DNA from: Sulfurimonas sp.
Lineage (GTDB): Bacteria; Campylobacterota; Campylobacteria; Campylobacterales; Sulfurimonadaceae
Reading direction: 5' to 3'
Length of the DNA: 64,000 nucleotides
NCBI GenBank assembly: GCA_002899765.1
Contig: PPDH01000020.1
Coordinates: forward strand, 1-64,000
The position numbers and the translations under genes are program-made. Below the pieces are notes generated by a model. That model ran no database searches. It was not told the DNA's origin and was given only the letters and a program-made list of their open reading frames with translations. Shown here piece after piece: positions 1-64,000 of the stretch. Each line of letters begins with the position of its first letter. Positions within the stretch are counted from its first letter, which is position 1.

Positions 1-39
1 ATCACGAGCAAATTGCTCTACATCTATTTCTATTTTCAT
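1..39 (-). CDS. Start of a gene leaving the window (partial)
   Basis: An ATG at 37-39 on the minus strand opens a frame beginning MKIEIDVEQFARD that runs off the left edge. An AAGGA Shine-Dalgarno sequence lies about 7 bases upstream. It overlaps the end of the preceding minus-strand gene by some 38 bases, a tight operon arrangement. Only 13 residues are visible, so no function can be given. Confidence 0.5.
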   Translation of the reverse strand, partial: MKIEIDVEQFARD

Positions 40-547
40 GTGTCATTCCTTGAGTAAATATAATTTTACCCGATTGACACGGAATTATGAACGATCCCGC
101 AATTATCCTTTTTGCTTCAGTTTTTAGTTTTTCATTTTTTGATTTTGAATGTTTTTTCAATAAATCATCAGGATAATTTTTGTGTTGCATTAATTGTATT
201 TTTTTGTCATCACTAAAAACATGTCTTCCTTTTTGTTCAAAAACGAAAAACATTGATGATAAAGTTTTTTCACATAGTCTTGCGAAAACATCACCTTCTT
301 GTTTCAACATTAACTTATCTAAAACATCATATGTAATGTTTTCATTTTGTGCTAACATTAATAATGCATGTCCAAAATCATTTTTATCAACTATCTCATG
401 CATAGTTATTTCATTATCAGTTGTCAATAAAGTTTCTAAATCAACTGTCATCTTTTGATTTATTTGTAGTTCAGCTGCTTCAACCCTTTTTCTTCTTGTT
501 CTTTTTTCAACAGCTTTTCTAACCTCCACATCTTCTTCTTTGCTCAT
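2..547 (-). CDS. Hypothetical charged protein, 181 aa
   Basis: I do not recognise this protein. The N-terminus is very rich in Lys, Arg and Glu (a KRTRRKR stretch at about residues 14-20), followed by a predicted alpha-helical region. No membrane segment or catalytic motif is visible. A longer frame starts at 562, but AAGGA at about 557-561 is correctly placed only for the ATG at 545-547, so I use that start. A TATAAT box lies upstream at 575-580. It is transcribed away from the plasmid-like origin and directly into the partial gene at the left edge. In plasmids this place often holds maintenance genes, but nothing in the sequence proves that here. Confidence 0.6.
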   Translation of the reverse strand: MSKEEDVEVRKAVEKRTRRKRVEAAELQINQKMTVDLETLLTTDNEITMHEIVDKNDFGHALLMLAQNENITYDVLDKLMLKQEGDVFARLCEKTLSSMFFVFEQKGRHVFSDDKKIQLMQHKNYPDDLLKKHSKSKNEKLKTEAKRIIAGSFIIPCQSGKIIFTQGMTHENRNRCRAICS

Positions 548-574
548 TTTTATGTCCTTCATTTTTTAAAAATG

Positions 575-580
575 ATTATA
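575..580 (-). promoter_or_regulatory. -10 box for the leftward gene at 547
   Basis: On the minus strand the sequence reads TGTATAAT, an extended -10 box preceded by a T-rich run, about 28 bases before the chosen ATG. This is the usual form of sigma-70 promoters in Campylobacterota, which have a weak or absent -35. Confidence 0.5.
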
Positions 581-878
581 CAAAAAAAATTTGCTAAAAG
601 CATAGCATCAAGCAAAAAGCTTGATGTGTCTTTAACCGAAAACATTAACAAATCAATTGATTCAATATACATTGTCCTTTCATTGTTTTAGGCACCAAGA
701 TAATTTCAACTGCTTTAAAAGTTCAAGATGGGAATCAGTAAAGTTTATAAAAATATTCATAGAATTCTGACTATTTTTTTCCTTTAAAAAAGATTCTTAA
801 TAAAGATTGTTATTAAGATTATATGAGATATTAACATTCCCCTTAAAGTCCTATTCAGTGGAAATAGAAAGGATTAGA

Positions 879-1001
879 AGCCACGAATTGTGCTAAACAT
901 AGCTATAAAAAGTGTAAACATCAGCCATTTTTTGTGCAAGATTGAGACACTTACAGTGTATTGATGAGCCACAAATAGTGTGCTCAAGCCACTTGTCGTG
1001 T
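879..1001 (+). repeat. Iteron array, six copies, 22-bp period
   Basis: Copies start at 879, 901, 923, 945, 967 and 987 and follow the pattern AGCCA-N6-GTGY. The copies at 879, 923, 967 and 987 match fully. Those at 901 (AGCTATAAAAAGTGT) and 945 (AGACACTTACAGTGT) are one base off in the left half. The first four intervals are exactly 22 bp and the last is 20 bp, about two helical turns, so bound Rep monomers would line up on one face. This is the expected binding array for the initiator encoded at 1189. Confidence 0.85.
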
Positions 1002-1188
1002 GTTTTGTATGTTTTCCAGTAAATATAGATTTAACAGATTGAGATTAAGATTAAGATGAAATTAAGTTAATATTGGATAATATGAATATGTTAATAACCT
1101 TTTTGCTTATTAACATACGATAAAAAAACCAAACTGGCTTAATGCCCTATTAAGGATTTAACAAAAATTAATATCAAAGGAAATAAAA

Positions 1189-2082
1189 ATGAAACATGAA
1201 AACAATAGAAGTGTAACAATTAATGAAGAGAATTACACAACTCAAACTCTCTCTGATAGAGATGTATTTTCGATACACAACTCTTTTAATCAAACAAAAT
1301 CACAACTTAGTCAATTAGCGTTAGATATATTTTTTCTACTTGTAACACAGATAAAAATAGAAGATGATGAGCTATTTTTATATGAAACATCATTATCAGA
1401 AATCCAAAGGAAGCTTGGAAGACGAATTAAAATAGAGAGTATCAAAGAAGCAGGTCAAGAACTTCTTGATACTGATTTTGTATTTAAGATTGATGATGCA
1501 CTAATTCATACCCAACTACTATCAATTTTTGAGTACAACGGAGGCACCGTATACTTAAAGTTAAATGATAATTTAATAGATATTGTAATTAATCCAAGAA
1601 AAGCGTATACAGTCGCTTCGTTTAAAGAGCTTGTATCACTAAAAAGTGTATATACAAAACGCATATACTTGCTATTAAAGCAGTTTGCCGCAAGCAAAGA
1701 GTTTGTAATGCATTTGAGCCATATTTATAAGATTTTAAATTTAGAAAATAAATATGAAAGATATAGTCATTTCAAGAGCAAAATCTTGAACCCAGCAATA
1801 AAATCAATTAATGAACAAACCTCACTTAAAATTTCTATATATGAACATCTAAAAAATAGAACTGTACAACGCATAAAGTTTGATATAAATTCTCCTCTCA
1901 AACAACCAAAAATTCCAAAATATAAAAAGAACAGCAGCTTAAAAAATTTAATTGATTGGGTTAATCAAGATCAACCAATAAATGCACAAGAAGTCTCAAA
2001 ATATAAAGAAAGCAGAAGTGATTTTTATTCTTTAATGGATTGGGTACATCAAGAACAATTTATAGATACAGAAGTTGCATAA
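1189..2082 (+). CDS. Rep_3-family plasmid replication initiator
   Basis: This 297-aa protein has the double winged-helix layout of Rep_3 (RepB/RepE-type) initiators. The first domain (about residues 25-135) begins with the IHNSFNQ/LSQLALDIFFLL region. A second winged helix (about 140-235) contains the hallmark SVYTKRIYLLLKQF helix, a YSHFKSKILNPAIKSIN helix and a closing RTVQRIKFDI strand. Such proteins bind iterons and open the origin. AAAGGA precedes the ATG. The tail carries two copies of a 27-residue repeat, starting at residues 244 and 271 (KYK, then DWV, then Q.Q), which the family does not require. It shows that the element has, or descends from, an autonomous plasmid replicon. Confidence 0.9.
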   Translation: MKHENNRSVTINEENYTTQTLSDRDVFSIHNSFNQTKSQLSQLALDIFFLLVTQIKIEDDELFLYETSLSEIQRKLGRRIKIESIKEAGQELLDTDFVFKIDDALIHTQLLSIFEYNGGTVYLKLNDNLIDIVINPRKAYTVASFKELVSLKSVYTKRIYLLLKQFAASKEFVMHLSHIYKILNLENKYERYSHFKSKILNPAIKSINEQTSLKISIYEHLKNRTVQRIKFDINSPLKQPKIPKYKKNSSLKNLIDWVNQDQPINAQEVSKYKESRSDFYSLMDWVHQEQFIDTEVA

Positions 2083-2151
2083 TATTGCAAAAATCGCATA
2101 GATAAATACTTTGATGCCTTATTACATGATAAAATGTAGGAGGTGTCAGAA

Positions 2152-5100
2152 ATGGTTATTGCAAAAATAAGTGCTGACAAAGCAAAGGAATATTATTACG
2201 AGAAAGATCCACTCTTTAACAAAGATGAAGAAAACAATAATCTCACATGGTTTGGAAAGCAAGCAGAGACGCTGGGCTTAGAGAGTCAAGTATCACAAAA
2301 AGAGTTTGAAAATTTATTAAACGGCAAAAGTGCGGATGGTAAAACTACTTTGCGAGATACAAGTAACGCAACAGGAGATTCTGTTTCGTGCTACGACATG
2401 GCGTTTGCAAGCCCAAAATCCGTTTCTCTGCTGGCGCTTAATGGTGATGAGAGATTAATTGAAGCACACAATAAAGCCGTCACAAAAGCCTTAGAATATG
2501 CCCAAAACAATTTTGCAAATACGCAAGAGGGTGCAAATAGAGAAGATGTAAATCATGGAAATATCTTAGTTGCTCGTGCCAACCACGGTGTAGCAAGAGC
2601 AACCAATAAAATAGATTCTGTACCCGAGATGCACCTACATACCCATGCAGTGGTATTTAATCAAGTCTATAATGCAGAGACGCAAAAATTCAAAGCTCTC
2701 TCGGCACATGAGCTTTTTCAAAATCAAAAAACTCTAAACACAATCTATAAATCAGAATTAGCCAAAGAGATTGTAGCACTTGGATACCAACTCGAAGATA
2801 AGAAGCATGGCTTCGACATCAAGATGGAACAAGAGGTCATAGATAAATTCTCGTCGAGATCAAAAGAGATAGAGGCTCAAACAGTAGGCATGAGCAAAAA
2901 AGAGGAGATGATCACAAAGCATCGCCTCAAATCTGATAAGGTTGATTTCACAGAACAAGAGCTTAGAGAAAATTGGAATAAAAAATTGAATGAAGTTGGT
3001 TACGCAAGTTTTGAGGAGCTAAGAGAATCAGCGCTTGGCAAGACGGATTTTTACTTCAAAGATGCAAAAGAAGCGATAGAAAAAGGCGCAAGGCTACTCG
3101 GTGAAAATGAATCAACTTTTACTAAAAAAGAACTCTTAAATATCTCATCAAAGATTTCTCTCGGTCAGTTTTCTTACAACGATTTAGAAAAAGAGCTGGA
3201 AAAAGTCAAGAGAATAGGGCAAACAGATAGCTATGAGGTCAAGTCTCTTTGCGAAAACGAAAAAGGCGAAAAAATATACACCACAAAAGAGATGCACGAC
3301 ATCGAGAGAGAGAACATAAAGTTGGTTCAAAGTCATACATCGGAAGCGCTTATGAGTCAAAAAGATGCAGTGGAAGCGTTGAGAGATTTTGAGTCAAAGA
3401 ATTTCAAGCTCACAGATGGACAGTTTGAGAGTGCAAAAGCAATTTTATCATCATACGATGGAACACTTGTGATTGAGGGGTATGCAGGTTCTGGCAAAAC
3501 CAGTATGCTAAAAGCTCTCAACCACTCCTTAGAGTATCATAATTCAAAGATAGAAGTCACACTCTTGGCAAATACAAACAAAGCTTCACAAGGAGCTCGG
3601 GAAGAGTCAACTCTTCAAAGCGGAAAGTCATTTGAAGCAAAAACCACCACAAAATTTATCCTCGACTCAAAAAAAGAAAACTCTCATGATAAAACATCAA
3701 CCAAACAGATGGATGCACAAAAGTATGTAACCTCTGGCAAAGATGATTTAAAAGTAGCCACGATAAGTTTAAAAGATGGTTCTCATAAAAATGCCTCTCG
3801 TCAAACTAAAGTAAATGATGGTGCAATCAGAAAAGAGAAGTTGAGTGCCAAAAATGGAGAGACAACCTATAAATCAGAAACGACATTCAAGGATGGCTCG
3901 CAATACTCTTTTCAATCCAAAGAGTCTAACACTAACAGCATGAAAGCAAAGTTTGGAATCAAGCAAAATCAGAGTGAAGCTAAAAATGCAGAGACAAGTG
4001 AACAAACAAAGAGCATAAGTTTTGCAAAAATTGCTTCAATAGAAGAGTCACGCACCATAACAAAAGAGAAAAACAGCAGCTCTATCAAAAAATCTATCTT
4101 CGGTTTCTCTTCAAAAATAACAAACGAAGAGATTAAAGATGATAAAGGAAACATTATTGCCTCTAAAACCACGAAAGAGCTCTTGTTTATGGGTAAATCA
4201 CTAAAGACAGAGATCCTTGCTCAAAGCTCAAAAGATGAGCCAAAGAACAACGATGTCAGGGTGCAAAACTCTTCATTTGACCATAAAACAAAAGAATCAA
4301 GAGAGTCTCAAGCAAGTGCCACTCTAAGCAAAGAAGAGACTCAAAAGATAAGATCCGATGCTTCAAAAAACAATAAAATGATAATCATAGATGAGTCCAG
4401 TATGCTTGGCTCAAAAGATGTAAATGTTATTATGAAGCACGCAAAAGAGAATAATATCAAAGTTGTTTTCATGGGCGACTCAAAACAATTACAATCAATT
4501 TCGGCAGGCAAAGGGCTGGAACAAGTTTCATCCAATAGCAGTGTCATAGAAATGAAAGAGGTACTACGACAACAGAACCCTTCCGAAAAAGAAATAGCCC
4601 ACAACGCAAGAGACACTCAAACATTGGAGAGAACTTTTAAAGAGCTGCATCGTGCAAATAAGATCTACGAAATCAAGGACGAAGCGATAAGGCTCAATGC
4701 AGTTGCCGACTCTGCTGTTAAAATTGAAATACTCAGCGGTACAAATAATAACGGTGCCTTCTCAAAAGAGATAGATTATACAAACAATCTTATTTTAACA
4801 TCACGAAAAGATGATGTCGCAAAGTTGAATGAACTGGTGCGTGATAAACTTCACGAAAGCGGTCAAATCAATAAAAATGATGGCATAGATATGAGAGTAA
4901 AAGTGCCGATAAATATCAGTGCATCAAATCAAGCCATAGCAGACAATTACGAAGTAGGTCAAAAAGTGAGTACCTTTCAAAGCGTTAAAGGGATGGACAA
5001 AGGCAAAGAGTATGAGATTTTAAAGTTAGACAGAAGCACAAATGAGCTTATGTTAAAACATACAAGTAACGCTGGCAAAGAGCAGTTTAGAAAAGTAAAT

Positions 5101-5664
5101 CTAAAAGATGTTGCTGGAAAACTCAGTGTCACAAAAGAGGAGACAAAAAGCTTTACCAAGGGCGACATTGTAGTTGTTACAATCACGGATAAAAAAGAGA
5201 AGTTACTCAACTCAGATCGTGGGATTGTGGTTGGTGTTGATAAAGAGAGATCTATGATGAAAGTTGATTTTGGGAATGGAGATGTGAAGGAGTTGGATAC
5301 TAAAAAGTTGCAAGGGCTGGATCATGCATATGCCGTTACCAATTTTAGAGCACAAGGTGTTTCAATAGAGAGAACTCAAGCACATGTAAATACTGACAAA
5401 GGAACAAACCTCAATGATTTTCATGTGCAAGGAACAAGGCAGAAGTTGAAATCAGAAGTGTTTACGGATGATATAGAGAAGCTAAAATCCCAAGTTGTAA
5501 AAGAGCAAACGAAAACATCAACACTCCAACATGATTTGGTTGAGCCGAAAATACAAAAAATTGAAAATACATCAGACGAAAAAACGGCACTAAAAGATGC
5601 AAAAATCTCGATGGAACAACAAAGAGAGAGTGTTAAAGTTGTTGATGCGGGTCGAGCAAGATAA
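2152..5664 (+). CDS. MobF-type conjugative relaxase-helicase (TrwC/TraI-like)
   Basis: This protein nicks oriT, stays covalently bound to the transferred strand and unwinds the plasmid. The N-terminal relaxase domain has the catalytic tyrosine run Y14-Y16 and the metal-binding triad H161, H163 and H165 (MHLHTHAVVFN). The helicase domain has Walker A GYAGSGKT (443-450), Walker B IIIDESS (D747-E748), GDSKQLQ and a C-terminal NFRAQGVS motif. A GTG at 2143 would give three extra residues but overlaps the AGGAGG ribosome site at 2138-2143, so the ATG at 2152 is preferred. About 298 residues separate Walker A from Walker B, against roughly 70 in TraI-type enzymes. The extra segment is rich in Ser, Lys and Thr. 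The gene is convergent with the coupling-protein gene. Confidence 0.93.
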   Translation: MVIAKISADKAKEYYYEKDPLFNKDEENNNLTWFGKQAETLGLESQVSQKEFENLLNGKSADGKTTLRDTSNATGDSVSCYDMAFASPKSVSLLALNGDERLIEAHNKAVTKALEYAQNNFANTQEGANREDVNHGNILVARANHGVARATNKIDSVPEMHLHTHAVVFNQVYNAETQKFKALSAHELFQNQKTLNTIYKSELAKEIVALGYQLEDKKHGFDIKMEQEVIDKFSSRSKEIEAQTVGMSKKEEMITKHRLKSDKVDFTEQELRENWNKKLNEVGYASFEELRESALGKTDFYFKDAKEAIEKGARLLGENESTFTKKELLNISSKISLGQFSYNDLEKELEKVKRIGQTDSYEVKSLCENEKGEKIYTTKEMHDIERENIKLVQSHTSEALMSQKDAVEALRDFESKNFKLTDGQFESAKAILSSYDGTLVIEGYAGSGKTSMLKALNHSLEYHNSKIEVTLLANTNKASQGAREESTLQSGKSFEAKTTTKFILDSKKENSHDKTSTKQMDAQKYVTSGKDDLKVATISLKDGSHKNASRQTKVNDGAIRKEKLSAKNGETTYKSETTFKDGSQYSFQSKESNTNSMKAKFGIKQNQSEAKNAETSEQTKSISFAKIASIEESRTITKEKNSSSIKKSIFGFSSKITNEEIKDDKGNIIASKTTKELLFMGKSLKTEILAQSSKDEPKNNDVRVQNSSFDHKTKESRESQASATLSKEETQKIRSDASKNNKMIIIDESSMLGSKDVNVIMKHAKENNIKVVFMGDSKQLQSISAGKGLEQVSSNSSVIEMKEVLRQQNPSEKEIAHNARDTQTLERTFKELHRANKIYEIKDEAIRLNAVADSAVKIEILSGTNNNGAFSKEIDYTNNLILTSRKDDVAKLNELVRDKLHESGQINKNDGIDMRVKVPINISASNQAIADNYEVGQKVSTFQSVKGMDKGKEYEILKLDRSTNELMLKHTSNAGKEQFRKVNLKDVAGKLSVTKEETKSFTKGDIVVVTITDKKEKLLNSDRGIVVGVDKERSMMKVDFGNGDVKELDTKKLQGLDHAYAVTNFRAQGVSIERTQAHVNTDKGTNLNDFHVQGTRQKLKSEVFTDDIEKLKSQVVKEQTKTSTLQHDLVEPKIQKIENTSDEKTALKDAKISMEQQRESVKVVDAGRAR

Positions 5665-5693
5665 TTTTTAGAGCCTCCATTAAGGAGACTCTT

Positions 5694-7475
5694 CTATCCA
5701 AAAATCTCACGCATCTCCCTTTTAGGAGGAAGGATAATTCCCATATTCTTGCATAAAATAAGGGGTGGATTGCTCAAACTTTTTCCATCTATCTCTTGAA
5801 TATAAGCAGATTGAATTTTCCCCCACTTCACATCTGGCTGTTTGATAAAAAACTCAAAATCCTTCAACTCCATAATTTCTGATGGCATAACAGTAAACTC
5901 TTTTTTGACATTCTTGTTAAAATTGACTCCGTTTCTGTTGGCGGTAGTGCCAATAGATGCACCTGAGCTTGACTGTTCGATCTCTTTTTCGCCAATCATA
6001 TCAGAGAAGTATTTCGCCATTTCTGGATCTGTTTGTCTCATGATGATTTTATTAGTGAGGGAGTTTAGTATCGATTTTCTCAAATTCTGACCATAAATTT
6101 CATCGATACGAGCAAATTCTTGTGTTGATAAAATAATTGAAAGCCCGAAACTGCGAGCGACAACGATGGCTTCTGGGATGGCTGGAATTTTACCCATAGT
6201 TCCAAACTCATCGAGAAAAAGATAGATTCTTCGATTTGGATTTTCTCCCATTGCATAAATCTCTTTGATGAGTGTGTTCACAAACACTGCAATTTTTGGA
6301 GCATTGAAATCCTTATTCGCTACATCATTAATTAAGAATAGTTTAGAAACCTTCCCATCACTGAGCCACTCTCTGATATTGAAATTATTTTTATGGCTAT
6401 GGCACTTCTCATTGAGCCCCTCAAAGTAAGTTGCATTCGCCGCCAGAGTAACCATAACTGAGCCAACAGTGTTCTCCCCACCTGTAAGAGCTTGAACTCC
6501 TTTATTGCATCCTTCAACGCTATTAAAAAGGTCGATTAAGTCAGCTGGCGTTTTTTGAATCATATCTTTCACAAAAGCTAAAGATGTGTTCTCTGTGAGC
6601 ATACAATAGATAAGAATCGACTCTAAAACATTTCGTGCAAGTACATCCCAAATCGGATCCTTAGAGTTAGAGTCTGGGATAATTGTATGGCATATGTTAA
6701 CCAAAGCTTTTTCATCTAAATTGTCATTTGTATCATGCAGATAATCAAAAAAATTGAAATAGATACTTCGCTCATCTGAAACATTGTATATCAAATCCGC
6801 CTCTGGGTTGTAGATTTTTTGAACATAGTCTGGCTTTAAATCATGGATGATGAACTTGGCACCAACTTCTATATTTTTTGGATGCTTAGCCTGAGCATGA
6901 ATCATTCGTATAATTAGATTAGTTTTACCGCTTCCTGTTGCTCCCATTATCATAAAGTGTTTGGTATCATGTTCTCTTGATAGAACTGTATCTTTTGCGA
7001 TCGCGTATCCATCTATCTCTTTTGAGATGCTGGAATACTCCTTTTGAGTGAGTATTGTTGTGCCTCTAATATGTTTATCTTTGAGCTTTTCTTCAGAATG
7101 TTCATCCGATATTTTTTTGATGATGTACCACGCAACCGTTCCGCTTGCCACAAATCCAATCATGAAATAAAATGATAGATACAAATACATATCAGACATT
7201 TTTGACTCAAGCTGCCGTAGAATATCAGTTGCTAAGATTTCATTTCTATTAATATTTATATGTGTTGAAAGTGTAAACATAGCTCTCGCATAAAGCTTTA
7301 CATCTTCGTAACTCAACGGCAAACTTTTTTCAAAACTGTTAACAATAAAAAGCAAGACCACAATACCACCTGCAATTGCAACAAGTAGATTAAGGATGAT
7401 TAGGGGTGCAGAAAGCACGATGGAGTTTTGCAACAGATTGTATTTTTCGTAAACGCTATATTGCTGTTTTCTCAT
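5694..7475 (-). CDS. Type IV coupling protein (TrwB/TraD-like)
   Basis: This inner-membrane ATPase brings the relaxosome to the type IV secretion channel. The 593-aa protein has two N-terminal membrane segments (about residues 18-46 and 96-118). Walker A GATGSGKT is at 178-185 and Walker B LFLDEFG at D422-E423, with a TraD/TraG-like C-terminal region. A longer frame to 7490 would need a TTG start inside the ribosome site. GGGAGG at 7483-7488 fits the ATG at 7475. Its ATGA overlaps the stop of the upstream gene, so the two are probably translationally coupled. The order RHH-like gene, unknown gene, coupling protein, then convergent relaxase is R388-like in content. Confidence 0.93.
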   Translation of the reverse strand: MRKQQYSVYEKYNLLQNSIVLSAPLIILNLLVAIAGGIVVLLFIVNSFEKSLPLSYEDVKLYARAMFTLSTHININRNEILATDILRQLESKMSDMYLYLSFYFMIGFVASGTVAWYIIKKISDEHSEEKLKDKHIRGTTILTQKEYSSISKEIDGYAIAKDTVLSREHDTKHFMIMGATGSGKTNLIIRMIHAQAKHPKNIEVGAKFIIHDLKPDYVQKIYNPEADLIYNVSDERSIYFNFFDYLHDTNDNLDEKALVNICHTIIPDSNSKDPIWDVLARNVLESILIYCMLTENTSLAFVKDMIQKTPADLIDLFNSVEGCNKGVQALTGGENTVGSVMVTLAANATYFEGLNEKCHSHKNNFNIREWLSDGKVSKLFLINDVANKDFNAPKIAVFVNTLIKEIYAMGENPNRRIYLFLDEFGTMGKIPAIPEAIVVARSFGLSIILSTQEFARIDEIYGQNLRKSILNSLTNKIIMRQTDPEMAKYFSDMIGEKEIEQSSSGASIGTTANRNGVNFNKNVKKEFTVMPSEIMELKDFEFFIKQPDVKWGKIQSAYIQEIDGKSLSNPPLILCKNMGIILPPKREMREIFG

Positions 7476-7912
7476 AATATAACCTCCCAAACACTGTCAA
7501 TTTGAGTAATATTTTTGGCAGTCGCCTTATCCAAAATATTACCTGACTTTAAGAGCGGATATTTTTGCACGATAATTTCATCATTTTTTACTTCTTTTAC
7601 AAGCCAAGCTTTTTGTGATTTATCTATTATTAAATCTAAAATTTGATATTTGGAGAAGTCAGAAACATCAAATTTGGCTCTTTGAAGAAAGAAGGGCTTG
7701 TAGGTTGTGTCAGTGCGATAAGTATTTTTGATGTCTTCAAAATCCTTTATCTCGATCTTTTCATAATCTGGGATTCTAACTGCTGTCACAACATTAACAT
7801 GTGCACCAGTCACAAAATAGCTGATCATCTTAGCATCCTCAATGATATCAGTTGGTTCAATATCCAAAAACTTTTTTACTCGTATTTTTCTGTAAACATC
7901 ATCTATTTTCAT
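7472..7912 (-). CDS. Unknown 146-aa protein in the DNA-processing operon
   Basis: I do not recognise this protein. It is soluble in appearance, acidic and basic residues are mixed, and there is no signal peptide, Cys motif or nucleotide-binding motif. Its position is telling. It overlaps the MobC/TrwA-like gene by 4 bp upstream (7909-7912) and the coupling protein by 4 bp downstream (7472-7475), so all three are made as one coupled set. I infer a role in the relaxosome or its docking to the coupling protein. R388 itself has no gene between trwA and trwB. Confidence 0.75.
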   Translation of the reverse strand: MKIDDVYRKIRVKKFLDIEPTDIIEDAKMISYFVTGAHVNVVTAVRIPDYEKIEIKDFEDIKNTYRTDTTYKPFFLQRAKFDVSDFSKYQILDLIIDKSQKAWLVKEVKNDEIIVQKYPLLKSGNILDKATAKNITQIDSVWEVIL

Positions 7913-8202
7913 CTTGTACCTCGTAACCTCTCTTGAATGGAAACTAAAATTTCCTTCATCTCTTTAAGCTCCAAGAGCACTAAACTATCTATTGCTTGCC
8001 CAATATGCCACTCAATAGAGTGACTAATTTCACGGTTTTGGGCATCAAATTTATTATTGATAAGCTCCAAAACTTTATATTGCTCAAGCATTCTTTGTCG
8101 GAATAACTGTATTTTTTGAAGCCCTGTGGATTCAACGACCTCATTAAATTGCTCTGCTTCTGCATGGGTTAAATAGAATCCTACTGTTCGTTTTTTACGC
8201 AT
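7909..8202 (-). CDS. Probable relaxosome accessory protein (MobC/TrwA-like)
   Basis: This is a 97-aa protein. Its N-terminus, RTVGFYLTHAEAEQFNEVVE, followed by an amphipathic helix fits the strand-helix-helix start of ribbon-helix-helix or MobC-type DNA-binding proteins. The remainder is helical with a possible coiled coil near the C-terminus. Such proteins bind oriT, help the relaxase nick and often repress the transfer operon. The gene starts about 25 bp from the predicted oriT hairpin, as trwA does in R388. The family call rests on length, fold pattern and position rather than on a diagnostic motif. Confidence 0.65.
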   Translation of the reverse strand: MRKKRTVGFYLTHAEAEQFNEVVESTGLQKIQLFRQRMLEQYKVLELINNKFDAQNREISHSIEWHIGQAIDSLVLLELKEMKEILVSIQERLRGTR

Positions 8203-8225
8203 ATTTTTACCTCTATGATTTGGAT

Positions 8226-8260
8226 AGCATTAAGTTGTAATGCTCTTATTGTTATAGGGC
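8226..8260 (+). other. oriT: Predicted origin of transfer with nic site (oriT)
   Basis: A perfect inverted repeat AGCATTA/TAATGCT with a 5-nt loop (8226-8244) is followed by CTTATTGTTATAGGGC. From memory, R388 has a hairpin followed by TATTGTCT/ATAGCCC, with cleavage before ATAG. The match in order, spacing and core bases is strong, and the relaxase encoded here is of the same MobF class. By analogy, nicking would fall between 8253 and 8254. The exact bond is inferred. Confidence 0.7.
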
Positions 8261-8375
8261 GAAGAGATAAGAAAATCTAAGGCTTTTGGTGAAGATTATT
8301 TCTAAGTGTGAGACTATTCCTGATTTGGGCGTTTATGGGAGGTTGTGTTTGAAAGGAATTGTCGTGAAAGCGAGG

Positions 8376-8381
8376 ATTATA
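8376..8381 (-). promoter_or_regulatory. Possible -10 box for the leftward transfer operon
   Basis: The minus strand reads TTTTTATAATCC, a good TATAAT box after a T-run. It would produce a leader of about 165 bases that crosses the predicted oriT before the MobC/TrwA-like gene at 8202. That arrangement would allow the oriT-binding protein to control its own operon. Confidence 0.35.
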
Positions 8382-8400
8382 AAAAGGTAAAATTACACCC

Positions 8401-8429
8401 ATTTCAAGCCCAGTTGTTGGGCTTGAAAT
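8401..8429. repeat. Perfect 12-bp inverted repeat near oriT
   Basis: ATTTCAAGCCCA and its exact complement are separated by GTTGT. There is no T-run on either side, so it is not a typical terminator. It lies about 150 bp from the predicted nic site, in the gene-free block 8203-8524, and may be a protein-binding arm of the oriT region. The rest of that block shows nothing clear apart from oriT and the -10 box. Confidence 0.55.
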
Positions 8430-8524
8430 ACCTTAGGACTCTTCTGTTGAAAATAGACAGTAGTCCCCCAATTTAATTATGAGATTTCGTAGAAATCGAC
8501 TCTCTTATGATTCATGTGCATAGT

Positions 8525-8638
8525 TTAAATCTTAATTTCTACATCTCTAATAAACTCACTGCTTGGATTTTTTAATATCTCTTTTTCAATGAACTTATTA
8601 ATCATATCCTTTTTCATTTGTATTCTCTTTTCAGCCAT
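8525..8638 (-). CDS. Small hypothetical protein, 37 aa
   Basis: An ATG at 8636-8638 opens a 37-codon frame rich in Lys, Glu and Ile (MAEKRIQMKKDMINKFIEKE at the start) that ends at TAA 8525-8527. AAAGGAT lies about 10 bases upstream. It follows the 89-aa gene on the same strand after a 16-bp gap, so the two are probably cotranscribed. The composition is helical and hydrophilic. Function is unknown, and the small size keeps confidence moderate. Confidence 0.45.
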   Translation of the reverse strand: MAEKRIQMKKDMINKFIEKEILKNPSSEFIRDVEIKI

Positions 8639-8654
8639 TCATTTACTTATCCTT

Positions 8655-8924
8655 TTATATTTTATAGTTGAAATATTTTCTTAGTTCATTTAATTCAACA
8701 AGAAGTTCTTCTTTTGTGTATTCATTTTTTTGAGATATTCCATGATGTGTTTCTATATGACAAAAATATGTTCCATTTTCTGCTCCATGAAAGTTAATAA
8801 ATGCTCCAAAACCTTTTCTCATATCTCCCATTCTAATAACCTCTTCACTTATGAAATTTTTGAAAATTAATTCACTCAGTTTTTTTTGTGTTCTTCTTTT
8901 ATTTAGGGTAGTTATTTTTTTCAT
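8655..8924 (-). CDS. Hypothetical protein, 89 aa
   Basis: I do not recognise it. The N-terminus is strongly basic (KKITTLNKRRTQKK). The middle is glycine- and aromatic-rich (MRKGFGAFINFHGAENGTYF) with several His residues, and the C-terminus is an acidic helix. AAAAGGAT precedes the ATG. A 19-bp sequence shared with the region upstream of the 133-aa gene lies 32 bp before the start, which suggests a common regulator. It lies between the transfer genes and the defence cargo. Confidence 0.6.
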   Translation of the reverse strand: MKKITTLNKRRTQKKLSELIFKNFISEEVIRMGDMRKGFGAFINFHGAENGTYFCHIETHHGISQKNEYTKEELLVELNELRKYFNYKI

Positions 8925-8955
8925 TTGAAATCCTTTTAATTTATATCTTCATCTG

Positions 8956-8974
8956 GGAACTTCCACAAAATAAA
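8956..8974. repeat. 19-bp repeat, copy 1 (possible operator)
   Basis: GGAACTTCCACAAAATAAA occurs here and again at 9499-9517. It contains the small palindrome GGAA-C-TTCC. This copy lies just upstream of the 89-aa gene, the second upstream of the 133-aa gene, both on the minus strand. That fits a shared operator or promoter element. Confidence 0.6.
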
Positions 8975-8982
8975 GATATTAT

Positions 8983-9009
8983 AAAAACACTTTTTTCAGA
9001 AGTGTTTTT
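8983..9009 (-). terminator. Hairpin terminator after the 133-aa gene
   Basis: The arms AAAAACACTT (8983-8992) and AAGTGTTTTT (9000-9009) pair perfectly around a 7-nt loop. On the minus strand the stem ends in a run of T, at the 3' end of the 133-aa gene. This is a good intrinsic terminator and could act in both directions. Confidence 0.7.
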
Positions 9010-9409
9010 ATATTTTAATCTTTGGTCTATCTGCAAGAATAGTCAATAAATTCAAGCAGGTATCAACCTGATCACCTTCTATCTCTTCGATTTTATTCAT
9101 ATATTTTAATTGTGTATGATATGGAGCTATTAAACTAAAATCTTGAAAAGTTTTATTAACTACTTCTTCGGCAACAAAATTTTGATATTTTTGAGTTAAA
9201 CTGAACAAAACTACTTTTGTATATTTAACTTTATGATCAATATTTTCTTTAGTTTCTCCAATTAAGCGAATCGTTCTTTTGTTGAGATCGCTTTGAGCGT
9301 AAATATTAGCAAATGCTAATATCTCATCAACACTCATCTTAAGCCCATATTCATGGATACAATATTTAATATGAGATAAATTTCTTTCTTTAATTTCATC
9401 AAAATTCAC
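9008..9409 (-). CDS. Small protein of unknown function, 133 aa (paralogue A)
   Basis: I recognise no known family. The first 75 residues align with those of the gene at 21704-22075: shared pattern IK.RN...I...I.E.G...SVD.I...A.I, then IRL.G..K, then FS...Y. The two are therefore paralogues, one at each side of the defence cargo. It is helical and has no membrane segment or catalytic motif. The 19-bp repeat with a GGAA/TTCC palindrome lies about 90 bp upstream, and a palindrome with GGAACT/AGTTCC arms lies upstream of the paralogue. A regulatory role is possible but inferred. Confidence 0.65.
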   Translation of the reverse strand: MNFDEIKERNLSHIKYCIHEYGLKMSVDEILAFANIYAQSDLNKRTIRLIGETKENIDHKVKYTKVVLFSLTQKYQNFVAEEVVNKTFQDFSLIAPYHTQLKYMNKIEEIEGDQVDTCLNLLTILADRPKIKI

Positions 9410-9498
9410 ATACTATCCTTAACAACTTCTATCTAAGAAATTGGTCAATAACTTATTGACAGTAAAAGTGTAACAATTATTTTCTTAATTATTTCTGA

Positions 9499-9517
9499 GG
9501 AACTTCCACAAAATAAA
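9499..9517. repeat. 19-bp repeat, copy 2 (possible operator)
   Basis: This is an exact second copy of the 19-bp sequence at 8956-8974. It lies in the 226-bp gap between the 133-aa gene and the start of the defence operon, so a bound protein could act on both divergent units. The rest of the gap is AT-rich with AATTATTTTC-like repeats and no gene. Confidence 0.6.
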
Positions 9518-9635
9518 TAAATAATTATTTTCCTCAAGTTTAGGCTAATTGAAGATGCTTTAGCATGAAATACTTTTGAATTTATTTTTTATCTCTTTTT
9601 AGATAAAATCAATAATATCAAATAAATATGGTTTT

Positions 9636-12600
9636 ATGTTAATAGACAACAAAAGAAATAACAAACTCGGTGATGTGATAAAGTCTCATATAAAGACAAA
9701 CTCTAACGCATCCATTGTTACAAACCATTTCACGATTCACGCCTATGAAGAACTAAAAAAAGAACTTCGTAAAATTAAAAATATAAGAATTATTTGTAGT
9801 GCTTCAAATTTCAAAAACGACATCAACCTTTTATCTTCGGAACAAGAGGAGATAAAATTAAAAAATAGTTTAAATCAGACTAAAATTGCTAAAGAGTTCG
9901 CTCAGTTTTTAGAGCATCATGCGCAAATCAAAGAAACAACATCTGCAAATACAATCCCTTTTAATTTTTATCACATTAAAAATGAAGATGGAAGCGACAT
10001 AGCTATTCAGGGAAGCTCAAATTTTTCATCAACTGGGCTTGGTTATACCACTTCAAAATCATTTAACATGAACACCGCTATGTTTGACCATGAAAGCACC
10101 AATTCTTTTTTAAAAACATTTGATGAAATTTGGGAGAACAACACGCTCCTTAGAGATATAAAAGAGAAATTACTCTCAAATTTAGAAGAGATCTACAAAG
10201 ATAAATCCCCACAATTTCTGTACTTTATGACGCTTTACAATATTTTTAAAGATTTTATTGGCGAACTTGATGAAGAGAAGATTATAAAAACAAAAACCGG
10301 CTTTAAAGACAGTGTTGTTTGGAGTAAACTTTATAACTTCCAAAAAGATGGTGTTCTTGGTGCAATAGAGAAGCTTGAAAAGTATAATGGCTGTATCATA
10401 GCCGATAGCGTTGGACTTGGTAAAACATTTGAGGCTCTTGCCGTCATAAAATATTATGAACTTAGAAACGATAGAGTTTTGGTTCTTGCTCCAAAAAAGC
10501 TAAAAGAAAATTGGACGATTTACACAATCAATGACAAAAGAAATATTCTCTCAGAAGATAGACTAAACTATGATGTTTTAAATCATACAGATTTAACAAG
10601 AGTAAATGGTTACAGCGGAGAGATAAATTTAGCAACACTCAACTGGTCAAACTATGATCTTATAGTCATAGACGAGTCGCACAATTTTAGAAACACAAGC
10701 ACAAATAAAAAGAAGAGTAAATCAAGATATGCGACACTTTTAGATGATGTTTTAAAAAAGGGTGTTAAAACAAAAGTATTGATGCTCTCGGCTACGCCAG
10801 TAAACAACAGATTAAACGACCTTAAAAATCAAGTCGCATTCATCACGGAAGCTAATGATGAAGCTTTTAAAGATGTGGGCATAAAATCTATTGATACAAC
10901 ACTCAGAAAGTCGCAAGCCAAATTTAATAGCTGGCTTAAACTAAGTGAAAGTGAGCGAACAACAAAAAAGCTGCTCGATAGTCTGAATTTTGATTATTTT
11001 AAACTACTTGACTTAATAACCATAGCACGAAGCAGAAAACATATTCAAAAGTATTATGATACAACAAGCATAGGCAGGTTTCCGCAGAGGAATAAGCCGA
11101 TAAATCTAAAACCAGACATTGACACCTTAAACGCATTTCCTCCACTTTTAGAGATAAATAAAACCATAAGAAGACTCACTCTGTCTGCTTATTCGCCACT
11201 AAAATATGTCTATCCACATAAACAAGAAGAGTATTCCCACAAATACGACATTGACTTGGGCAATGGTCAAGTTTTTAAACAGATAGATAGAGAGAACTCT
11301 TTGATTCATTTGATGCGAGTAAACCTCTTTAAGCGGATGGAGAGCTCTATCAACTCTTTTTCGCTAACGCTTATAAAGTTGATGCAAAACAATCAAAAAA
11401 TTGTTGATATGCTGGAAAGTGAAAATGGAACCTATGAAGAGCAAAGCATTATAGATGTTGATATTGAGAGCGATGAGTTTGCTTCTCAGCTTGTTGGCAA
11501 TAAAATCAAAGTATTGATTCAAGATGTGGATAAAATCAGATGGAAGCAAGATTTACAAAACGATTTGCAAAAACTTGAAGAGCTTTTAGGAAGTTCTCTA
11601 CAAGTCGATGCAAAAAGGGATGAAAAACTTCAAACTCTCAAAGAGAACATCACTAAAAAAATAAACAATCCACTAAACCCAAACAATAAAAAAGTTGTCA
11701 TATTTACTGCATTTGCAGATACCGCTGAGTATCTCTACAAAAATATCGCTTCATGGGCAAAAAATGAGTTTGGCTTAGAGAGTTGTCTTGTCACTGGAAG
11801 TGGAAACAACCAAACAACTATGCCCACAAAAAGCAAAGACCTCAATTCACTTCTTACGCACTTCTCGCCTATCTCAAAAAGCAGAGATAAAACAGATCCA
11901 CATGCCACAAAAGAGATAGATATTTTAATTGCAACAGATTGTATCAGCGAAGGACAAAACCTACAAGATTGTGATTACCTTGTAAACTATGACATCCACT
12001 GGAATCCAGTGAGAATTATTCAGAGATTTGGAAGAATTGACAGACTTGGAAGCAAAAACGAAACAATTCAGCTTGTAAACTTTTGGGCGAACATGGAACT
12101 TGATGAGTATATAAACTTAGAGAGTAGAGTTAGCGGACGCATGGTGCTTTTGGATGTATCGGCAACTGGAGAAGAAAATATAATTGATACCTCAAACAAA
12201 GAGGTGAGTGACTTGAGTTACAGAGCCAAACAGCTCAAAGAGCTTCAAAACAAAGTGATAGATCTTGAAGATGTAAGCGGTGGTATTTCTATCACTGATT
12301 TAACTTTAAATGATTTTAGAATGGACTTGATGGAGTATCTAAAAACCCACAAAGAAAAGCTTGAAAATGCACCTCTTGGCATTCATAGCATCGTTTCAGA
12401 TGCACTTGAAAAAGGCGTGGTATTCTGCATAAAATCACTTAAACCACAAACTGGTGCAGATGGATTTTCTCTTGAGCCTTATTTCTTGGTGCATGTAGAT
12501 AAAGACAATGAAGTTAGAGCTACATTTAGCAGCGCAAAACTCATTTTAGATATGTATAAAAACCTATGTTTAGGCAAAGATGAAGCCATAAAAGAGCTTG

Positions 12601-12806
12601 TAACACAGTTTGAAAAAAAGACAAACAACTACTCCGACATGCAGCACTACCAAAGAGGTTTAAAAGTTGCCATAGAGAGCGTTATCGGCAAAAAAGAGGA
12701 GAGTGGCATGGACTCGCTTTTTAGTCGTGGTGGTACGAGCATATCAACTGATGGCTTTAGTGATAGTGAAGATTTTGAACTTATATCTTTTTTAGTGATA
12801 GAGTAG
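9636..12806 (+). CDS. PLD-like plus SNF2-type helicase, defence protein
   Basis: This 1056-aa protein combines an N-terminal phospholipase-D-like module (HIK at about residue 112, GSSNFSSTGLG at about 128) with a full SNF2-class helicase. Walker A is DSVGLGKTFE near residue 257, motif II DESHNF near 346, motif III LSATPVNN, and motif VI QRFGRIDRLGS near 795. A single HKD-like motif would need a dimer for catalysis. Proteins of this design occur in anti-phage loci, often next to a DUF4391 gene. The stop TAG is followed directly by the ATG of the next gene, so this is the first gene of a coupled operon. The ribosome site is weak. The start at 9636 is used because the ATG at 9628 runs into a stop. 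Confidence 0.85.
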   Translation: MLIDNKRNNKLGDVIKSHIKTNSNASIVTNHFTIHAYEELKKELRKIKNIRIICSASNFKNDINLLSSEQEEIKLKNSLNQTKIAKEFAQFLEHHAQIKETTSANTIPFNFYHIKNEDGSDIAIQGSSNFSSTGLGYTTSKSFNMNTAMFDHESTNSFLKTFDEIWENNTLLRDIKEKLLSNLEEIYKDKSPQFLYFMTLYNIFKDFIGELDEEKIIKTKTGFKDSVVWSKLYNFQKDGVLGAIEKLEKYNGCIIADSVGLGKTFEALAVIKYYELRNDRVLVLAPKKLKENWTIYTINDKRNILSEDRLNYDVLNHTDLTRVNGYSGEINLATLNWSNYDLIVIDESHNFRNTSTNKKKSKSRYATLLDDVLKKGVKTKVLMLSATPVNNRLNDLKNQVAFITEANDEAFKDVGIKSIDTTLRKSQAKFNSWLKLSESERTTKKLLDSLNFDYFKLLDLITIARSRKHIQKYYDTTSIGRFPQRNKPINLKPDIDTLNAFPPLLEINKTIRRLTLSAYSPLKYVYPHKQEEYSHKYDIDLGNGQVFKQIDRENSLIHLMRVNLFKRMESSINSFSLTLIKLMQNNQKIVDMLESENGTYEEQSIIDVDIESDEFASQLVGNKIKVLIQDVDKIRWKQDLQNDLQKLEELLGSSLQVDAKRDEKLQTLKENITKKINNPLNPNNKKVVIFTAFADTAEYLYKNIASWAKNEFGLESCLVTGSGNNQTTMPTKSKDLNSLLTHFSPISKSRDKTDPHATKEIDILIATDCISEGQNLQDCDYLVNYDIHWNPVRIIQRFGRIDRLGSKNETIQLVNFWANMELDEYINLESRVSGRMVLLDVSATGEENIIDTSNKEVSDLSYRAKQLKELQNKVIDLEDVSGGISITDLTLNDFRMDLMEYLKTHKEKLENAPLGIHSIVSDALEKGVVFCIKSLKPQTGADGFSLEPYFLVHVDKDNEVRATFSSAKLILDMYKNLCLGKDEAIKELVTQFEKKTNNYSDMQHYQRGLKVAIESVIGKKEESGMDSLFSRGGTSISTDGFSDSEDFELISFLVIE

Positions 12807-13538
12807 ATGCAAGAGCTTATAGACAATCTCGGCTTAGAAGCTTCAAGCAAGATAGGCAAGAAACTTTTTAAAAAACAGTTTATAGAGAATTTTTCTCTTA
12901 GCGTTGCCGATAAAAAGATACTCACAAATGATATTGAGAGTATAACTCTTGAATATTTACTCAACAAGAGCACCATAAATATCGCTCCATACATAGATGC
13001 AGAGCTGGACTATTCAGAAATAGCATTTATCAAAGTTGAGATACTCAACCAAAACAAATTGGGGCAAATAACAAGCATAGTTCAAAATATCCCTTATCCA
13101 CTCATAATATTTTTGACTTATGGAACTAAACTCTGTATTAACATAAGTCCAAAACGCATCAACAAAGCTGATAGCAGTAAACTTGTAGTCGAAGAGAGTT
13201 TTTTAACAGAGTGGATAGATCTCTCGAACAGCACAAAAATAGAAAACGATTTTTTAGAGAGTCTTAAAGCAAAGCATCATCCATTTACTGACCTTTTATC
13301 TTTTTATAGGAGCTATTTAGATAAACTAATAGCTTTTAATGCTTCAAAGTATAGTGGGAGTTTAAATACGCATGAGCAAAGTAGAGAGCTTTTACAGGAC
13401 ATCCAAAAACTTGAAGTAAAAATAGCCGAGATAAAAGGCAAAATCAAAAAAGAGTCTAACTTTAGCGATAAGGTAAAAATGAATATAGAATTAAAAAAAT
13501 CGAGTGATGAGTTGGAAAAATTGAAAGGAAGCTTATAA
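12807..13538 (+). CDS. DUF4391-family protein
   Basis: The 243-aa protein begins MQELIDNLGL and shows the DUF4391 pattern: an early helix, the central strands QIPYPLIIFLTYG-like (here IPYPLIIFLTYGTKLCINISPKR), a WIDL segment and a C-terminal coiled coil (about residues 195-243, rich in Lys, Glu and Leu). The biochemical role of this family is unknown to me. It is regularly found beside SNF2/PLD helicases and type III-like Mod/Res genes, as here. It starts immediately after the helicase stop and overlaps the next small frame by TAATG. Confidence 0.75.
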   Translation: MQELIDNLGLEASSKIGKKLFKKQFIENFSLSVADKKILTNDIESITLEYLLNKSTINIAPYIDAELDYSEIAFIKVEILNQNKLGQITSIVQNIPYPLIIFLTYGTKLCINISPKRINKADSSKLVVEESFLTEWIDLSNSTKIENDFLESLKAKHHPFTDLLSFYRSYLDKLIAFNASKYSGSLNTHEQSRELLQDIQKLEVKIAEIKGKIKKESNFSDKVKMNIELKKSSDELEKLKGSL

Positions 13539-13645
13539 TGATAATCTCAAAGAATTTCAACTCGAGGTTGATACAGCCAAATATCTTGAACGATTCGGCA
13601 CCCTTTGAGGAGTGGCGTAATTATACATTAGGTTTACTTAGATGA
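13538..13645 (+). CDS. Coupled 35-aa ORF, likely damaged PemK antitoxin
   Basis: An open frame of 35 codons starts in a TAATG overlap with the DUF4391 gene (AAGGAA 8 bases upstream) and ends in an ATGA overlap with the PemK-type toxin. Its last part, APFEEWRNYTLGLLR, looks natural. Its middle does not. In the next frame, 13537-13605 reads NDNLKEFQLEVDTAKYLERFG, which looks far more like protein. The likely history is an antitoxin with one base lost near the start and one gained near 13600, keeping the overall frame open. Antitoxin identity is inferred from position alone. Confidence 0.45.
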   Translation: MIISKNFNSRLIQPNILNDSAPFEEWRNYTLGLLR

Positions 13646-14046
13646 AAGATTTTGATAAGTGGAATGAAGTTAAAAAAGATACCGAGTTAGATACAAGAAA
13701 GATAGGTATTAAACCACGAGAAATATTTTGGGCAAAACTTGGCGAAAATGTTGGCTTTGAACAAAATGGTAAAGGTGAAAATTTTGCACGACCTGTAATT
13801 GTCGTGAGAAAACTAACAAGTGAGCTATTTTTGGGTATTCCACTTACAAGCACAATTAAAGAGGGTAATTATTTTCATGCTTTTGAATATACAAATCATT
13901 CAAATGGAATCGTACAAAATACAGCACTGATACTGCAAATAAAAGTTTTTAGTATCAGAAGACTAATGAATAAAACTGGTATGGTAAAAGAAGAAGACTT
14001 TAAGGCGATTATAGAAAAATCAAAGGGATTATTTAGCCCCACTTGA
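13642..14046 (+). CDS. PemK/MazF-family toxin
   Basis: This 134-aa protein matches the PemK/MazF endoribonuclease pattern. It has an N-terminal extension (DFDKWNEVKK), then KPREIFWAKLGENVG, then ENFARPVIVVRKL, FLGIPLTS, and NTALILQIKVFSIRRLMNKTGMV. MazF-type toxins cut RNA in the SH3-like barrel formed by these strands. It lies inside the defence operon, between DUF4391 and mod, and its start overlaps the preceding damaged ORF by ATGA. Related toxins are often carried as passengers in restriction loci. An 8-bp hairpin overlaps its stop codon. Confidence 0.85.
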   Translation: MKDFDKWNEVKKDTELDTRKIGIKPREIFWAKLGENVGFEQNGKGENFARPVIVVRKLTSELFLGIPLTSTIKEGNYFHAFEYTNHSNGIVQNTALILQIKVFSIRRLMNKTGMVKEEDFKAIIEKSKGLFSPT

Positions 14047-14057
14047 AAACAAGTGGG
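14038..14057 (+). repeat. 8-bp inverted repeat over the toxin stop codon
   Basis: CCCACTTG-AAAA-CAAGTGGG is a GC-rich perfect stem with a 4-nt loop, and the toxin TGA lies within it. No T-run follows. It is probably an RNA stem that limits read-on or protects the transcript, not a full terminator. Confidence 0.5.
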
Positions 14058-14142
14058 TGTGCCCGAAGGCGAATTAGAAAGACAGTATAACAAAAAAATA
14101 ATAAATATATAATAAATTAAATCTTAAAAAGGTAATTTAAGC

Positions 14143-15972
14143 ATGAAACCATTAGACGGCAAGAGTTTAGACATAGTGAGCCAAAACATAGAAAAAATCA
14201 AAGAGCTCTTTCCAGAAGTATTTAGCGAGGGCAAAATAAACTTTGCTAAACTTCAAGAGGAGTTGGGTGCATTTGCGGAGGATGAAGCAGAGCGTTACAA
14301 CTTTACATGGGCAGGAAAAACCGAAGCCAAACGCATCGCTCAAACTCCAAGCACGGGGACACTGCGACCTTGCAAAGAAGAGAGTAAAGATTGGGATACT
14401 ACACAAAACCTCTACATTGAGGGCGATAACTTAGAGGTGCTCAAACTCCTTCAAAAAAGCTACCACAAGCAAGTCAAGATGATTTACATCGACCCGCCTT
14501 ACAACACAGGCAAAGATTTTGTCTATAAAGACAACTTCAAAGACAATATCAAAAATTATCTTGAAATTACTGGGCAAGTAGATAGTGAGGGAAACCGTCT
14601 AAGCACCAACAGCGACACAAACGGAAGATACCACAGCGACTGGCTAAACATGATGTACCCACGCCTCAAACTTGCACGAAATCTGCTCAAAGATGATGGG
14701 GTTATTTTTATATCTATTGATGATAATGAAGTTGTAAATTTGCGAAAACTTTGCGATGAGATATTTGGAGAAGAATGTGTTGAACAATATATTTGGGATG
14801 TCAGAGAAGATGGAACAATGCCAAAAACAGCAAAAAACACAGTTAGAAAAGAACACGAATACTTACTTGTTGCTTTTAAAAATACTGCTCATCAAAGATT
14901 AAAAAAATATACATCCTACAAGTATATAGATAACAATTGGAGTAATATTGACAATGATTCAAGAGGTGGATGGATGTCTGCAAATATTTCAAGAGGCAGT
15001 GGTGAAGGTTCTGGTGGAAGCAAATCATTTACTATTACAAATCCAAAAGGAATTGAGTTTTATAGAGATTGGTCAATTAATGAAGAAGAATACTATGAAC
15101 TTTTAAAAGATAACAGAATCTATTTTGCCGACAATGGTAATGGTGTTCCGAGAAGAAAAATATTTCAAAATGAACCTGTTGATTCTATTCAATAATCAAT
15201 TTTTGAAAAACTACAAAGCTCACAGTCTGCATCAAAAGAAGTTCAAGACTTGGTTGGAAGAATTGAATTTGATTATCCAAAACCTGAAAAATTGATAAAC
15301 AGAATACTACAGATAAGTTGTGATAAAGACGGTATAGCTCTCGACTTCTTTAGCGGTTCAGCGACAACAGCTCATGCAGTAATGAAACTCAATGCCGAAG
15401 ATGGAGGCAATAGAAAATTTATCATGGTTCAGCTACCAGAAGAAACAAATAATAAAATTTTTCCTACAATTTGTGAAATAGGCAAAGAACGCATCCGCCG
15501 TGCAGGGGAAAAGATTAAAACAGACAATGCAGACAAAGACCTCTCAAACCTCGATATAGGCTTTAAAGTCCTAAAACTCGATAGCTCAAATATTAAAACA
15601 TGGGATAGCAACTTTGAGAACTTAGAACAAAATCTTCTTGAAGCAATAGAAAATATCAAAAACGACAGAACACCACAAGACCTACTCTACGAAATCCTCC
15701 TAAAATATGGACTGGACTTAACTCTGCCGATAGAAGAAAAAACTTTGCATGGTAAAAAAGTATTTGTCATAGGCTATGGAGCTTTGATTGTCTGCCTCGA
15801 TGATGAGATAACATTAGAAGTAGTAGAGGCAATAGCAAAACTAAAAGACGAGTACAAAAGTGAAATCACCAGAGTAGTATTCAAAGACAGCAGTTTTGAG
15901 AACGCAGTGGTAAAAACAAACGCCTTACAAGTGCTAAAACAGTTTGAGATTGATGAAGTTGTGAGTATATAA
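14143..15972 (+). pseudogene. mod: Type III-like adenine methyltransferase Mod, one in-frame stop
   Basis: This is a beta-class N6-adenine DNA methyltransferase. Catalytic motif IV DPPYNTG is at residues 117-123, and the SAM-binding FxGxG-like motif DFFSGSATT is near 401. It normally gives both modification and target recognition to a Res partner. The frame is open from 14143 to 15972 (609 codons) except for TAA at 15193-15195 (codon 351). The reading frame continues unchanged on both sides (DSIQ, stop, SIFEKLQSSQSASKEVQDL). The stop falls between the two motifs, in the recognition region, so neither half should methylate. AAAAGG precedes the ATG. It may be a sequence error or real decay. Confidence 0.88.
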
Positions 15973-15984
15973 AGTAGAAATGAG

Positions 15985-17166
15985 ATGATATATAAATTTA
16001 AAACCGAACAGGCTGGAATTGGATTTGATTTTGATGTGGAGTTTGAGCAAAATCAAAAAGTAAATTGTATTATTGGTAAAAATGGTATTGGTAAAACGCA
16101 ACTTTTGGAAAATATGATAAAAAGTTTGATTTATAGACATTCTATGTTTTTAAATAGTGGTGAGTATAAATACAAAAATCTTTTTATGCAAAAAAATATT
16201 CTTGAAAAGACAAAAGAACTGGAATTAAAACTTCCATTAGAGATTGAGTTAAATGGTATTCAGATAAAAAATAAAGAGAGACAAAACTGGGGTTATACAA
16301 CTTTTGAACATATTGCTGGAAACAGAGATAATTCTTTTGTATGTGATAATCCAATAGTTTTCATAGGTGCGAAAAATAGAGGATTTACAAAAAATATTAA
16401 TCCTGACAATATCAAAATACTTGGAAGTTCACAAGATAGATTTGTAGAATCTATTAAAAGAACGATGAGCTATATTAACGGTGATGGCTTAGAACATGAA
16501 GAGATAGCAAATTGGTTTGTATCAAGACTTATTGTAAATCCAAATTTTGTTATAGCTAATCAAAATAAGACAAATGAAGTTGTTGCAGTTTTAAAGCTTA
16601 TAGAAAAACTTGAACCATCGTTAAAACTTGTAATACCAAATGAAAATGGTGTAAACAGCTTATCAATGCTTTATCATGATGGACAGTTGTTGCTAAATAA
16701 TATCCCATTAAATAGGCTCTCAACAGGGTTTGTTTCGATAGTAAAAATCTTTCAAGAGATAATTGCTGGATATGGTGGATGGAGTAATCTTGATGATTTA
16801 AGCTTGGTGGATGGCATCGTATTTATCGATGAGATAGAAGCACATTTGCATATCAGTTGGCAGACAAAGATTATTAATATCTTAAAAGAGTTCTTCCCAA
16901 ATACTACATTTTATATCTCAACTCATTCGCCTCTTGTTTTAGCAGGACTTAAAGATGGTGAGGCTTATGAATTATACAAAGATGGTGATTTTGTAAAGAC
17001 AAAAGCTATAATAAATGTTGATAACTATGCTTTAAATGACATTGTGAATGAGTTTTTTGGAGTGGATTTAAATAAACAGAAGATTGAGCATCCAAATTTA
17101 GAAAAACAAAAAAAAGCACGAGCATTACTATTGAACCTTACAAAATCTCTTGATGGAGATGAGTAA
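15985..17166 (+). CDS. ABC/OLD-like AAA ATPase of a defence module
   Basis: This 393-aa protein has the features of AAA_21/OLD-type ATPases. Walker A IGKNGIGKT is at residues 30-38, the ABC-like signature LSTGF is in the centre, Walker B VFIDEIEAH has D282-E283, and the switch motif is YISTHSPLVLAG. No nuclease (TOPRIM) domain follows, so the nuclease is probably the next gene. It begins 12 bp after mod and ends in a TAATG overlap with the PIN gene. In such pairs the ATPase senses infection or DNA ends and controls a toxic partner. That role is inferred here. Confidence 0.88.
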   Translation: MIYKFKTEQAGIGFDFDVEFEQNQKVNCIIGKNGIGKTQLLENMIKSLIYRHSMFLNSGEYKYKNLFMQKNILEKTKELELKLPLEIELNGIQIKNKERQNWGYTTFEHIAGNRDNSFVCDNPIVFIGAKNRGFTKNINPDNIKILGSSQDRFVESIKRTMSYINGDGLEHEEIANWFVSRLIVNPNFVIANQNKTNEVVAVLKLIEKLEPSLKLVIPNENGVNSLSMLYHDGQLLLNNIPLNRLSTGFVSIVKIFQEIIAGYGGWSNLDDLSLVDGIVFIDEIEAHLHISWQTKIINILKEFFPNTTFYISTHSPLVLAGLKDGEAYELYKDGDFVKTKAIINVDNYALNDIVNEFFGVDLNKQKIEHPNLEKQKKARALLLNLTKSLDGDE

Positions 17167-17591
17167 TGAAATACTTTTTTGATACAAATGTAATAAGTAA
17201 TTTGGTTCGAGAAGATAGTGCAGCAATAATTAAACTTCAAGAATTAGCTTCAAATGAAGAGAATAGATTCTATATAAATAGATTAGTTTTTATGGAATCT
17301 TTAAGGGCTATACCTTTGAATCGTGTAAACCTTTATAAAAATACAAAAGAAACACTTGAAAATTTTGAAAAACTTGAAATCACCCAAGATATATATGATA
17401 AAAGTGTAAATTTTGCCAGATTTTGCAAAAGTCAAGGTATGAATTTTGGAAAATGTGAAGCAATTGATTATATTCATTTTGTGACGGCTAAATACTATGA
17501 TTTAGAGATAATCTCTTTTGATGGTGATATGAGCAAACTTGAAGAAAAGTATCAAGCATTTTTGGAAGATGTTAGTTTTGAAGATAAATAA
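17166..17591 (+). CDS. PIN-domain ribonuclease
   Basis: The 141-aa protein has the PIN fold signature: FFDTN with D6 at the N-terminus, E44 in VFMESLR, D101 in AIDYIHFVTAKYYDLEIIS, and D119/D121 in FDGD. These four acidic positions would bind the metal ions for RNA cleavage. PIN proteins include VapC toxins, but no VapB-like antitoxin gene is next to it. Instead it is translationally coupled (TAATG) to the ATPase, which suggests that the ATPase restrains or activates it. The next gene starts 6 bp downstream. Confidence 0.82.
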   Translation: MKYFFDTNVISNLVREDSAAIIKLQELASNEENRFYINRLVFMESLRAIPLNRVNLYKNTKETLENFEKLEITQDIYDKSVNFARFCKSQGMNFGKCEAIDYIHFVTAKYYDLEIISFDGDMSKLEEKYQAFLEDVSFEDK

Positions 17592-17597
17592 CTTATA

Positions 17598-18716
17598 ATG
17601 GAACACTACTTTACAGAATGTTTTTTACTGATTGATAAAATATATATAGATTTTTATAATTGGGCAAAAAATAGTATTTTTTATTATCAGTTTTTTTTAT
17701 CAATAGTATCTGCTATAATTTTTTGGCTTGTATTTTCACATATTCCAGAGAGCAAAAAATATAAAAGTTTGCGTCCTATAGTAGAACTGGATATGTATCA
17801 AATCTATAGTAGTTTATTTCATCTATTTGATTTAATTATGCGATATAAAGATGCAAGTCCATCTTTTTTTCAAGAAAAAATACGCGGTGGAACATTATCT
17901 CGTAATGATATTAAATTAGGTCTTCAAAATAAATGTCTAAATGCAAGTTATTTGTTTGACCCTAAAATTAGCCACTTGCTAATGCCGATAGGTGAGCAAA
18001 TATTTGAATCTTCTAAAAAAATTGAACAATTGATAGATAAAATCTTTAGTTTCAATCAATTTTCCTCTCCCATAGAACTTTTATTACTTGAAAAAATTCG
18101 TCAAGAATTGAAAAAATATGATTATGACGAACGGAGAATAAAAGAAAATGCTGTATCAGTTACTGGCTTTCCATCAGTTCCAGTAATTTACTATCGTGAA
18201 GAGAATTTTTATGATTTGTATAAATTGTTTATCGAACTTCAAGATATAGTTTTAAATAGAAATAACTATTTTGATAGAAATATTTTTATTTTTAAAATTC
18301 AATATTTATTTTATTCTGGGCAATATCAGCAATGCATCAATCATATCAATAAAAACCGTAATTACTTTTCTGAAGATATTAATTTTTCGCAAAATTATTA
18401 CGCATTATGTCAGTATCAAATAGACAATAAAAAAGAGTTCTATAAAACAATAGATAATATATATAAAGAACGCCCATACAATGGTAGTTTAGTATCATCA
18501 AGAAGTTTTTTAAAAGATTTTACAGAAGATGAAAAACTTATAAATATTCTCAAAAAATATTATACTGAAGAAGAGTATGAATATTTTAAAGTAACTATAG
18601 AGCAAGAAAAAGAACATTTTGATTTATTTATGAATACCAATAGGTCATTATCAAAATATCATGCAAATAAAGATTTTAGGTTAATACCCATAGAAGATGG
18701 AGAAAACAAATTATGA
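17598..18716 (+). CDS. Membrane-anchored protein of unknown function
   Basis: I do not recognise this 372-aa protein. A single strong membrane segment lies at about residues 22-44 (FFLSIVSAIIFWLVF). The remainder looks cytosolic and helical, rich in Tyr, Phe, Asn and Lys, with a TPR-like stretch at about 245-300 (YLFYSGQYQQCINHINKN). No catalytic motif is seen. It is markedly more AT-rich than mod or res, which suggests a separate origin. It starts 6 bp after the PIN gene and overlaps res by ATGA (18713-18716). A third member of the ATPase-PIN module is the best guess. Confidence 0.75.
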   Translation: MEHYFTECFLLIDKIYIDFYNWAKNSIFYYQFFLSIVSAIIFWLVFSHIPESKKYKSLRPIVELDMYQIYSSLFHLFDLIMRYKDASPSFFQEKIRGGTLSRNDIKLGLQNKCLNASYLFDPKISHLLMPIGEQIFESSKKIEQLIDKIFSFNQFSSPIELLLLEKIRQELKKYDYDERRIKENAVSVTGFPSVPVIYYREENFYDLYKLFIELQDIVLNRNNYFDRNIFIFKIQYLFYSGQYQQCINHINKNRNYFSEDINFSQNYYALCQYQIDNKKEFYKTIDNIYKERPYNGSLVSSRSFLKDFTEDEKLINILKKYYTEEEYEYFKVTIEQEKEHFDLFMNTNRSLSKYHANKDFRLIPIEDGENKL

Positions 18717-21679
18717 AAATACAATTTGACAGCAACTTAGATTACCAAGACAGAGCCATCAGTTCCATAGTAGATATTTTTGAAGGGCAAGAGGTTTGCC
18801 AAAGCAATTTTAGCGTTGTAACGCATGGCGGAAAAGGGAAGAGAACCTTTAATGATCTCAATGATTTGGGTATCGGGAATAGGCTTGAGCTTTTGGATGA
18901 AGAAATTCTTACTAATGTACAAAATATTCAGCTCAAAAATGGACTTGCTCAAAGTAAAAAACTCGGTTCTATGGACTTTTCGGTGGAGATGGAAACGGGA
19001 ACGGGTAAAACCTATGTTTATCTCAAATATATTTTTGAGTTAAACAAACGCTATGGATTTACAAAGTTCATCATCGTTGTTCCATCTATCGCCATAAAAG
19101 AGGGAACGAAAAAAACTCTTGATATAACGACTGAGCACTTCAAATCAATCTTTGATAATGTCAATTATGACTACTTTATCTACGATAGTTCCAACCTTGA
19201 ACAAGTTAGAGATTTTGCAACAAGCGGTGATATACGAATCATGGTTATCAACATAGATGCTTTTAGAAAAAGCTTTACCGATCCGAGCAAAGATACAAAA
19301 GCAAATATCATCCACAGACAAACCGATAGACTCAACGGTCAAAAACCAATAGAGTTTATTGCCTCCACAAACCCAATAGTCATCATAGATGAGCCACAAA
19401 GTGTTGATAGCACCACGAAGTCAAAAGAGGCGATAGAAACGCTTAATCCGCTCTGTAGATTGCGTTATAGTGCAACACATTTGGAAAAATTTAACCTCAT
19501 GTATAAGCTCGATAGCATTGATGCGTATGAGCAGCAGCTCGTTAAGCAGATAGAAGTGGCGAATGTTCAGTTGGAAGATAGCTCAAACAAACCATATATC
19601 AAGCTCATAAGCGTGAGTGCAAATCCAAGAAGTGAAAAAATAGAGATAGATGTAAACCAAAACGGTACAACAAAGAGAAAAACCGTAACCGTAAAAGATG
19701 GCGATGATTTGTATGAAAAATCAAATAGCAGAGACGTTTATAGTGACTATGCTATCAATGATATTTACATAGAAAAAGGGAATGAATACATAGAGTTCTC
19801 TAACCAAGAGAGCGTGAACATCGGGCAAACCATCGGCAGTGTGGATGATGATAGTATCAAAAGACTACAAATTAGAAAAACCATAGAAGAGCATTTAGAT
19901 AAAGAACTTCGGCTAACTCAAAAAGGAATCAAAGTTTTGTCGCTCTTTTTTATAGATAAAGTTGCTAATTATAGAGAGTATGATGCAGAGGCAAATCCCC
20001 TCAAAGGTAAATATGCCCAGTGGTTTGAAGAAGAGTACAAAGAGATTTCAAAAAGAAGAAAATACACCACACTTTTTAATGATGTTGATGTAAATACAGA
20101 GGTCTCAAAAATCCACGATGGATACTTTTCCGCCGATAAAAAAGGAATACTCAAAGATACTTCTGGGAACACTGTGGACGATGAAAGCATATTTGACAAA
20201 ATCATGAAAAACAAAGAGAAACTTCTTAGTTTTAACGAACCACTTCGTTTTATATTTTCTCATAGTGCATTAAAAGAGGGATGGGATAATCCTAATGTTT
20301 TTCAAATCTGTACTTTAAATGAAACTTCGTCAGTCATGAAAAAAAGACAAGAGATAGGTCGTGGACTTAGAATCTGTGTCAACCAAGATGGCGAACGAGT
20401 AAGAGGCTTTGATGTAAATACTTTGACGGTCATGGCTAATGAGAGCTATGAGAAATTTGCCGAGGCACTGCAAAAAGAGATTGAAGAGGAAGAAGGCATC
20501 AAGTTTGGTGTAATCGAGGAACACTTCTTTTCAAATATTCCTGTCGTCAATGAAGATGGAAGCGTAGAATATTTTGGTGCCTCAAAAAGTGAGGATATGT
20601 TTAGATATCTTCAAGTAAAAGAGTACATTGACAAAAAAGGCAAAGTGCAAAACTCTCTAAGAGCTGACATCAAAGAGAATAAATTTGAAGTGCCAGATGC
20701 GTATAAAACAGTTCAAGCTCAAATAGTTTCACGAATACTCAAAGTTGCAGGAACTATGAATATAAAAAATGCAGATGATAAAAAACTTATCACGCTCAAC
20801 AAAGAAGTCTATCTTAGTGATGATTTTAAAGCCTTGTGGGAGCAGATAAAATATAAAACGACCTACAGGGTGGATTTTGATGTTGATAAGCTCGTACTTG
20901 AGTGTGCTAAGCAAATGGCAAATGATTTAACCATAGGAAAAATCAAATATCTCTACTCAAAAGCTAAAAATAAAATAACCAAAGTCGGTGTTGAGATCCT
21001 TGAAGGAAGTGCCCAAGATAAATTTATGGATTGTGATATCATAGATTATGAGCTACCCGATGTTGTGACTTACTTGCAAAATGAAACAAATTTGATGCGT
21101 AAAAATATAGTAGATATTCTTATAAAAAGTGGGAAGCTTCAAGACTTTCAAAATAATCCTCAAAAGTTTATAGACGGTGCGGTAAAAATCATCAAAAAAA
21201 CCATGAATAGCTTTATTGTCGATGGCATCAAATATCAAAAGTTAGGCAATGAATTTTACTATGCCCAAGAGTGCTTTGAAGAAAATGAGCTGTATGGGTA
21301 TCTATCTTCAAATATGATATAGAATAAAGAAAATAAATCTATCTTCACGCATACAGTTTATGACTCAACGATAGAAGAAACCTTTGCAAAAGCATTTAAT
21401 GAAAATGAGAATGTAAAACTTTTCACAAAACTACCGTCATGGTTTAAAATCAATACGCCACTTGGAAGCTATAACCCTGACTGGGCAGTTTTAATTGAGA
21501 AAGATAATGAAGAGAAGCTTTACTTTGTTGTTGAGAGCAAAGGAAGTGGTTTAGGACTTGATATCAAAACTTCTGAATCATCCAAAATAGAGTGTGCTAA
21601 AAAGCATTTTAGTGAAATATCACAAGATGTAAAATTTGTACAATCTGAAAATTTTAGTAGTTTTAGAGAGTATATTTAA
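18713..21679 (+). pseudogene. res: Type III-like restriction subunit Res, one in-frame stop
   Basis: This is the ATP-dependent restriction subunit. The helicase has Walker A ETGTGKT near residue 95, motif II IIDEPQ near 225 and motif VI QEIGRGLRI. The C-terminal endonuclease has PLGSYNPDW then YFVVESKG, the PD-(D/E)xK pattern, near residues 918-943. The frame is open for 988 codons except TAG at 21320-21322 (codon 870), read as SSNMI, stop, NKENKSIF. The stop removes exactly the nuclease domain and leaves the helicase. Homologues run on through this point. It starts in an ATGA overlap with the membrane protein. Confidence 0.88.
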
Positions 21680-21703
21680 TAGGGAGTAGGGCTCTTGCTC
21701 CTA

Positions 21704-22075
21704 TTACAATTCTATTTTGTGAGAGTATTTTTTTAGCATACCTTTATAATCAGCCTCAATAGATTCAATGTTCTTAATCATTTTTATCTCTTCAATCACT
21801 TTGATAAAAAAATTCAAACTATAAATTAGATCATCATAGTTTCCATCAACACTGCAATACTTCATACTGAATTTTTTGATTTGAATTTTTTTTGTTTTTT
21901 CAGTGTCTTTTTTATTGCCCACAAGCCTTATTCTGTTGGCTTTTTCTTCAACTGATATAAAAATTGAAGCAAGATTTACAATATCATCTACGCTTAATGA
22001 TATACCAAGTTCTTCAATTTGTTGTTCAATAATTTTATGGTTTCTATTTTTTATTTCTTCAAGCATAAACAGCAT
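21704..22075 (-). CDS. Small protein of unknown function, 123 aa (paralogue B)
   Basis: This is a paralogue of the 133-aa protein at 9008-9409 (shared EIK.RN, SVD.I, IRL.G..K and FS patterns over the first 75 residues). It lies on the far side of the defence cargo, also on the minus strand. Helical, no membrane segment. An internal ATG three codons on is an alternative start; neither has a strong ribosome site. Two identical palindromes lie 27 and 75 bp upstream, between this gene and the divergent excisionase-like gene. A DNA-binding role is possible but unproven. Confidence 0.65.
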   Translation of the reverse strand: MLFMLEEIKNRNHKIIEQQIEELGISLSVDDIVNLASIFISVEEKANRIRLVGNKKDTEKTKKIQIKKFSMKYCSVDGNYDDLIYSLNFFIKVIEEIKMIKNIESIEADYKGMLKKYSHKIEL

Positions 22076-22101
22076 TGTATCTTTTTATTTCTTAAAATAT
22101 C

Positions 22102-22119
22102 TGGAACTCTTAAGTTCCA
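22102..22119. promoter_or_regulatory. Palindromic operator, copy 1
   Basis: TGGAACT-CTTA-AGTTCCA is a perfect 18-bp palindrome. It lies in the 202-bp gap between the divergent paralogue B and the excisionase-like gene. Confidence 0.65.
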
Positions 22120-22149
22120 TTTTAGAAAATTTTAGTTATAGTTTTGATA

Positions 22150-22167
22150 TGGAACTTATGAGTTCCA
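22150..22167. promoter_or_regulatory. Palindromic operator, copy 2
   Basis: TGGAACT-TATG-AGTTCCA has the same arms as the site 48 bp to the left, with a different 4-bp spacer. Conserved arms with a variable spacer indicate a dimeric protein-binding site. A degenerate third copy may lie at 22177-22191. Confidence 0.65.
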
Positions 22168-22277
22168 GTTTTGAAATGGTTTTAAGTTACATTTTAAAAC
22201 AGGAGAAGAAAACTTAGAAAATTTATTGCGTGCATGTAGTTGCACAACAAAAAGGACAAAAAATGAAGGATTAAAAA

Positions 22278-22487
22278 ATGTTTGAATTACTAAATAAAAA
22301 ATATAATAGATTATTTTTAACAAAAAAAGAGTTGGCTAATGAGCTTAATATAAGTGCAGCAACGCTGAACAGACAATTGAAGTCTGATACGCTTAATATT
22401 GGATATACAGTTATCGGTGGACAATACAGATTTTCTTTAAAATCTTTAGCAAACTATTTAGAAGCTGTTGAAATGATGGTTCCATAA
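22278..22487 (+). CDS. Excisionase/AlpA-like DNA-binding protein
   Basis: This 69-aa protein is essentially one helix-turn-helix (LTKKELANELNISAATLNRQLK at about residues 14-35) followed by a short wing, the size and layout of excisionase or AlpA-type regulators. It ends 10 bp before the integrase gene and is likely cotranscribed with it. It would bend DNA at the attachment site or control integrase expression. The two upstream palindromes probably regulate it. Confidence 0.7.
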   Translation: MFELLNKKYNRLFLTKKELANELNISAATLNRQLKSDTLNIGYTVIGGQYRFSLKSLANYLEAVEMMVP

Positions 22488-22497
22488 GGGAGTTAAA

Positions 22498-23760
22498 ATG
22501 GCAAAATTAGAAAAAACAAGATATCCATCTGTTTATAAGAGGGTAGGAATTAACGATACAAGTTTTATTATAAAGTATAAAATTGCAGGCAAATTAAATG
22601 AAGAAGTTGCAGGTAAAGAATCTGATGGTATGACTGCAAAAAAAGCTTCGGAAATTTTAGATGTAAGAAAAAATCATAATCTTGATAAAAAAGTTGAAGT
22701 TGCAAATTCTGTAAAAGCTAAAAAAAGTTTCCAAAATTTGGCTAAATCATATTTTGATAATTTATATTTAGAAGCGAATGAAGAATCAGAAGTTGAAGAT
22801 AGAGAAAAAAAGAAGAAAACATCCAAAAATATAAAAAGGGAAGAAAGCGTTTATAAAAAATTCTGGGGAGACTGGAATTTAAAAATGTTGCCAATTGCAA
22901 AAATAAGACAAGAGCAAGTTTTAAAACATATTAATTCAAAAAAGAGTGCTTACAGCGATAAATCAATTTATAATGCGTTAACAGTTGCTAAAAGCATTAT
23001 GAAGCACACAGCAAAAGAGCATAGTGATTTGAATAACCCTTTTATGATTGATGAATATAAAAAAGCAAAAAAGAATAACAATAGAAAAGAGTATTTGACA
23101 CAAAGTCAATGCTCTATGTTATTAAATCATTTAAGGGATTGTAGCACTTTTAAAAACTATGTTCTTGTGCTAACAAGTTTAATGACAGGCGCAAGACCGA
23201 ATTCTGTTCTGACATTAAAAGTTGAAGACATTGATTTCAGAAAAAATGAAATTAAATTTTATGATTATAAGCGTAAAATGCCATACTATTCAAAGATTAC
23301 AAAAGAGCTTACTCTTAACTTAAAAAAGCAAGTTGAAGATCTTAAAAGACAAAATTATGTGTTTTTTAATGATGATCCAAGTGTCGCATATTCTTCTTAT
23401 CCATCATCTATTCAAACTGTTTTGGATAAATTGTTTAATGCAGAAAAAAATGAGGATGAAGAGAGAATAGTACCGTACACATTAAGACACACTTTTGCAA
23501 ACTTATTGCTACAAGTGCATAAAGTACCAGTATTTGAAGTCTCGCAACTTTTAAATCATGCGAATATTTCAACAACTATTGATCACTATATTACTTTTAA
23601 TCACGATTTAGTTGTTAAAGATCTGAATCATTTTGAAAATGCAATTACTCAAAATCATGTAACAGCAGAAGAGTTGTTAATAGATAATTTAAAAGATTTT
23701 GATCTTGATGATGATGTTATTTTAAAAATTATAGATAGAGTAAAAAAGCTTGCTATATAG
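22498..23760 (+). CDS. int: Tyrosine recombinase integrase of the element
   Basis: This 420-aa site-specific recombinase has an N-terminal arm-binding and SAM-like core-binding region (to about residue 195). The catalytic domain has R233 (TGARPNSVL), R330-H331 (YTLRHTF), H354 (LLNHANIS) and nucleophile Y364 (DHYI). Y327 stands where many relatives have the first His of HxxR. GGGAG precedes the ATG. It ends 257 bp before the tRNA-fMet fragment that marks the element boundary, as expected for an integrase next to its attachment site. Confidence 0.93.
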   Translation: MAKLEKTRYPSVYKRVGINDTSFIIKYKIAGKLNEEVAGKESDGMTAKKASEILDVRKNHNLDKKVEVANSVKAKKSFQNLAKSYFDNLYLEANEESEVEDREKKKKTSKNIKREESVYKKFWGDWNLKMLPIAKIRQEQVLKHINSKKSAYSDKSIYNALTVAKSIMKHTAKEHSDLNNPFMIDEYKKAKKNNNRKEYLTQSQCSMLLNHLRDCSTFKNYVLVLTSLMTGARPNSVLTLKVEDIDFRKNEIKFYDYKRKMPYYSKITKELTLNLKKQVEDLKRQNYVFFNDDPSVAYSSYPSSIQTVLDKLFNAEKNEDEERIVPYTLRHTFANLLLQVHKVPVFEVSQLLNHANISTTIDHYITFNHDLVVKDLNHFENAITQNHVTAEELLIDNLKDFDLDDDVILKIIDRVKKLAI

Positions 23761-23845
23761 CTTTTTACTATTTGTTGCTGCTCTACAACTCCCATTTTTC
23801 CCATCTATTTTTACTTCTTTATATTAAAAAAAATTATATTACTGC

Positions 23846-23878
23846 GGTTGGGTATTTACCCAACCGATTTACCCAACC
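23846..23878. repeat. Inverted and direct ACCCAACC repeats after int
   Basis: GGTTGGGT-ATTT-ACCCAACC is a perfect 8-bp inverted repeat, and ACCCAACC occurs a third time at 23871-23878, followed by TTTT. It may end int transcription, or serve as integrase or excisionase arm sites near the attachment core. The remaining 200 bp of this gap shows no gene. Confidence 0.5.
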
Positions 23879-24016
23879 TTTTCCTATACTTTTATGATAA
23901 AACTTGCTAAAAAGTGATAAATTATTAAAGAAAAAATAGGATGTATGAATGCTTGTAAATGCCTATATTGTGTGGTTTTTAGGGTGTTTAAGATTTGAAT
24001 GTGATTTTGTAAGAAA

Positions 24017-24058
24017 GGGTTATGAGCCCGACGAGCTACCGAACTGCTCTATTCCGCG
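24017..24058 (-). other. att: Element attachment site: 5' half of a tRNA-fMet
   Basis: These 42 bases are identical to 24212-24253, the 5' half of the intact tRNA-fMet gene from its first base to the 3' side of the anticodon stem. Identity stops exactly at the tRNA 5' end on one side and just past the anticodon loop on the other. A second tRNA-fMet appears to have been split in or near its anticodon loop by integration. The element side holds int, and the chromosomal side holds tRNA-Gln. The other junction is outside the window. Confidence 0.75.
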
Positions 24059-24081
24059 ACATACCTATAAATAGGGGTTTG

Positions 24082-24156
24082 TGGATGGGGTAGAGGGATT
24101 CGAACCCCCGAATAGCGGCACCAAAAGCCGCGGCCTTACCGCTTGGCGATACCCCA
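24082..24156 (-). tRNA. tRNA-Gln (anticodon TTG)
   Basis: The acceptor stem TGGGGTA/TACCCCA, the D arm, the anticodon stem GCGGC/GCCGC with a loop reading TTTTGGT, a T arm with TTCGAAT, and an encoded CCA are all present. The anticodon UUG reads CAA and CAG glutamine codons. It is not a suppressor. Confidence 0.95.
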
Positions 24157-24176
24157 GTGTAGAAAATTTAAAGAAT

Positions 24177-24253
<77 letters not shown>

Positions 24254-24410
24254 TCACTTACAAACAAGGCTAATATGTTTGTTGGAGTGGAATTATAGGC
24301 AAATATGCTTTCTTTGTCAAGGAGAGCATGATTGAATTTGGAAAAAGGGTTTGAACTAAAATTAATCAACTTTTCTATACAATTGCAGTATTAAAATAAA
24401 AGAAGCATAA

Positions 24411-25439
24411 ATGAGAGCTACACAAAGAGTTTTAGAAGCAATTGACGAGATAAAAAAGGGACGTATGGTCATCATGATTGATGATGAAGACAGGGAAAAT
24501 GAAGTAGATTTGGTCTATGCATCTGCCTTCTCTACACCTGAACATGTTAACTTTATGGCAACACACGCAAGAGGACTCATCTGCGTTGCAATCAGTAAGA
24601 AGATTGCTACAAGACTTGAACTTAATCCGATGGTAAGTTCAAATACATCCTCATACGAGACGGCATTTACAGTCTCGGTAGATGCAAAAAATGCACTGAC
24701 TGGAATTTCGGCAAGAGAGAGGGATGATACTATAAAAATATTGGCAAATCCGATAAGTAATGCGGATGAGTTGGTAAAACCCGGTCATATATTTCCACTT
24801 ATAGCAAAAGACGGCGGAACACTTGTCAGAACTGGGCATACGGAAGGTTCCGTTGATTTATGCCGTTTGGCAGGACTTAGTGAATCAGCCGTAATTTGTG
24901 AGATCATAAAAGAAGACGGCACGATGGCTAGGCGTGATGATTTGGATATATTTGGCGAAAAACATGCTCTTAAAACTATTTTTATTTCAGATATTGTCGA
25001 GTACCGTCTTGCAAACGAGAGGCTTGTAAATGAGGTAGATGTAGAGGATGTAGAGTTTTTTGATACAAAAGTGAAGAAGTACACATTTACGGATCATGAT
25101 AAAATAGAACATACGGCAATAGTGTTTCATAATGTAACATCGATTGCAAACGTAAGAGTACATAACGTTATACAAGATATGGAACTTCTTTTAAATCAGA
25201 AAAAATATAACAATATTATATCTTGCATAGAGTATCTAAAGCAAAACAGCGGTGTTTTAATCTTTATCAACAAGCCGACACACCATGATAATGCTGCAAT
25301 GAAAGAGTTCGGAATAGGGGCGCAGATACTCAAATCTTTAGGTATCTCGAAGATTAATCTTCTTACCTCTATAAAAGCAACAGAATTTGTAGGTCTTGGC
25401 GGTTTTGGATTAGAGATAAATGAGGTTATAGATATTTAA
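24411..25439 (+). CDS. ribB: DHBP synthase RibB with degenerate RibA-like domain
   Basis: RibB makes 3,4-dihydroxy-2-butanone 4-phosphate from ribulose 5-phosphate for riboflavin. Residues 1-200 carry the active-site motif DDEDRENEVDL, the THARGLI segment, the RTGHTEGSVDL loop and the DGTMARRDDL segment. Residues 205-342 have the length and general pattern of a GTP cyclohydrolase II domain but lack its zinc-binding cysteines and GDVFGS/RCDCG region, so that part should not be catalytic. A separate ribA is expected elsewhere. No FMN riboswitch fits in the 157-bp upstream gap. Confidence 0.92.
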   Translation: MRATQRVLEAIDEIKKGRMVIMIDDEDRENEVDLVYASAFSTPEHVNFMATHARGLICVAISKKIATRLELNPMVSSNTSSYETAFTVSVDAKNALTGISARERDDTIKILANPISNADELVKPGHIFPLIAKDGGTLVRTGHTEGSVDLCRLAGLSESAVICEIIKEDGTMARRDDLDIFGEKHALKTIFISDIVEYRLANERLVNEVDVEDVEFFDTKVKKYTFTDHDKIEHTAIVFHNVTSIANVRVHNVIQDMELLLNQKKYNNIISCIEYLKQNSGVLIFINKPTHHDNAAMKEFGIGAQILKSLGISKINLLTSIKATEFVGLGGFGLEINEVIDI

Positions 25440-25476
25440 TAAAATATATATATCTTTATTAAATTCTTATGTTCGT

Positions 25477-25482
25477 TATAAT
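25477..25482 (+). promoter_or_regulatory. -10 box for the gene at 25510
   Basis: GTTATAAT lies 28 bases before the ATG in the short gap after ribB. It suggests an independent promoter for the RraB/DUF695 gene and the genes that follow. Confidence 0.5.
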
Positions 25483-25509
25483 AAATAAAAATTCAGTTGA
25501 AGATGGTAC

Positions 25510-26223
25510 ATGAGAGAGATATTTAGCAGAGTTGAAGATTCTGCATTAGTCAATATAGAAGTTGAAGTTGAAATAGAGGATTACGAGGGTTCTTTTCCTT
25601 GGTTGTTTAGTCTGTTTTTAAAATCAAATAACAAAGACGCTGAGTCTTTTGAACAGTTTTTAGAGACAAAAGAGTCTGTTATTATTTCACTTGAGCATCA
25701 AAACAGAGCGAAATATGTCGGTACAAGAATTAATGACGGCTGGCATGAGTTCTATTTTTATGCAAAAGATTCAAAAAACTTAGAAGTTGTGGTCTCAGCA
25801 ATATTAAAAGAGAGCGGTTTTAAATATGAAAGCAGTGTGGTTAAGGACGCAAAATGGGATTTTTACACAAAAAATCTTTTTCCTACAGAACTTGAATTTC
25901 ATAATATACAGAGTCAAAATATAATATTTTTACTTCAAGAAGAGGGTGATGAGTTGTTAGCGCCAAGGGATGTAGAACACTATATATCATTTGATACGGC
26001 TACTCAAAAAGAGAGATTTATAAAAAATATTATTACATACGGATTTGAGTTTAAAGATGATATAAGTAGTGAAGAGTTTGAACATGGAGCAGCTCTTGTA
26101 AAATTTCACTCTGTTACAAATGAAGAGGTCAGAAGTGTTGTAGAGGAGCTCTATGAGCTGATTAAAAAAGAGCATGGCTATTATGAGGGTTGGAGTACGA
26201 CATTGGTGCAGAAGGTTGATTAG
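25510..26223 (+). CDS. DUF695 plus RraB-domain protein
   Basis: This 237-aa protein appears to join an N-terminal DUF695-like domain (about residues 1-130, containing FPWLFSLFL and a WHEFYFYAKD strand) to a C-terminal RraB-like ribonuclease-regulator domain (about 135-235, with GDELLAPRDVEHYISFDT and HSVTNEEV). RraB in E. coli inhibits RNase E, but Campylobacterota mostly use RNase J and Y, so the role here is uncertain. It starts a run of five closely spaced genes ending with nspC and the methyltransferase. Confidence 0.75.
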   Translation: MREIFSRVEDSALVNIEVEVEIEDYEGSFPWLFSLFLKSNNKDAESFEQFLETKESVIISLEHQNRAKYVGTRINDGWHEFYFYAKDSKNLEVVVSAILKESGFKYESSVVKDAKWDFYTKNLFPTELEFHNIQSQNIIFLLQEEGDELLAPRDVEHYISFDTATQKERFIKNIITYGFEFKDDISSEEFEHGAALVKFHSVTNEEVRSVVEELYELIKKEHGYYEGWSTTLVQKVD

Positions 26224-26229
26224 TTACTT

Positions 26230-26841
26230 GTGAAAAAAGTACTTTTTAAAAGATACTTTATTGCTATTTTTTGGGTACTCTTTGAGATTCTTTTTAAACT
26301 CAGGTATAGATTTAACTACATTGGATTGGAAAATATACCGCATGATAAAGCTGTTATGCTTTTGGGTAATCATGTAAGCTGGATAGATTGGTTCATCCTT
26401 CAATTGCCTATTAATAGAAGAATTAATTACATAATAGATAAAGATATTTATAATTGGAAGCTCTTTAACTGGGTTTTTAGGATGGCTGAGCTTATTCCTG
26501 TTTCAAAAAAAGCATCAAAAGGCTCCTTTATTGAAACCTCAAAGAGATTAAAAAATGGTAAAATAGTTGCTATATTTCCTGAGGGTGAAATATCTAGAAG
26601 TGCTAATATTTCAAAGTTTTACAGAGGTTATGAATATATTGACAGGGGCGATGCAGTTATAGTGCCGTTTCATATAGATGGAGTTTTTGGAAGTTTGTTT
26701 GCAAGGCATAAAGGCAATGTAAGAAGATGCTTTTTAAAAAAGAGGGAAATTACGGTCTATTTCGGAGAGGCAATTTCGCAAGAAATTAAGGCAGATGAAT
26801 TAAGACAAAGAGTTATAAAATTAAAAAGGATGAAGATTTGA
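26230..26841 (+). CDS. PlsC-type lysophospholipid acyltransferase
   Basis: The 203-aa protein has the acyltransferase motif I NHVSWID (His and Asp catalytic pair, about residues 47-53) and motif III FPEGEISR (about 116-123), after an N-terminal hydrophobic helix (IAIFWVLFEILF). It should acylate a lysophospholipid or similar lipid at the inner membrane. The start is GTG, 6 bp after the previous stop. It overlaps the next gene by 4 bp. Confidence 0.85.
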   Translation: MKKVLFKRYFIAIFWVLFEILFKLRYRFNYIGLENIPHDKAVMLLGNHVSWIDWFILQLPINRRINYIIDKDIYNWKLFNWVFRMAELIPVSKKASKGSFIETSKRLKNGKIVAIFPEGEISRSANISKFYRGYEYIDRGDAVIVPFHIDGVFGSLFARHKGNVRRCFLKKREITVYFGEAISQEIKADELRQRVIKLKRMKI

Positions 26842-28022
26842 GAACAACATTAATAATTGGTGCAGGTGGAGTTAGTCGTGTGGTTGTACATAAGTGTGTA
26901 CAAAATGCAGATGTTTTTGGGAAAATCGTATTGGCAAGCAGAACACTGCAAAGATGTAAGGATATAAAAGATGAGCTTCCAAATGCGGATATCGAGGTTG
27001 CTTCTGTAGATGCCGACAGTACTGATGAAGTGATAAAACTTATTGATTCATGCAAGCCTGATATTCTTATAAACGTAGCGCTTCCGTATCAAGATTTAAC
27101 AATCATGGATGCATGTATCGCTACTAAGACGCCATATCTCGACACTGCAAACTATGAGCATCCTGATGAGGCTAAGTTTGAGTATAAACTTCAATGGGAA
27201 AGAGATGAGAAGTTTAAAGAAGCCGGTATTATGGGACTTTTGGGCAGTGGTTTTGATCCGGGAGCTACAAATGTTTTTTGTGCATATGCACAAAAACACT
27301 ATTTTGATGAAATCCATACAATAGATATCTTAGATTGTAATGCAGGCGACCATGGGTACGCTTTTGCAACAAACTTTAATCCTGAAATCAACTTAAGGGA
27401 AGTCTCCTCTAAAGGTCGTTATTGGGAAGATGGAAAGTGGATAGAGACGGAGCCTATGGAAATTATGAAGGTTTGGGATTATCCTGAAGTGGGTCCAAAA
27501 GATAGTTATTTACTTTATCATGAAGAGATGGAATCGCTCGTAAAACACATTAAAGGGCTAAAGCGCATAAGATTTTTTATGACGTTTGGGCAGAGCTATC
27601 TGACACACATGAAGTGCTTACAAAATGTAGGAATGCTCGGAATCGAACCTGTCGAGCATAAAGGGATGAAGATAGTTCCTATGGAGTTTCTAAAGACGCT
27701 TCTTCCAGATCCAGCTTCACTCGGTCCTCGTACAAAAGGTAAAACAAATATCGGTATCGTTGCCGAGGGAATTAAAGACGGTAAAAAGAGAAAGATATAT
27801 ATCTATCAAGTAAAAGACCATGAAGAGTGCTTTCGTGAGACAAACTCTCAAGGAGTATCCTATACAACAGGCGTTCCTGCCATGATAGGAGCGAAGCTTA
27901 TGTTAAAGGGTGTCTGGAGCGGAGTCGGAGTCTTTAACATGGAACAGATGGATCCTGATCCGTTTATGGATGAGATGAATACTGGGGGTCTGCCTTGGCA
28001 GATAAAAGAGTTAGAAGTCTAA
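26838..28022 (+). CDS. Carboxynorspermidine/carboxyspermidine dehydrogenase
   Basis: This NADPH-dependent enzyme condenses aspartate semialdehyde with diaminopropane or putrescine, the first step of the alternative polyamine route. The 394-aa protein has a Rossmann start (LIIGAGGVSRVV) and the saccharopine-dehydrogenase fold (NVALPYQDLTIMDAC, LGSGFDPGATNVF). The start is TTG with AAGGA upstream, overlapping the previous stop. It is paired with nspC 3 bp downstream. Campylobacter relatives use this pathway to make spermidine through carboxyspermidine. Confidence 0.92.
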   Translation: MRTTLIIGAGGVSRVVVHKCVQNADVFGKIVLASRTLQRCKDIKDELPNADIEVASVDADSTDEVIKLIDSCKPDILINVALPYQDLTIMDACIATKTPYLDTANYEHPDEAKFEYKLQWERDEKFKEAGIMGLLGSGFDPGATNVFCAYAQKHYFDEIHTIDILDCNAGDHGYAFATNFNPEINLREVSSKGRYWEDGKWIETEPMEIMKVWDYPEVGPKDSYLLYHEEMESLVKHIKGLKRIRFFMTFGQSYLTHMKCLQNVGMLGIEPVEHKGMKIVPMEFLKTLLPDPASLGPRTKGKTNIGIVAEGIKDGKKRKIYIYQVKDHEECFRETNSQGVSYTTGVPAMIGAKLMLKGVWSGVGVFNMEQMDPDPFMDEMNTGGLPWQIKELEV

Positions 28023-28025
28023 AAT

Positions 28026-29174
28026 ATGGATGATTTAAAAAATATTACTACACCGTACTATATGTGCGATGAGTCTTTGCTTCGTGCAAATCTTGAAGTT
28101 TTAAACCGTGTTCAAGAAGAGAGCGGAGCTAAGATTATTTTAGCACTTAAGGGTTTTGCCATGTGGAGTACGTTTCCATTGGTAAAACAGTATCTAAAAG
28201 GGTGTACTGCAAGCGGATTACATGAAGCGCTTTTAGCCAGAGAAGAGTTTGCAAAAGATGATGAAAATCTTGAAGTTCATACTTATTCACCTGCATATAA
28301 AGATGAAGATATAGAGGACATTGCACGTATATCTGACCACATAGTTTTTAATTCGCCAAACCAGCTTTTCAAATATCGTGAGAGAGTTAAAGAGATAGAT
28401 TCTACAATAAGCCTCTCTTTGCGAATAAACCCTGAACAATCCTCTTCCCCAAAAGATATTTACAACCCATGCGGGCTTTACAGCCGTCTTGGCACAACAC
28501 TCGCAAATTTCGACGAAAGAGTATTAGAATATATAGACGGACTTAATTTTCACGCTCTATGTGAGCAGGATGTCGATGCTTTAGAAGATGTTTTAAAAGC
28601 TTTTGAAGCCAAGTTCTCAAAGTACTTTAGAGGGTTGAAGTATGTTAATTTTGGCGGCGGTCATCATATAACAAAAAAGGGATATGATGTCGATAAGCTG
28701 ATTCGCATTATAAAAGAGTTTAGGGCAAAATATGATGTTGATGTTTATTTAGAGCCCGGTGAAGCCGTAGGCTGGCAGACGGGAGTGCTTGTTAGCACTG
28801 TTTTAGATATTGTTCATAACGGCATGGATATAGCTATTTTGGATACCTCTGCAGAAGCGCATATGCCGGATACGCTGGCAATGCCATATCGAGCAATGGT
28901 TCGTAATAGCGGTGAAGCAGGAGAAAAATCTTACACTTACCGTTTTGGCGGCAATACATGTCTAGCCGGAGACATCATGGGAGATTACTCTTTTGATGAG
29001 CCTCTTTATGTAGGCGATAAAATTATATTTGAAGATCAGATTCATTATACTTTTGTAAAAAATACTACATTCAACGGCATAAAGCTGCCTTCACTGGTTA
29101 TACTAAGAGAAGATAGAACTCTTGAGTTGATTAAAGAGTTTGGATATCAAGACTATAAAAATAGATTATCTTAA
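28026..29174 (+). CDS. nspC: Carboxynorspermidine decarboxylase
   Basis: This 382-aa PLP enzyme of the alanine-racemase-like fold removes CO2 from carboxyspermidine or carboxynorspermidine. Motifs include the PLP lysine region ILALKGFAMW (Lys at about residue 43), HALCEQD, the phosphate-binding GGGHHITKKGYD, and YLEPGEAVGW. The C-terminal barrel carries GGNTCLAGDIMGDYSF. It lies directly after the dehydrogenase. Confidence 0.95.
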   Translation: MDDLKNITTPYYMCDESLLRANLEVLNRVQEESGAKIILALKGFAMWSTFPLVKQYLKGCTASGLHEALLAREEFAKDDENLEVHTYSPAYKDEDIEDIARISDHIVFNSPNQLFKYRERVKEIDSTISLSLRINPEQSSSPKDIYNPCGLYSRLGTTLANFDERVLEYIDGLNFHALCEQDVDALEDVLKAFEAKFSKYFRGLKYVNFGGGHHITKKGYDVDKLIRIIKEFRAKYDVDVYLEPGEAVGWQTGVLVSTVLDIVHNGMDIAILDTSAEAHMPDTLAMPYRAMVRNSGEAGEKSYTYRFGGNTCLAGDIMGDYSFDEPLYVGDKIIFEDQIHYTFVKNTTFNGIKLPSLVILREDRTLELIKEFGYQDYKNRLS

Positions 29175-29186
29175 GAGGAGACAGAG

Positions 29187-29741
29187 ATGCAAGAAGATAA
29201 ACAGAGATGGAATGATAGGTATTTGGACAATCCAATGCCGCAGAGTGTTTCTCCACTGTTAGAGAAATATATAGGACATGCAAAAGTCGGGCAGGCTATA
29301 GATGTTGCATGTGGCACGGGTAGAAATACGCACTTTTTAGCTGACTTAGGCTTTCATGTTGATGCGGTTGATATTTCGGACTATGCTTTAGAGCGTGTAA
29401 AAAATAGTTCTACCATTAAAAAAATAGATACGGATTTGGATAAATATAATTTAGCTCCAAATAAGTATGATTTAATAGTAAATGTTAATTACTTAAATCG
29501 CCGTTTAGTATCTCAGATGAAAGATGCTCTTAAGAGCGGTGGCGTTTTAGTTTTTGAGACGTTTATAGTTGCCCATGGAGACTTTAATCTTCCTACGACA
29601 AACCTAGACTATCTTTTGCGTAAAAATGAGCTTCTACACTCTTTTATAGGGCTTAATATAATTTATTATGAAGAGAGAGTGGATGTAAATCTAAGAGGTG
29701 AGAAGATTAAAGTTGCATCTTTGGTGGCTAAAAAAGCGTAA
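29187..29741 (+). CDS. Class I SAM-dependent methyltransferase
   Basis: This 184-aa protein has motif I AIDVACGTGRNTHFLA, motif II VDAVDIS, and the small-substrate-type fold of TehB-like methyltransferases. The start is supported by AGAGGAGA. The substrate is unknown. It follows nspC by 12 bp, and a strong hairpin ends the unit. Confidence 0.8.
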   Translation: MQEDKQRWNDRYLDNPMPQSVSPLLEKYIGHAKVGQAIDVACGTGRNTHFLADLGFHVDAVDISDYALERVKNSSTIKKIDTDLDKYNLAPNKYDLIVNVNYLNRRLVSQMKDALKSGGVLVFETFIVAHGDFNLPTTNLDYLLRKNELLHSFIGLNIIYYEERVDVNLRGEKIKVASLVAKKA

Positions 29742-29765
29742 CTTCTTGCAATTTTGCAAGAAGTT
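29740..29765 (+). terminator. Intrinsic terminator of the ribB-nspC region
   Basis: AACTTCTTGCAA and TTGCAAGAAGTT pair perfectly around a TT centre (in practice a 10-bp stem with a 6-nt loop), followed by TTATTG. It sits between convergent genes and may serve both. Confidence 0.75.
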
Positions 29766-29790
29766 TATTGCCTTTAGCGTTCAAATTTTT

Positions 29791-31383
29791 TTAGCTTTTA
29801 AATTCGTTTATACGAGAGTCTAGTGAATGAGCCACTTCAAGCAGACTTTTGGAGTCATTTTCAATACTCATAACTCTCTCTTTATTTGAAGATGAGTGAG
29901 CATTTATTTGCGCAATTTGACTTATAATTTCATCCGTATGTTTTACGATTGTTTGTGAATCCTCAACTGATTTAACGGCAACTTCTATAGAGTGCTGCAT
30001 CTCTGATGAAGTATCATTAACTTTTTGCTCAACATCTTTTGAAATGTTAGTGAGTCTCTGCATATCTTTTGCATTTTCGTTCATTTTGTCGCTTACGTCG
30101 TTTATAGATTGAACAATAGTGCTAACACTTATCTCTATCTCCGTAAGTGATTTTTGGGTACGTTCTGCTAGTTTTCTCACTTCATCCGCTACTACGGCAA
30201 AACCGCGTCCATGTTCACCTGCACGCGCTGCTTCTATGGCAGCATTGAGAGCCAGAAGGTTAATCTGTTCAGCTATATCTTTTATAACAAACAGAACACT
30301 TTTTACTTGATCTGCATCTTGTTTTAGGTGCATTAATTGGTCTGATAAATCATGCTCTATCTCAATAAATGCTTCAACCTCATTTACCAATTCACCCAGT
30401 GCCTCTTTTGATGAGTCAAGATTTGCGTTTGCTTGAGAGACTCTTTGTTGCGTCTCTTTTGCCATCTCTATAGACTGGTCAAGAATATCTTTTATAGATT
30501 TACTTTTATGTGTAGTCTGTGATACTATCATACTCTCCTCTTCAATACTTTTGTTGATGAAAGATGATGCGTTAGTGATTGTATTTGCGATTGATACGTT
30601 TTTGCTTCCAAGAGACTTGACGTCATTTATAGTGTTTTGTATTGAGCTTACAAAATCATTTACTGCATACGCAGATTGTGCAAATTCATTTTCTTGTACA
30701 ACTTCAATGCGTTTTGTTAAATCTTTATCGCCGTCTACAAGCGCTATAATACGTGAACGAAGTTCATCTAAAGGAACGATGACTTCCTTTGAAAAGAAGA
30801 TACTGATAATAACGGCAAAAACAATAAAAACGATAATAAGAGTGACAAGTAAAATCATTTTTGTATCGCCAATCTCTTCATCATTTGCATCCAAAGAGAT
30901 AACAAGATTCATAACACCGAGTAAATCTCCTTCTTTTGCATTGTAGTGACATGACGTACAACTTTTGTCCGCTATCATTGGGTTGAGAAGTTGTATTGTG
31001 TGGTGGTTATTTTCACTTTTTTCAATTGTTTTAGGCTCTTTGCTGGTAAAAACATCTCTAATCATTGGATTAGTTGTAAAAGTTTCGCCCTCTTTTTTGT
31101 ACACTTCTAAAACAAGTTCTGATTTTGAAACATCTAACGATTCTATGCCTCGGATATCTCTTGCTTTGGCAAGCGTCTCTTTAACAACTTCAGGATCACC
31201 TGCCAACATGCTTTGCGTTACTGTTTGAAAAATTGATTGACTCAACATTTCTAGAGAGTGTTTTGCCGTTTTATTTGAAAAATCATTAAATGTATAAGAG
31301 ATATACGTATACATTGAACCGACCGCAAGGGCACCAAAAAACAAAATTGTGATAATAATTCGAGATTTAACTGAAGTTAACAT
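29791..31383 (-). CDS. Chemoreceptor (MCP) with a c-type haem motif
   Basis: This 530-aa methyl-accepting chemotaxis protein has two membrane segments (about residues 8-28 and 176-198). The periplasmic sensor carries CTSCH at about residue 142 (a CxxCH c-type haem site). A HAMP region follows, and a signalling domain contains the CheA-contact tip, [21 protein letters not shown]. The sensor probably responds to redox state or a gas ligand through covalently bound haem. It is monocistronic, facing the terminator at 29740. Confidence 0.9.
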
Positions 31384-31442
31384 GATCCATCCATATAATT
31401 AATATTGCCATAATTGTGCCCAAATAATCTTTTGATTAAGCT

Positions 31443-32063
31443 TTAAAGTCCTTCAAGAAGCAGATACCATAGTCTATCTATTTCATAATCATTGAGAAAT
31501 AGTGTTGATTTGTTTTCAAATAACTCTTCAAACGCATCTTTCTTTATGCCAAAAGTATGCGTGCAGTTTTTATGAGTAGGCAAATATGCACGAATCAGAG
31601 AAATTTCATCTCCAATTATAGGCGTAGCACATAAAAAACACTCTAACTCTTTATGTAGTCTTCCTTCATGTTCAAGAAGTTTTATATATGACTCAATGGC
31701 TACTCTTTTTGGATTCTGTCTATTCCAGTTTATAGAAGCTGTTTGTAGAAGTTCAAAATAGAATATATCAAGTTCATCGGCATCTTTGAGATGTGTATAA
31801 AAGAGTGCGCAAAAATCCTGCCATACTCGTAAGAGCTTATAGTCATTTATCCACTTAAATCCTATATGTATAACATCTTTAAGTCTATAGATTGCTGATT
31901 TGGATGAACTCTCTTTTTCATAGTCTATTTTGAAACCAAGATTTATAACTCCGTGTCTTGCTCCATAAAACCTATAAAGAGTATCTAAGCTCTCTGCTGA
32001 TAAGATTGTGACTATTAAATCTTCATCTTTAACTTTGTTAAGATTTAGAATAAATCCTTGCAT
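31443..32063 (-). CDS. recO: Recombination protein RecO (epsilon type)
   Basis: The 206-aa protein starts MQGFILNLNKVKDEDLIVTILS, the OB-fold opening of RecO, followed by FYGARHGVINLG and a C-terminal helical region with CFLC and HKNC cysteines that may bind zinc. RecO loads RecA on SSB-coated DNA and anneals strands. The Campylobacterota form is shorter and divergent. It is divergent from gltB. Confidence 0.85.
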   Translation of the reverse strand: MQGFILNLNKVKDEDLIVTILSAESLDTLYRFYGARHGVINLGFKIDYEKESSSKSAIYRLKDVIHIGFKWINDYKLLRVWQDFCALFYTHLKDADELDIFYFELLQTASINWNRQNPKRVAIESYIKLLEHEGRLHKELECFLCATPIIGDEISLIRAYLPTHKNCTHTFGIKKDAFEELFENKSTLFLNDYEIDRLWYLLLEGL

Positions 32064-32144
32064 TATTTCGCTTCTTTTTTACACATAGTTTGTTTTCAAT
32101 AGAAAAATTATCTTGTTATTATATTTTTTTAAACCTTTAAAATG

Positions 32145-32150
32145 TATAAT
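32145..32150 (+). promoter_or_regulatory. -10 box of gltBD
   Basis: ATGTATAATGC lies about 92 bases before the gltB ATG, preceded by a T-rich run. The resulting leader contains a short ORF. Confidence 0.5.
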
Positions 32151-32201
32151 GCAACTCTTATCTCTAAATAGACCAAGTTAGTTTAAAAAGAGATTAAATT
32201 T

Positions 32202-32240
32202 ATGAAAATTCATCAAAGAATTATAAAATTTAGGAGTTAA
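32202..32240 (+). CDS. Possible 12-aa leader ORF before gltB
   Basis: ATG at 32202 opens a 12-codon frame, MKIHQRIIKFRS, with AAAAGAGA upstream. Its stop TAA lies two bases before the gltB ATG, and its end contains the gltB ribosome site (AGGAG). Translation of one could affect the other. No attenuator hairpin or repeated codon was seen, so the role is open. Confidence 0.3.
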   Translation: MKIHQRIIKFRS

Positions 32241-32241
32241 T

Positions 32242-35200
32242 ATGGTTGAGCATCATGATTTATTAAGATCATTTAAAGATAATTGTGATTTTGGGCTTGT
32301 TGCAAACATCAAAAACATAGCATCACACAAAGTTTTAAATGATGCGGTAACTGCATTAGAGAGAATGATGCATCGCGGAGCAGTAGCGGCTGATGGAAAA
32401 ACAGGAGACGGAAGCGGTCTGCTTTTTTCTCTTCCTGAGGAGTTTCTTCGCAAAGAGGCGATAAAAGAAGGGATTGAACTTCCAAAACAGTTTGCTGTGG
32501 CTTCAGTTTTTACGAAAGATTTGAAACATTTAGATGTTATGGAGGAAATTTGTGAAGCAAATGATTTAAAAATCGTACTTCGCAGACATGTACCCGTAAA
32601 TACAGATGCTCTAGGAGAGCAGGCACTTGTAACACTTCCAACAATTATTCAACTATTTATTACTCCAAACTCTATCATGGCAACAAACAGGTTTGATGCA
32701 CTTTTATATCTTTCGCGCAAAGAGAGTGAGCATAGGCTTGTAGATGATATAGATTTTTACATAGCTTCCATGAGTTCAAAAGTGCTTTCATATAAAGGAC
32801 TCGTTATGCCTACGCATATTAAAGAGTTTTATATAGATTTACAAGATGAGAATTTTAAAATTTCATTTTCACTTTTTCACCAAAGATTTTCAACCAATAC
32901 TCTTCCTCAGTGGAGATTGGCACAGCCGTTTCGTGCAGTTGCTCATAACGGCGAGATTAACTCTGTTGAGGGAAATCGCTTCAACGTAGAGATAAAATCA
33001 GAATCTATAAAAAGTAAAGTTTTTACGGATGAGGAGATTCAAAGGTTGCTGCCTATTTTACAGCCGAGATCTTCAGACAGCGCTTCTGCAGACAACTTTT
33101 TTGAGTTTTTACTTGTAAACGGTATGGATTTTTTTAAAGCGGTACGTGCGGTTATTCCCGCTGCTTGGCAAAATGCTCCGCACATGGATCCCGAGCTTCG
33201 TGCATTCTATGAGTTCCAATCTACCGTTTTTGAAGCATGGGACGGACCTGCCGCATTTTCGGTTACGGACGGGAGATATGTCGGGTGTGTGCTTGATAGA
33301 AACGGACTTCGTCCATCAAAATATATTATTACAAAAGATGATACGCTTCTTATTGCAAGCGAGTACGGTGTTGTTGACATTCCTGAAAAAGATATCAAAG
33401 AGAGAGGTCGTCTTCAATCGGGAGAGATGATTGGACTTGATCTTAAATTTGGAAAAATCTTTAAAAATAGCGAGATTAACGACTATCTAAAAAGTGCAAA
33501 TCCCTATATGAAGTGGTTGAATGAGCATATGATATATCTTCAAGAACATGTTGTAGACCAGTACATGTCAACTCCGGAATATACAAAAGAAGAGCTAATT
33601 ACAAGACAAAGATATTTCAATATTACACATGAAGTTATAGAACAGGTTATAGAGCCTATGATTTTAGAAGGTAAAGAGGCTGTAGGTTCTATGGGAGACG
33701 ATACGCCGCTTGCAGCTTTTTCAAATAAACAAAGAGCATTTAGCGACTTTTTCAAGCAGAAATTTGCACAGGTTACAAATCCTCCGATTGACCCGATTAG
33801 AGAAAGAGTGGTTATGAGTTTAAATACGGGCTTTGGAGAGGTTCACAATATCCTCGATGAAGTACCTTTTCATGCGCATCGTCTTAAATCCGTTTCTCCG
33901 ATTATTACAAGTGAAAAGCTGGCTATTTTAAAATCATTCGGAGATAAAAAATCGCCTAGTTATCAGGATTTTTACCGCAATAAAACATTCTCTACGGCGT
34001 ATGAAAAAGATTTTAAAAAATCACTTGATGCTTTAGTTGAAAATGTTGTTAATTCCGTAAAAAACGAGGGTACGAGAATTATTATACTAGATGATAGCGA
34101 GTTTAGTAAAACAAAGAAAATAATCCCTATGGCGATGGCTATCGGACGTATTAATATTGCTCTCTTAAGAGCAAAAGTACGTCATCTTGCTTCTATGGTT
34201 GCAGTGAGCGGCGAGGTGTATGATTCTCATAGTGCGGCGGTTCTTATAGGTTACGGTGCAAATGCTTTGCACCCTAAGCTTTTAGCAGAGACTGTTATTG
34301 AGCATACAAAAAGATCTAATGCTGTTACGGTGGAGTGTAATGTCGCATTAAAAGCTGTTCATGGCTCATTAAATGCCGGTATACTTAAAATAATGTCTAA
34401 AATGGGTATTTCAACTATTGCATCATATAGAAACGCAGGTCTATTTGATGTAATGGGTCTTAGCCGTGAGATAGTCGGCGAATGCTTTGGCGCTTCAAAT
34501 TCGGCACTAAACGGACTTGATTACAGTGATATTGATGAGAGACTTACAAAGCATCATGTAGAGGCTTTTGAAGAGAGCGGATTTAACAGAATATTCCCGC
34601 TAAATATCGGCGGATACTATAAGTTTTATAATGAGCAGGAGCATCACGATTTTGGACCTGCCGTTATCCATGCTATTCATGCTACTGCACAGAGCGGAAG
34701 CAAAAAAGATTACGAAAAATTAAGAGATTTGGTAAATAAAAGAGGATTGAAATTTATTCGTGATTTCTTTGAGATAAAATCTGATAGAAAACCGATTGAT
34801 ATCTCTGAAGTTGAGCCAAAAGAGGTGATTTTTAAGAGATTTGCTTCAGCTGCTATGAGTCTTGGCTCTATAAGTCCTGAGGCACATGAGACAATTGCGA
34901 TGGCGATGAATAGAATCGGAGCGCAGTCAAACTGTGGAGAGGGTGGAGAAGACCCTGAGCGTTTTGGGACTGAGAGAAATTCAAAAATAAAGCAGGTTGC
35001 TTCAGGACGTTTCGGGGTAACTCCTGCATACCTTAGAAGTGCCGAAGAGATTCAGATAAAAGTAGCACAAGGCGCAAAACCGGGTGAGGGAGGACAGCTT
35101 CCGGGGCATAAAGTTTCAGCGCTTATAGCAAAACTTCGTCATACGGTTCCGGGTGTCACGCTTATTTCCCCTCCGCCTCATCATGATATCTACTCGATTG

Positions 35201-36681
35201 AGGATTTGGCACAACTTATTTTTGATGTGAAGCAGGTAAATCCAAAGGCAAGAGTTGCCGTAAAACTTGTTTCAACTATCGGTGTTGGAACTATCGCGGC
35301 AGGTGTCGCAAAAGCTTATGCGGATAAAATTATTATCTCAGGCGGAGACGGAGGAACGGGTGCTGCACCTCTTACTTCTATCAAATTTGCAGGAAATCCT
35401 TGGGAACTTGGGCTTAGCGAAGCGCATAACGCACTAAAAGCAAATAATCTAAGAAGAGCTGTTGAGCTTCAAGCAGACGGAGGTTTAAAATCTGGTCTGG
35501 ATGTAGTAAAAGCTGCACTGCTTGGTGCTGAGAGTTATGGTTTTGGAACTGGAGTTTTAACTATCGTGGGCTGTAAAATGCTTAGAATATGTCATGTAAA
35601 TAAGTGTTCAGTGGGTATTGCTACTCAAAATGAAAAACTTCGTCAAGAGTTTTTCAAAGGACATGTCGATCAGCTTATAAACTACTTCACTCTTCTAGCC
35701 GAAGATATCCGCTCTATTATGGCGGAACTTGGATTTAAAACAATGCAGGAGATGATAGGAAGAAGCGACATGTTAAAAGTTGTAGATAACGATTTTGCTA
35801 AAAAGTTTGATTTTAGTGCAGTTTTACATCAAGAAGCGGGTGTGAATACATGTCAACAGCTCTCTAACCCTCCTTTTGATGATAACGCATTTGAAAAAGA
35901 TGTTCTTAAAGAGGCTGTGAGCGCTATCAAGCATCCTGAGTATCCTGTAAGAATCAGCAGAAATATTACAAATGTAAACAGAAGCTTCGGAGCACTGATA
36001 AGTGGTGAAATCGCCGAATATTATGGTGATAAAGGTTTAAGCTCCGATACGATTAGAATTAATCTAACGGGTATTTCAGGACAAGCACTCGGTGCCTTTT
36101 TAATTCACGGTGTATCAATTTATCTAAGCGGTGTTGCAAATGATTATATCGGAAAAGGTATGCATGGAGGCAAGATAATTATTACTTCTAAAAATAGCGG
36201 TGAAGCATTTGCCGCAGGAGGAAACACTTGTCTTTACGGTGCAACTGGCGGGAAACTTTACATCTCAGGAAGCGTGGGTGAGAGATTCGCCGTCCGTAAC
36301 TCGGGAGCACTTGCTATAGTTGAGGGAACGGGTGACAACGCCTGTGAGTACATGACAGGCGGCGTTGTAGTTATTTTAGGACGTACGGGAATTAATTTTG
36401 GTGCCGGCATGACGGGAGGAATCAGTTTTGTTTATGATACAGAGCATAGATTTGTTGAAAATGTAAACAGTGAGCTTGTGGAGCTTGTTAGAATTGATAC
36501 CGATGAGACGGATGAGGCAAGACATTACCTCAAAAAACTTCTTAAAGATTACGTAGTTGAGACACAGAGTCAAAAGGCAAAAGAGCTACTTGATAACTTC
36601 AGAGTAGAGGTAAGAAACTTCTGGCTTGTAAAACCTAAAAATTTAACAAAATTGCCTATGAACCTAGAGATTGGAGATTAA
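32242..36681 (+). CDS. gltB: Glutamate synthase large subunit
   Basis: GltB makes glutamate from glutamine and 2-oxoglutarate. The 1479-aa protein has an N-terminal glutaminase whose nucleophile would be Cys15 after removal of a 14-residue leader (NCDFGLVANIK), then RMMHRGAVAADGKTGDGSG. The central domain and the FMN-binding synthase domain follow (GEGGEDPERFGT, ISGGDGGTGAAPL), then the 3Fe-4S cysteines (CKMLRICHVNKCSVG) and a C-terminal beta-helix with Gly-rich repeats. gltD follows after 2 bp. Confidence 0.97.
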   Translation: MVEHHDLLRSFKDNCDFGLVANIKNIASHKVLNDAVTALERMMHRGAVAADGKTGDGSGLLFSLPEEFLRKEAIKEGIELPKQFAVASVFTKDLKHLDVMEEICEANDLKIVLRRHVPVNTDALGEQALVTLPTIIQLFITPNSIMATNRFDALLYLSRKESEHRLVDDIDFYIASMSSKVLSYKGLVMPTHIKEFYIDLQDENFKISFSLFHQRFSTNTLPQWRLAQPFRAVAHNGEINSVEGNRFNVEIKSESIKSKVFTDEEIQRLLPILQPRSSDSASADNFFEFLLVNGMDFFKAVRAVIPAAWQNAPHMDPELRAFYEFQSTVFEAWDGPAAFSVTDGRYVGCVLDRNGLRPSKYIITKDDTLLIASEYGVVDIPEKDIKERGRLQSGEMIGLDLKFGKIFKNSEINDYLKSANPYMKWLNEHMIYLQEHVVDQYMSTPEYTKEELITRQRYFNITHEVIEQVIEPMILEGKEAVGSMGDDTPLAAFSNKQRAFSDFFKQKFAQVTNPPIDPIRERVVMSLNTGFGEVHNILDEVPFHAHRLKSVSPIITSEKLAILKSFGDKKSPSYQDFYRNKTFSTAYEKDFKKSLDALVENVVNSVKNEGTRIIILDDSEFSKTKKIIPMAMAIGRINIALLRAKVRHLASMVAVSGEVYDSHSAAVLIGYGANALHPKLLAETVIEHTKRSNAVTVECNVALKAVHGSLNAGILKIMSKMGISTIASYRNAGLFDVMGLSREIVGECFGASNSALNGLDYSDIDERLTKHHVEAFEESGFNRIFPLNIGGYYKFYNEQEHHDFGPAVIHAIHATAQSGSKKDYEKLRDLVNKRGLKFIRDFFEIKSDRKPIDISEVEPKEVIFKRFASAAMSLGSISPEAHETIAMAMNRIGAQSNCGEGGEDPERFGTERNSKIKQVASGRFGVTPAYLRSAEEIQIKVAQGAKPGEGGQLPGHKVSALIAKLRHTVPGVTLISPPPHHDIYSIEDLAQLIFDVKQVNPKARVAVKLVSTIGVGTIAAGVAKAYADKIIISGGDGGTGAAPLTSIKFAGNPWELGLSEAHNALKANNLRRAVELQADGGLKSGLDVVKAALLGAESYGFGTGVLTIVGCKMLRICHVNKCSVGIATQNEKLRQEFFKGHVDQLINYFTLLAEDIRSIMAELGFKTMQEMIGRSDMLKVVDNDFAKKFDFSAVLHQEAGVNTCQQLSNPPFDDNAFEKDVLKEAVSAIKHPEYPVRISRNITNVNRSFGALISGEIAEYYGDKGLSSDTIRINLTGISGQALGAFLIHGVSIYLSGVANDYIGKGMHGGKIIITSKNSGEAFAAGGNTCLYGATGGKLYISGSVGERFAVRNSGALAIVEGTGDNACEYMTGGVVVILGRTGINFGAGMTGGISFVYDTEHRFVENVNSELVELVRIDTDETDEARHYLKKLLKDYVVETQSQKAKELLDNFRVEVRNFWLVKPKNLTKLPMNLEIGD

Positions 36682-36683
36682 TC

Positions 36684-38072
36684 ATGAGAGAGTATTTAAC
36701 AACTGAAAGAATAGAAGCAAAAAAAAGATTAGTAGTAGAGAGAACAAAAGATTTTGGTGAGATTTATGAGGTTTTTGACAAAAGCGAAGCCTCAACGCAG
36801 AGTGAGCGCTGTATCCAGTGCGGAGACCCGTTTTGTCTTAACAAATGCCCGCTTCATAACTATGTTCCGCAGTGGCTTAAAGCGGTAAGCGAAAAAGATT
36901 TGGAGTTTGCTTTTAAACTATCAAATGAGCCTTCTCCTTTTCCTGAAGTTATGGGAAGAGTATGCCCGCATGATAGACTTTGTGAGGGTGACTGTACACT
37001 AAACGACGGTCATGGTGCCATAACCATAGGTTCAGTTGAGACATTTATCACAGAAGAGGGGTTTAAAGCAGGATACAAACCTGATTTTCCGGGAATTACA
37101 ACCGATAAAAAGGTGGCAATTATCGGGAGCGGACCTGCAGGACTCTCGGCTGCTACATATCTTTTGCGCTCGGGCATAGCAGTAACTGTTTATGAGAGAA
37201 GCGACAGAGCAGGCGGACTAATGACCTATGGAATTCCTAATTTTAAACTTGACAAAAAAATAATAGAGCGTCGCGTAAAGTTTCTTGTAGAAGCTGGCAT
37301 GGAGCTTGTGTTAAATTGTGAAGTAGGTCGTGATGTGACTTTTGAAGAGATTGCAGACAAACATGATGCGATGTTTATAGGTGTCGGTGCAACAAAAGCC
37401 AAAAAAGCTTCTATAAACGGCGAGCAGGCACCTAATGTTTATAAGGCAATGGATTATCTAACTGCAATTAAGAAAAAAAACTTTAAGCTCTCTTATGATA
37501 AAAAGTTTGATTTTAAAGAGAAAAATGTTGTTGTAATCGGCGGCGGAGATACCGCCATGGATTGTTTAAGAACTGCTAAAAGAGAGGGTGCAAAGAGTGT
37601 TACATGTCTATATAGACGTGATGCGCATAATATGCCAGGAAGCCAAAAAGAGTATAAAAATGCTATGGAAGAAGGCGTTTATTTTACATTTTTTGTCTCC
37701 CCTAAAGAGATTATACTTAATGACAAAGGTCTTGCAGTCGGCATTGAAGTAATAAAGACGACACTCGGTGCAAAAGATGAGAGCGGACGTCAAAAGATGG
37801 AAGAGATAAAAGGGAGTGAATTTAGAGTAAATGCCGATGTAGTCATCATGTCTCTAGGTTTTGACCCTGAGGTTCCTTCATTTTTGGCAGAAAACGGTAT
37901 AAGCACTAACAAATGGGGCGGAATTATTATCAATGAAGACACACATGAGACAACAACAGCTGGAGTTTATGCAGGCGGTGACTGCTACAGAGGTGCAGAT
38001 TTGGTTGTAACTGCAGCGTATGACGGTCGAGAAGCAGCAAGAAGCATAGTAAAATCACTATTGAGGAAATAG
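36684..38072 (+). CDS. gltD: Glutamate synthase small subunit
   Basis: GltD supplies electrons from NADPH to GltB. The 462-aa protein has N-terminal 4Fe-4S cysteines (CIQCGDPFCLNKCP and CPHDRLCEGDC), an FAD site (VAIIGSGPAGLSAATYL, about residue 150), an NAD(P)H site (VVVIGGGDTAMDC, about 287) and a C-terminal GGDCYRGADLVVTAA FAD motif. The GltBD pair is the main ammonium-assimilation route with GlnA. Confidence 0.96.
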   Translation: MREYLTTERIEAKKRLVVERTKDFGEIYEVFDKSEASTQSERCIQCGDPFCLNKCPLHNYVPQWLKAVSEKDLEFAFKLSNEPSPFPEVMGRVCPHDRLCEGDCTLNDGHGAITIGSVETFITEEGFKAGYKPDFPGITTDKKVAIIGSGPAGLSAATYLLRSGIAVTVYERSDRAGGLMTYGIPNFKLDKKIIERRVKFLVEAGMELVLNCEVGRDVTFEEIADKHDAMFIGVGATKAKKASINGEQAPNVYKAMDYLTAIKKKNFKLSYDKKFDFKEKNVVVIGGGDTAMDCLRTAKREGAKSVTCLYRRDAHNMPGSQKEYKNAMEEGVYFTFFVSPKEIILNDKGLAVGIEVIKTTLGAKDESGRQKMEEIKGSEFRVNADVVIMSLGFDPEVPSFLAENGISTNKWGGIIINEDTHETTTAGVYAGGDCYRGADLVVTAAYDGREAARSIVKSLLRK

Positions 38073-38078
38073 TGTTAC

Positions 38079-38111
38079 TTTTCTACATGTATATGCTCTG
38101 CATGTAGAAAA
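38079..38111 (+). terminator. Hairpin after gltD
   Basis: TTTTCTACATG and CATGTAGAAAA form an 11-bp stem around an 11-nt loop, 6 bp after the gltD stop. The paired T/A ends make it a plausible terminator, though no extra T-run follows on the plus strand. Confidence 0.5.
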
Positions 38112-38183
38112 ATCTGCTCTGATTTGTAACAAATAGAAGCATTTCATTTTTTTTTAAATAATAAAAATAAAGTATAAATTCGA

Positions 38184-38189
38184 TATAAT
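38184..38189 (+). promoter_or_regulatory. -10 box of the accD operon
   Basis: CGATATAATTTC contains TATAAT, 31 bases before the accD TTG start. Upstream is an A/T-rich stretch. Confidence 0.55.
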
Positions 38190-38219
38190 TTCCGCCATTA
38201 TATAGATAAAGGATACTTT

Positions 38220-39065
38220 TTGAATTTACTTAGCATTTTTTCTAGAAATAAAAGTACAAAAGAACCGCTTAAGAGTGAAGCTCCTGCGCACTGGGTAAAG
38301 TGTAAATCTTGTCAATCTCTTATGTATTATAAAGAGGTTGAAAATCAGAAACATGTCTGTCCAAAATGTGGCTATCATATCAGAATAGGCGTAAAAGAGA
38401 GAATTGAGCTTTTAGCGTATGAGGGAACATTTGTAGAGTATGATGCTAATTTAAAACCTATCGATCCGCTAAAATTTACAGATAAAATATCATACAAACA
38501 AAGACTTAAAGACGCAGAAGCTAAAACAGGTAAAACTTCATCTGTTGTAAGCGGTGAATGCGAAATGAACGGAGTTCCGGCTCAGCTTGTCATCTTTGAT
38601 TTTGCTTTTATGGGCGGTTCTTTAGGCTCTGTTGAGGGTGAGAAAATTGTTCGTGCGGTAAATCGTGCTATAGAGAAGAGACATGGGTTGATTATCTTAA
38701 GTGCCAGCGGCGGGGCGAGAATGCAGGAGAGTACGTTTTCACTTCTTCAAATGAGTAAAACATCAGCAGCTTTGGCAAAGCTTGCAAACAACAATCTTCC
38801 ATATATTTCCGTATTGACTGATCCTACCATGGGCGGAGTAAGTGCTTCATTTGCAACATTAGGCGATATTATTATTGCCGAACCCGGTGCTTTGGTAGGC
38901 TTTGCGGGGCAGAGAGTAATAGAGCAGACAATCGGTTCTGCTCTTCCTGATGGGTTTCAGCGAGCAGAATTCTTGCTTGAAAAAGGTTCGGTAGATATGG
39001 TCGTAAATAGAAACAATCTTAAAAAAACACTCTCAGACCTCCTAACCCTTCTTAAAGTTGCATAA
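38220..39065 (+). CDS. accD: Acetyl-CoA carboxylase beta subunit
   Basis: This is the carboxyltransferase beta subunit that makes malonyl-CoA with AccA. The 281-aa protein has the N-terminal zinc ribbon (CKSCQSL and CPKCGYH) and the crotonase-type core (GGSLGSVEGEKI, SASGGARMQE, DPTMGGVSASFA, AEPGALVGFAGQRVIEQT). The start is TTG with AAAGGAT upstream. It heads a compact operon with thiE, rlmH, a dksA-like gene and onward, joined by a TAATG overlap. Confidence 0.95.
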   Translation: MNLLSIFSRNKSTKEPLKSEAPAHWVKCKSCQSLMYYKEVENQKHVCPKCGYHIRIGVKERIELLAYEGTFVEYDANLKPIDPLKFTDKISYKQRLKDAEAKTGKTSSVVSGECEMNGVPAQLVIFDFAFMGGSLGSVEGEKIVRAVNRAIEKRHGLIILSASGGARMQESTFSLLQMSKTSAALAKLANNNLPYISVLTDPTMGGVSASFATLGDIIIAEPGALVGFAGQRVIEQTIGSALPDGFQRAEFLLEKGSVDMVVNRNNLKKTLSDLLTLLKVA

Positions 39066-39628
39066 TGCGGCTTTATGCGTTATGCGACCAATACCTTCTT
39101 GATAGCAGGTCAATCTTGCTTGAAGATTATATCCGTATCGCCAAAGCGCAAAATGCAGAGATAATCCAGTACCGCAATAAAAATGCAGATATAGCATTTA
39201 TAAAACAGCAGCTTATAAAAATTATAAAAATTTATGACGGTTTTTTAATTCTCAACGATGCATATGAGCTTATAGATTTTTGTGACGGCGTACATGTCGG
39301 GCAAGAAGATTTAAGATTAATCGACAAAGATACGCTCAAAGCCGTAAAAATCTTAAGAGAAGTTGTTAAAAAAGATAAGATTTTAGGTATCTCTACTCAC
39401 AACAAAGAGGAAGTTCTGCAAGCAAATGAGATGGACTTAAACTATATCGGATTAGGTGCATACAGAAATACAAATACAAAAGATAACGTAACAACAATTC
39501 TTGGAGATACACTAGACGAGATAGCTTCACTGTCTAAACATTATGTAGCGGCAATCGGCGGGGTAAAAAAGAGTGACAAGTTTTCACATGTAACCTATCA
39601 TGTAATCGGAAGCGGGCTTTTTTCATGA
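39065..39628 (+). CDS. thiE: Thiamine phosphate synthase-like protein
   Basis: The 187-aa TIM-barrel protein shows the ThiE/TenI pattern: [57 protein letters not shown], and IGGV near the end. It would join the pyrimidine and thiazole parts of thiamine. It is shorter at the N-terminus than E. coli ThiE, so a TenI-like isomerase role is possible. It overlaps accD by TAATG and rlmH by ATGA. Confidence 0.82.
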
Positions 39629-40083
39629 ATATAGATATAATCTCGATTGCCAAAAAAGAACGCTCTACTTATGATCCTCTCTATAAAGAGTTAATTAAGA
39701 TGATTTCTCGTTTTGCAAAAGTAGAAGATATCGAACTTTTTAGCAAAGATGTAACAAAAGCACACACTATCTCACCTGAAGCTGCAAAACAGGCTTATTC
39801 AAAACTTTTAGAACCTTATATATCAAAAGGTTTTAACATAGTATTACACCCGGATGGAAAAATTATTGATAGTTATGAATTTAGTAAGCTATTAGATGGT
39901 AAAATTGCGGTTAAATTTTTCATAGGCGGAGCTTACGGCTTTGAGGATGACTTTTTAAAAAAAAGCGATGTCGTTATTAGTCTGGGAAATATAACAATGA
40001 GTCATAAGATTGCAAAAGCTGTTTTGCTTGAGCAGATTTATAGGGGATTTTCAATTTTGAGTAACCACCCATATCACAAATAA
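39625..40083 (+). CDS. rlmH: 23S rRNA pseudouridine-1915 methyltransferase
   Basis: This SPOUT-class enzyme methylates N3 of pseudouridine 1915 in helix 69 of 23S rRNA. The 152-aa protein has the family length and the knot motifs [14 protein letters not shown] and [27 protein letters not shown], ending in HPYHK. It overlaps thiE by ATGA. Confidence 0.93.
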
Positions 40084-40092
40084 GGAAAGTAA

Positions 40093-40443
40093 GTGCAAGA
40101 TAGCGAGTTAAAATATTTTAAAGAGATTTTAGAGAGTAGAAAAGAACAGATAATTAAAAATATTAAAGGCGTGAATGACGAACTGGATCAATTAAGTTTG
40201 CTGGAGCTCAATGATGAAGGCGACCATGCATCGGTAGATAACAGCTCAATGGTAGAGAGTGCGATCGTAAGGCAGCAGGAAAAAGAGCTAAGAGAGATTA
40301 ATGTAACATTAGGGAAAATTGCTTCCGGCGATTATGGAATATGTGAAATGTGTGAAGACCCTATCGGTTTTCAAAGATTAAAAGTTAAGCCTCATGCGAT
40401 ATACTGTATTGATTGTATAGAGATTGTAGAAAAATCTAAATAA
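40093..40443 (+). CDS. DksA/TraR-type zinc-finger regulator
   Basis: The 116-aa protein has an N-terminal coiled coil (residues 1-75, with the acidic tip region around DEGDHASVDN) and a four-Cys zinc finger (CEMCEDPIGFQRLKVKPHAIYCIDC). Such proteins bind the RNA polymerase secondary channel and modulate stringent control. The start is GTG with AAGGAAAG upstream. It lacks the usual DksA D-x-x-D-A tip, so its activity may differ. Confidence 0.85.
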   Translation: MQDSELKYFKEILESRKEQIIKNIKGVNDELDQLSLLELNDEGDHASVDNSSMVESAIVRQQEKELREINVTLGKIASGDYGICEMCEDPIGFQRLKVKPHAIYCIDCIEIVEKSK

Positions 40444-40453
40444 AGGATAAGGG

Positions 40454-41470
40454 ATGCATATTAAAAAATACACAACGGCAGCATTAATATTAATTGTTTT
40501 AGTCGGATGGTATGTCTATGCTTTTATAACTCAAGAGAGCATGAGTTTCGAGTTTTTTGGCACTTCGCTGCCCTCATTTTCTATTGCGCTTTGGGTAGTA
40601 ATACCTATGATAATATTGTATGTTGCCAGCGTTGTTCATATGCTTTTTTATTCATTTTTAAGCACTTTAAAAAGACGTAAATATGAGAAAGATTATGAAA
40701 AAATCGTTGACGCGATTGTGGATGCTTATCTTGGGAAGAAGGAGCGTTTAAACTCATTTAAAACTGACAGATATAAACTTTTAGGTACTGTTGTTGATAA
40801 CGCTACAATTTTTCCAATTGGAGAGTTTGACACTGATATAGAGAATAAAAAACTAAGAGATGTGCTTACTCTTATAAACTCAATCAGAAACGGTGAAGCA
40901 GTTGAGTTAAAAAAGTACTCTCTTTTGCCTTCTAATGAGTTAGTGATTCAAAATGAGAGAAACAGATATAAAAAGGGCGATATAAGCGCTGAGAATATTT
41001 TGGGTGAGAAGAGTAAATATGATATCAGTTTACGCAAAGAGGTTTATGTTGACTTTGTAAAATATGCACCTCTTCAAGCTATAGAAAAACATAAAGATGC
41101 TCTTAGCAAAGATGCTCTTTTTGAAATACTCTCAAGGATTAATGCAGACGAGCACACGCTAGAGGCATCTAACGATTCACTGATTGCTCTGTTTCATGAT
41201 CTGGAGTTAGACTCAAAAGAGTATATAGAAGCTTCAAAAAAACTCTCCAAATCAATGCTTCCGGAGCAAAGAATAAAACTGTTTGAATTACTAAGTAATG
41301 ATGATGAAGCGGCAATGGAAGCGTATCTTTTTACACTTTTTGATTTAGAGATGTTAGCACCTGCTAAAGAGATACTTGATATCTCACAACCTAATGAGTA
41401 CATGCCTTTTAAAGCTTACAGTTCACTAAGAGATTGCGGAAAACATTTTGATATTAATCTTTTCGTGTGA
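40454..41470 (+). CDS. Hypothetical membrane protein, 338 aa
   Basis: I do not recognise a family. Two membrane segments lie at the N-terminus (about residues 8-28 and 44-70, with VVIPMIILYVASVVHMLFY), followed by a long cytosolic region rich in Lys, Glu, Leu and Asp, which looks like helical repeats. It lies 10 bp after the dksA-like gene and 15 bp before dus, and is conserved in position in related bacteria as far as I recall. Confidence 0.7.
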   Translation: MHIKKYTTAALILIVLVGWYVYAFITQESMSFEFFGTSLPSFSIALWVVIPMIILYVASVVHMLFYSFLSTLKRRKYEKDYEKIVDAIVDAYLGKKERLNSFKTDRYKLLGTVVDNATIFPIGEFDTDIENKKLRDVLTLINSIRNGEAVELKKYSLLPSNELVIQNERNRYKKGDISAENILGEKSKYDISLRKEVYVDFVKYAPLQAIEKHKDALSKDALFEILSRINADEHTLEASNDSLIALFHDLELDSKEYIEASKKLSKSMLPEQRIKLFELLSNDDEAAMEAYLFTLFDLEMLAPAKEILDISQPNEYMPFKAYSSLRDCGKHFDINLFV

Positions 41471-41485
41471 GTTAGCATATAAATA

Positions 41486-42439
41486 ATGAGTGAAAAATTA
41501 TCTTTTAAAGAGCCAATATATGTACTGGCGCCTCTTGCCGGTTATACGGATCTGCCTTTTAGAAGTGTTGTAAAAAAATTCGGAGCAGATTTGACGGTTA
41601 GCGAGATGCTTAGCTCAAACGCATTAGTTCACGGTTCTGCAAAAACACTTCACATGATACAAAAAAGCCCAAATGAGGATCCTTACTCTGTTCAGATTGC
41701 AGGAGCGGAGGTTGATGTCATTCGCCGAGCGGTTGAGATACTCAACGAGCAAGAGGGCATAGACATAATCGATCTTAACTGTGGATGTCCCGTGCCAAAA
41801 GTTGTAGGGCACGGAAGCGGAAGTTCTCTGCTCCTAAATCTTCCTTTAATGGGTGATATAATAAAGACAATCAAAGATACTTCAAATAAAAATTTAACAA
41901 GTGTGAAAATAAGACTCGGTTTTGAGAAAAAAAATCATATAGAAATAGCAAAAATGGTCGAAGATAGCGGAGCTGATTTTTTAGCAGTTCATGGAAGAAC
42001 CCGTGCAGGAAAATTTAAAGCTGCTGTTGATTATGACGCGATAAAAGAGATAAAAGAGGCTGTAAAAATTCCCGTAATTGCAAACGGTGATATAGACTCT
42101 TATGAAAAGGCAAAATGGGTGCTGGAGCATACCGGAAGCGATGGTGTTATGATTGGAAGAGGAGCCGTCTGCGCTCCTTGGATATTTCATCAGCTTAAAT
42201 CAGGCAGTGAGTTTATTGACAAAAAAATCAAGCATGCTATAATCATGGAGCACTTTGATAAGATGATAGAGTTTTATGGCTCCCATGGAGTATCTATGTT
42301 TAGAAAACATACTCATACTTACTCTAAAGGTTATCGAGGTGCATCAGCACTTAGAGACAGTGTAAACCGTATATCTGATATACAGGAATACCGCGCTGTA
42401 ATAGATGACTTTTTTAGTAATAGCGAGATAGTTTGTTAA
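41486..42439 (+). CDS. dus: tRNA-dihydrouridine synthase
   Basis: This flavoenzyme reduces uridines in the tRNA D-loop. The 317-aa protein has the FMN barrel motif LAPLAGYTDLPFR, the catalytic Cys in IDLNCGCPVPKVVG, VHGRTRAGKF, NGDIDSYEKA and MIGRGAVCAPW. It is of the DusB-like group by pattern. It overlaps the next gene by 7 bp. Confidence 0.94.
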   Translation: MSEKLSFKEPIYVLAPLAGYTDLPFRSVVKKFGADLTVSEMLSSNALVHGSAKTLHMIQKSPNEDPYSVQIAGAEVDVIRRAVEILNEQEGIDIIDLNCGCPVPKVVGHGSGSSLLLNLPLMGDIIKTIKDTSNKNLTSVKIRLGFEKKNHIEIAKMVEDSGADFLAVHGRTRAGKFKAAVDYDAIKEIKEAVKIPVIANGDIDSYEKAKWVLEHTGSDGVMIGRGAVCAPWIFHQLKSGSEFIDKKIKHAIIMEHFDKMIEFYGSHGVSMFRKHTHTYSKGYRGASALRDSVNRISDIQEYRAVIDDFFSNSEIVC

Positions 42440-43569
42440 AAATCACTAAATCAATTAAAACATTAGACCATAGCGATATCGGTGACAACTTATTGCATTA
42501 TGATTACAATGTAAAACATCTTCTATCTTTGATAAGAAGAGGGGTTAGTAAAGACGATCCGCACTTTTTAAGTTCATACCGCTCTTTTGAGGGCGAAGTG
42601 TTTGAGAACTTTATCTACGAAAAACTTCTTATTTATGCAGTAGAAAATGAAAATATTGAAAAGTTTGTACTAAAGGGTTTTCATCAAGATAAGATAAAAG
42701 CACATGCAAACACACTCTCAATAAGCGAAAAGCAACAGATAGTGTACAGAACCAAAAGCAGAGAGATAAGTGAATTTGATGCTATGCTTATTACAAAAGA
42801 TAAAGAACTCTACTTTGTGGAGATGACACTTGTAAAATCTGTACTAAAGCTTAGAAAAAGACTTAGAAAAAAGAAAGCGCTTCTTGAGTTAATCTTTCCA
42901 AACTATGAGATAAAGGCTCTAATTATTTTAAATGAAGGAGCTACGGGAGTTAGGCAGTTGCCGCCGTATTGCACTGTTTGGCTTACAGAAGGTTTTTCTG
43001 CAAATGAAGTACTTGATTATATAGTAGATACTGATGCAAAAAAATTGATGCCAAAAAAGAGAATAAAATCTTCTAAAATGATAGAAGCACACTCTCTAAA
43101 ACTTTATCCCTTTAGATATTACAATACAATCTCTTGGATTACTAAAACCATCAATAGTAACAAAAAACATATACTGGATATGAATTTTTTAATGAGTGAA
43201 AAAATTCAAAGATATCATGATTTGTACAATAAGTTCTATATCGGCTATATAGATGCGGCGCAAATGAGAGAACAGCTTCAGCTAGATAGCAGTTGCAAAG
43301 ACAATCAGCGCGTTATAGTAGCGCTTGAGAAGAAGCACTCGGATGAAATAGTCTTAACCTACTATATACAGTTAACACGAAAAAGTTTATATCTCTACTC
43401 GTTTGATGATGATAAGGTCGTTAAAGAGAAGAAAGACCCTTACGGCATCACGGTAACCGAAGTCTATCATATAAGCAAAATGATGGATGAGAAATATAAA
43501 TTAACTCTAACAAACTTAGAGACTATTAAAAAGCTCTTAGAAAATAGATTTCAAGCGGATGCTTCTTAA
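42433..43569 (+). CDS. Unknown protein with possible PD-(D/E)xK nuclease fold
   Basis: I do not recognise a named family. In this 378-aa protein the segment ISEFDAMLITKDKELYFVEMT (about residues 112-132), followed by a basic helix, resembles the Asp...Glu-x-Thr/Lys core of PD-(D/E)xK or Card1/Can-type nuclease folds. The last acidic-x-Lys position is T, so activity is doubtful. The C-terminal half is Lys-rich. The start is TTG, overlapping dus. Confidence 0.6.
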   Translation: MLKITKSIKTLDHSDIGDNLLHYDYNVKHLLSLIRRGVSKDDPHFLSSYRSFEGEVFENFIYEKLLIYAVENENIEKFVLKGFHQDKIKAHANTLSISEKQQIVYRTKSREISEFDAMLITKDKELYFVEMTLVKSVLKLRKRLRKKKALLELIFPNYEIKALIILNEGATGVRQLPPYCTVWLTEGFSANEVLDYIVDTDAKKLMPKKRIKSSKMIEAHSLKLYPFRYYNTISWITKTINSNKKHILDMNFLMSEKIQRYHDLYNKFYIGYIDAAQMREQLQLDSSCKDNQRVIVALEKKHSDEIVLTYYIQLTRKSLYLYSFDDDKVVKEKKDPYGITVTEVYHISKMMDEKYKLTLTNLETIKKLLENRFQADAS

Positions 43570-43596
43570 GCTCTAGAGCATTAAAACTTAAATTTT

Positions 43597-44481
43597 TCAA
43601 ACTTCGTATCTAACAGAGGCAGCTTTTTCTTTGTATGCCTGAAAATACTCTTTAGAGTCTTCATCACTATTATTTAAAAAGTTATCCAGCTCTTGGTGTC
43701 TGCTTTGTAAAATAGACTCAAAATCATCCTGTGTTGATGGTCTATTGTGCGTAAATCTGTCAAGAAGAATATTGTTTTTTCCCATAAGCACAAGATAGCT
43801 CTGCTCACCAAAATCAAGCATAACAACGCTATTTTGTGCATCTAGAGATTTTTGAAATCTTATGCTTACATCATTTGAAAAAGTCGGCTGCGGAGCTTTT
43901 TGTTGAGAGGGGCTGTTTTCTTGAAAGAGCCAAGAAGATTTTTTTTGTATGTTTTGAGTAGTTGAGACTCTCTTTTTTATATAAAATAGTATAACAATTC
44001 CTATGACAAGTATCGCTATAACTATATAGTAGCTTTGCGCAATATCATCGCTCTTTTTTGTCGGCAGAGAACTAAGCCCGGAGGAGTCGGCCTCTTGAGT
44101 TTTTTTAGAACTCTCTGTTTCGGTTACGGCAGTTGTAAATCTTAATCTTAGACCGTAAGAATCAGAAGTTTTTGATGCTTGAAGAGCAACGGATGGAGGT
44201 ACGTTTGCAGTGATTTGCGTATAGCCCGACATTGGAGTAATGGAGATGGATTGTATATATTTAGAGGAGAGTTTTTTTATCTTTGAAGATTCTATAGAAG
44301 CATCTTCTAGTTTAATTAAAATAGTTGAATCACTCAAACTCTGTTTTATAACGCCTTCATAAGGAGTATCAAATGTTATCATAACATCAACTCTGTCGGT
44401 TCTGTCATATATGTTATAGCTTAAAATTTTTGAAGCATATAAAGAAAAAGGAAGTAGAAAAATGAACAGCAGTTTAATCAT
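43597..44481 (-). CDS. FliO-like flagellar protein with AMIN-type domain
   Basis: The 294-aa protein has a signal-like N-terminal segment (LLFIFLLPFSLYA), an AMIN-like periplasmic beta domain (about residues 18-120, DRTDRVDVMITFDTPYEG), a membrane segment (about 150-168, YIVIAILVIGIVILFYI) and a cytosolic domain (about 205-265, VVMLDFGEQSYLVLMGKNNILLDRF) typical of FliO. FliO helps assemble the FliP ring of the flagellar export gate. It overlaps fliN by ATGA, which supports the call. Confidence 0.7.
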   Translation of the reverse strand: MIKLLFIFLLPFSLYASKILSYNIYDRTDRVDVMITFDTPYEGVIKQSLSDSTILIKLEDASIESSKIKKLSSKYIQSISITPMSGYTQITANVPPSVALQASKTSDSYGLRLRFTTAVTETESSKKTQEADSSGLSSLPTKKSDDIAQSYYIVIAILVIGIVILFYIKKRVSTTQNIQKKSSWLFQENSPSQQKAPQPTFSNDVSIRFQKSLDAQNSVVMLDFGEQSYLVLMGKNNILLDRFTHNRPSTQDDFESILQSRHQELDNFLNNSDEDSKEYFQAYKEKAASVRYEV

Positions 44482-44816
44482 AGTCTCTCTTTTGCAAGAT
44501 GGTATAAAACAGCACTTGAGTCTAGTATTTCATTGATACGAATTGCAAGATTTTTTTCATAAACCATTACTTCGCCTTTTCCTAATATACGCCCGTTTAC
44601 GTAAGATTCAACACTTTCGCCTGCAGGTTTTTTAAGGTCTATAATAGAACCTTTTGTCAGTTTTAATATGTCGCCTATTGAGAGTTCTGTTTCGCCTAGC
44701 TCGGATACAAACTCAACTTCCATGTCCAAAAGTCCTGAGTAGTCCATCCATGCGAGTTCTTTTTCAGGATCAAATATGAACTCTTTAGCCCCATAAGCAT
44801 ATCTTCTTCTTTTCAA
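44478..44816 (-). CDS. fliN: Flagellar motor switch protein FliN
   Basis: FliN is the C-ring part of the flagellar switch. The 112-aa protein consists of the SpoA/FliN domain: LLDMEVEFVSELGETELSIGDILKLTKGSIIDL, then VNGRILGKGEVMVYEKNLAIRI. It starts at TTG, directly after the stop of the CheX-like gene (TAATTG), and overlaps the FliO-like gene by ATGA. Confidence 0.92.
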   Translation of the reverse strand: MKRRRYAYGAKEFIFDPEKELAWMDYSGLLDMEVEFVSELGETELSIGDILKLTKGSIIDLKKPAGESVESYVNGRILGKGEVMVYEKNLAIRINEILDSSAVLYHLAKERL

Positions 44817-45239
44817 TTACAGTTCCTTGATGGCAATAATCATCTCATCATCTTCTATCTTTAAAACTTTGACTCTATCGTATTTAAAATCAAAAATATC
44901 AATTTTTTCAAAATGCGGCGTCGACATATTGTATGACCCTGACGAATTTTGAGAAGCAAGCACTTTAGCACTTCCGATTATCAGATTTGCCGTCTCAAGC
45001 GTCATATCTATTAAAGTCTCCTCGTCGCTCTCATCCTCTTCTAAAAGAAGTGTGGATATTCTCTGCGCAAAACTTGGTGTTGCTCCGATATAAACTCTAT
45101 GTTTGGTTCCACTTATCTCTTCTATATCAATATAAGCAATAACTGTTCTCATTTGAGTAACATTATCATGTAACTCATACGGCAGTCTAATTTGATGGAT
45201 ACAGAAATTTTTTGAAGCTTCAATGATTGTATTTAACAT
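44817..45239 (-). CDS. CheX-like protein of the flagellar switch operon
   Basis: This 140-aa protein resembles the CheX/CheC phosphatase fold: a central DETLIDMTLETANLIIGSAKVLAS helix with the E..N pattern used by CheC/CheX to dephosphorylate CheY-P, followed by the VLKIEDDEMIIAI strand. It is directly upstream of fliN. Conserved Glu and Asn are visible, so phosphatase activity is plausible. Confidence 0.65.
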   Translation of the reverse strand: MLNTIIEASKNFCIHQIRLPYELHDNVTQMRTVIAYIDIEEISGTKHRVYIGATPSFAQRISTLLLEEDESDEETLIDMTLETANLIIGSAKVLASQNSSGSYNMSTPHFEKIDIFDFKYDRVKVLKIEDDEMIIAIKEL

Positions 45240-45382
45240 TTTTACACCCTTATTTGGCTAAATTATACTTTAGCACACCTCTAAAAATTCTTAATATATT
45301 CTAGAAGAGCTTATTATTTTGGATTTAGATGACAAGTGAAACCTTGTATTAAGATGCTATAATTTCAAAAAAAGTTTTAATA

Positions 45383-46114
45383 ATGATTGAATTGATATTT
45401 TTAGGTATCGGAGTCGGAGTTTTATCCGGTTTTTTTGGCATTGGAGGAGGGACTATACTTGTTCCTCTGCTTTTGCTTCTTGGACATGAGATAAAAGATG
45501 CAATCGGCATCTCCGTTGTTCAGATGGTTTTTAGTTAAGTTTATGGCAGTTATCTAAACAATAAAAAGGGAACACTTGATGTTCCTATGGTTTTTACGAT
45601 AGGTGTCGGTGGTTTTGTCGGCGCACTTTTAAGTGGATTTTTTACATCTGTATTTAGTGATTTTACATTAGAGATAATATTTTTAGGTTTTGCTATTTTT
45701 GCACTTAGCAGACTTTTTTTTAAGACAAAAGTTGATGTAGTACAAAAGGATGTAAACAGAGTTGTACTATTTTTAATAGGTCTCTTTTTGGGTCTTTTTA
45801 GTATGCTCATAGGTGTCGGCGGAAGTATAATTTTGGTTCCTATTTTAGTCGGTTTCTTGCATGTAGACCTTAAAAAAGCCATATCGGCAGGACTCTTTTT
45901 TGTAGTTTTTTCATCAGTTTCAGGTCTTATATCTCATGCTCTTAGCAGAGATATAGATTTCTTTAGCGGAGTCGTTATAGGTTTGGCATCGTTAGCGGGC
46001 GTATATGTCGGTATTTTACTTAAAGATAGAGTTGATTCGGAGCTGCAGAAAAAACTCTTAGTAGGTTTTTATCTATTAATTGTTATATACTTGATACAAA
46101 GAATATTTTTTTAG
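45383..46114 (+). pseudogene. TauE/SafE-family anion exporter, one in-frame stop
   Basis: This 243-codon frame has the duplicated TauE/SafE layout. The two repeats start with GVGVLSGFFGIGGGTILVP and GLFLGLFSMLIGVGGSIILVP, with about seven membrane segments. Such proteins move sulfite, sulfoacetate or similar organic anions. TAA at 45536-45538 (codon 52) interrupts VVQMVFS, stop, VYGSYLN, where relatives have SS or SA. The frame is unchanged beyond it. A single base change TCA to TAA would explain it. No start with a ribosome site follows closely. Confidence 0.85.
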
Positions 46115-46131
46115 AGGATTGTTGGTTATAT

Positions 46132-48960
46132 ATGAAAAATAAAGATGTTATAAAAATAGTAGGCGCAAGAGAAAATAATTTAAAAAATATATCACTTGAG
46201 ATTCCAAAAAACAAGTTGGTTGTTTTTACGGGTCTTAGCGGAAGCGGAAAGTCGACTTTAGCTTTTGACACATTGTATGCGGAAGGGCAGAGGCGCTACA
46301 TGGAGTCTCTCTCTTCATATGCAAGACAGTTTTTAGATCGCATAGGCAAGCCTGACGTTGACAAAATAGAAGGGCTTACTCCGGCTATTGCAATTGATCA
46401 GAAAACAACTTCAAAAAATCCACGCTCGACAGTCGGAACGATTACCGAGATATATGATTATTTAAGACTTCTTTATGCGCGGGTAGGTGTACAGCACTGC
46501 CATAAATGCTCTAAAGTTGTCTCTCAAATGAGTGCTTCTGACATTATCACTGAAGTTGCAAAACTTCCCCAGGGCGCAAAGCTTGTTCTTTTAGCTCCAC
46601 TTGTACGTGAAAAAAAGGGAAGCTTTCATGATGTTCTAGAGTCTTTGTCGCACAAAGGATATGTGCGTGCCATGATTGATGGTGTAATGGTTAGACTCGA
46701 TGAAGAGATAGAACTCAGCAAAACAAAAAAACATACCATTAAGGTTGTTATCGACAGAGTTGTAGTCAAAGAGGAGAACAAAGAGAGAATAGCCGCAGAC
46801 GTTGAAAAAGCCCTTAAAGAGAGCTACGGTGAGCTGGAGATAGAGATACTAAACAATGAAGAACTTGGACTTAAAAACTCCAATATTCACTACAGCGAAC
46901 ATAACGCATGTTTTGATTGTAAGATAAGTTTTGACCCTCTTGAGCCGTTATCTTTTTCTTTTAATTCGCCAAAAGGAGCTTGTGGCGAATGTGACGGCCT
47001 CGGACTTCGCTACGCGCTTGACCATGATAAGATAATTGATAGAGATTTGTGTATAGAAAAGGGTGCGGTTAAGATTGTTTACGGCTTTAACAAAGGGTAC
47101 TACTTTACATTTTTAAAAGGCTTTTGTACGGCAAACGACATTGACATTACCGTGCCTTACAGTGAACTGCCTGAGTATAAGCAAAAGGCGATACTCCACG
47201 GCGGCATCGATGAAGTGAGTTTTTTATGGAAAAACCATGAGGTAAAACGGGTCTGGCCAGGGATTATAAAGATAGCCTACGACATGTTTAAGGATGAAAA
47301 AGAGTTGGCAGACTACATGAGTGAAAAGGTTTGCAGTGTCTGTAAGGGACACAGACTCAAAAGAGAATCACTCGCCGTAAAAGTTGCAGGCAAAGGAATC
47401 GCAGACATTTTAGATATGCCGATTTCAAAGAGTTATGAGTGGTTTAGGGATGAGGATAATTTTACAAATTTTTCAAAACAAAATACTCAAATAGGTGCTC
47501 CGATTTTAAATGAAATACGAGAGAGACTCTACTTTTTGTTTGATGTAGGTCTGGGCTACATCACCCTTGGGCGTGACGCAAGAACCATAAGTGGGGGAGA
47601 AGCGCAGAGAATCCGCATCGCTTCACAAATCGGCAGCGGTTTAACGGGTGTCTTGTATGTTTTAGATGAGCCGAGTATCGGACTGCATGAGAGAGATACT
47701 CTTAAACTTATCCGCACGCTCAGAAGCCTGCAGTAGAAGGGGAACAGTGTTATAGTCGTCGAACATGACAAAGAGACTATTGAAAATGCAGACTTTATCG
47801 TAGATATTGGAGCGGGTGCAGGAAAATTTGGCGGAGATGTTGTTTTTGCAGGAACTCTTGACAAGTTAAAAAAGGCAAAAACTCTCACAGCTGATTATCT
47901 TTACGGCAGAAAAAAGATTGAGTATTTTTATAGACGCAAACAGGATAAATTTATAGAGATTAAAAATGTCACACTTAACAATATAGAAAATCTAAGTGCA
48001 AAAATCCCTCTAAATAACTTTGTATGTATAACAGGTGTGAGCGGAAGCGGAAAGAGTTCTTTGATGCTTCAAACACTTCTTCCCACAGCAAGAGAGCTTT
48101 TAAATCATGCAAGAAAAGTCAACAAAGTAGCGGGTGTCGAGATAACTGGGCTAGAACATGTAGATAAAGTCATCTATCTCGACCAAAGCCCGATTGGGCG
48201 AACTCCTCGCTCAAATCCTGCTACATATACGGGTGTCATGGATGAGATAAGAAATCTCTTTGCACAGACAAAAGAGGCACAGATACGAGGTTATACAAGT
48301 TCTAGATTTAGTTTCAATGTCAAAGGCGGAAGATGCGAGAAGTGTCAAGGCGAGGGCGAAAACAAGATTGAGATGCACTTTTTGCCTGATATCATGGTTA
48401 AATGCGACACATGTAAAGGTACGCGGTACAATCAACAGACATTAGAGGTCTTTTATAAGGGTAAAAATATATCGGATGTTTTAAAGATGAGCGTCGATGA
48501 GGCGTATGAGTTTTTCAGACCAATTCCAAAGATAAACCAGATTATGTCAACACTTGTCGATGTTGGGTTAGGCTATATAACTTTAGGTCAAAATGCCGTA
48601 ACGCTATCAGGCGGCGAGGCGCAAAGAATCAAGCTCTCAAAAGAGCTTAGCCGCAAAGATACGGGCAAGACGCTCTATATACTTGACGAACCGACTACCG
48701 GGCTTCATTTTGCCGATGTTGATAGACTCACGGGAGTGCTTCACAAGTTCGTAGAGCTTGGCAACTCGGTGCTTATAATAGAACATAATCTCGACATGAT
48801 AAAAAATGCCGACTATATCATCGACATGGGACCAGAGGGCGGAAGCGGAGGCGGTCTTATTATCGCTGAGGGAAGCCCTGAAAAAGTGGCAGACGAGCAT
48901 AAAAAAACAGGCTCATATACGGGTGAATATCTAAAAAAAGAGCTAGCGCTGCATAAATAA
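46132..48960 (+). pseudogene. uvrA: Excinuclease ABC subunit A, one in-frame stop
   Basis: UvrA finds bulky DNA lesions for nucleotide excision repair. The 942-codon frame contains both ABC modules. First module: Walker A GLSGSGKSTLAFDTL, zinc cysteines CHKCSK and CVCKGH, signature [11 protein letters not shown], Walker B VLYVLDEPSIGLHERD. Second module: [21 protein letters not shown] and [35 protein letters not shown] at 47734-47736 (codon 535) breaks LRSLQ, stop, [11 protein letters not shown] just after the first Walker B. GAG or AAG is likely ancestral. The frame is otherwise perfect, so it is either a fresh mutation or a sequence error. Confidence 0.93.
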
Positions 48961-48982
48961 AAAATAGAGTTTTTTATGTTTT

Positions 48983-49061
48983 AGATTGCCGCGCTTCGCT
49001 CGCAATGACAGTTATTGAGATTGCCACGGCTAAAGCCTCACAATGACAAGCGCGGCAATCT
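48983..49061. repeat. 79-bp palindromic intergenic repeat
   Basis: AGATTGCCGCGCTT at the left end is the exact complement of the right end. Inside are two related units, each running AGATTGCC ... CAATGACA. It is GC-richer than its surroundings and fills the uvrA-selD gap. It looks like a REP/MITE-type dispersed element that folds as RNA, and it may also end uvrA transcription. Copy number elsewhere is not known from this window. Confidence 0.75.
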
Positions 49062-49102
49062 AGAAAGAGTGTTATAAAAAAGAAGTTTCGTAAAGGAAAA
49101 CA

Positions 49103-50134
49103 ATGGAGTACATAAAACTTACAGAGTATAGCCACGGAGCAGGGTGTGGATGTAAAATCTCCCCTATGCTTCTTTATGAGATACTAAAAACTAACGTCTC
49201 AAGCACTTTTTATCCTCAGCTTCTTGTAGGAAACGAGCACAAAGATGATGCGGCGGCATATGATTTGGGTAACGGCACATCCGTTTTATCTACTACGGAT
49301 TTTTTTATGCCTATCGTTGATGACCCTTTTACTTTCGGGCGCATTGCTGCGACAAACGCGCTAAGCGATATTTATGCGATGGGCGGGAAGCCTCTTATGG
49401 CTATCTCCATTTTCGGATGGCCGATCGATAAGCTATCAAGCGATGTGGCACAACAAGTTATAGAGGGAGGCCGTGCGGCTTGTGAAGAGGCAGGAATTCC
49501 TCTTGCTTGCGGACACTCCATAGACTCTCCTGAGCCGATTTTCGGGCTGGCTGTTACTGGTTTGGTTGAGAACAAAAACCTTATGAAAAACAGCGGCGCA
49601 GAAGAGGGCTGCTATATATTTCTCACAAAGCCCATAGGCATCGGCATACTTACAACGGCGCAAAAACAAAAAAAGATTGAAGCTGGCGATATAGATGTGG
49701 CGATTGAAGCGATGGTTACGCTTAATAAATCAGGTGCCGTTCTAGCATCTCTTGATAGTGTTGTAACCATGACCGATATTACAGGGTTTGGTCTTTTAGG
49801 ACATTTAAGCGAAGTGTGCGAGGCAAGCAGTATTAGTGCAAATATCTGGTTTGAAAAAGTTCCGCTTCTTTTAAATGTCGAAAAATACAGAGCGCTTGGC
49901 TGTATACCGGGAGGTTCTCGTAAAAATTTCATGAGTTACGGTCATAAAATCTCTCAGATGAACGACGTACAAAGAGAGATACTCTGTGACGCACAAACTT
50001 CAGGCGGTTTGCTTGTGATGGTTAGAAAAAACGGTTTGGATACGTTTTATGAAACAGCGCGCGCGGCAGGTTTGCATCTTGAGCCGATTGGTGAGACGGT
50101 TGCAAAAGGTAAATACTTAGTAGAGGTTCTATAA
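49103..50134 (+). CDS. selD: Selenophosphate synthetase
   Basis: SelD makes selenophosphate from selenide and ATP, the selenium donor for selenocysteine and for 2-selenouridine in tRNA. The 343-aa protein has the active-site motif SHGAGCGCKISP (Cys15 and Lys18, matching Cys17 and Lys20 of E. coli), then DDAAAYDLG, DPFTFGRIAATNALSDIYAMGG and TDITGFGLLGH. The active site is Cys, not selenocysteine. It is followed immediately by mnmH, a user of its product. Confidence 0.96.
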   Translation: MEYIKLTEYSHGAGCGCKISPMLLYEILKTNVSSTFYPQLLVGNEHKDDAAAYDLGNGTSVLSTTDFFMPIVDDPFTFGRIAATNALSDIYAMGGKPLMAISIFGWPIDKLSSDVAQQVIEGGRAACEEAGIPLACGHSIDSPEPIFGLAVTGLVENKNLMKNSGAEEGCYIFLTKPIGIGILTTAQKQKKIEAGDIDVAIEAMVTLNKSGAVLASLDSVVTMTDITGFGLLGHLSEVCEASSISANIWFEKVPLLLNVEKYRALGCIPGGSRKNFMSYGHKISQMNDVQREILCDAQTSGGLLVMVRKNGLDTFYETARAAGLHLEPIGETVAKGKYLVEVL

Positions 50135-51223
50135 GTGTCCGAACTCTTTGATGATTTTAAATCCATTGTCTTAAAAAACACCCCGCTTATTGACGTGCGT
50201 GCACCAGTTGAGTTTAAAAAAGGTGCATTTTTAAATGCCATAAATCTTCCTATCATGAGCGATAAAGAGAGACATGAGGTGGGTACATGTTATAAAAATG
50301 AGGGCAATGCAAAGGCTGTAGAGCTCGGACATAGGCTTGTCAGCGGAGATATAAAAGAGCAACGGATTAAAGCATGGCTTGATTTTATGGATGCAAATCC
50401 CGATGCCCCGCTTTACTGCTTTCGTGGCGGGCTGCGTTCGAAAATAGCGCAGCAATGGATTAGTGAGAGAGGCAGAGATATTGTGCGTTTAAAGGGCGGC
50501 TATAAGGCATTTAGAGGTTATTTGCTACGTGAGCTTGATAGCTCTTGTGAGCATTTTAAACCCATAATTCTCGGCGGAAGAACCGGCTCAGGAAAAACCA
50601 TAGAGCTAAAAAAAATGCAAAATGCAATCGACCTTGAAGGCTTGGCAAACCATAGAGGTTCGTCTTTTGGGCAAAAGATTACGCCGCAAACCTCGCAGAT
50701 AGATTTTGAGAACAACTTGACATACAAGCTGATTCAAAAAAGAGAAGAGGGGTTTGGAACTCTTGTTTTTGAGGATGAAGGAAAACATATAGGTAGCGTA
50801 TTTATGCCTGAGAGTTTTATTCATGCTATGTCAAAATCTCCTCTTGTTATACTTGAGAGACCTTTAGAAGAGAGGATAGAGATAACTTTAAGAGAATATG
50901 TCATCGAAGCACAAAAAATGTACGAGAGGGCAGGATATAAAGATGCACAAGAAGCGTGGCAGTTAGATATCAAAAACGCGATGCAAAGGATAAAAAGGCG
51001 GCTTGGAGATCAGAGATACAGGGATGTCTCTGCCATTTTTGAAGATGCGCTCAAAGAGCAGAAGAGAAACGGCTCTTATGAGAAATACAGAGATTGGGTG
51101 ACGTATCTACTGAGTGAGTATTATGACCCGATGTACGATTATCAGATACAAAAGCGCGCTAATCTAGTTGCTTTTAGAGGAGACGCCAAAGGGGTTCATG
51201 AGTATATAAAGAGCGTTACTTGA
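50135..51223 (+). CDS. mnmH: tRNA 2-selenouridine synthase
   Basis: MnmH replaces sulfur with selenium in the wobble uridine of certain tRNAs. The 362-aa protein has an N-terminal rhodanese domain (IDVRAPVEF, catalytic Cys in [13 protein letters not shown]) and a C-terminal P-loop domain ([14 protein letters not shown]). It begins with GTG right after the selD stop. Its 3' end overlaps the convergent MscS gene by 8 bp. Confidence 0.94.
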
Positions 51224-52400
51224 CCCCAAACTCTCCCGATGGCTCTTGATATAGTTTTAGGTCAAACTCTTTTAACGCTACAAGAAGATGGTCAAAAATA
51301 TCCGATTGTATATCTTCATACTCCGCCCATTTGTTTTTGTTGCTAAAAGCGTAAACTTCAAGCGGAACCCCTTTTGAGGTCGGCTGCAGCTGTCTTACTA
51401 TAAATGTGAAGTTCTTGCTGTCTATATTTGGATTACTTTGTAAATATCTTTTTACATACTCCCTGAAAGTTCCTATATTTGTGAGCTTTCTTTTGTTCAG
51501 GGTTATCTCATCCGTCATGTCTACAACTTTTTGTTTATCTTGAAGATAATCTTTTATAATCTCTATTTTATTTAGTTTTTCCAAAAGCTCCGGAGTGCAG
51601 AATTTAATGGAGTTTACATCTATAAAAAGAGCTCTTTTTATACGTCTGCCGCCGCTATCACTCATCCCGCGCCAGTTTTTAAAGGAGTTCTCCATAAACT
51701 TATGAGTCGGAATAGTTACGATTGTTTTGTCCCAGTTTTGCACCTTAACAGAGTGAAGAGCGATATCAATTACCTCTCCGTCGGCGCCAAAATTAGGAGC
51801 TTCTATCCAATCTCCGACTTTAAATAGGTCGTTTGCGACAATCTGAACGCTTGCAACAAGAGAGAGAATTGTGTCTTTAAAAATAAACATCAAGACAGCG
51901 GTAAAAGCACCCACGCCGCTTAAAACTCCCCATGGAGAAATACCCACTAAAATACATACGGCAATTATAAAGCCGAGGATATAGACAAACATTTTTAGCA
52001 GTTGGATATATCCTTTGATAGGTTTATCTTTTGAAATTTCTAAAGAGTTATATATATACAGCATTGCCGATAAAAACTTATCCATGCTCTTGATTGCAAC
52101 GACAGCCAGCCAAAAACCGACTATCTGTGAGACACCGCTTCTTATACTCTCAGGATAAAAACTGGAGAAATAGAGAATTACAAGCGGCGGAACAAGATGA
52201 GCTAGTTGTTCAAAAAAGCCAGTTTTGATAAAAGTGTCGTCCCAGCTTGATTTTGTTTTAAATATTAGTTTGTGAATAATTTTTATGAAATATTTTTTAG
52301 CTATAAGATAGGCAATTATTGAAGCAACTATGCTTAAGCTAATAATTGCAGATAGTTTTAAAAGGGCTTCAAAATCAATACTTGTTATAATATTTTCCAT
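51216..52400 (-). CDS. MscS-family mechanosensitive channel
   Basis: The 394-aa protein has about five membrane segments (residues 14-170) and the MscS pore and beta domain: [43 protein letters not shown], then [34 protein letters not shown]. The length and the long C-terminal cytosolic part resemble YbdG-type channels. It releases osmolytes when the membrane is stretched. Confidence 0.88.
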
Positions 52401-52433
52401 AGATATTCCGGTTATTTAAAATAGATGACTCTT

Positions 52434-54272
52434 TTAAGCAAAAATAACGCTCTTGTTTCTTCCGCCGTTTTTTGCTTCATAGAGTGCTTTATCAGCTTTT
52501 TCAACTAATGTTTTTTCATTGTCGTCATGCTCGAGCTCGGCAATTCCTAAGCAGATAGTTTTATGCCCAACCTTTTCAAACTCATGCTCCTCCATGGCAG
52601 CTCTGAGTTTTTCGGCAAGAACAAATGCTTCACTCTTATTTGTCTGCGGGCAGATAACTACAAACTCTTCGCCGCCCCATCTTCCGAATATATCAGATTT
52701 GCGTAAATTTTGAGAAATTATTTTTGTGGTTTGGCTTAACACCATATCACCGACCTGATGTCCATAAGTATCGTTGACCGATTTAAAATGGTCAATGTCA
52801 ACTAAAATCAGAGACAACGGCTGAGAGTGTCTTTTTGCGACCTCCATCTCTATCTGTAAAAACTCTTCAAATCTTCTTCTGTTATATATGCCTGTCAGTT
52901 TATCAATGGTAGCGAGCTTTTCAAGCTCTTTTTTAGCCGTTATATCTATGCCTATCGAGACGAAAGATTCTATATTGTCGTGTTCATTTATTTGTGGAAC
53001 AATATGTTGTTCAAGCCAGTACTCTGTTGCGTCTTTTTTTCTGTTTTTAATCTCTCCTATCCAAGTTTTTTTAGAGAGTATCGTTTCCCATAAATCTTTT
53101 ATGGTTGCTTTGTCTCTATTAGGATTTTTTATAATACTCATTTTTTGCCCGATTAATTCATCTTTTGAATAACCGCTGGAGTTTATAAATGCGCTGCTTA
53201 CATTTATGATAGTACTGTCAGTCTTTGTCGTAGCAGTTATAATATATCTGTCGATTATAGAGGTGTACTCTTTTAGTTTTTTGTGCGCATTTAAAAGAGA
53301 AGTTTGGAGTTTTGCAGGCGTTTTTGATATATAAAAAGATGTGATGAAACTAAGTATTATCGTTAAGAGTAAAACGATAATGCTTGTTTTGGTCATTTCA
53401 TCTTTTAGAATCTCTTCGTAAGTGTCGCTTGTCTTCAAAACAAGCATTGCTTTATCTTCGTTTTTTAAGATGTTATCTATCGGATAGACGTATACTCCTT
53501 GGGCGTTTAAGCCATTTGGAAAATCCTCTTTTAACTCTCTTTTAATATCTTTATATTTGTTAAAAGAGTATGTCTCATCAGGGTGCAGGATAAAATTTCT
53601 ATCTTTATCTATGATGTAGTGTGTAAAGCTTGATGATGTGCCTATTGAATTAAAGAGTTCTTGCGTTAAGATGTTTACGATGGCAACTCCTATAAACTTA
53701 CTCTCTTCAAATAAAGGCGCAGCTACTCTTATTGTAGGGTTGTACGGTATCTCTATTTTATTATTTTCTATGTTTAAGTCGAGTTTTGAGTGCCAAACAC
53801 TATCTTTGGGCATTTTAGAGAGTGTTTGAAAATAGTCTCTATTGCTTTTGTCTTGAAGTTTTGAGTTCTCTACTATAAAGGGTTTACTTTTTTGATTTTT
53901 TCTATCGACTCTGACAAGCTCTTTGCCGTCTTTATCGATAATCCTCGTCTGCATTATTCTGTTTTCAATACCCATTAAGGCAACAAAGAGTTCCTCAACT
54001 CTTTTTTGTTTATCTACACTCTTTGTGAGAATAAAATCTTTTACAAGCTCGTTTTCTTTCAAAGAGTTTACAATATCATCCATATTTTCAATCGTAGGTT
54101 TTAGGATGGTTTGAGTTTTTATCTCAAAAATATCCTGCGCTTTAGTATCTATAGTTTTTTCTATATCGCCCATGCGGATTATATAGCTGCTAAAAGCGCC
54201 AAACAGGGAGATTAAAATCCCAAAAATGATAAAATAGACAATAAAATATTTTTTGAAATTATGCTGTGTCAA
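52434..54272 (-). CDS. Cache-PAS-GGDEF diguanylate cyclase
   Basis: This 612-aa sensor makes cyclic di-GMP. The order is: membrane segment (about residues 12-33), periplasmic Cache-like domain (about 35-290), second membrane segment (about 296-314), PAS domain (about 335-445, SSGYSKDELIGQKMSIIKNP) and GGDEF domain (about 450-612). The active motif is RWGGEEF. An RxxD inhibitory site (RKSD) lies five residues before GGEEF, so product feedback is expected. The ligand is unknown. Confidence 0.92.
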   Translation of the reverse strand: MTQHNFKKYFIVYFIIFGILISLFGAFSSYIIRMGDIEKTIDTKAQDIFEIKTQTILKPTIENMDDIVNSLKENELVKDFILTKSVDKQKRVEELFVALMGIENRIMQTRIIDKDGKELVRVDRKNQKSKPFIVENSKLQDKSNRDYFQTLSKMPKDSVWHSKLDLNIENNKIEIPYNPTIRVAAPLFEESKFIGVAIVNILTQELFNSIGTSSSFTHYIIDKDRNFILHPDETYSFNKYKDIKRELKEDFPNGLNAQGVYVYPIDNILKNEDKAMLVLKTSDTYEEILKDEMTKTSIIVLLLTIILSFITSFYISKTPAKLQTSLLNAHKKLKEYTSIIDRYIITATTKTDSTIINVSSAFINSSGYSKDELIGQKMSIIKNPNRDKATIKDLWETILSKKTWIGEIKNRKKDATEYWLEQHIVPQINEHDNIESFVSIGIDITAKKELEKLATIDKLTGIYNRRRFEEFLQIEMEVAKRHSQPLSLILVDIDHFKSVNDTYGHQVGDMVLSQTTKIISQNLRKSDIFGRWGGEEFVVICPQTNKSEAFVLAEKLRAAMEEHEFEKVGHKTICLGIAELEHDDNEKTLVEKADKALYEAKNGGRNKSVIFA

Positions 54273-54385
54273 GAGTTATCCTCTATTTTATGTATAATAG
54301 GATAATAGCAGGTTTTATTTAAGAGGTTGATTAATATTGTCAATGGGCTTTAAAATACTTTTTATAGTAAATAACGGAGATTATA

Positions 54386-55807
54386 ATGAAAGTTTTACTT
54401 ACAGGTGCGAATGGATATATTGGCAGACGATTGAAAAATCTTCTTAAAAATCAAAAAGATGTAGAACTTAGAGTTTTTATCAGAAATAAAAATAGTTTCA
54501 CGGAAGATAAAAATAAGAACATAGAAATCGTAGAGGGTGACACATTTGATAAAGATGCTCTAAGAAGAGCACTGCAGGGAGTAGATACCGCTTACTACCT
54601 TATCCATTCTCTAAGTAAGGAGAACTATAAAGATTTGGACAGACTCTCAGCTCAAAATTTTATAGATGCGGCAGAGGAGTGCGGTGTTAAAAGAGTTATT
54701 TATCTCGGTGGACTAGGTGTAAAGAACAGAGACACAAGCAAACATCTCCTAAGCAGAATAGAGACAGGAGAGATACTCAGTTCATCAACCGCCGTGCAGA
54801 CTATCTGGGTGCGTGCAGGGGTTATTATAGGTTCAGGAAGTGCCAGTTTTGAGATAATAAGAAACCTTGTTGAGAAATTGCCCGTTATGATTACTCCTAA
54901 ATGGGTAGGTACTTATGCTCAGCCAATCGCCGTGGACGATGTTATAAACTACCTTTTCTCATCTTTGTATCTTGAGTATAATGAAAATTTAGTAGTAGAT
55001 ATAGGCGCAAAAAAGATGATGTACAAAGAGATGATGCTTGAAACTGCAGAGGCTCTAGGGTTAAAAAGGTATCTTATTGCAGTTCCTTTTATGAGCATTA
55101 CTCTCTCTTCTTACTGGTTAAATCTTTTTACACCTGTTCCCTTTAGCGTAGCAAAGGCGCTTATAGAAGGGCTTAAGTCTGAAGTAACCGTTCAAAATGA
55201 GAATGCAGAAAAATATTTTGCCAATATTACTCCCATGAGTTATATCGATGCCGTAAAAAAAGCGGTCTTTGAGATAGAACAAAATCAAGTCATAAGCAGA
55301 TGGAGTGATACGGACGGCTCATCTTGGGATAAAAAACACGCTAAAGAGATAAATGACGCAATCTTTGTCGATAGAAAAGAGGCGGATATCGCCTCTTACG
55401 ACAAAGAGAAGATTTTTAAAGCTATTAAGTCAATCGGCGGAGAAAACGGCTGGTTTGATTATGATTTTCTTTGGGAAATTCGAGGTATTGTCGACAAAGC
55501 ACTGGGCGGAGTAGGGCTTAGCCGCGGCAGACGCGACAGCTGTGATTTGAGACTTGGCGAATGTCTTGATTTTTGGAGAGTTGAAGATATACGTGAAAAT
55601 GAAAGACTGCTTTTATTTGCCCAAATGAAACTGCCCGGATTAGCTTGGCTTGAATTTAAAATAGAGGATGATAAACTTATTCAATCTGCATATTTTTATC
55701 CAAAAGGGATATGGGGCAGAATCTATTGGTACTCGCTCATGCCTATGCACCACTTTATTTTTAAAAATATGATAGAGAGCATTTTGGAAAATAGTCTTAA
55801 AGAGTAG
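54386..55807 (+). CDS. NAD(P)-binding SDR protein with DUF2867 tail
   Basis: The 473-aa protein has an N-terminal Rossmann domain of the atypical SDR type (VLLTGANGYIGRRLKNLL at the start, then TAYYLIHSL and VIYLGGLG), running to about residue 290. A C-terminal DUF2867-like domain (about 325-470) contains RGIVDKALGGVGLSRGRRD and WYSLMPMHHFIFKNMI. Homologues are annotated as nucleoside-diphosphate-sugar epimerases, but the substrate is not known. Its end overlaps the convergent YchJ-like gene by 11 bp. Confidence 0.85.
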   Translation: MKVLLTGANGYIGRRLKNLLKNQKDVELRVFIRNKNSFTEDKNKNIEIVEGDTFDKDALRRALQGVDTAYYLIHSLSKENYKDLDRLSAQNFIDAAEECGVKRVIYLGGLGVKNRDTSKHLLSRIETGEILSSSTAVQTIWVRAGVIIGSGSASFEIIRNLVEKLPVMITPKWVGTYAQPIAVDDVINYLFSSLYLEYNENLVVDIGAKKMMYKEMMLETAEALGLKRYLIAVPFMSITLSSYWLNLFTPVPFSVAKALIEGLKSEVTVQNENAEKYFANITPMSYIDAVKKAVFEIEQNQVISRWSDTDGSSWDKKHAKEINDAIFVDRKEADIASYDKEKIFKAIKSIGGENGWFDYDFLWEIRGIVDKALGGVGLSRGRRDSCDLRLGECLDFWRVEDIRENERLLLFAQMKLPGLAWLEFKIEDDKLIQSAYFYPKGIWGRIYWYSLMPMHHFIFKNMIESILENSLKE

Positions 55808-56249
55808 CCTGTTTTTCACAGCACTTTTTATATTTTTTACCGCTCCCGCATGGGCATGGCTTGTTACGTTCTATTTTAGAGTTGAAGAGTTTTCCGTCTT
55901 TGTAGAGCCACATGTCATCTTCATAAACAAAATTGCTCTTTTCATGCTGAACTTTTACACCGTTTACATCTCTGTAATAAGCCTTGAATTCAACTATATT
56001 TTTTTCTACATGTAGAATTTCAAGACTAAGCCATGTAACGCTTTTTGCATACTCTTTTATAAGCTCTAAATCATCTTCATATCTGTTCTCTTTTACAGTT
56101 GTATTTATGATGTAATCGGCATTTACAAGCAGATAAGCGCTATATCTGCTTCGCATAAGTTCTTCACATGTAAGCGGTTTTGAGCTGTCCTTCAAAAACG
56201 GTTCGCAACACCCGCTAAAATCTTTTTTACTGCCGCAATAACACTGCAT
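55797..56249 (-). CDS. YchJ-family SEC-C motif protein
   Basis: This 150-aa protein has paired zinc-binding motifs, CYCGSKKDFSGCC at the start and CPCGSGKKYKKCC at the end, around a YchJ middle domain (EELMRSRYSAYL). The frame extends to 56288, but AAAGGAG sits exactly upstream of the ATG at 56249, which also puts CYCGS at the N-terminus as in relatives. Function unknown. It is probably cotranscribed with the upstream transporter gene. Confidence 0.9.
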   Translation of the reverse strand: MQCYCGSKKDFSGCCEPFLKDSSKPLTCEELMRSRYSAYLLVNADYIINTTVKENRYEDDLELIKEYAKSVTWLSLEILHVEKNIVEFKAYYRDVNGVKVQHEKSNFVYEDDMWLYKDGKLFNSKIERNKPCPCGSGKKYKKCCEKQATL

Positions 56250-56260
56250 CTTATCTCCTT

Positions 56261-57160
56261 TTAGACAATTAAATGATAGAAAATCCACGTCGTTGCAAAC
56301 GATAATAGGATTCCGTATCCGACGATGGCAGAGCTAAGGCGCGGAGCCAGACCTGCCATAGAAGCTACGGCTGCTGCCGTTATCATAGGTGCCATGGATG
56401 ATTCCATTATAGATACATGAGCCGCTTCTGAGTTCCATCCAAAAAGAGCGCAGATAAAAATAGCAACAAGCGGAGCAAATATAAGTTTTACTCCAAGGGC
56501 AGTGCCAAAGGGTTTCATATCCTCTTTTGGGAGCCTAAAACGAAGTTGAAGGCCAACGGCTACAAGTGCCAAAGGGATAATAGTGCTAGCGAGCGAAGCA
56601 AGTACGCTTTGTATGACCGGATGAAAAGATATACCCATAAAAAAGAGTGCAACAACAAGAGCTATAAACGGCGGAAAATAGAGTATCTTTAAAAAAAGTG
56701 CGCGTATGTCTACCTCTTTTGTGCTTGAATAATAAACAGAGATAAAAGTTCCATAAGTCGAGAGCGCTATAAAAGAGCCAAGTTGGTCGTACATTAATAC
56801 ATATCCTAGTGCATCTTCGCCAAAATAGGCGCTTACAATTGGAATGCCGAGATAAGAAGTATTGCCTAATACTGCTACAAGCATTAAAGAGCCTGTTACC
56901 TCTTTTGTGAATGAAAAGAGTTTTGAGAGGTAAAAAACAGCTATAGCGCTGATACTCATGACACTCCATGCGATGAAAACAGGGATGAGTGTCTCGATGG
57001 AAAAACTGAGTTGTGGAATTTTAAGCAGAACAAGTGCGGGAGCTGAGATATATAGTATAAATTGATTTAAAATGAGCGGTGTTTCTTTGGCAAAAGTGTC
57101 TGATTTGCTTAAAATATATCCGATAAAAATAGCGCTAAAAATAAGTGCAAAATTTTCCAT
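56261..57160 (-). CDS. AEC-family (auxin efflux carrier type) permease
   Basis: The 299-aa protein has about ten membrane helices in two inverted halves with the family features SAPALVLLKIP, GNTSYLGIPIVSAYFGEDALG near residue 100, and MESSMAPMITAAAVASMAGL near 255. AEC carriers export or import small organic anions such as malate. The substrate here is unknown. The stop lies 12 bp before the YchJ-like start. Confidence 0.87.
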   Translation of the reverse strand: MENFALIFSAIFIGYILSKSDTFAKETPLILNQFILYISAPALVLLKIPQLSFSIETLIPVFIAWSVMSISAIAVFYLSKLFSFTKEVTGSLMLVAVLGNTSYLGIPIVSAYFGEDALGYVLMYDQLGSFIALSTYGTFISVYYSSTKEVDIRALFLKILYFPPFIALVVALFFMGISFHPVIQSVLASLASTIIPLALVAVGLQLRFRLPKEDMKPFGTALGVKLIFAPLVAIFICALFGWNSEAAHVSIMESSMAPMITAAAVASMAGLAPRLSSAIVGYGILLSFATTWIFYHLIV

Positions 57161-57253
57161 AAAATTGTTTCTTTTGATTGTAGTTGTTAATTTTGGAAGT
57201 ATATAATCTTTTGTTTAAATAGAGACTTCAAGACAAAATTATGAGGAGATGTT

Positions 57254-57883
57254 ATGAGCAAAACATTTAAAGAGGCGATGGATTTTAGACATGCATGTAA
57301 GCTTTTTGAGCAAAACAGAAAAATATCCGACAAAGAGATAAGAGAGATACTCGAAGCGGGGCGTAAATCTCCCTCATCTTTTGGCATGGAACCGTGGAAG
57401 TTTCTGGTAGTTACAAATGAGGAGCTAAAAACAAAGATAAGACCGTTTTGTTGGAATCAGCCGCAAATCAGTACTTGTTCGCATTTAGTTGTAATACTTG
57501 CTGCCATAGAGAGTGTACGACCTGAGAGCGGAGTCGTAAAGAAGAGATTTTTAAGAAGAGAGATGCCGCAGGAAATGCTTGATTTTTACATGGATAAGTA
57601 TAGAGCGCATTTGAGTAAAACTCTAAGCAGTGATGAAAATATACTCTGCTGGACTGCCAGACAGACATATATCGCCGCTGCAAACATGATGACATGTGCA
57701 GCGACACTTGGTATAGACAGCTGCCCGATTGAGGGGTTTGACAAAGAGGATGTGGAGAAGGTTTTAGAGCTTGATACTAAAAAATATCAACTCTCTTTAA
57801 TACTGCCGTTTGGATACAGGGTAAATGAGCAGTCATCTCAGTTAAGAGTGCCCTTTGAAGAGGTTGTAGAGTTTATAGAGTAG
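57254..57883 (+). CDS. Nitroreductase-family flavoprotein
   Basis: The 209-aa protein has the FMN-binding opening DFRHACKLFEQNRKISDKEIREIL, GRKSPSSFGMEPWKFLVV, and the late AANMMTCAATLGIDSCPIEGFD segment. It should reduce nitro or quinone compounds with NAD(P)H. AGGAGATG precedes the ATG. Its end overlaps the convergent gene by 11 bp. Confidence 0.92.
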   Translation: MSKTFKEAMDFRHACKLFEQNRKISDKEIREILEAGRKSPSSFGMEPWKFLVVTNEELKTKIRPFCWNQPQISTCSHLVVILAAIESVRPESGVVKKRFLRREMPQEMLDFYMDKYRAHLSKTLSSDENILCWTARQTYIAAANMMTCAATLGIDSCPIEGFDKEDVEKVLELDTKKYQLSLILPFGYRVNEQSSQLRVPFEEVVEFIE

Positions 57884-58607
57884 AAAATTTAGCGATTATA
57901 GGGTTGTGGTCGGAGATTTTTTTGCTGTCTATTACTTCGGAGTAGGTAACATCTAAGTCTCTGTAAAAGATATAATCTATAGAGTTTGTAAAGATTTTCT
58001 TGAGATGTTTTTCATTGCTAAACTCAACCTTTTTGAGCGATAAATTATGCGTAAATTCATTTAAAAACTGCACTCTCATAAGATTCCAAGTGTTAAAGTC
58101 ACCCGCTACTATCATCGCTCCTTTGTGCTCAGAGATAGATTCATAGAGGTAGTCAAGCTCATTTTTAAAGTCGCTGTTATGCACAAAGTTTATAGCATGC
58201 AGATTTACCACAAGAAGGATTTGATCTTCTTTGAGTTTATGATATGTAATAAGTGAAACTTTATGTGTAGCACATCTCAGTTCGCGCTTTTTGCTAAGGA
58301 GAGCAAACTCATCTTCGCAAGATGATTTAAAAGCACTCATAACTCCAAAAACATGCTTTTTCGTCTCTATATTTGGAGATAATATATATGAGTAGTCGTA
58401 AATATCCAGCTCAATAGAGAGGCTTTTTTTAACTTCTTGAAGCAGAAGCAGGTCAAAATTATGATTTTTTATAAGCGACTCTATAAACTCTTTATAAGAG
58501 CTCTTAAGTGTCAGTTTTGCCACATTCCAGCAAAGAAGGCTGAACTCTCCTCCCAGACTCTCTTCTTGATGTTTTAATGATTTTACAAAACTCTTTGGTA
58601 TAAACAT
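57873..58607 (-). CDS. Endonuclease/exonuclease/phosphatase-family protein
   Basis: This 244-aa protein has the EEP core: LLCWNVAKL at the start, LLLLQEVK (metal-binding Glu), VAGDFNTWNLMR (Asp and Asn) and SDHNPIIAKF (catalytic Asp-His). It may act on DNA or a phosphoester. No signal peptide is present, so it is likely cytosolic. It starts 9 bp after the cls stop, and the two probably form one unit. Confidence 0.87.
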   Translation of the reverse strand: MFIPKSFVKSLKHQEESLGGEFSLLCWNVAKLTLKSSYKEFIESLIKNHNFDLLLLQEVKKSLSIELDIYDYSYILSPNIETKKHVFGVMSAFKSSCEDEFALLSKKRELRCATHKVSLITYHKLKEDQILLVVNLHAINFVHNSDFKNELDYLYESISEHKGAMIVAGDFNTWNLMRVQFLNEFTHNLSLKKVEFSNEKHLKKIFTNSIDYIFYRDLDVTYSEVIDSKKISDHNPIIAKFSTL

Positions 58608-58616
58608 GACAAAATC

Positions 58617-60017
58617 CTAAAGCTGCGGTGCGAGTATTCGCATAAGGTTCTCAAAAATTCTCTTTGGCGCAGAGACGTTTTTTGTTCCAAACGAAGAGTT
58701 TTCTATAAGCTTTTGCGCCCAAAGCTCTACCTCTTTGATAATCTTTTTAGAGTAGACAAACGTAGCGACTTCATAGTTTAAAAAGAGGCTTCTGTTATCA
58801 AAGTTTACGCTTCCCAGAACAAGGCTTCCATCATCAAAAATTATAGCTTTTGCATGAAGCATTGCGCCGTCATAGAGATATATTTTTATTCCCGCTTCTT
58901 CAAGCTCTCTCATGTAGGAACTTCTAACAAGATTTACAATGGTGTGATTTGCTTCCCTTGGTGTGATAAGCTTGATATTTACCCCTTTGTGGTGTGCTAT
59001 TATAAGTGCTTGAATAAGCGCATCGTTTGGGATAAAGTAAGGGGTGATGATGTAGATTTTTTCTTTTGCGCTATATATCGCAGATAAGAGAACTTCATAA
59101 AGAACATCTTTGTCCATGTCGGGGCCCGATGGAACAACTTGCAGATATATCTCACCCTCACTCTTTAGTTCTTCTTTGGCATACTCTAGCTTTTCTCCCG
59201 AAGCATACAGCCAGTCCGAAGCAAATACTTCAAAATAGTGCTCTACGGATTGACCACGTATTAAAAACATGATGTCTTGCCACCTGTTTTTGTCGTTTTT
59301 TGCACCAAGATACTCTTGTGAAAGATTTGCTCCTCCGCTCAGAACTATCTCATTGTCAAAAATATAGATTTTTCTATGATTTCTAAGGTTTATGTAGTTT
59401 CTAAAGGGCATCTCAAAAACAGGCATAAAAAACTCCACTTTTGCGCCGCTTTGCATGAGTGTTTTTAGTCTGTATCTAAATAGGTAAATAGGAAATGAAC
59501 CAAGAGAGTCGATAAGGATTTTTACCTCCAGCCCCTCTTTTGCTTTTTTAACAAGAGCATTTAAAATCTCTTTGGTAACTTTGTCATATTTTAAAATATA
59601 TGCGCTTATAAAGATTGATTTTTTTGCACTGTTTATAAATGAGAGAAGTTCATTGTAGGTTTGTGTCGCATCAAAAAAAAGTTTCAGTTCGCTGTTTTTT
59701 GCAGCATCTGCAATACCGTAATTTCTCAACATTTTATCAATACTGTTTTGTATATTATCATCCGTAGTCTGATTTTTAAGAGAGAGAGTCTCTTTTTTAT
59801 ATCTATGTTCTCTCTTTCTTGAACAGATAATAAAGTATAAAAATATTGATATGTATGGGATAAGAATTATGGAGAGAAGCCAAGCAGTTATGCTATTTGG
59901 CGTACGTCTATTGTAAAGCATGTGAAGAAGCACTACGATGATTAAAAGAGCACCAAAGACTACTAACGCATGGTAGAAAAATATATCTGCATTAATGCCG
60001 TTTATCACTTTATTCAT
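58617..60017 (-). CDS. cls: Cardiolipin synthase
   Basis: The 466-aa protein has two N-terminal membrane segments (about residues 14-34 and 42-62) and two PLD motifs, HRKIYIFDNEIVLSGGANLS (about 216) and HAKAIIFDDGSLVLGSVNFD (about 390). It joins two phosphatidylglycerols to form cardiolipin. It has the typical length and order for bacterial Cls. Confidence 0.92.
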   Translation of the reverse strand: MNKVINGINADIFFYHALVVFGALLIIVVLLHMLYNRRTPNSITAWLLSIILIPYISIFLYFIICSRKREHRYKKETLSLKNQTTDDNIQNSIDKMLRNYGIADAAKNSELKLFFDATQTYNELLSFINSAKKSIFISAYILKYDKVTKEILNALVKKAKEGLEVKILIDSLGSFPIYLFRYRLKTLMQSGAKVEFFMPVFEMPFRNYINLRNHRKIYIFDNEIVLSGGANLSQEYLGAKNDKNRWQDIMFLIRGQSVEHYFEVFASDWLYASGEKLEYAKEELKSEGEIYLQVVPSGPDMDKDVLYEVLLSAIYSAKEKIYIITPYFIPNDALIQALIIAHHKGVNIKLITPREANHTIVNLVRSSYMRELEEAGIKIYLYDGAMLHAKAIIFDDGSLVLGSVNFDNRSLFLNYEVATFVYSKKIIKEVELWAQKLIENSSFGTKNVSAPKRIFENLMRILAPQL

Positions 60018-60080
60018 CCCAAAATTATATCATTATTGTAATAAAGGAATTCTCTAAATTTTATCATCTGAAAATTTTAG

Positions 60081-60086
60081 TATAAT
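60081..60086 (+). promoter_or_regulatory. -10 box of the pyrophosphatase gene
   Basis: TAGTATAATTAC contains TATAAT, 26 bases before the ATG at 60113, after a T-rich stretch. AAAAGG serves as ribosome site. Both signals are intact although the second codon is a stop. Confidence 0.55.
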
Positions 60087-60112
60087 TACAAAAAAACTAA
60101 AAGGCTGCATAG

Positions 60113-61030
60113 ATGTAAACATATATTTTTGGTCATACAAACCCCGATTCAGATTCAATAGTAGGAGCAATATCACTAGCTTACTTAAAAAACAAGCTCG
60201 GAGAGGATTGTATACCGGCGCGTCAAGGAGATATCTCTCCCGAGACAGAGTTTATACTTAAGAAATTTGGAGCAGAGGCACCTGAACTTAAAACCTCTTA
60301 TGCCGGTGAAAATGTTTATCTTGTAGACTTTTCGGACCTTGCACAAGCCCCGCATGATATCAAAGAGGCGACTATTTTAGGAATAGTCGATCATCACAAG
60401 CTAGGTGATATTACAACAGATACTCCTCTTGAGTGCCAGATTCGTCCTGTGGGATGTTCAAATACTGTTATAAAAGAGATGTACGATTATCATGAAGTTA
60501 CGATTCCAAAAGATATTGCAGGGATGATGATGTGTGCGATTTTAAGCGATACCGTAATCTTTAAATCTCCTACATGTACAAAAGCCGATACAAAAGCTGT
60601 AAAAGATTTAGCACAAATTTGTCATATTGAAGATTATAAAGCACTTGCTATGGAGATGTTTATAGCAAAATCTGCAGTTGATGGTGCGAGTGCCAGAAAT
60701 CTAAATACAAGAGACTACAAAGCTTTTGATATGAACGGCACTAAAGTCGGGATAGGGCAGTTGGAGATGGTTGACATCTCCGTTCTTGAGAGCAGAATCG
60801 ATGAGTTGTTTGCCGATATGAAACTTATAAAACAAGAAGATGGATTGCACACAATCATGATTCTTTTAACCGACATCATGAAAGAGGGTTCACAGCTTCT
60901 TGTTATCAGTGATGATGCAAGTAAAGTTGAAAAAGCGTTTGGTATAAAACTTCAAAACAATCAAGCATGGCTAGATGGCGTGTTAAGCCGTAAAAAACAG
61001 ATTATCCCGTTTTTGCAGCCTCAGTTTTAG
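60113..61030 (+). pseudogene. ppaC: Family II inorganic pyrophosphatase, stop at codon 2
   Basis: This is a manganese-dependent pyrophosphatase of the DHH family. The 305-codon frame opens ATG TAA ACA TAT ATT TTT GGT, where relatives begin MKTYIFGHTNPDSDS. AAA to TAA at 60116-60118 would explain it. The downstream frame is intact: GHTNPDSDS (metal site), VDFSD, VDHHKLG (DHH), and the C-terminal DHHA2 domain (SRKKQIIPFLQPQF). The next in-frame ATG at 60449 lies beyond all catalytic motifs. Promoter and ribosome site look normal. Either a sequence error or a recent null mutation in a usually essential gene. Confidence 0.9.
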
Positions 61031-61035
61031 TAAAA

Positions 61036-61063
61036 AAAGTTCTTGCAGTTTTGTAAGAACTTT
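61036..61063 (+). terminator. Intrinsic terminator after ppaC
   Basis: AAAGTTCTTGCA and TGTAAGAACTTT form a 12-bp stem with one G-T pair around GTTT. It starts 6 bp after the ppaC stop and lies just before the convergent FliL-like gene. Confidence 0.7.
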
Positions 61064-61078
61064 AAAGACTTCTCTGTG

Positions 61079-61600
61079 TCACTGAACTATATATTGGTTA
61101 AAATAGACCTCTTCAACTTCTAGTTTACTTAAATTATCGTTGAGTCTATCTTTTATCTTTTTTCTAATTTTTTCACTATTTACATTTGCAGCAGAGTATC
61201 CTAACATAGCGTCTATAGTAGCGTCTCTTAAAATAACTCCCTTTTTGAGTATCTCATCTTTTGCATTACTGCTGCTCTCAAACCAAGAGTCGGTTTCATT
61301 AATAGGTTTATACTTTATAGATATATTGGCGATAAGTTTTTCATTGCCTGAGATATTGAAGACAAAGTCACCGAGATTTGCTTCTGTGGCACTAATGACA
61401 GAGACCTGCATTGCACTGTTTAGACTTGATGAAGCATCGCGTTCAAAGAAGTTCACTTTTGAAGTTGTTGTTTTAATATCATATTTTTTAAGTTTGCTAA
61501 AATCCGAATTTAAAACTCCTAAAACAAGTGATAAAATCACTATAAGAGAGATAATAATAATGATAGTATTTTTAAGTATTTTTACTCTGTCTATTTGCAT
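61079..61600 (-). CDS. FliL-like membrane protein
   Basis: This 173-aa protein has one N-terminal membrane segment (about residues 10-32) and a periplasmic domain of FliL type, with IRKKIKDRLNDNLSKLEVEEVYFNQYIVQ at the end matching the FliL closing pattern (V..VYF..FIVQ). FliL supports the flagellar stator. The gene is not within a flagellar operon here. It overlaps the downstream-facing GGDEF/EAL gene by 10 bp, which may link it to motility control by cyclic di-GMP. Confidence 0.7.
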   Translation of the reverse strand: MQIDRVKILKNTIIIIISLIVILSLVLGVLNSDFSKLKKYDIKTTTSKVNFFERDASSSLNSAMQVSVISATEANLGDFVFNISGNEKLIANISIKYKPINETDSWFESSSNAKDEILKKGVILRDATIDAMLGYSAANVNSEKIRKKIKDRLNDNLSKLEVEEVYFNQYIVQ

Positions 61601-64000
61601 GAATTAGATTCCAAATCTTCTATGGGGCAAGGTTTTGCAAAGAGATAGCCTTGAAAAAAGTCACATCCCAGCTCTTTTAAAAGTTCAAACTGCTCTTTTG
61701 TCTCAACTCCCTCGGCAATAACCTCAAGATTAAACTCTTTGCCCATTAGGATAATAGTTTTAACTATTGTTTTTTCGGAGTTATTTTTATTTAGACCAAA
61801 AATAAAAGATTGGTCGATTTTCAGTTCATCAATTTGTAGGTTTTTGAGATATTTAAGATTTGAGTATCCTGTTCCAAAATCATCTATGGATAAAGAGATA
61901 CCAAAGCTTTTTAAAGCCTCTATCTTTTGCGTAACTTCCTCTTCATTTTCTATAAAAACACCCTCTGTAATTTCAACTCTTATTTTTGCAGGGTCTATGT
62001 TTTTGGAGTCGATAAGTGCTTTTAGTCTCTCAACAAATCCCTCTTCTTTAAATTGAATATGACTTACATTTACTGAGATTCTCCACATCTTTTTTATCTC
62101 GTCATTTCTCCAAAGTACAAGTTGATCCGTAACACTCTCAAGCACAAACCGACCTATATCTTTTATGACTCCATACTCTTCGGCAAGCGGTATAAACTCT
62201 GCGGGAGATATCATTCCTTTTAGGGGATGTATCCATCTTATAAGAGCTTCAACACCCAAAACCTTTTCATCTTTATCAAATTGTTTCTGGTAGTACAGAA
62301 CAAACTCTTTTTGTATAAAAGCTTTTTTAAGTTCAAGAAGCATCTGCAGTCTTGACTTGGTTATATGCTGCAGAGATTCATTGTAAAAACGAATAGTATT
62401 TTTTCCCTCGTTTTTCGCGCTTCTCATAGCGTATTCGGCTTGATTGGAGAGTTTATCAGGATTTACTTTATGATCTAAAAAGAGCACGATTCCTATGCTG
62501 CATGTGAGATTAAGAGATTTTTTTTCTATGACAAAAGGCTCTTTTAGCGTCTCTTGTATCTCTTTTGCAAAGTTTTCGGCAATTACGGCTGCTTCTTCTT
62601 CTTTTGGTGATAAGTTTTCTAAAAGAATAGAAAACTTATCACCGCTATGTCTTGCCGCAAGAGAAGCAGTTTGGGCTTTGGAGATTAATCTTTGAGCACT
62701 CTCTTTTAAAACAAAATCTCCTGTATCGTTACCCATTAAGTCATTTATATCTTTGAAATTATCAAAATCCAAAAACAGAATTGCACCGTATTTTAGGCTT
62801 TTATCGCTATCAGCTAAGGCTTGAGAGAGGTGCTGTTCAAAGAGTCTTTGATTCGGCAGATAGGTAAGAGGGTCATAAAAGGACAATTGGTTAATCGCCT
62901 CTTTTTGATGAAAAGAGTTGATTGCAAAACCGACATCGCCTGCAAGTTCGTTTATCATATCTTGTTCTTCTTTGCTTAACCCTTTTTGCTCCGTTGTACA
63001 AATATTCATAACGCCGAGAGCTTTTTTTGCATGGTGTTTTTTTCGAAGAGGAGTTAAATAAATCTCGCTTATGCCGTATTTTTCCATTTTTTCTTTGCAT
63101 TCAGACGGCAGATTTTCATCAAAATTTTTAATCATTACAAATTTGTTGTTTTCAAAAACATCTAGCTCTAAGGGGAGAACATTAAAGTCTTCATCAAGTC
63201 CTATAGAAGCTTTTACAATAAGTTCACCGTTTTCAACAACCAATATTTTTACGCTGGCAAAAGTTGTATTTGAGTGCATGGATACGGCTGTATCGCTTAT
63301 GAGTTCATCGATATTTTTAGCTGTGATAAGGATTTGGTTACAGTCTGCAACGGTTCTTAGTATGGAGAAAAGATGTCTTTGATTTTCATTTGCGATTTGG
63401 AGCTCATTTTTTTGCTCCTCTAAATCGGCAGTTTTTTTTCTTACCTCTTCTTGAAGAACTATTTTTTGTTCAACATCTTGAACGGTTAATTTCTTGATTG
63501 CAAAATAGACTATTGTGAGCAGCAGTAAAGTTGTAAACCAGGTAAAAAACGTAGTTTTGTAAAAACTGCCTATAGCAGCTTTTTCCAGTTCGTCAACAGG
63601 AATCTTAATGCTTGTAACGCCTCTTATATCTCCTATGTTGTAATCGTAAGCTGCATCGTATCTCTCTTGTATAGATGGTAAAACTTCCTCTTTTTTACCA
63701 TGACACTGTATACAGTATTTTTCTATAATAAGCGGCGCAGTATAGTGAAGAATTTCTTTGGAGTTTTGCTTGATTTTTTGGATATGTACTTTAGTATTTG
63801 GATTCTTTTTGAAAAAATCTATGGCTTTTAGTTCAAAAGCATCAGCCATATTTTTAGGATTTCTAGGTCTGTCGGTTACATTTCTGATGGTTACGTTGTC
63901 TTTTGAGAGTTTTTCAAATTTATCGCTTATAAGTGTGGAAGCATGGGCCGGTAAAAAGCCGATGGTTGAGTCGTTTATATCTAAACCGCTTTTTAAAAAT
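61591..64000 (-). CDS. Haem-type sensor GAF-GGDEF-EAL protein (partial)
   Basis: The frame runs through the right edge: upstream of the Met at 63849 it stays open to 64000 and reads the RNPKN pattern of a DUF3365/Tll0287-like sensor. That sensor holds CIQCH near 63710 (a CxxCH c-type haem site). A membrane segment, a coiled coil, a GAF domain, a GGDEF domain with a degenerate SGDKF motif, and an EAL domain follow. EALIRW, DDFGTGYSNLKYLKNL and AEGVETKEQFE are intact in the EAL domain. I infer that it degrades cyclic di-GMP in response to a haem signal. The start is outside the window. Confidence 0.9.
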   Translation of the reverse strand, partial: FLKSGLDINDSTIGFLPAHASTLISDKFEKLSKDNVTIRNVTDRPRNPKNMADAFELKAIDFFKKNPNTKVHIQKIKQNSKEILHYTAPLIIEKYCIQCHGKKEEVLPSIQERYDAAYDYNIGDIRGVTSIKIPVDELEKAAIGSFYKTTFFTWFTTLLLLTIVYFAIKKLTVQDVEQKIVLQEEVRKKTADLEEQKNELQIANENQRHLFSILRTVADCNQILITAKNIDELISDTAVSMHSNTTFASVKILVVENGELIVKASIGLDEDFNVLPLELDVFENNKFVMIKNFDENLPSECKEKMEKYGISEIYLTPLRKKHHAKKALGVMNICTTEQKGLSKEEQDMINELAGDVGFAINSFHQKEAINQLSFYDPLTYLPNQRLFEQHLSQALADSDKSLKYGAILFLDFDNFKDINDLMGNDTGDFVLKESAQRLISKAQTASLAARHSGDKFSILLENLSPKEEEAAVIAENFAKEIQETLKEPFVIEKKSLNLTCSIGIVLFLDHKVNPDKLSNQAEYAMRSAKNEGKNTIRFYNESLQHITKSRLQMLLELKKAFIQKEFVLYYQKQFDKDEKVLGVEALIRWIHPLKGMISPAEFIPLAEEYGVIKDIGRFVLESVTDQLVLWRNDEIKKMWRISVNVSHIQFKEEGFVERLKALIDSKNIDPAKIRVEITEGVFIENEEEVTQKIEALKSFGISLSIDDFGTGYSNLKYLKNLQIDELKIDQSFIFGLNKNNSEKTIVKTIILMGKEFNLEVIAEGVETKEQFELLKELGCDFFQGYLFAKPCPIEDLESNSCK

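Follow-up and report, generated by a model that had tools for sequence, protein, structure and literature searches.

A putative plasmid-type iteron origin and initiator gene in a chromosomal element integrated at tRNA-fMet in Sulfurimonas

Replication of an integrated element after its excision has been described for SGI1 (Salmonella genomic island 1), in which the excised form does not replicate unless both rep and the iteron-containing oriV are present, and replication destabilises the helper plasmid (PMC7433901). Rep_3 initiators were listed for SGI1 and BcenGI2 in a 2017 review, which recorded a MobF relaxase in no known canonical integrative and mobilizable element (IME; PMC5704250). SGI1 targets trmE, requires AcaCD of IncC plasmids and has four GC-rich iterons of 17 bp, which lie downstream of rep. 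In Rep_3 iteron plasmids (the F mini-replicon with RepE, R6K, Acinetobacter RepM), a Rep WH1-WH2 protein follows 22-bp-scale iterons and AT-rich DNA. Among islands integrated in tRNA genes, most displace a 3' fragment of the target; the Islander collection holds 3760 of these and 159, out of 3919, with a 5' fragment (PMC4383910).

The element described here lies in a window of 64,000 nucleotides (the whole stretch of DNA analysed, from an uncultured Sulfurimonas related to Campylobacter). It resembles SGI1 in being an integrated mobilizable island with a tyrosine integrase and in having an iteron oriV next to a Rep of its own that belongs to the Rep_3 superfamily (PMC5704250), and an HTH_17 gene is likewise found in the SGI1 mobility/replication region (PMC7433901). 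Unlike SGI1, it has a tRNA-fMet target, six iterons at 22/20-bp spacing upstream of rep, and a MOB_F relaxase plus its own coupling protein, with no known helper; no SGI1-type genes were recognised by Pfam among the scanned proteins, and the target is tRNA-fMet rather than trmE or dusA. The arrangement of Rep, iterons and AT-rich DNA is that of the Rep_3 plasmids, but the replicon resides in an integrase-bearing chromosomal element, and a search of PLSDB for a free plasmid form returned none, the best Rep identity being at most 33% among the matches listed. The displaced tRNA fragment is a 5' one with an anticodon-arm crossover, as in the smaller class of tRNA islands. On this anatomy the element most likely works as SGI1 does, without being a member of the SGI1 family. 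With it, IMEs that carry a plasmid-type replicon gain a second setting, one beyond Gammaproteobacteria, and a MOB_F relaxase is added, the type absent from known canonical IMEs in the 2017 review (PMC5704250).

Six AGCCA-N6-GTG units, each matching 7 or 8 of the 8 fixed bases, begin at positions 879, 901, 923, 945, 967 and 987 (array 879-1000, + strand). The preliminary description had placed six units on an exact 22-bp period; all six are present, but 22 bp fits only five of them, as four spacings of 22 bp are followed by one of 20 bp. Chains of units spaced 20-23 bp apart reached at most three units in 20,000 Markov-shuffled copies of 561-1189, compared with the six observed, and the remainder of the window outside the array yielded chains of at most two. 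A whole-genome search with a two-unit pattern matched the array only, and the reversed control gave 0 matches. The iterons are therefore real and far beyond chance. They lie within an AT-rich (27.5% GC) conserved putative oriV region at 695-1188 (+), 5' of rep, delimited by an alignment with a sister element (below) that runs from position 695 into rep. A search for DnaA boxes gave no convincing one, just TTATTAACA sites with one mismatch, which are poorly conserved.

The other side of the putative origin is occupied by an ORF of no assigned function (99-562, - strand; ORF 2-562, no Pfam match), which is truncated by an insertion sequence that contributes its last codons. Positions 1-98 (-) are the end of this insertion sequence, which is presumed to be IS256-like (IS256/Mutator transposases). 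The repeat is common to at least seven contig ends, including those of C2, C9, C10, C33, C40 and C44, and a full 1.3-kb copy (C44:1-1306, L123:1-1306) contains a 400-aa ORF beginning MKIEIDVEQFARD. Since base 1 of the window is also base 1 of its contig (C8) and lies inside this repeat, the left portion of the element is lacking, and 1-24017 covers only a part of it. The IS flanks did not bridge the gap at C8:1: the 8-bp C8 flank matched none of the three right flanks found. An 8-bp target duplication of the IS256-like element (GAATATGA) ties C40 to C27.

Downstream of the iterons, as had been noted, is a full plasmid initiator gene. The intact rep (1189-2082, +) encodes a 297-aa Rep_3 protein that is RepE/RepM-like (Pfam PF01051 and PF21205; Rep3_N E 8e-15, Rep3_C E 3e-12); its NCBIfam RepM/RepE scores fall below the cut-offs. 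Its WH1 and WH2 domains score 55.9 and 47 bits against curated cut-offs of 22.4 and 21.1, and its PDB matches are 1rep and relatives. This is the only Rep_3 gene in the genome assembly. Across 149 relatives and 399 genomes from the order, the sole close match was in a Campylobacterales MAG from Lake Pavin (G068, JAPLGO010000038.1; 70% identity over the best segment, 64% full-length); the remaining matches were at most 35% identical and mostly from small contigs. G068 alone was recovered from the genome contigs collection, and no relative was found in viral contigs.

The G068 element, the best relative, is complete at 26.7 kb and shares a backbone of rep, six iterons, MOB_F relaxase, TraD, small genes and ArdC. 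A disrupted rep in relatives, which the preliminary description had named as counter-evidence, is not what this relative contains: its rep is intact (64% identical over the aligned length) and is preceded by six iterons in the same direction with the identical spacing of 22, 22, 22, 22 and 20 bp. Within the array, 41 of 48 motif columns are identical between the two elements versus 47 of 79 other columns (Fisher p 0.003). The dN/dS of Rep against its G068 counterpart is about 0.21, an approximate value because dS is near 1.2, and the corresponding values are 0.12 for the relaxase and 0.10 for TraD; a ratio of about 0.2 indicates that purifying selection acts on Rep. The G068 integrase and site are different, the element being flanked by a dinB/umuC-like gene on one side and an endonuclease IV locus on the other, with TATACAC repeats. 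Because iterons, spacings and an intact Rep are kept despite the different integrase and site, the replicon has outlasted swaps of the integration module.

These comparisons bear on whether the replicon still functions. The element could be a former mobilizable plasmid captured by an integrase, its replicon a leftover that is non-working or rarely used; the replicon, MOB_F relaxase and coupling protein do look plasmid-derived, two different integration modules are found on one backbone, and the IS interrupts a gene near the origin. A decaying replicon would not be expected to keep an intact Rep under purifying selection together with iterons and spacing in two elements at different sites, and we regard this explanation as unlikely. 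Iterons can also titrate Rep (handcuffing), and Rep and its iterons might serve for control, through incompatibility or interference with another replicon, rather than for copying of the element itself. The effect of SGI1 replication on its helper plasmid (PMC7433901) would be in keeping with such a role, but this genome contains no other Rep_3 replicon to interfere with; we consider a control function very improbable. Replication after excision is the best explanation of the conserved anatomy: the element, by its sequence a chromosomal island with a complete-looking plasmid origin and initiator gene, can probably copy itself plasmid-like once excised.

At the other end of the element, the integrase and adjacent tRNA half noted in the preliminary description were both found. 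A 420-aa tyrosine integrase is encoded at 22498-23760 (+; PF00589 E 4e-19; PHROG 1 integrase E 2e-36), and directly 5' of it is a small HTH_17 gene (22278-22487, +; PF12728 30.9 bits, cut-off 27; PHROG 66 excisionase/regulator E 3e-5) that is a candidate excisionase. The nearest integrase elsewhere is 37% identical and adjoins a tRNA-Gly. Downstream, at 23854-23923 (+), are candidate arm-type repeats ATTTACCCAACC at 23854 and 23867 and a block common with the presumed other end (C8 23867-23923 versus C27 45122-45064, 85%). The element/host junction is a 43-bp 5' half of an initiator tRNA at 24018-24060 (-), followed by host tRNA-Gln (24082-24156) and an intact tRNA-fMet1 (24177-24253), both on the - strand and called by ARAGORN. 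Four relatives (G004, G011, G036, G015) contain an intact, empty fMet1-Gln-fMet2 array, and the homology of C8 to these arrays ends exactly at 24017. Thus the second fMet gene was the one hit, and 24018-24060 is a displaced host piece of fMet2. The sequence places the crossover in the anticodon arm of this second tRNA-fMet gene of the host fMet-Gln-fMet array.

The junction on the integrase side is clear; the far end is assigned to C27 across an assembly gap. The 3' half of tRNA-fMet2 is absent from C8; elsewhere in the genome there is just one further copy, a complete tRNA-fMet at C27:45164-45241. This gene has one SNP in its 5' half, its 3' half resembles fMet2 of relatives, and its 3' flank resembles fMet2 of two relatives; its 5' flank is element-like, with an upstream block resembling C8:23867-23923. 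Together these features suggest that the other end of the element is probably on C27, where the tRNA is restored, and fit an element that brings along a 5' half of the tRNA with which the gene is rebuilt at the opposite end. The stretch between C8:1 and C27:42382 was looked for and not found. In relatives, fMet2 is followed by cbiX-type genes, which made C2 a candidate for the far flank; it was rejected, as no tRNA 3' half is present on C2.

Read naively, C27 would contain a 32-kb element extending from dinB to tRNA-fMet. This reading was rejected and the contig is probably chimeric: the first 99 bp of C14 overlap it exactly, and C14 carries the integrase and right end of a dinB-site element, as in G068. 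The identity covers C14:1-99 and C27:42382-42480, beyond which the sequences diverge, and this is the mark of an assembly-graph branch. C27 would accordingly consist of the left portion of the dinB element fused to the right end of the fMet element, with true recombination between the two elements a possible alternative. The dinB element is a second integrated element in this genome, with its left end at C27:13270, its right end at C14:3790-3838 and a G068-type integrase (regions L013:13270 to 20000, L014 and L011:1-7380 on C27; L106:1-3838 on C14). The G068 element occupies the same dinB site and is flanked on either side by the same host genes. The second element encodes a relaxase of its own, which is divided between two ORFs, and its own coupling protein; its ArdC gene is 91% identical to the copy at the tRNA end of C27, and its integrase differs from that of the fMet element. 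It contains no Rep_3 gene. Just within the dinB-site element of both genomes is a conserved HTH_17 protein (L013:13377-13862 and L100:9418-9924), perhaps an excisionase or regulator.

The fMet element carries mobilization genes downstream of rep. A MOB_F (TrwC/TraI-type) relaxase-helicase (2143-5664, +; TrwC E 1e-55; NF041492 MobF 183 bits, cut-off 100) is 85% identical to its G068 counterpart, and a TraD/TrwB-type coupling protein (5694-7490, -; PF10412 E 4e-68) is 86% identical. Two small backbone genes without Pfam match follow (7472-8202, -; 82-86% identical in G068). The readable part of the element, whose left part is missing, yielded no T4SS gene, and no partition gene was recognised there. 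Because a relaxase and coupling protein were found and T4SS genes were not, "integrative and mobilizable" appears to fit better than "integrative conjugative". Of the earlier proposal of an integrated plasmid or integrative conjugative element, the evidence is good for an integrated element bearing a plasmid-type replicon, but "conjugative" is not well supported. A self-transmissible element with its T4SS genes in the missing left part is conceivable, given that the contig ends inside the element. The complete 26.7-kb G068 element, with the same backbone, contained no T4SS gene among its scanned predicted proteins, and the likely far end (C27 42382-45163) has only ArdC-type and small genes; we consider self-transmission improbable.

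Taking anatomy and conservation together, we favor, as a fairly probable reading, an IME integrated in tRNA-fMet that excises, replicates by Rep and iterons, is mobilized and re-integrates. The integrase, aided by the HTH_17 protein, would excise the element as a circle. Rep would then bind the six iterons at 879-1000, melt the adjoining AT-rich DNA and start theta replication, by which the excised form would be kept and its copy number raised. The MOB_F relaxase and the TraD-like coupling protein would deliver it to a recipient via the mating pore of another element, where it would re-integrate into tRNA-fMet, the element supplying the 5' half and so making the gene whole again at the other end. 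The excision, replication and transfer steps are predictions from anatomy and conservation. More tentatively, the two replicon-bearing elements could represent a Campylobacterota family in which the plasmid core (iteron origin, Rep, MOB_F relaxase, coupling protein) stays constant while integration modules and sites are swapped, and which lives by turns as a replicating plasmid and as an island in the chromosome; its fMet version would replace the 5' half of the initiator tRNA and hence its upstream promoter region. Retention of the core while the integration module is exchanged supports a thin line between plasmids and integrated elements.

The restriction and toxin genes of the element would be passengers. 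The cargo block (9636-21322, +) encodes a PLD/HKD-SNF2 helicase, DUF4391, a PemK/MazF-like toxin, a type III restriction-modification system, a PtuA-like ATPase and a PIN protein; the G068 cargo includes a type I system instead. In the type III system res (18713-21322) is intact, while the methyltransferase gene mod (14143-15972) is divided by an in-frame TAA at 15193-15195 and looks nonsense-interrupted, as both of its ORFs share one frame. Within the same operon, at 15985-17591, the PtuA-like ATPase gene is followed by the PIN-domain gene, a possible additional defence pair.
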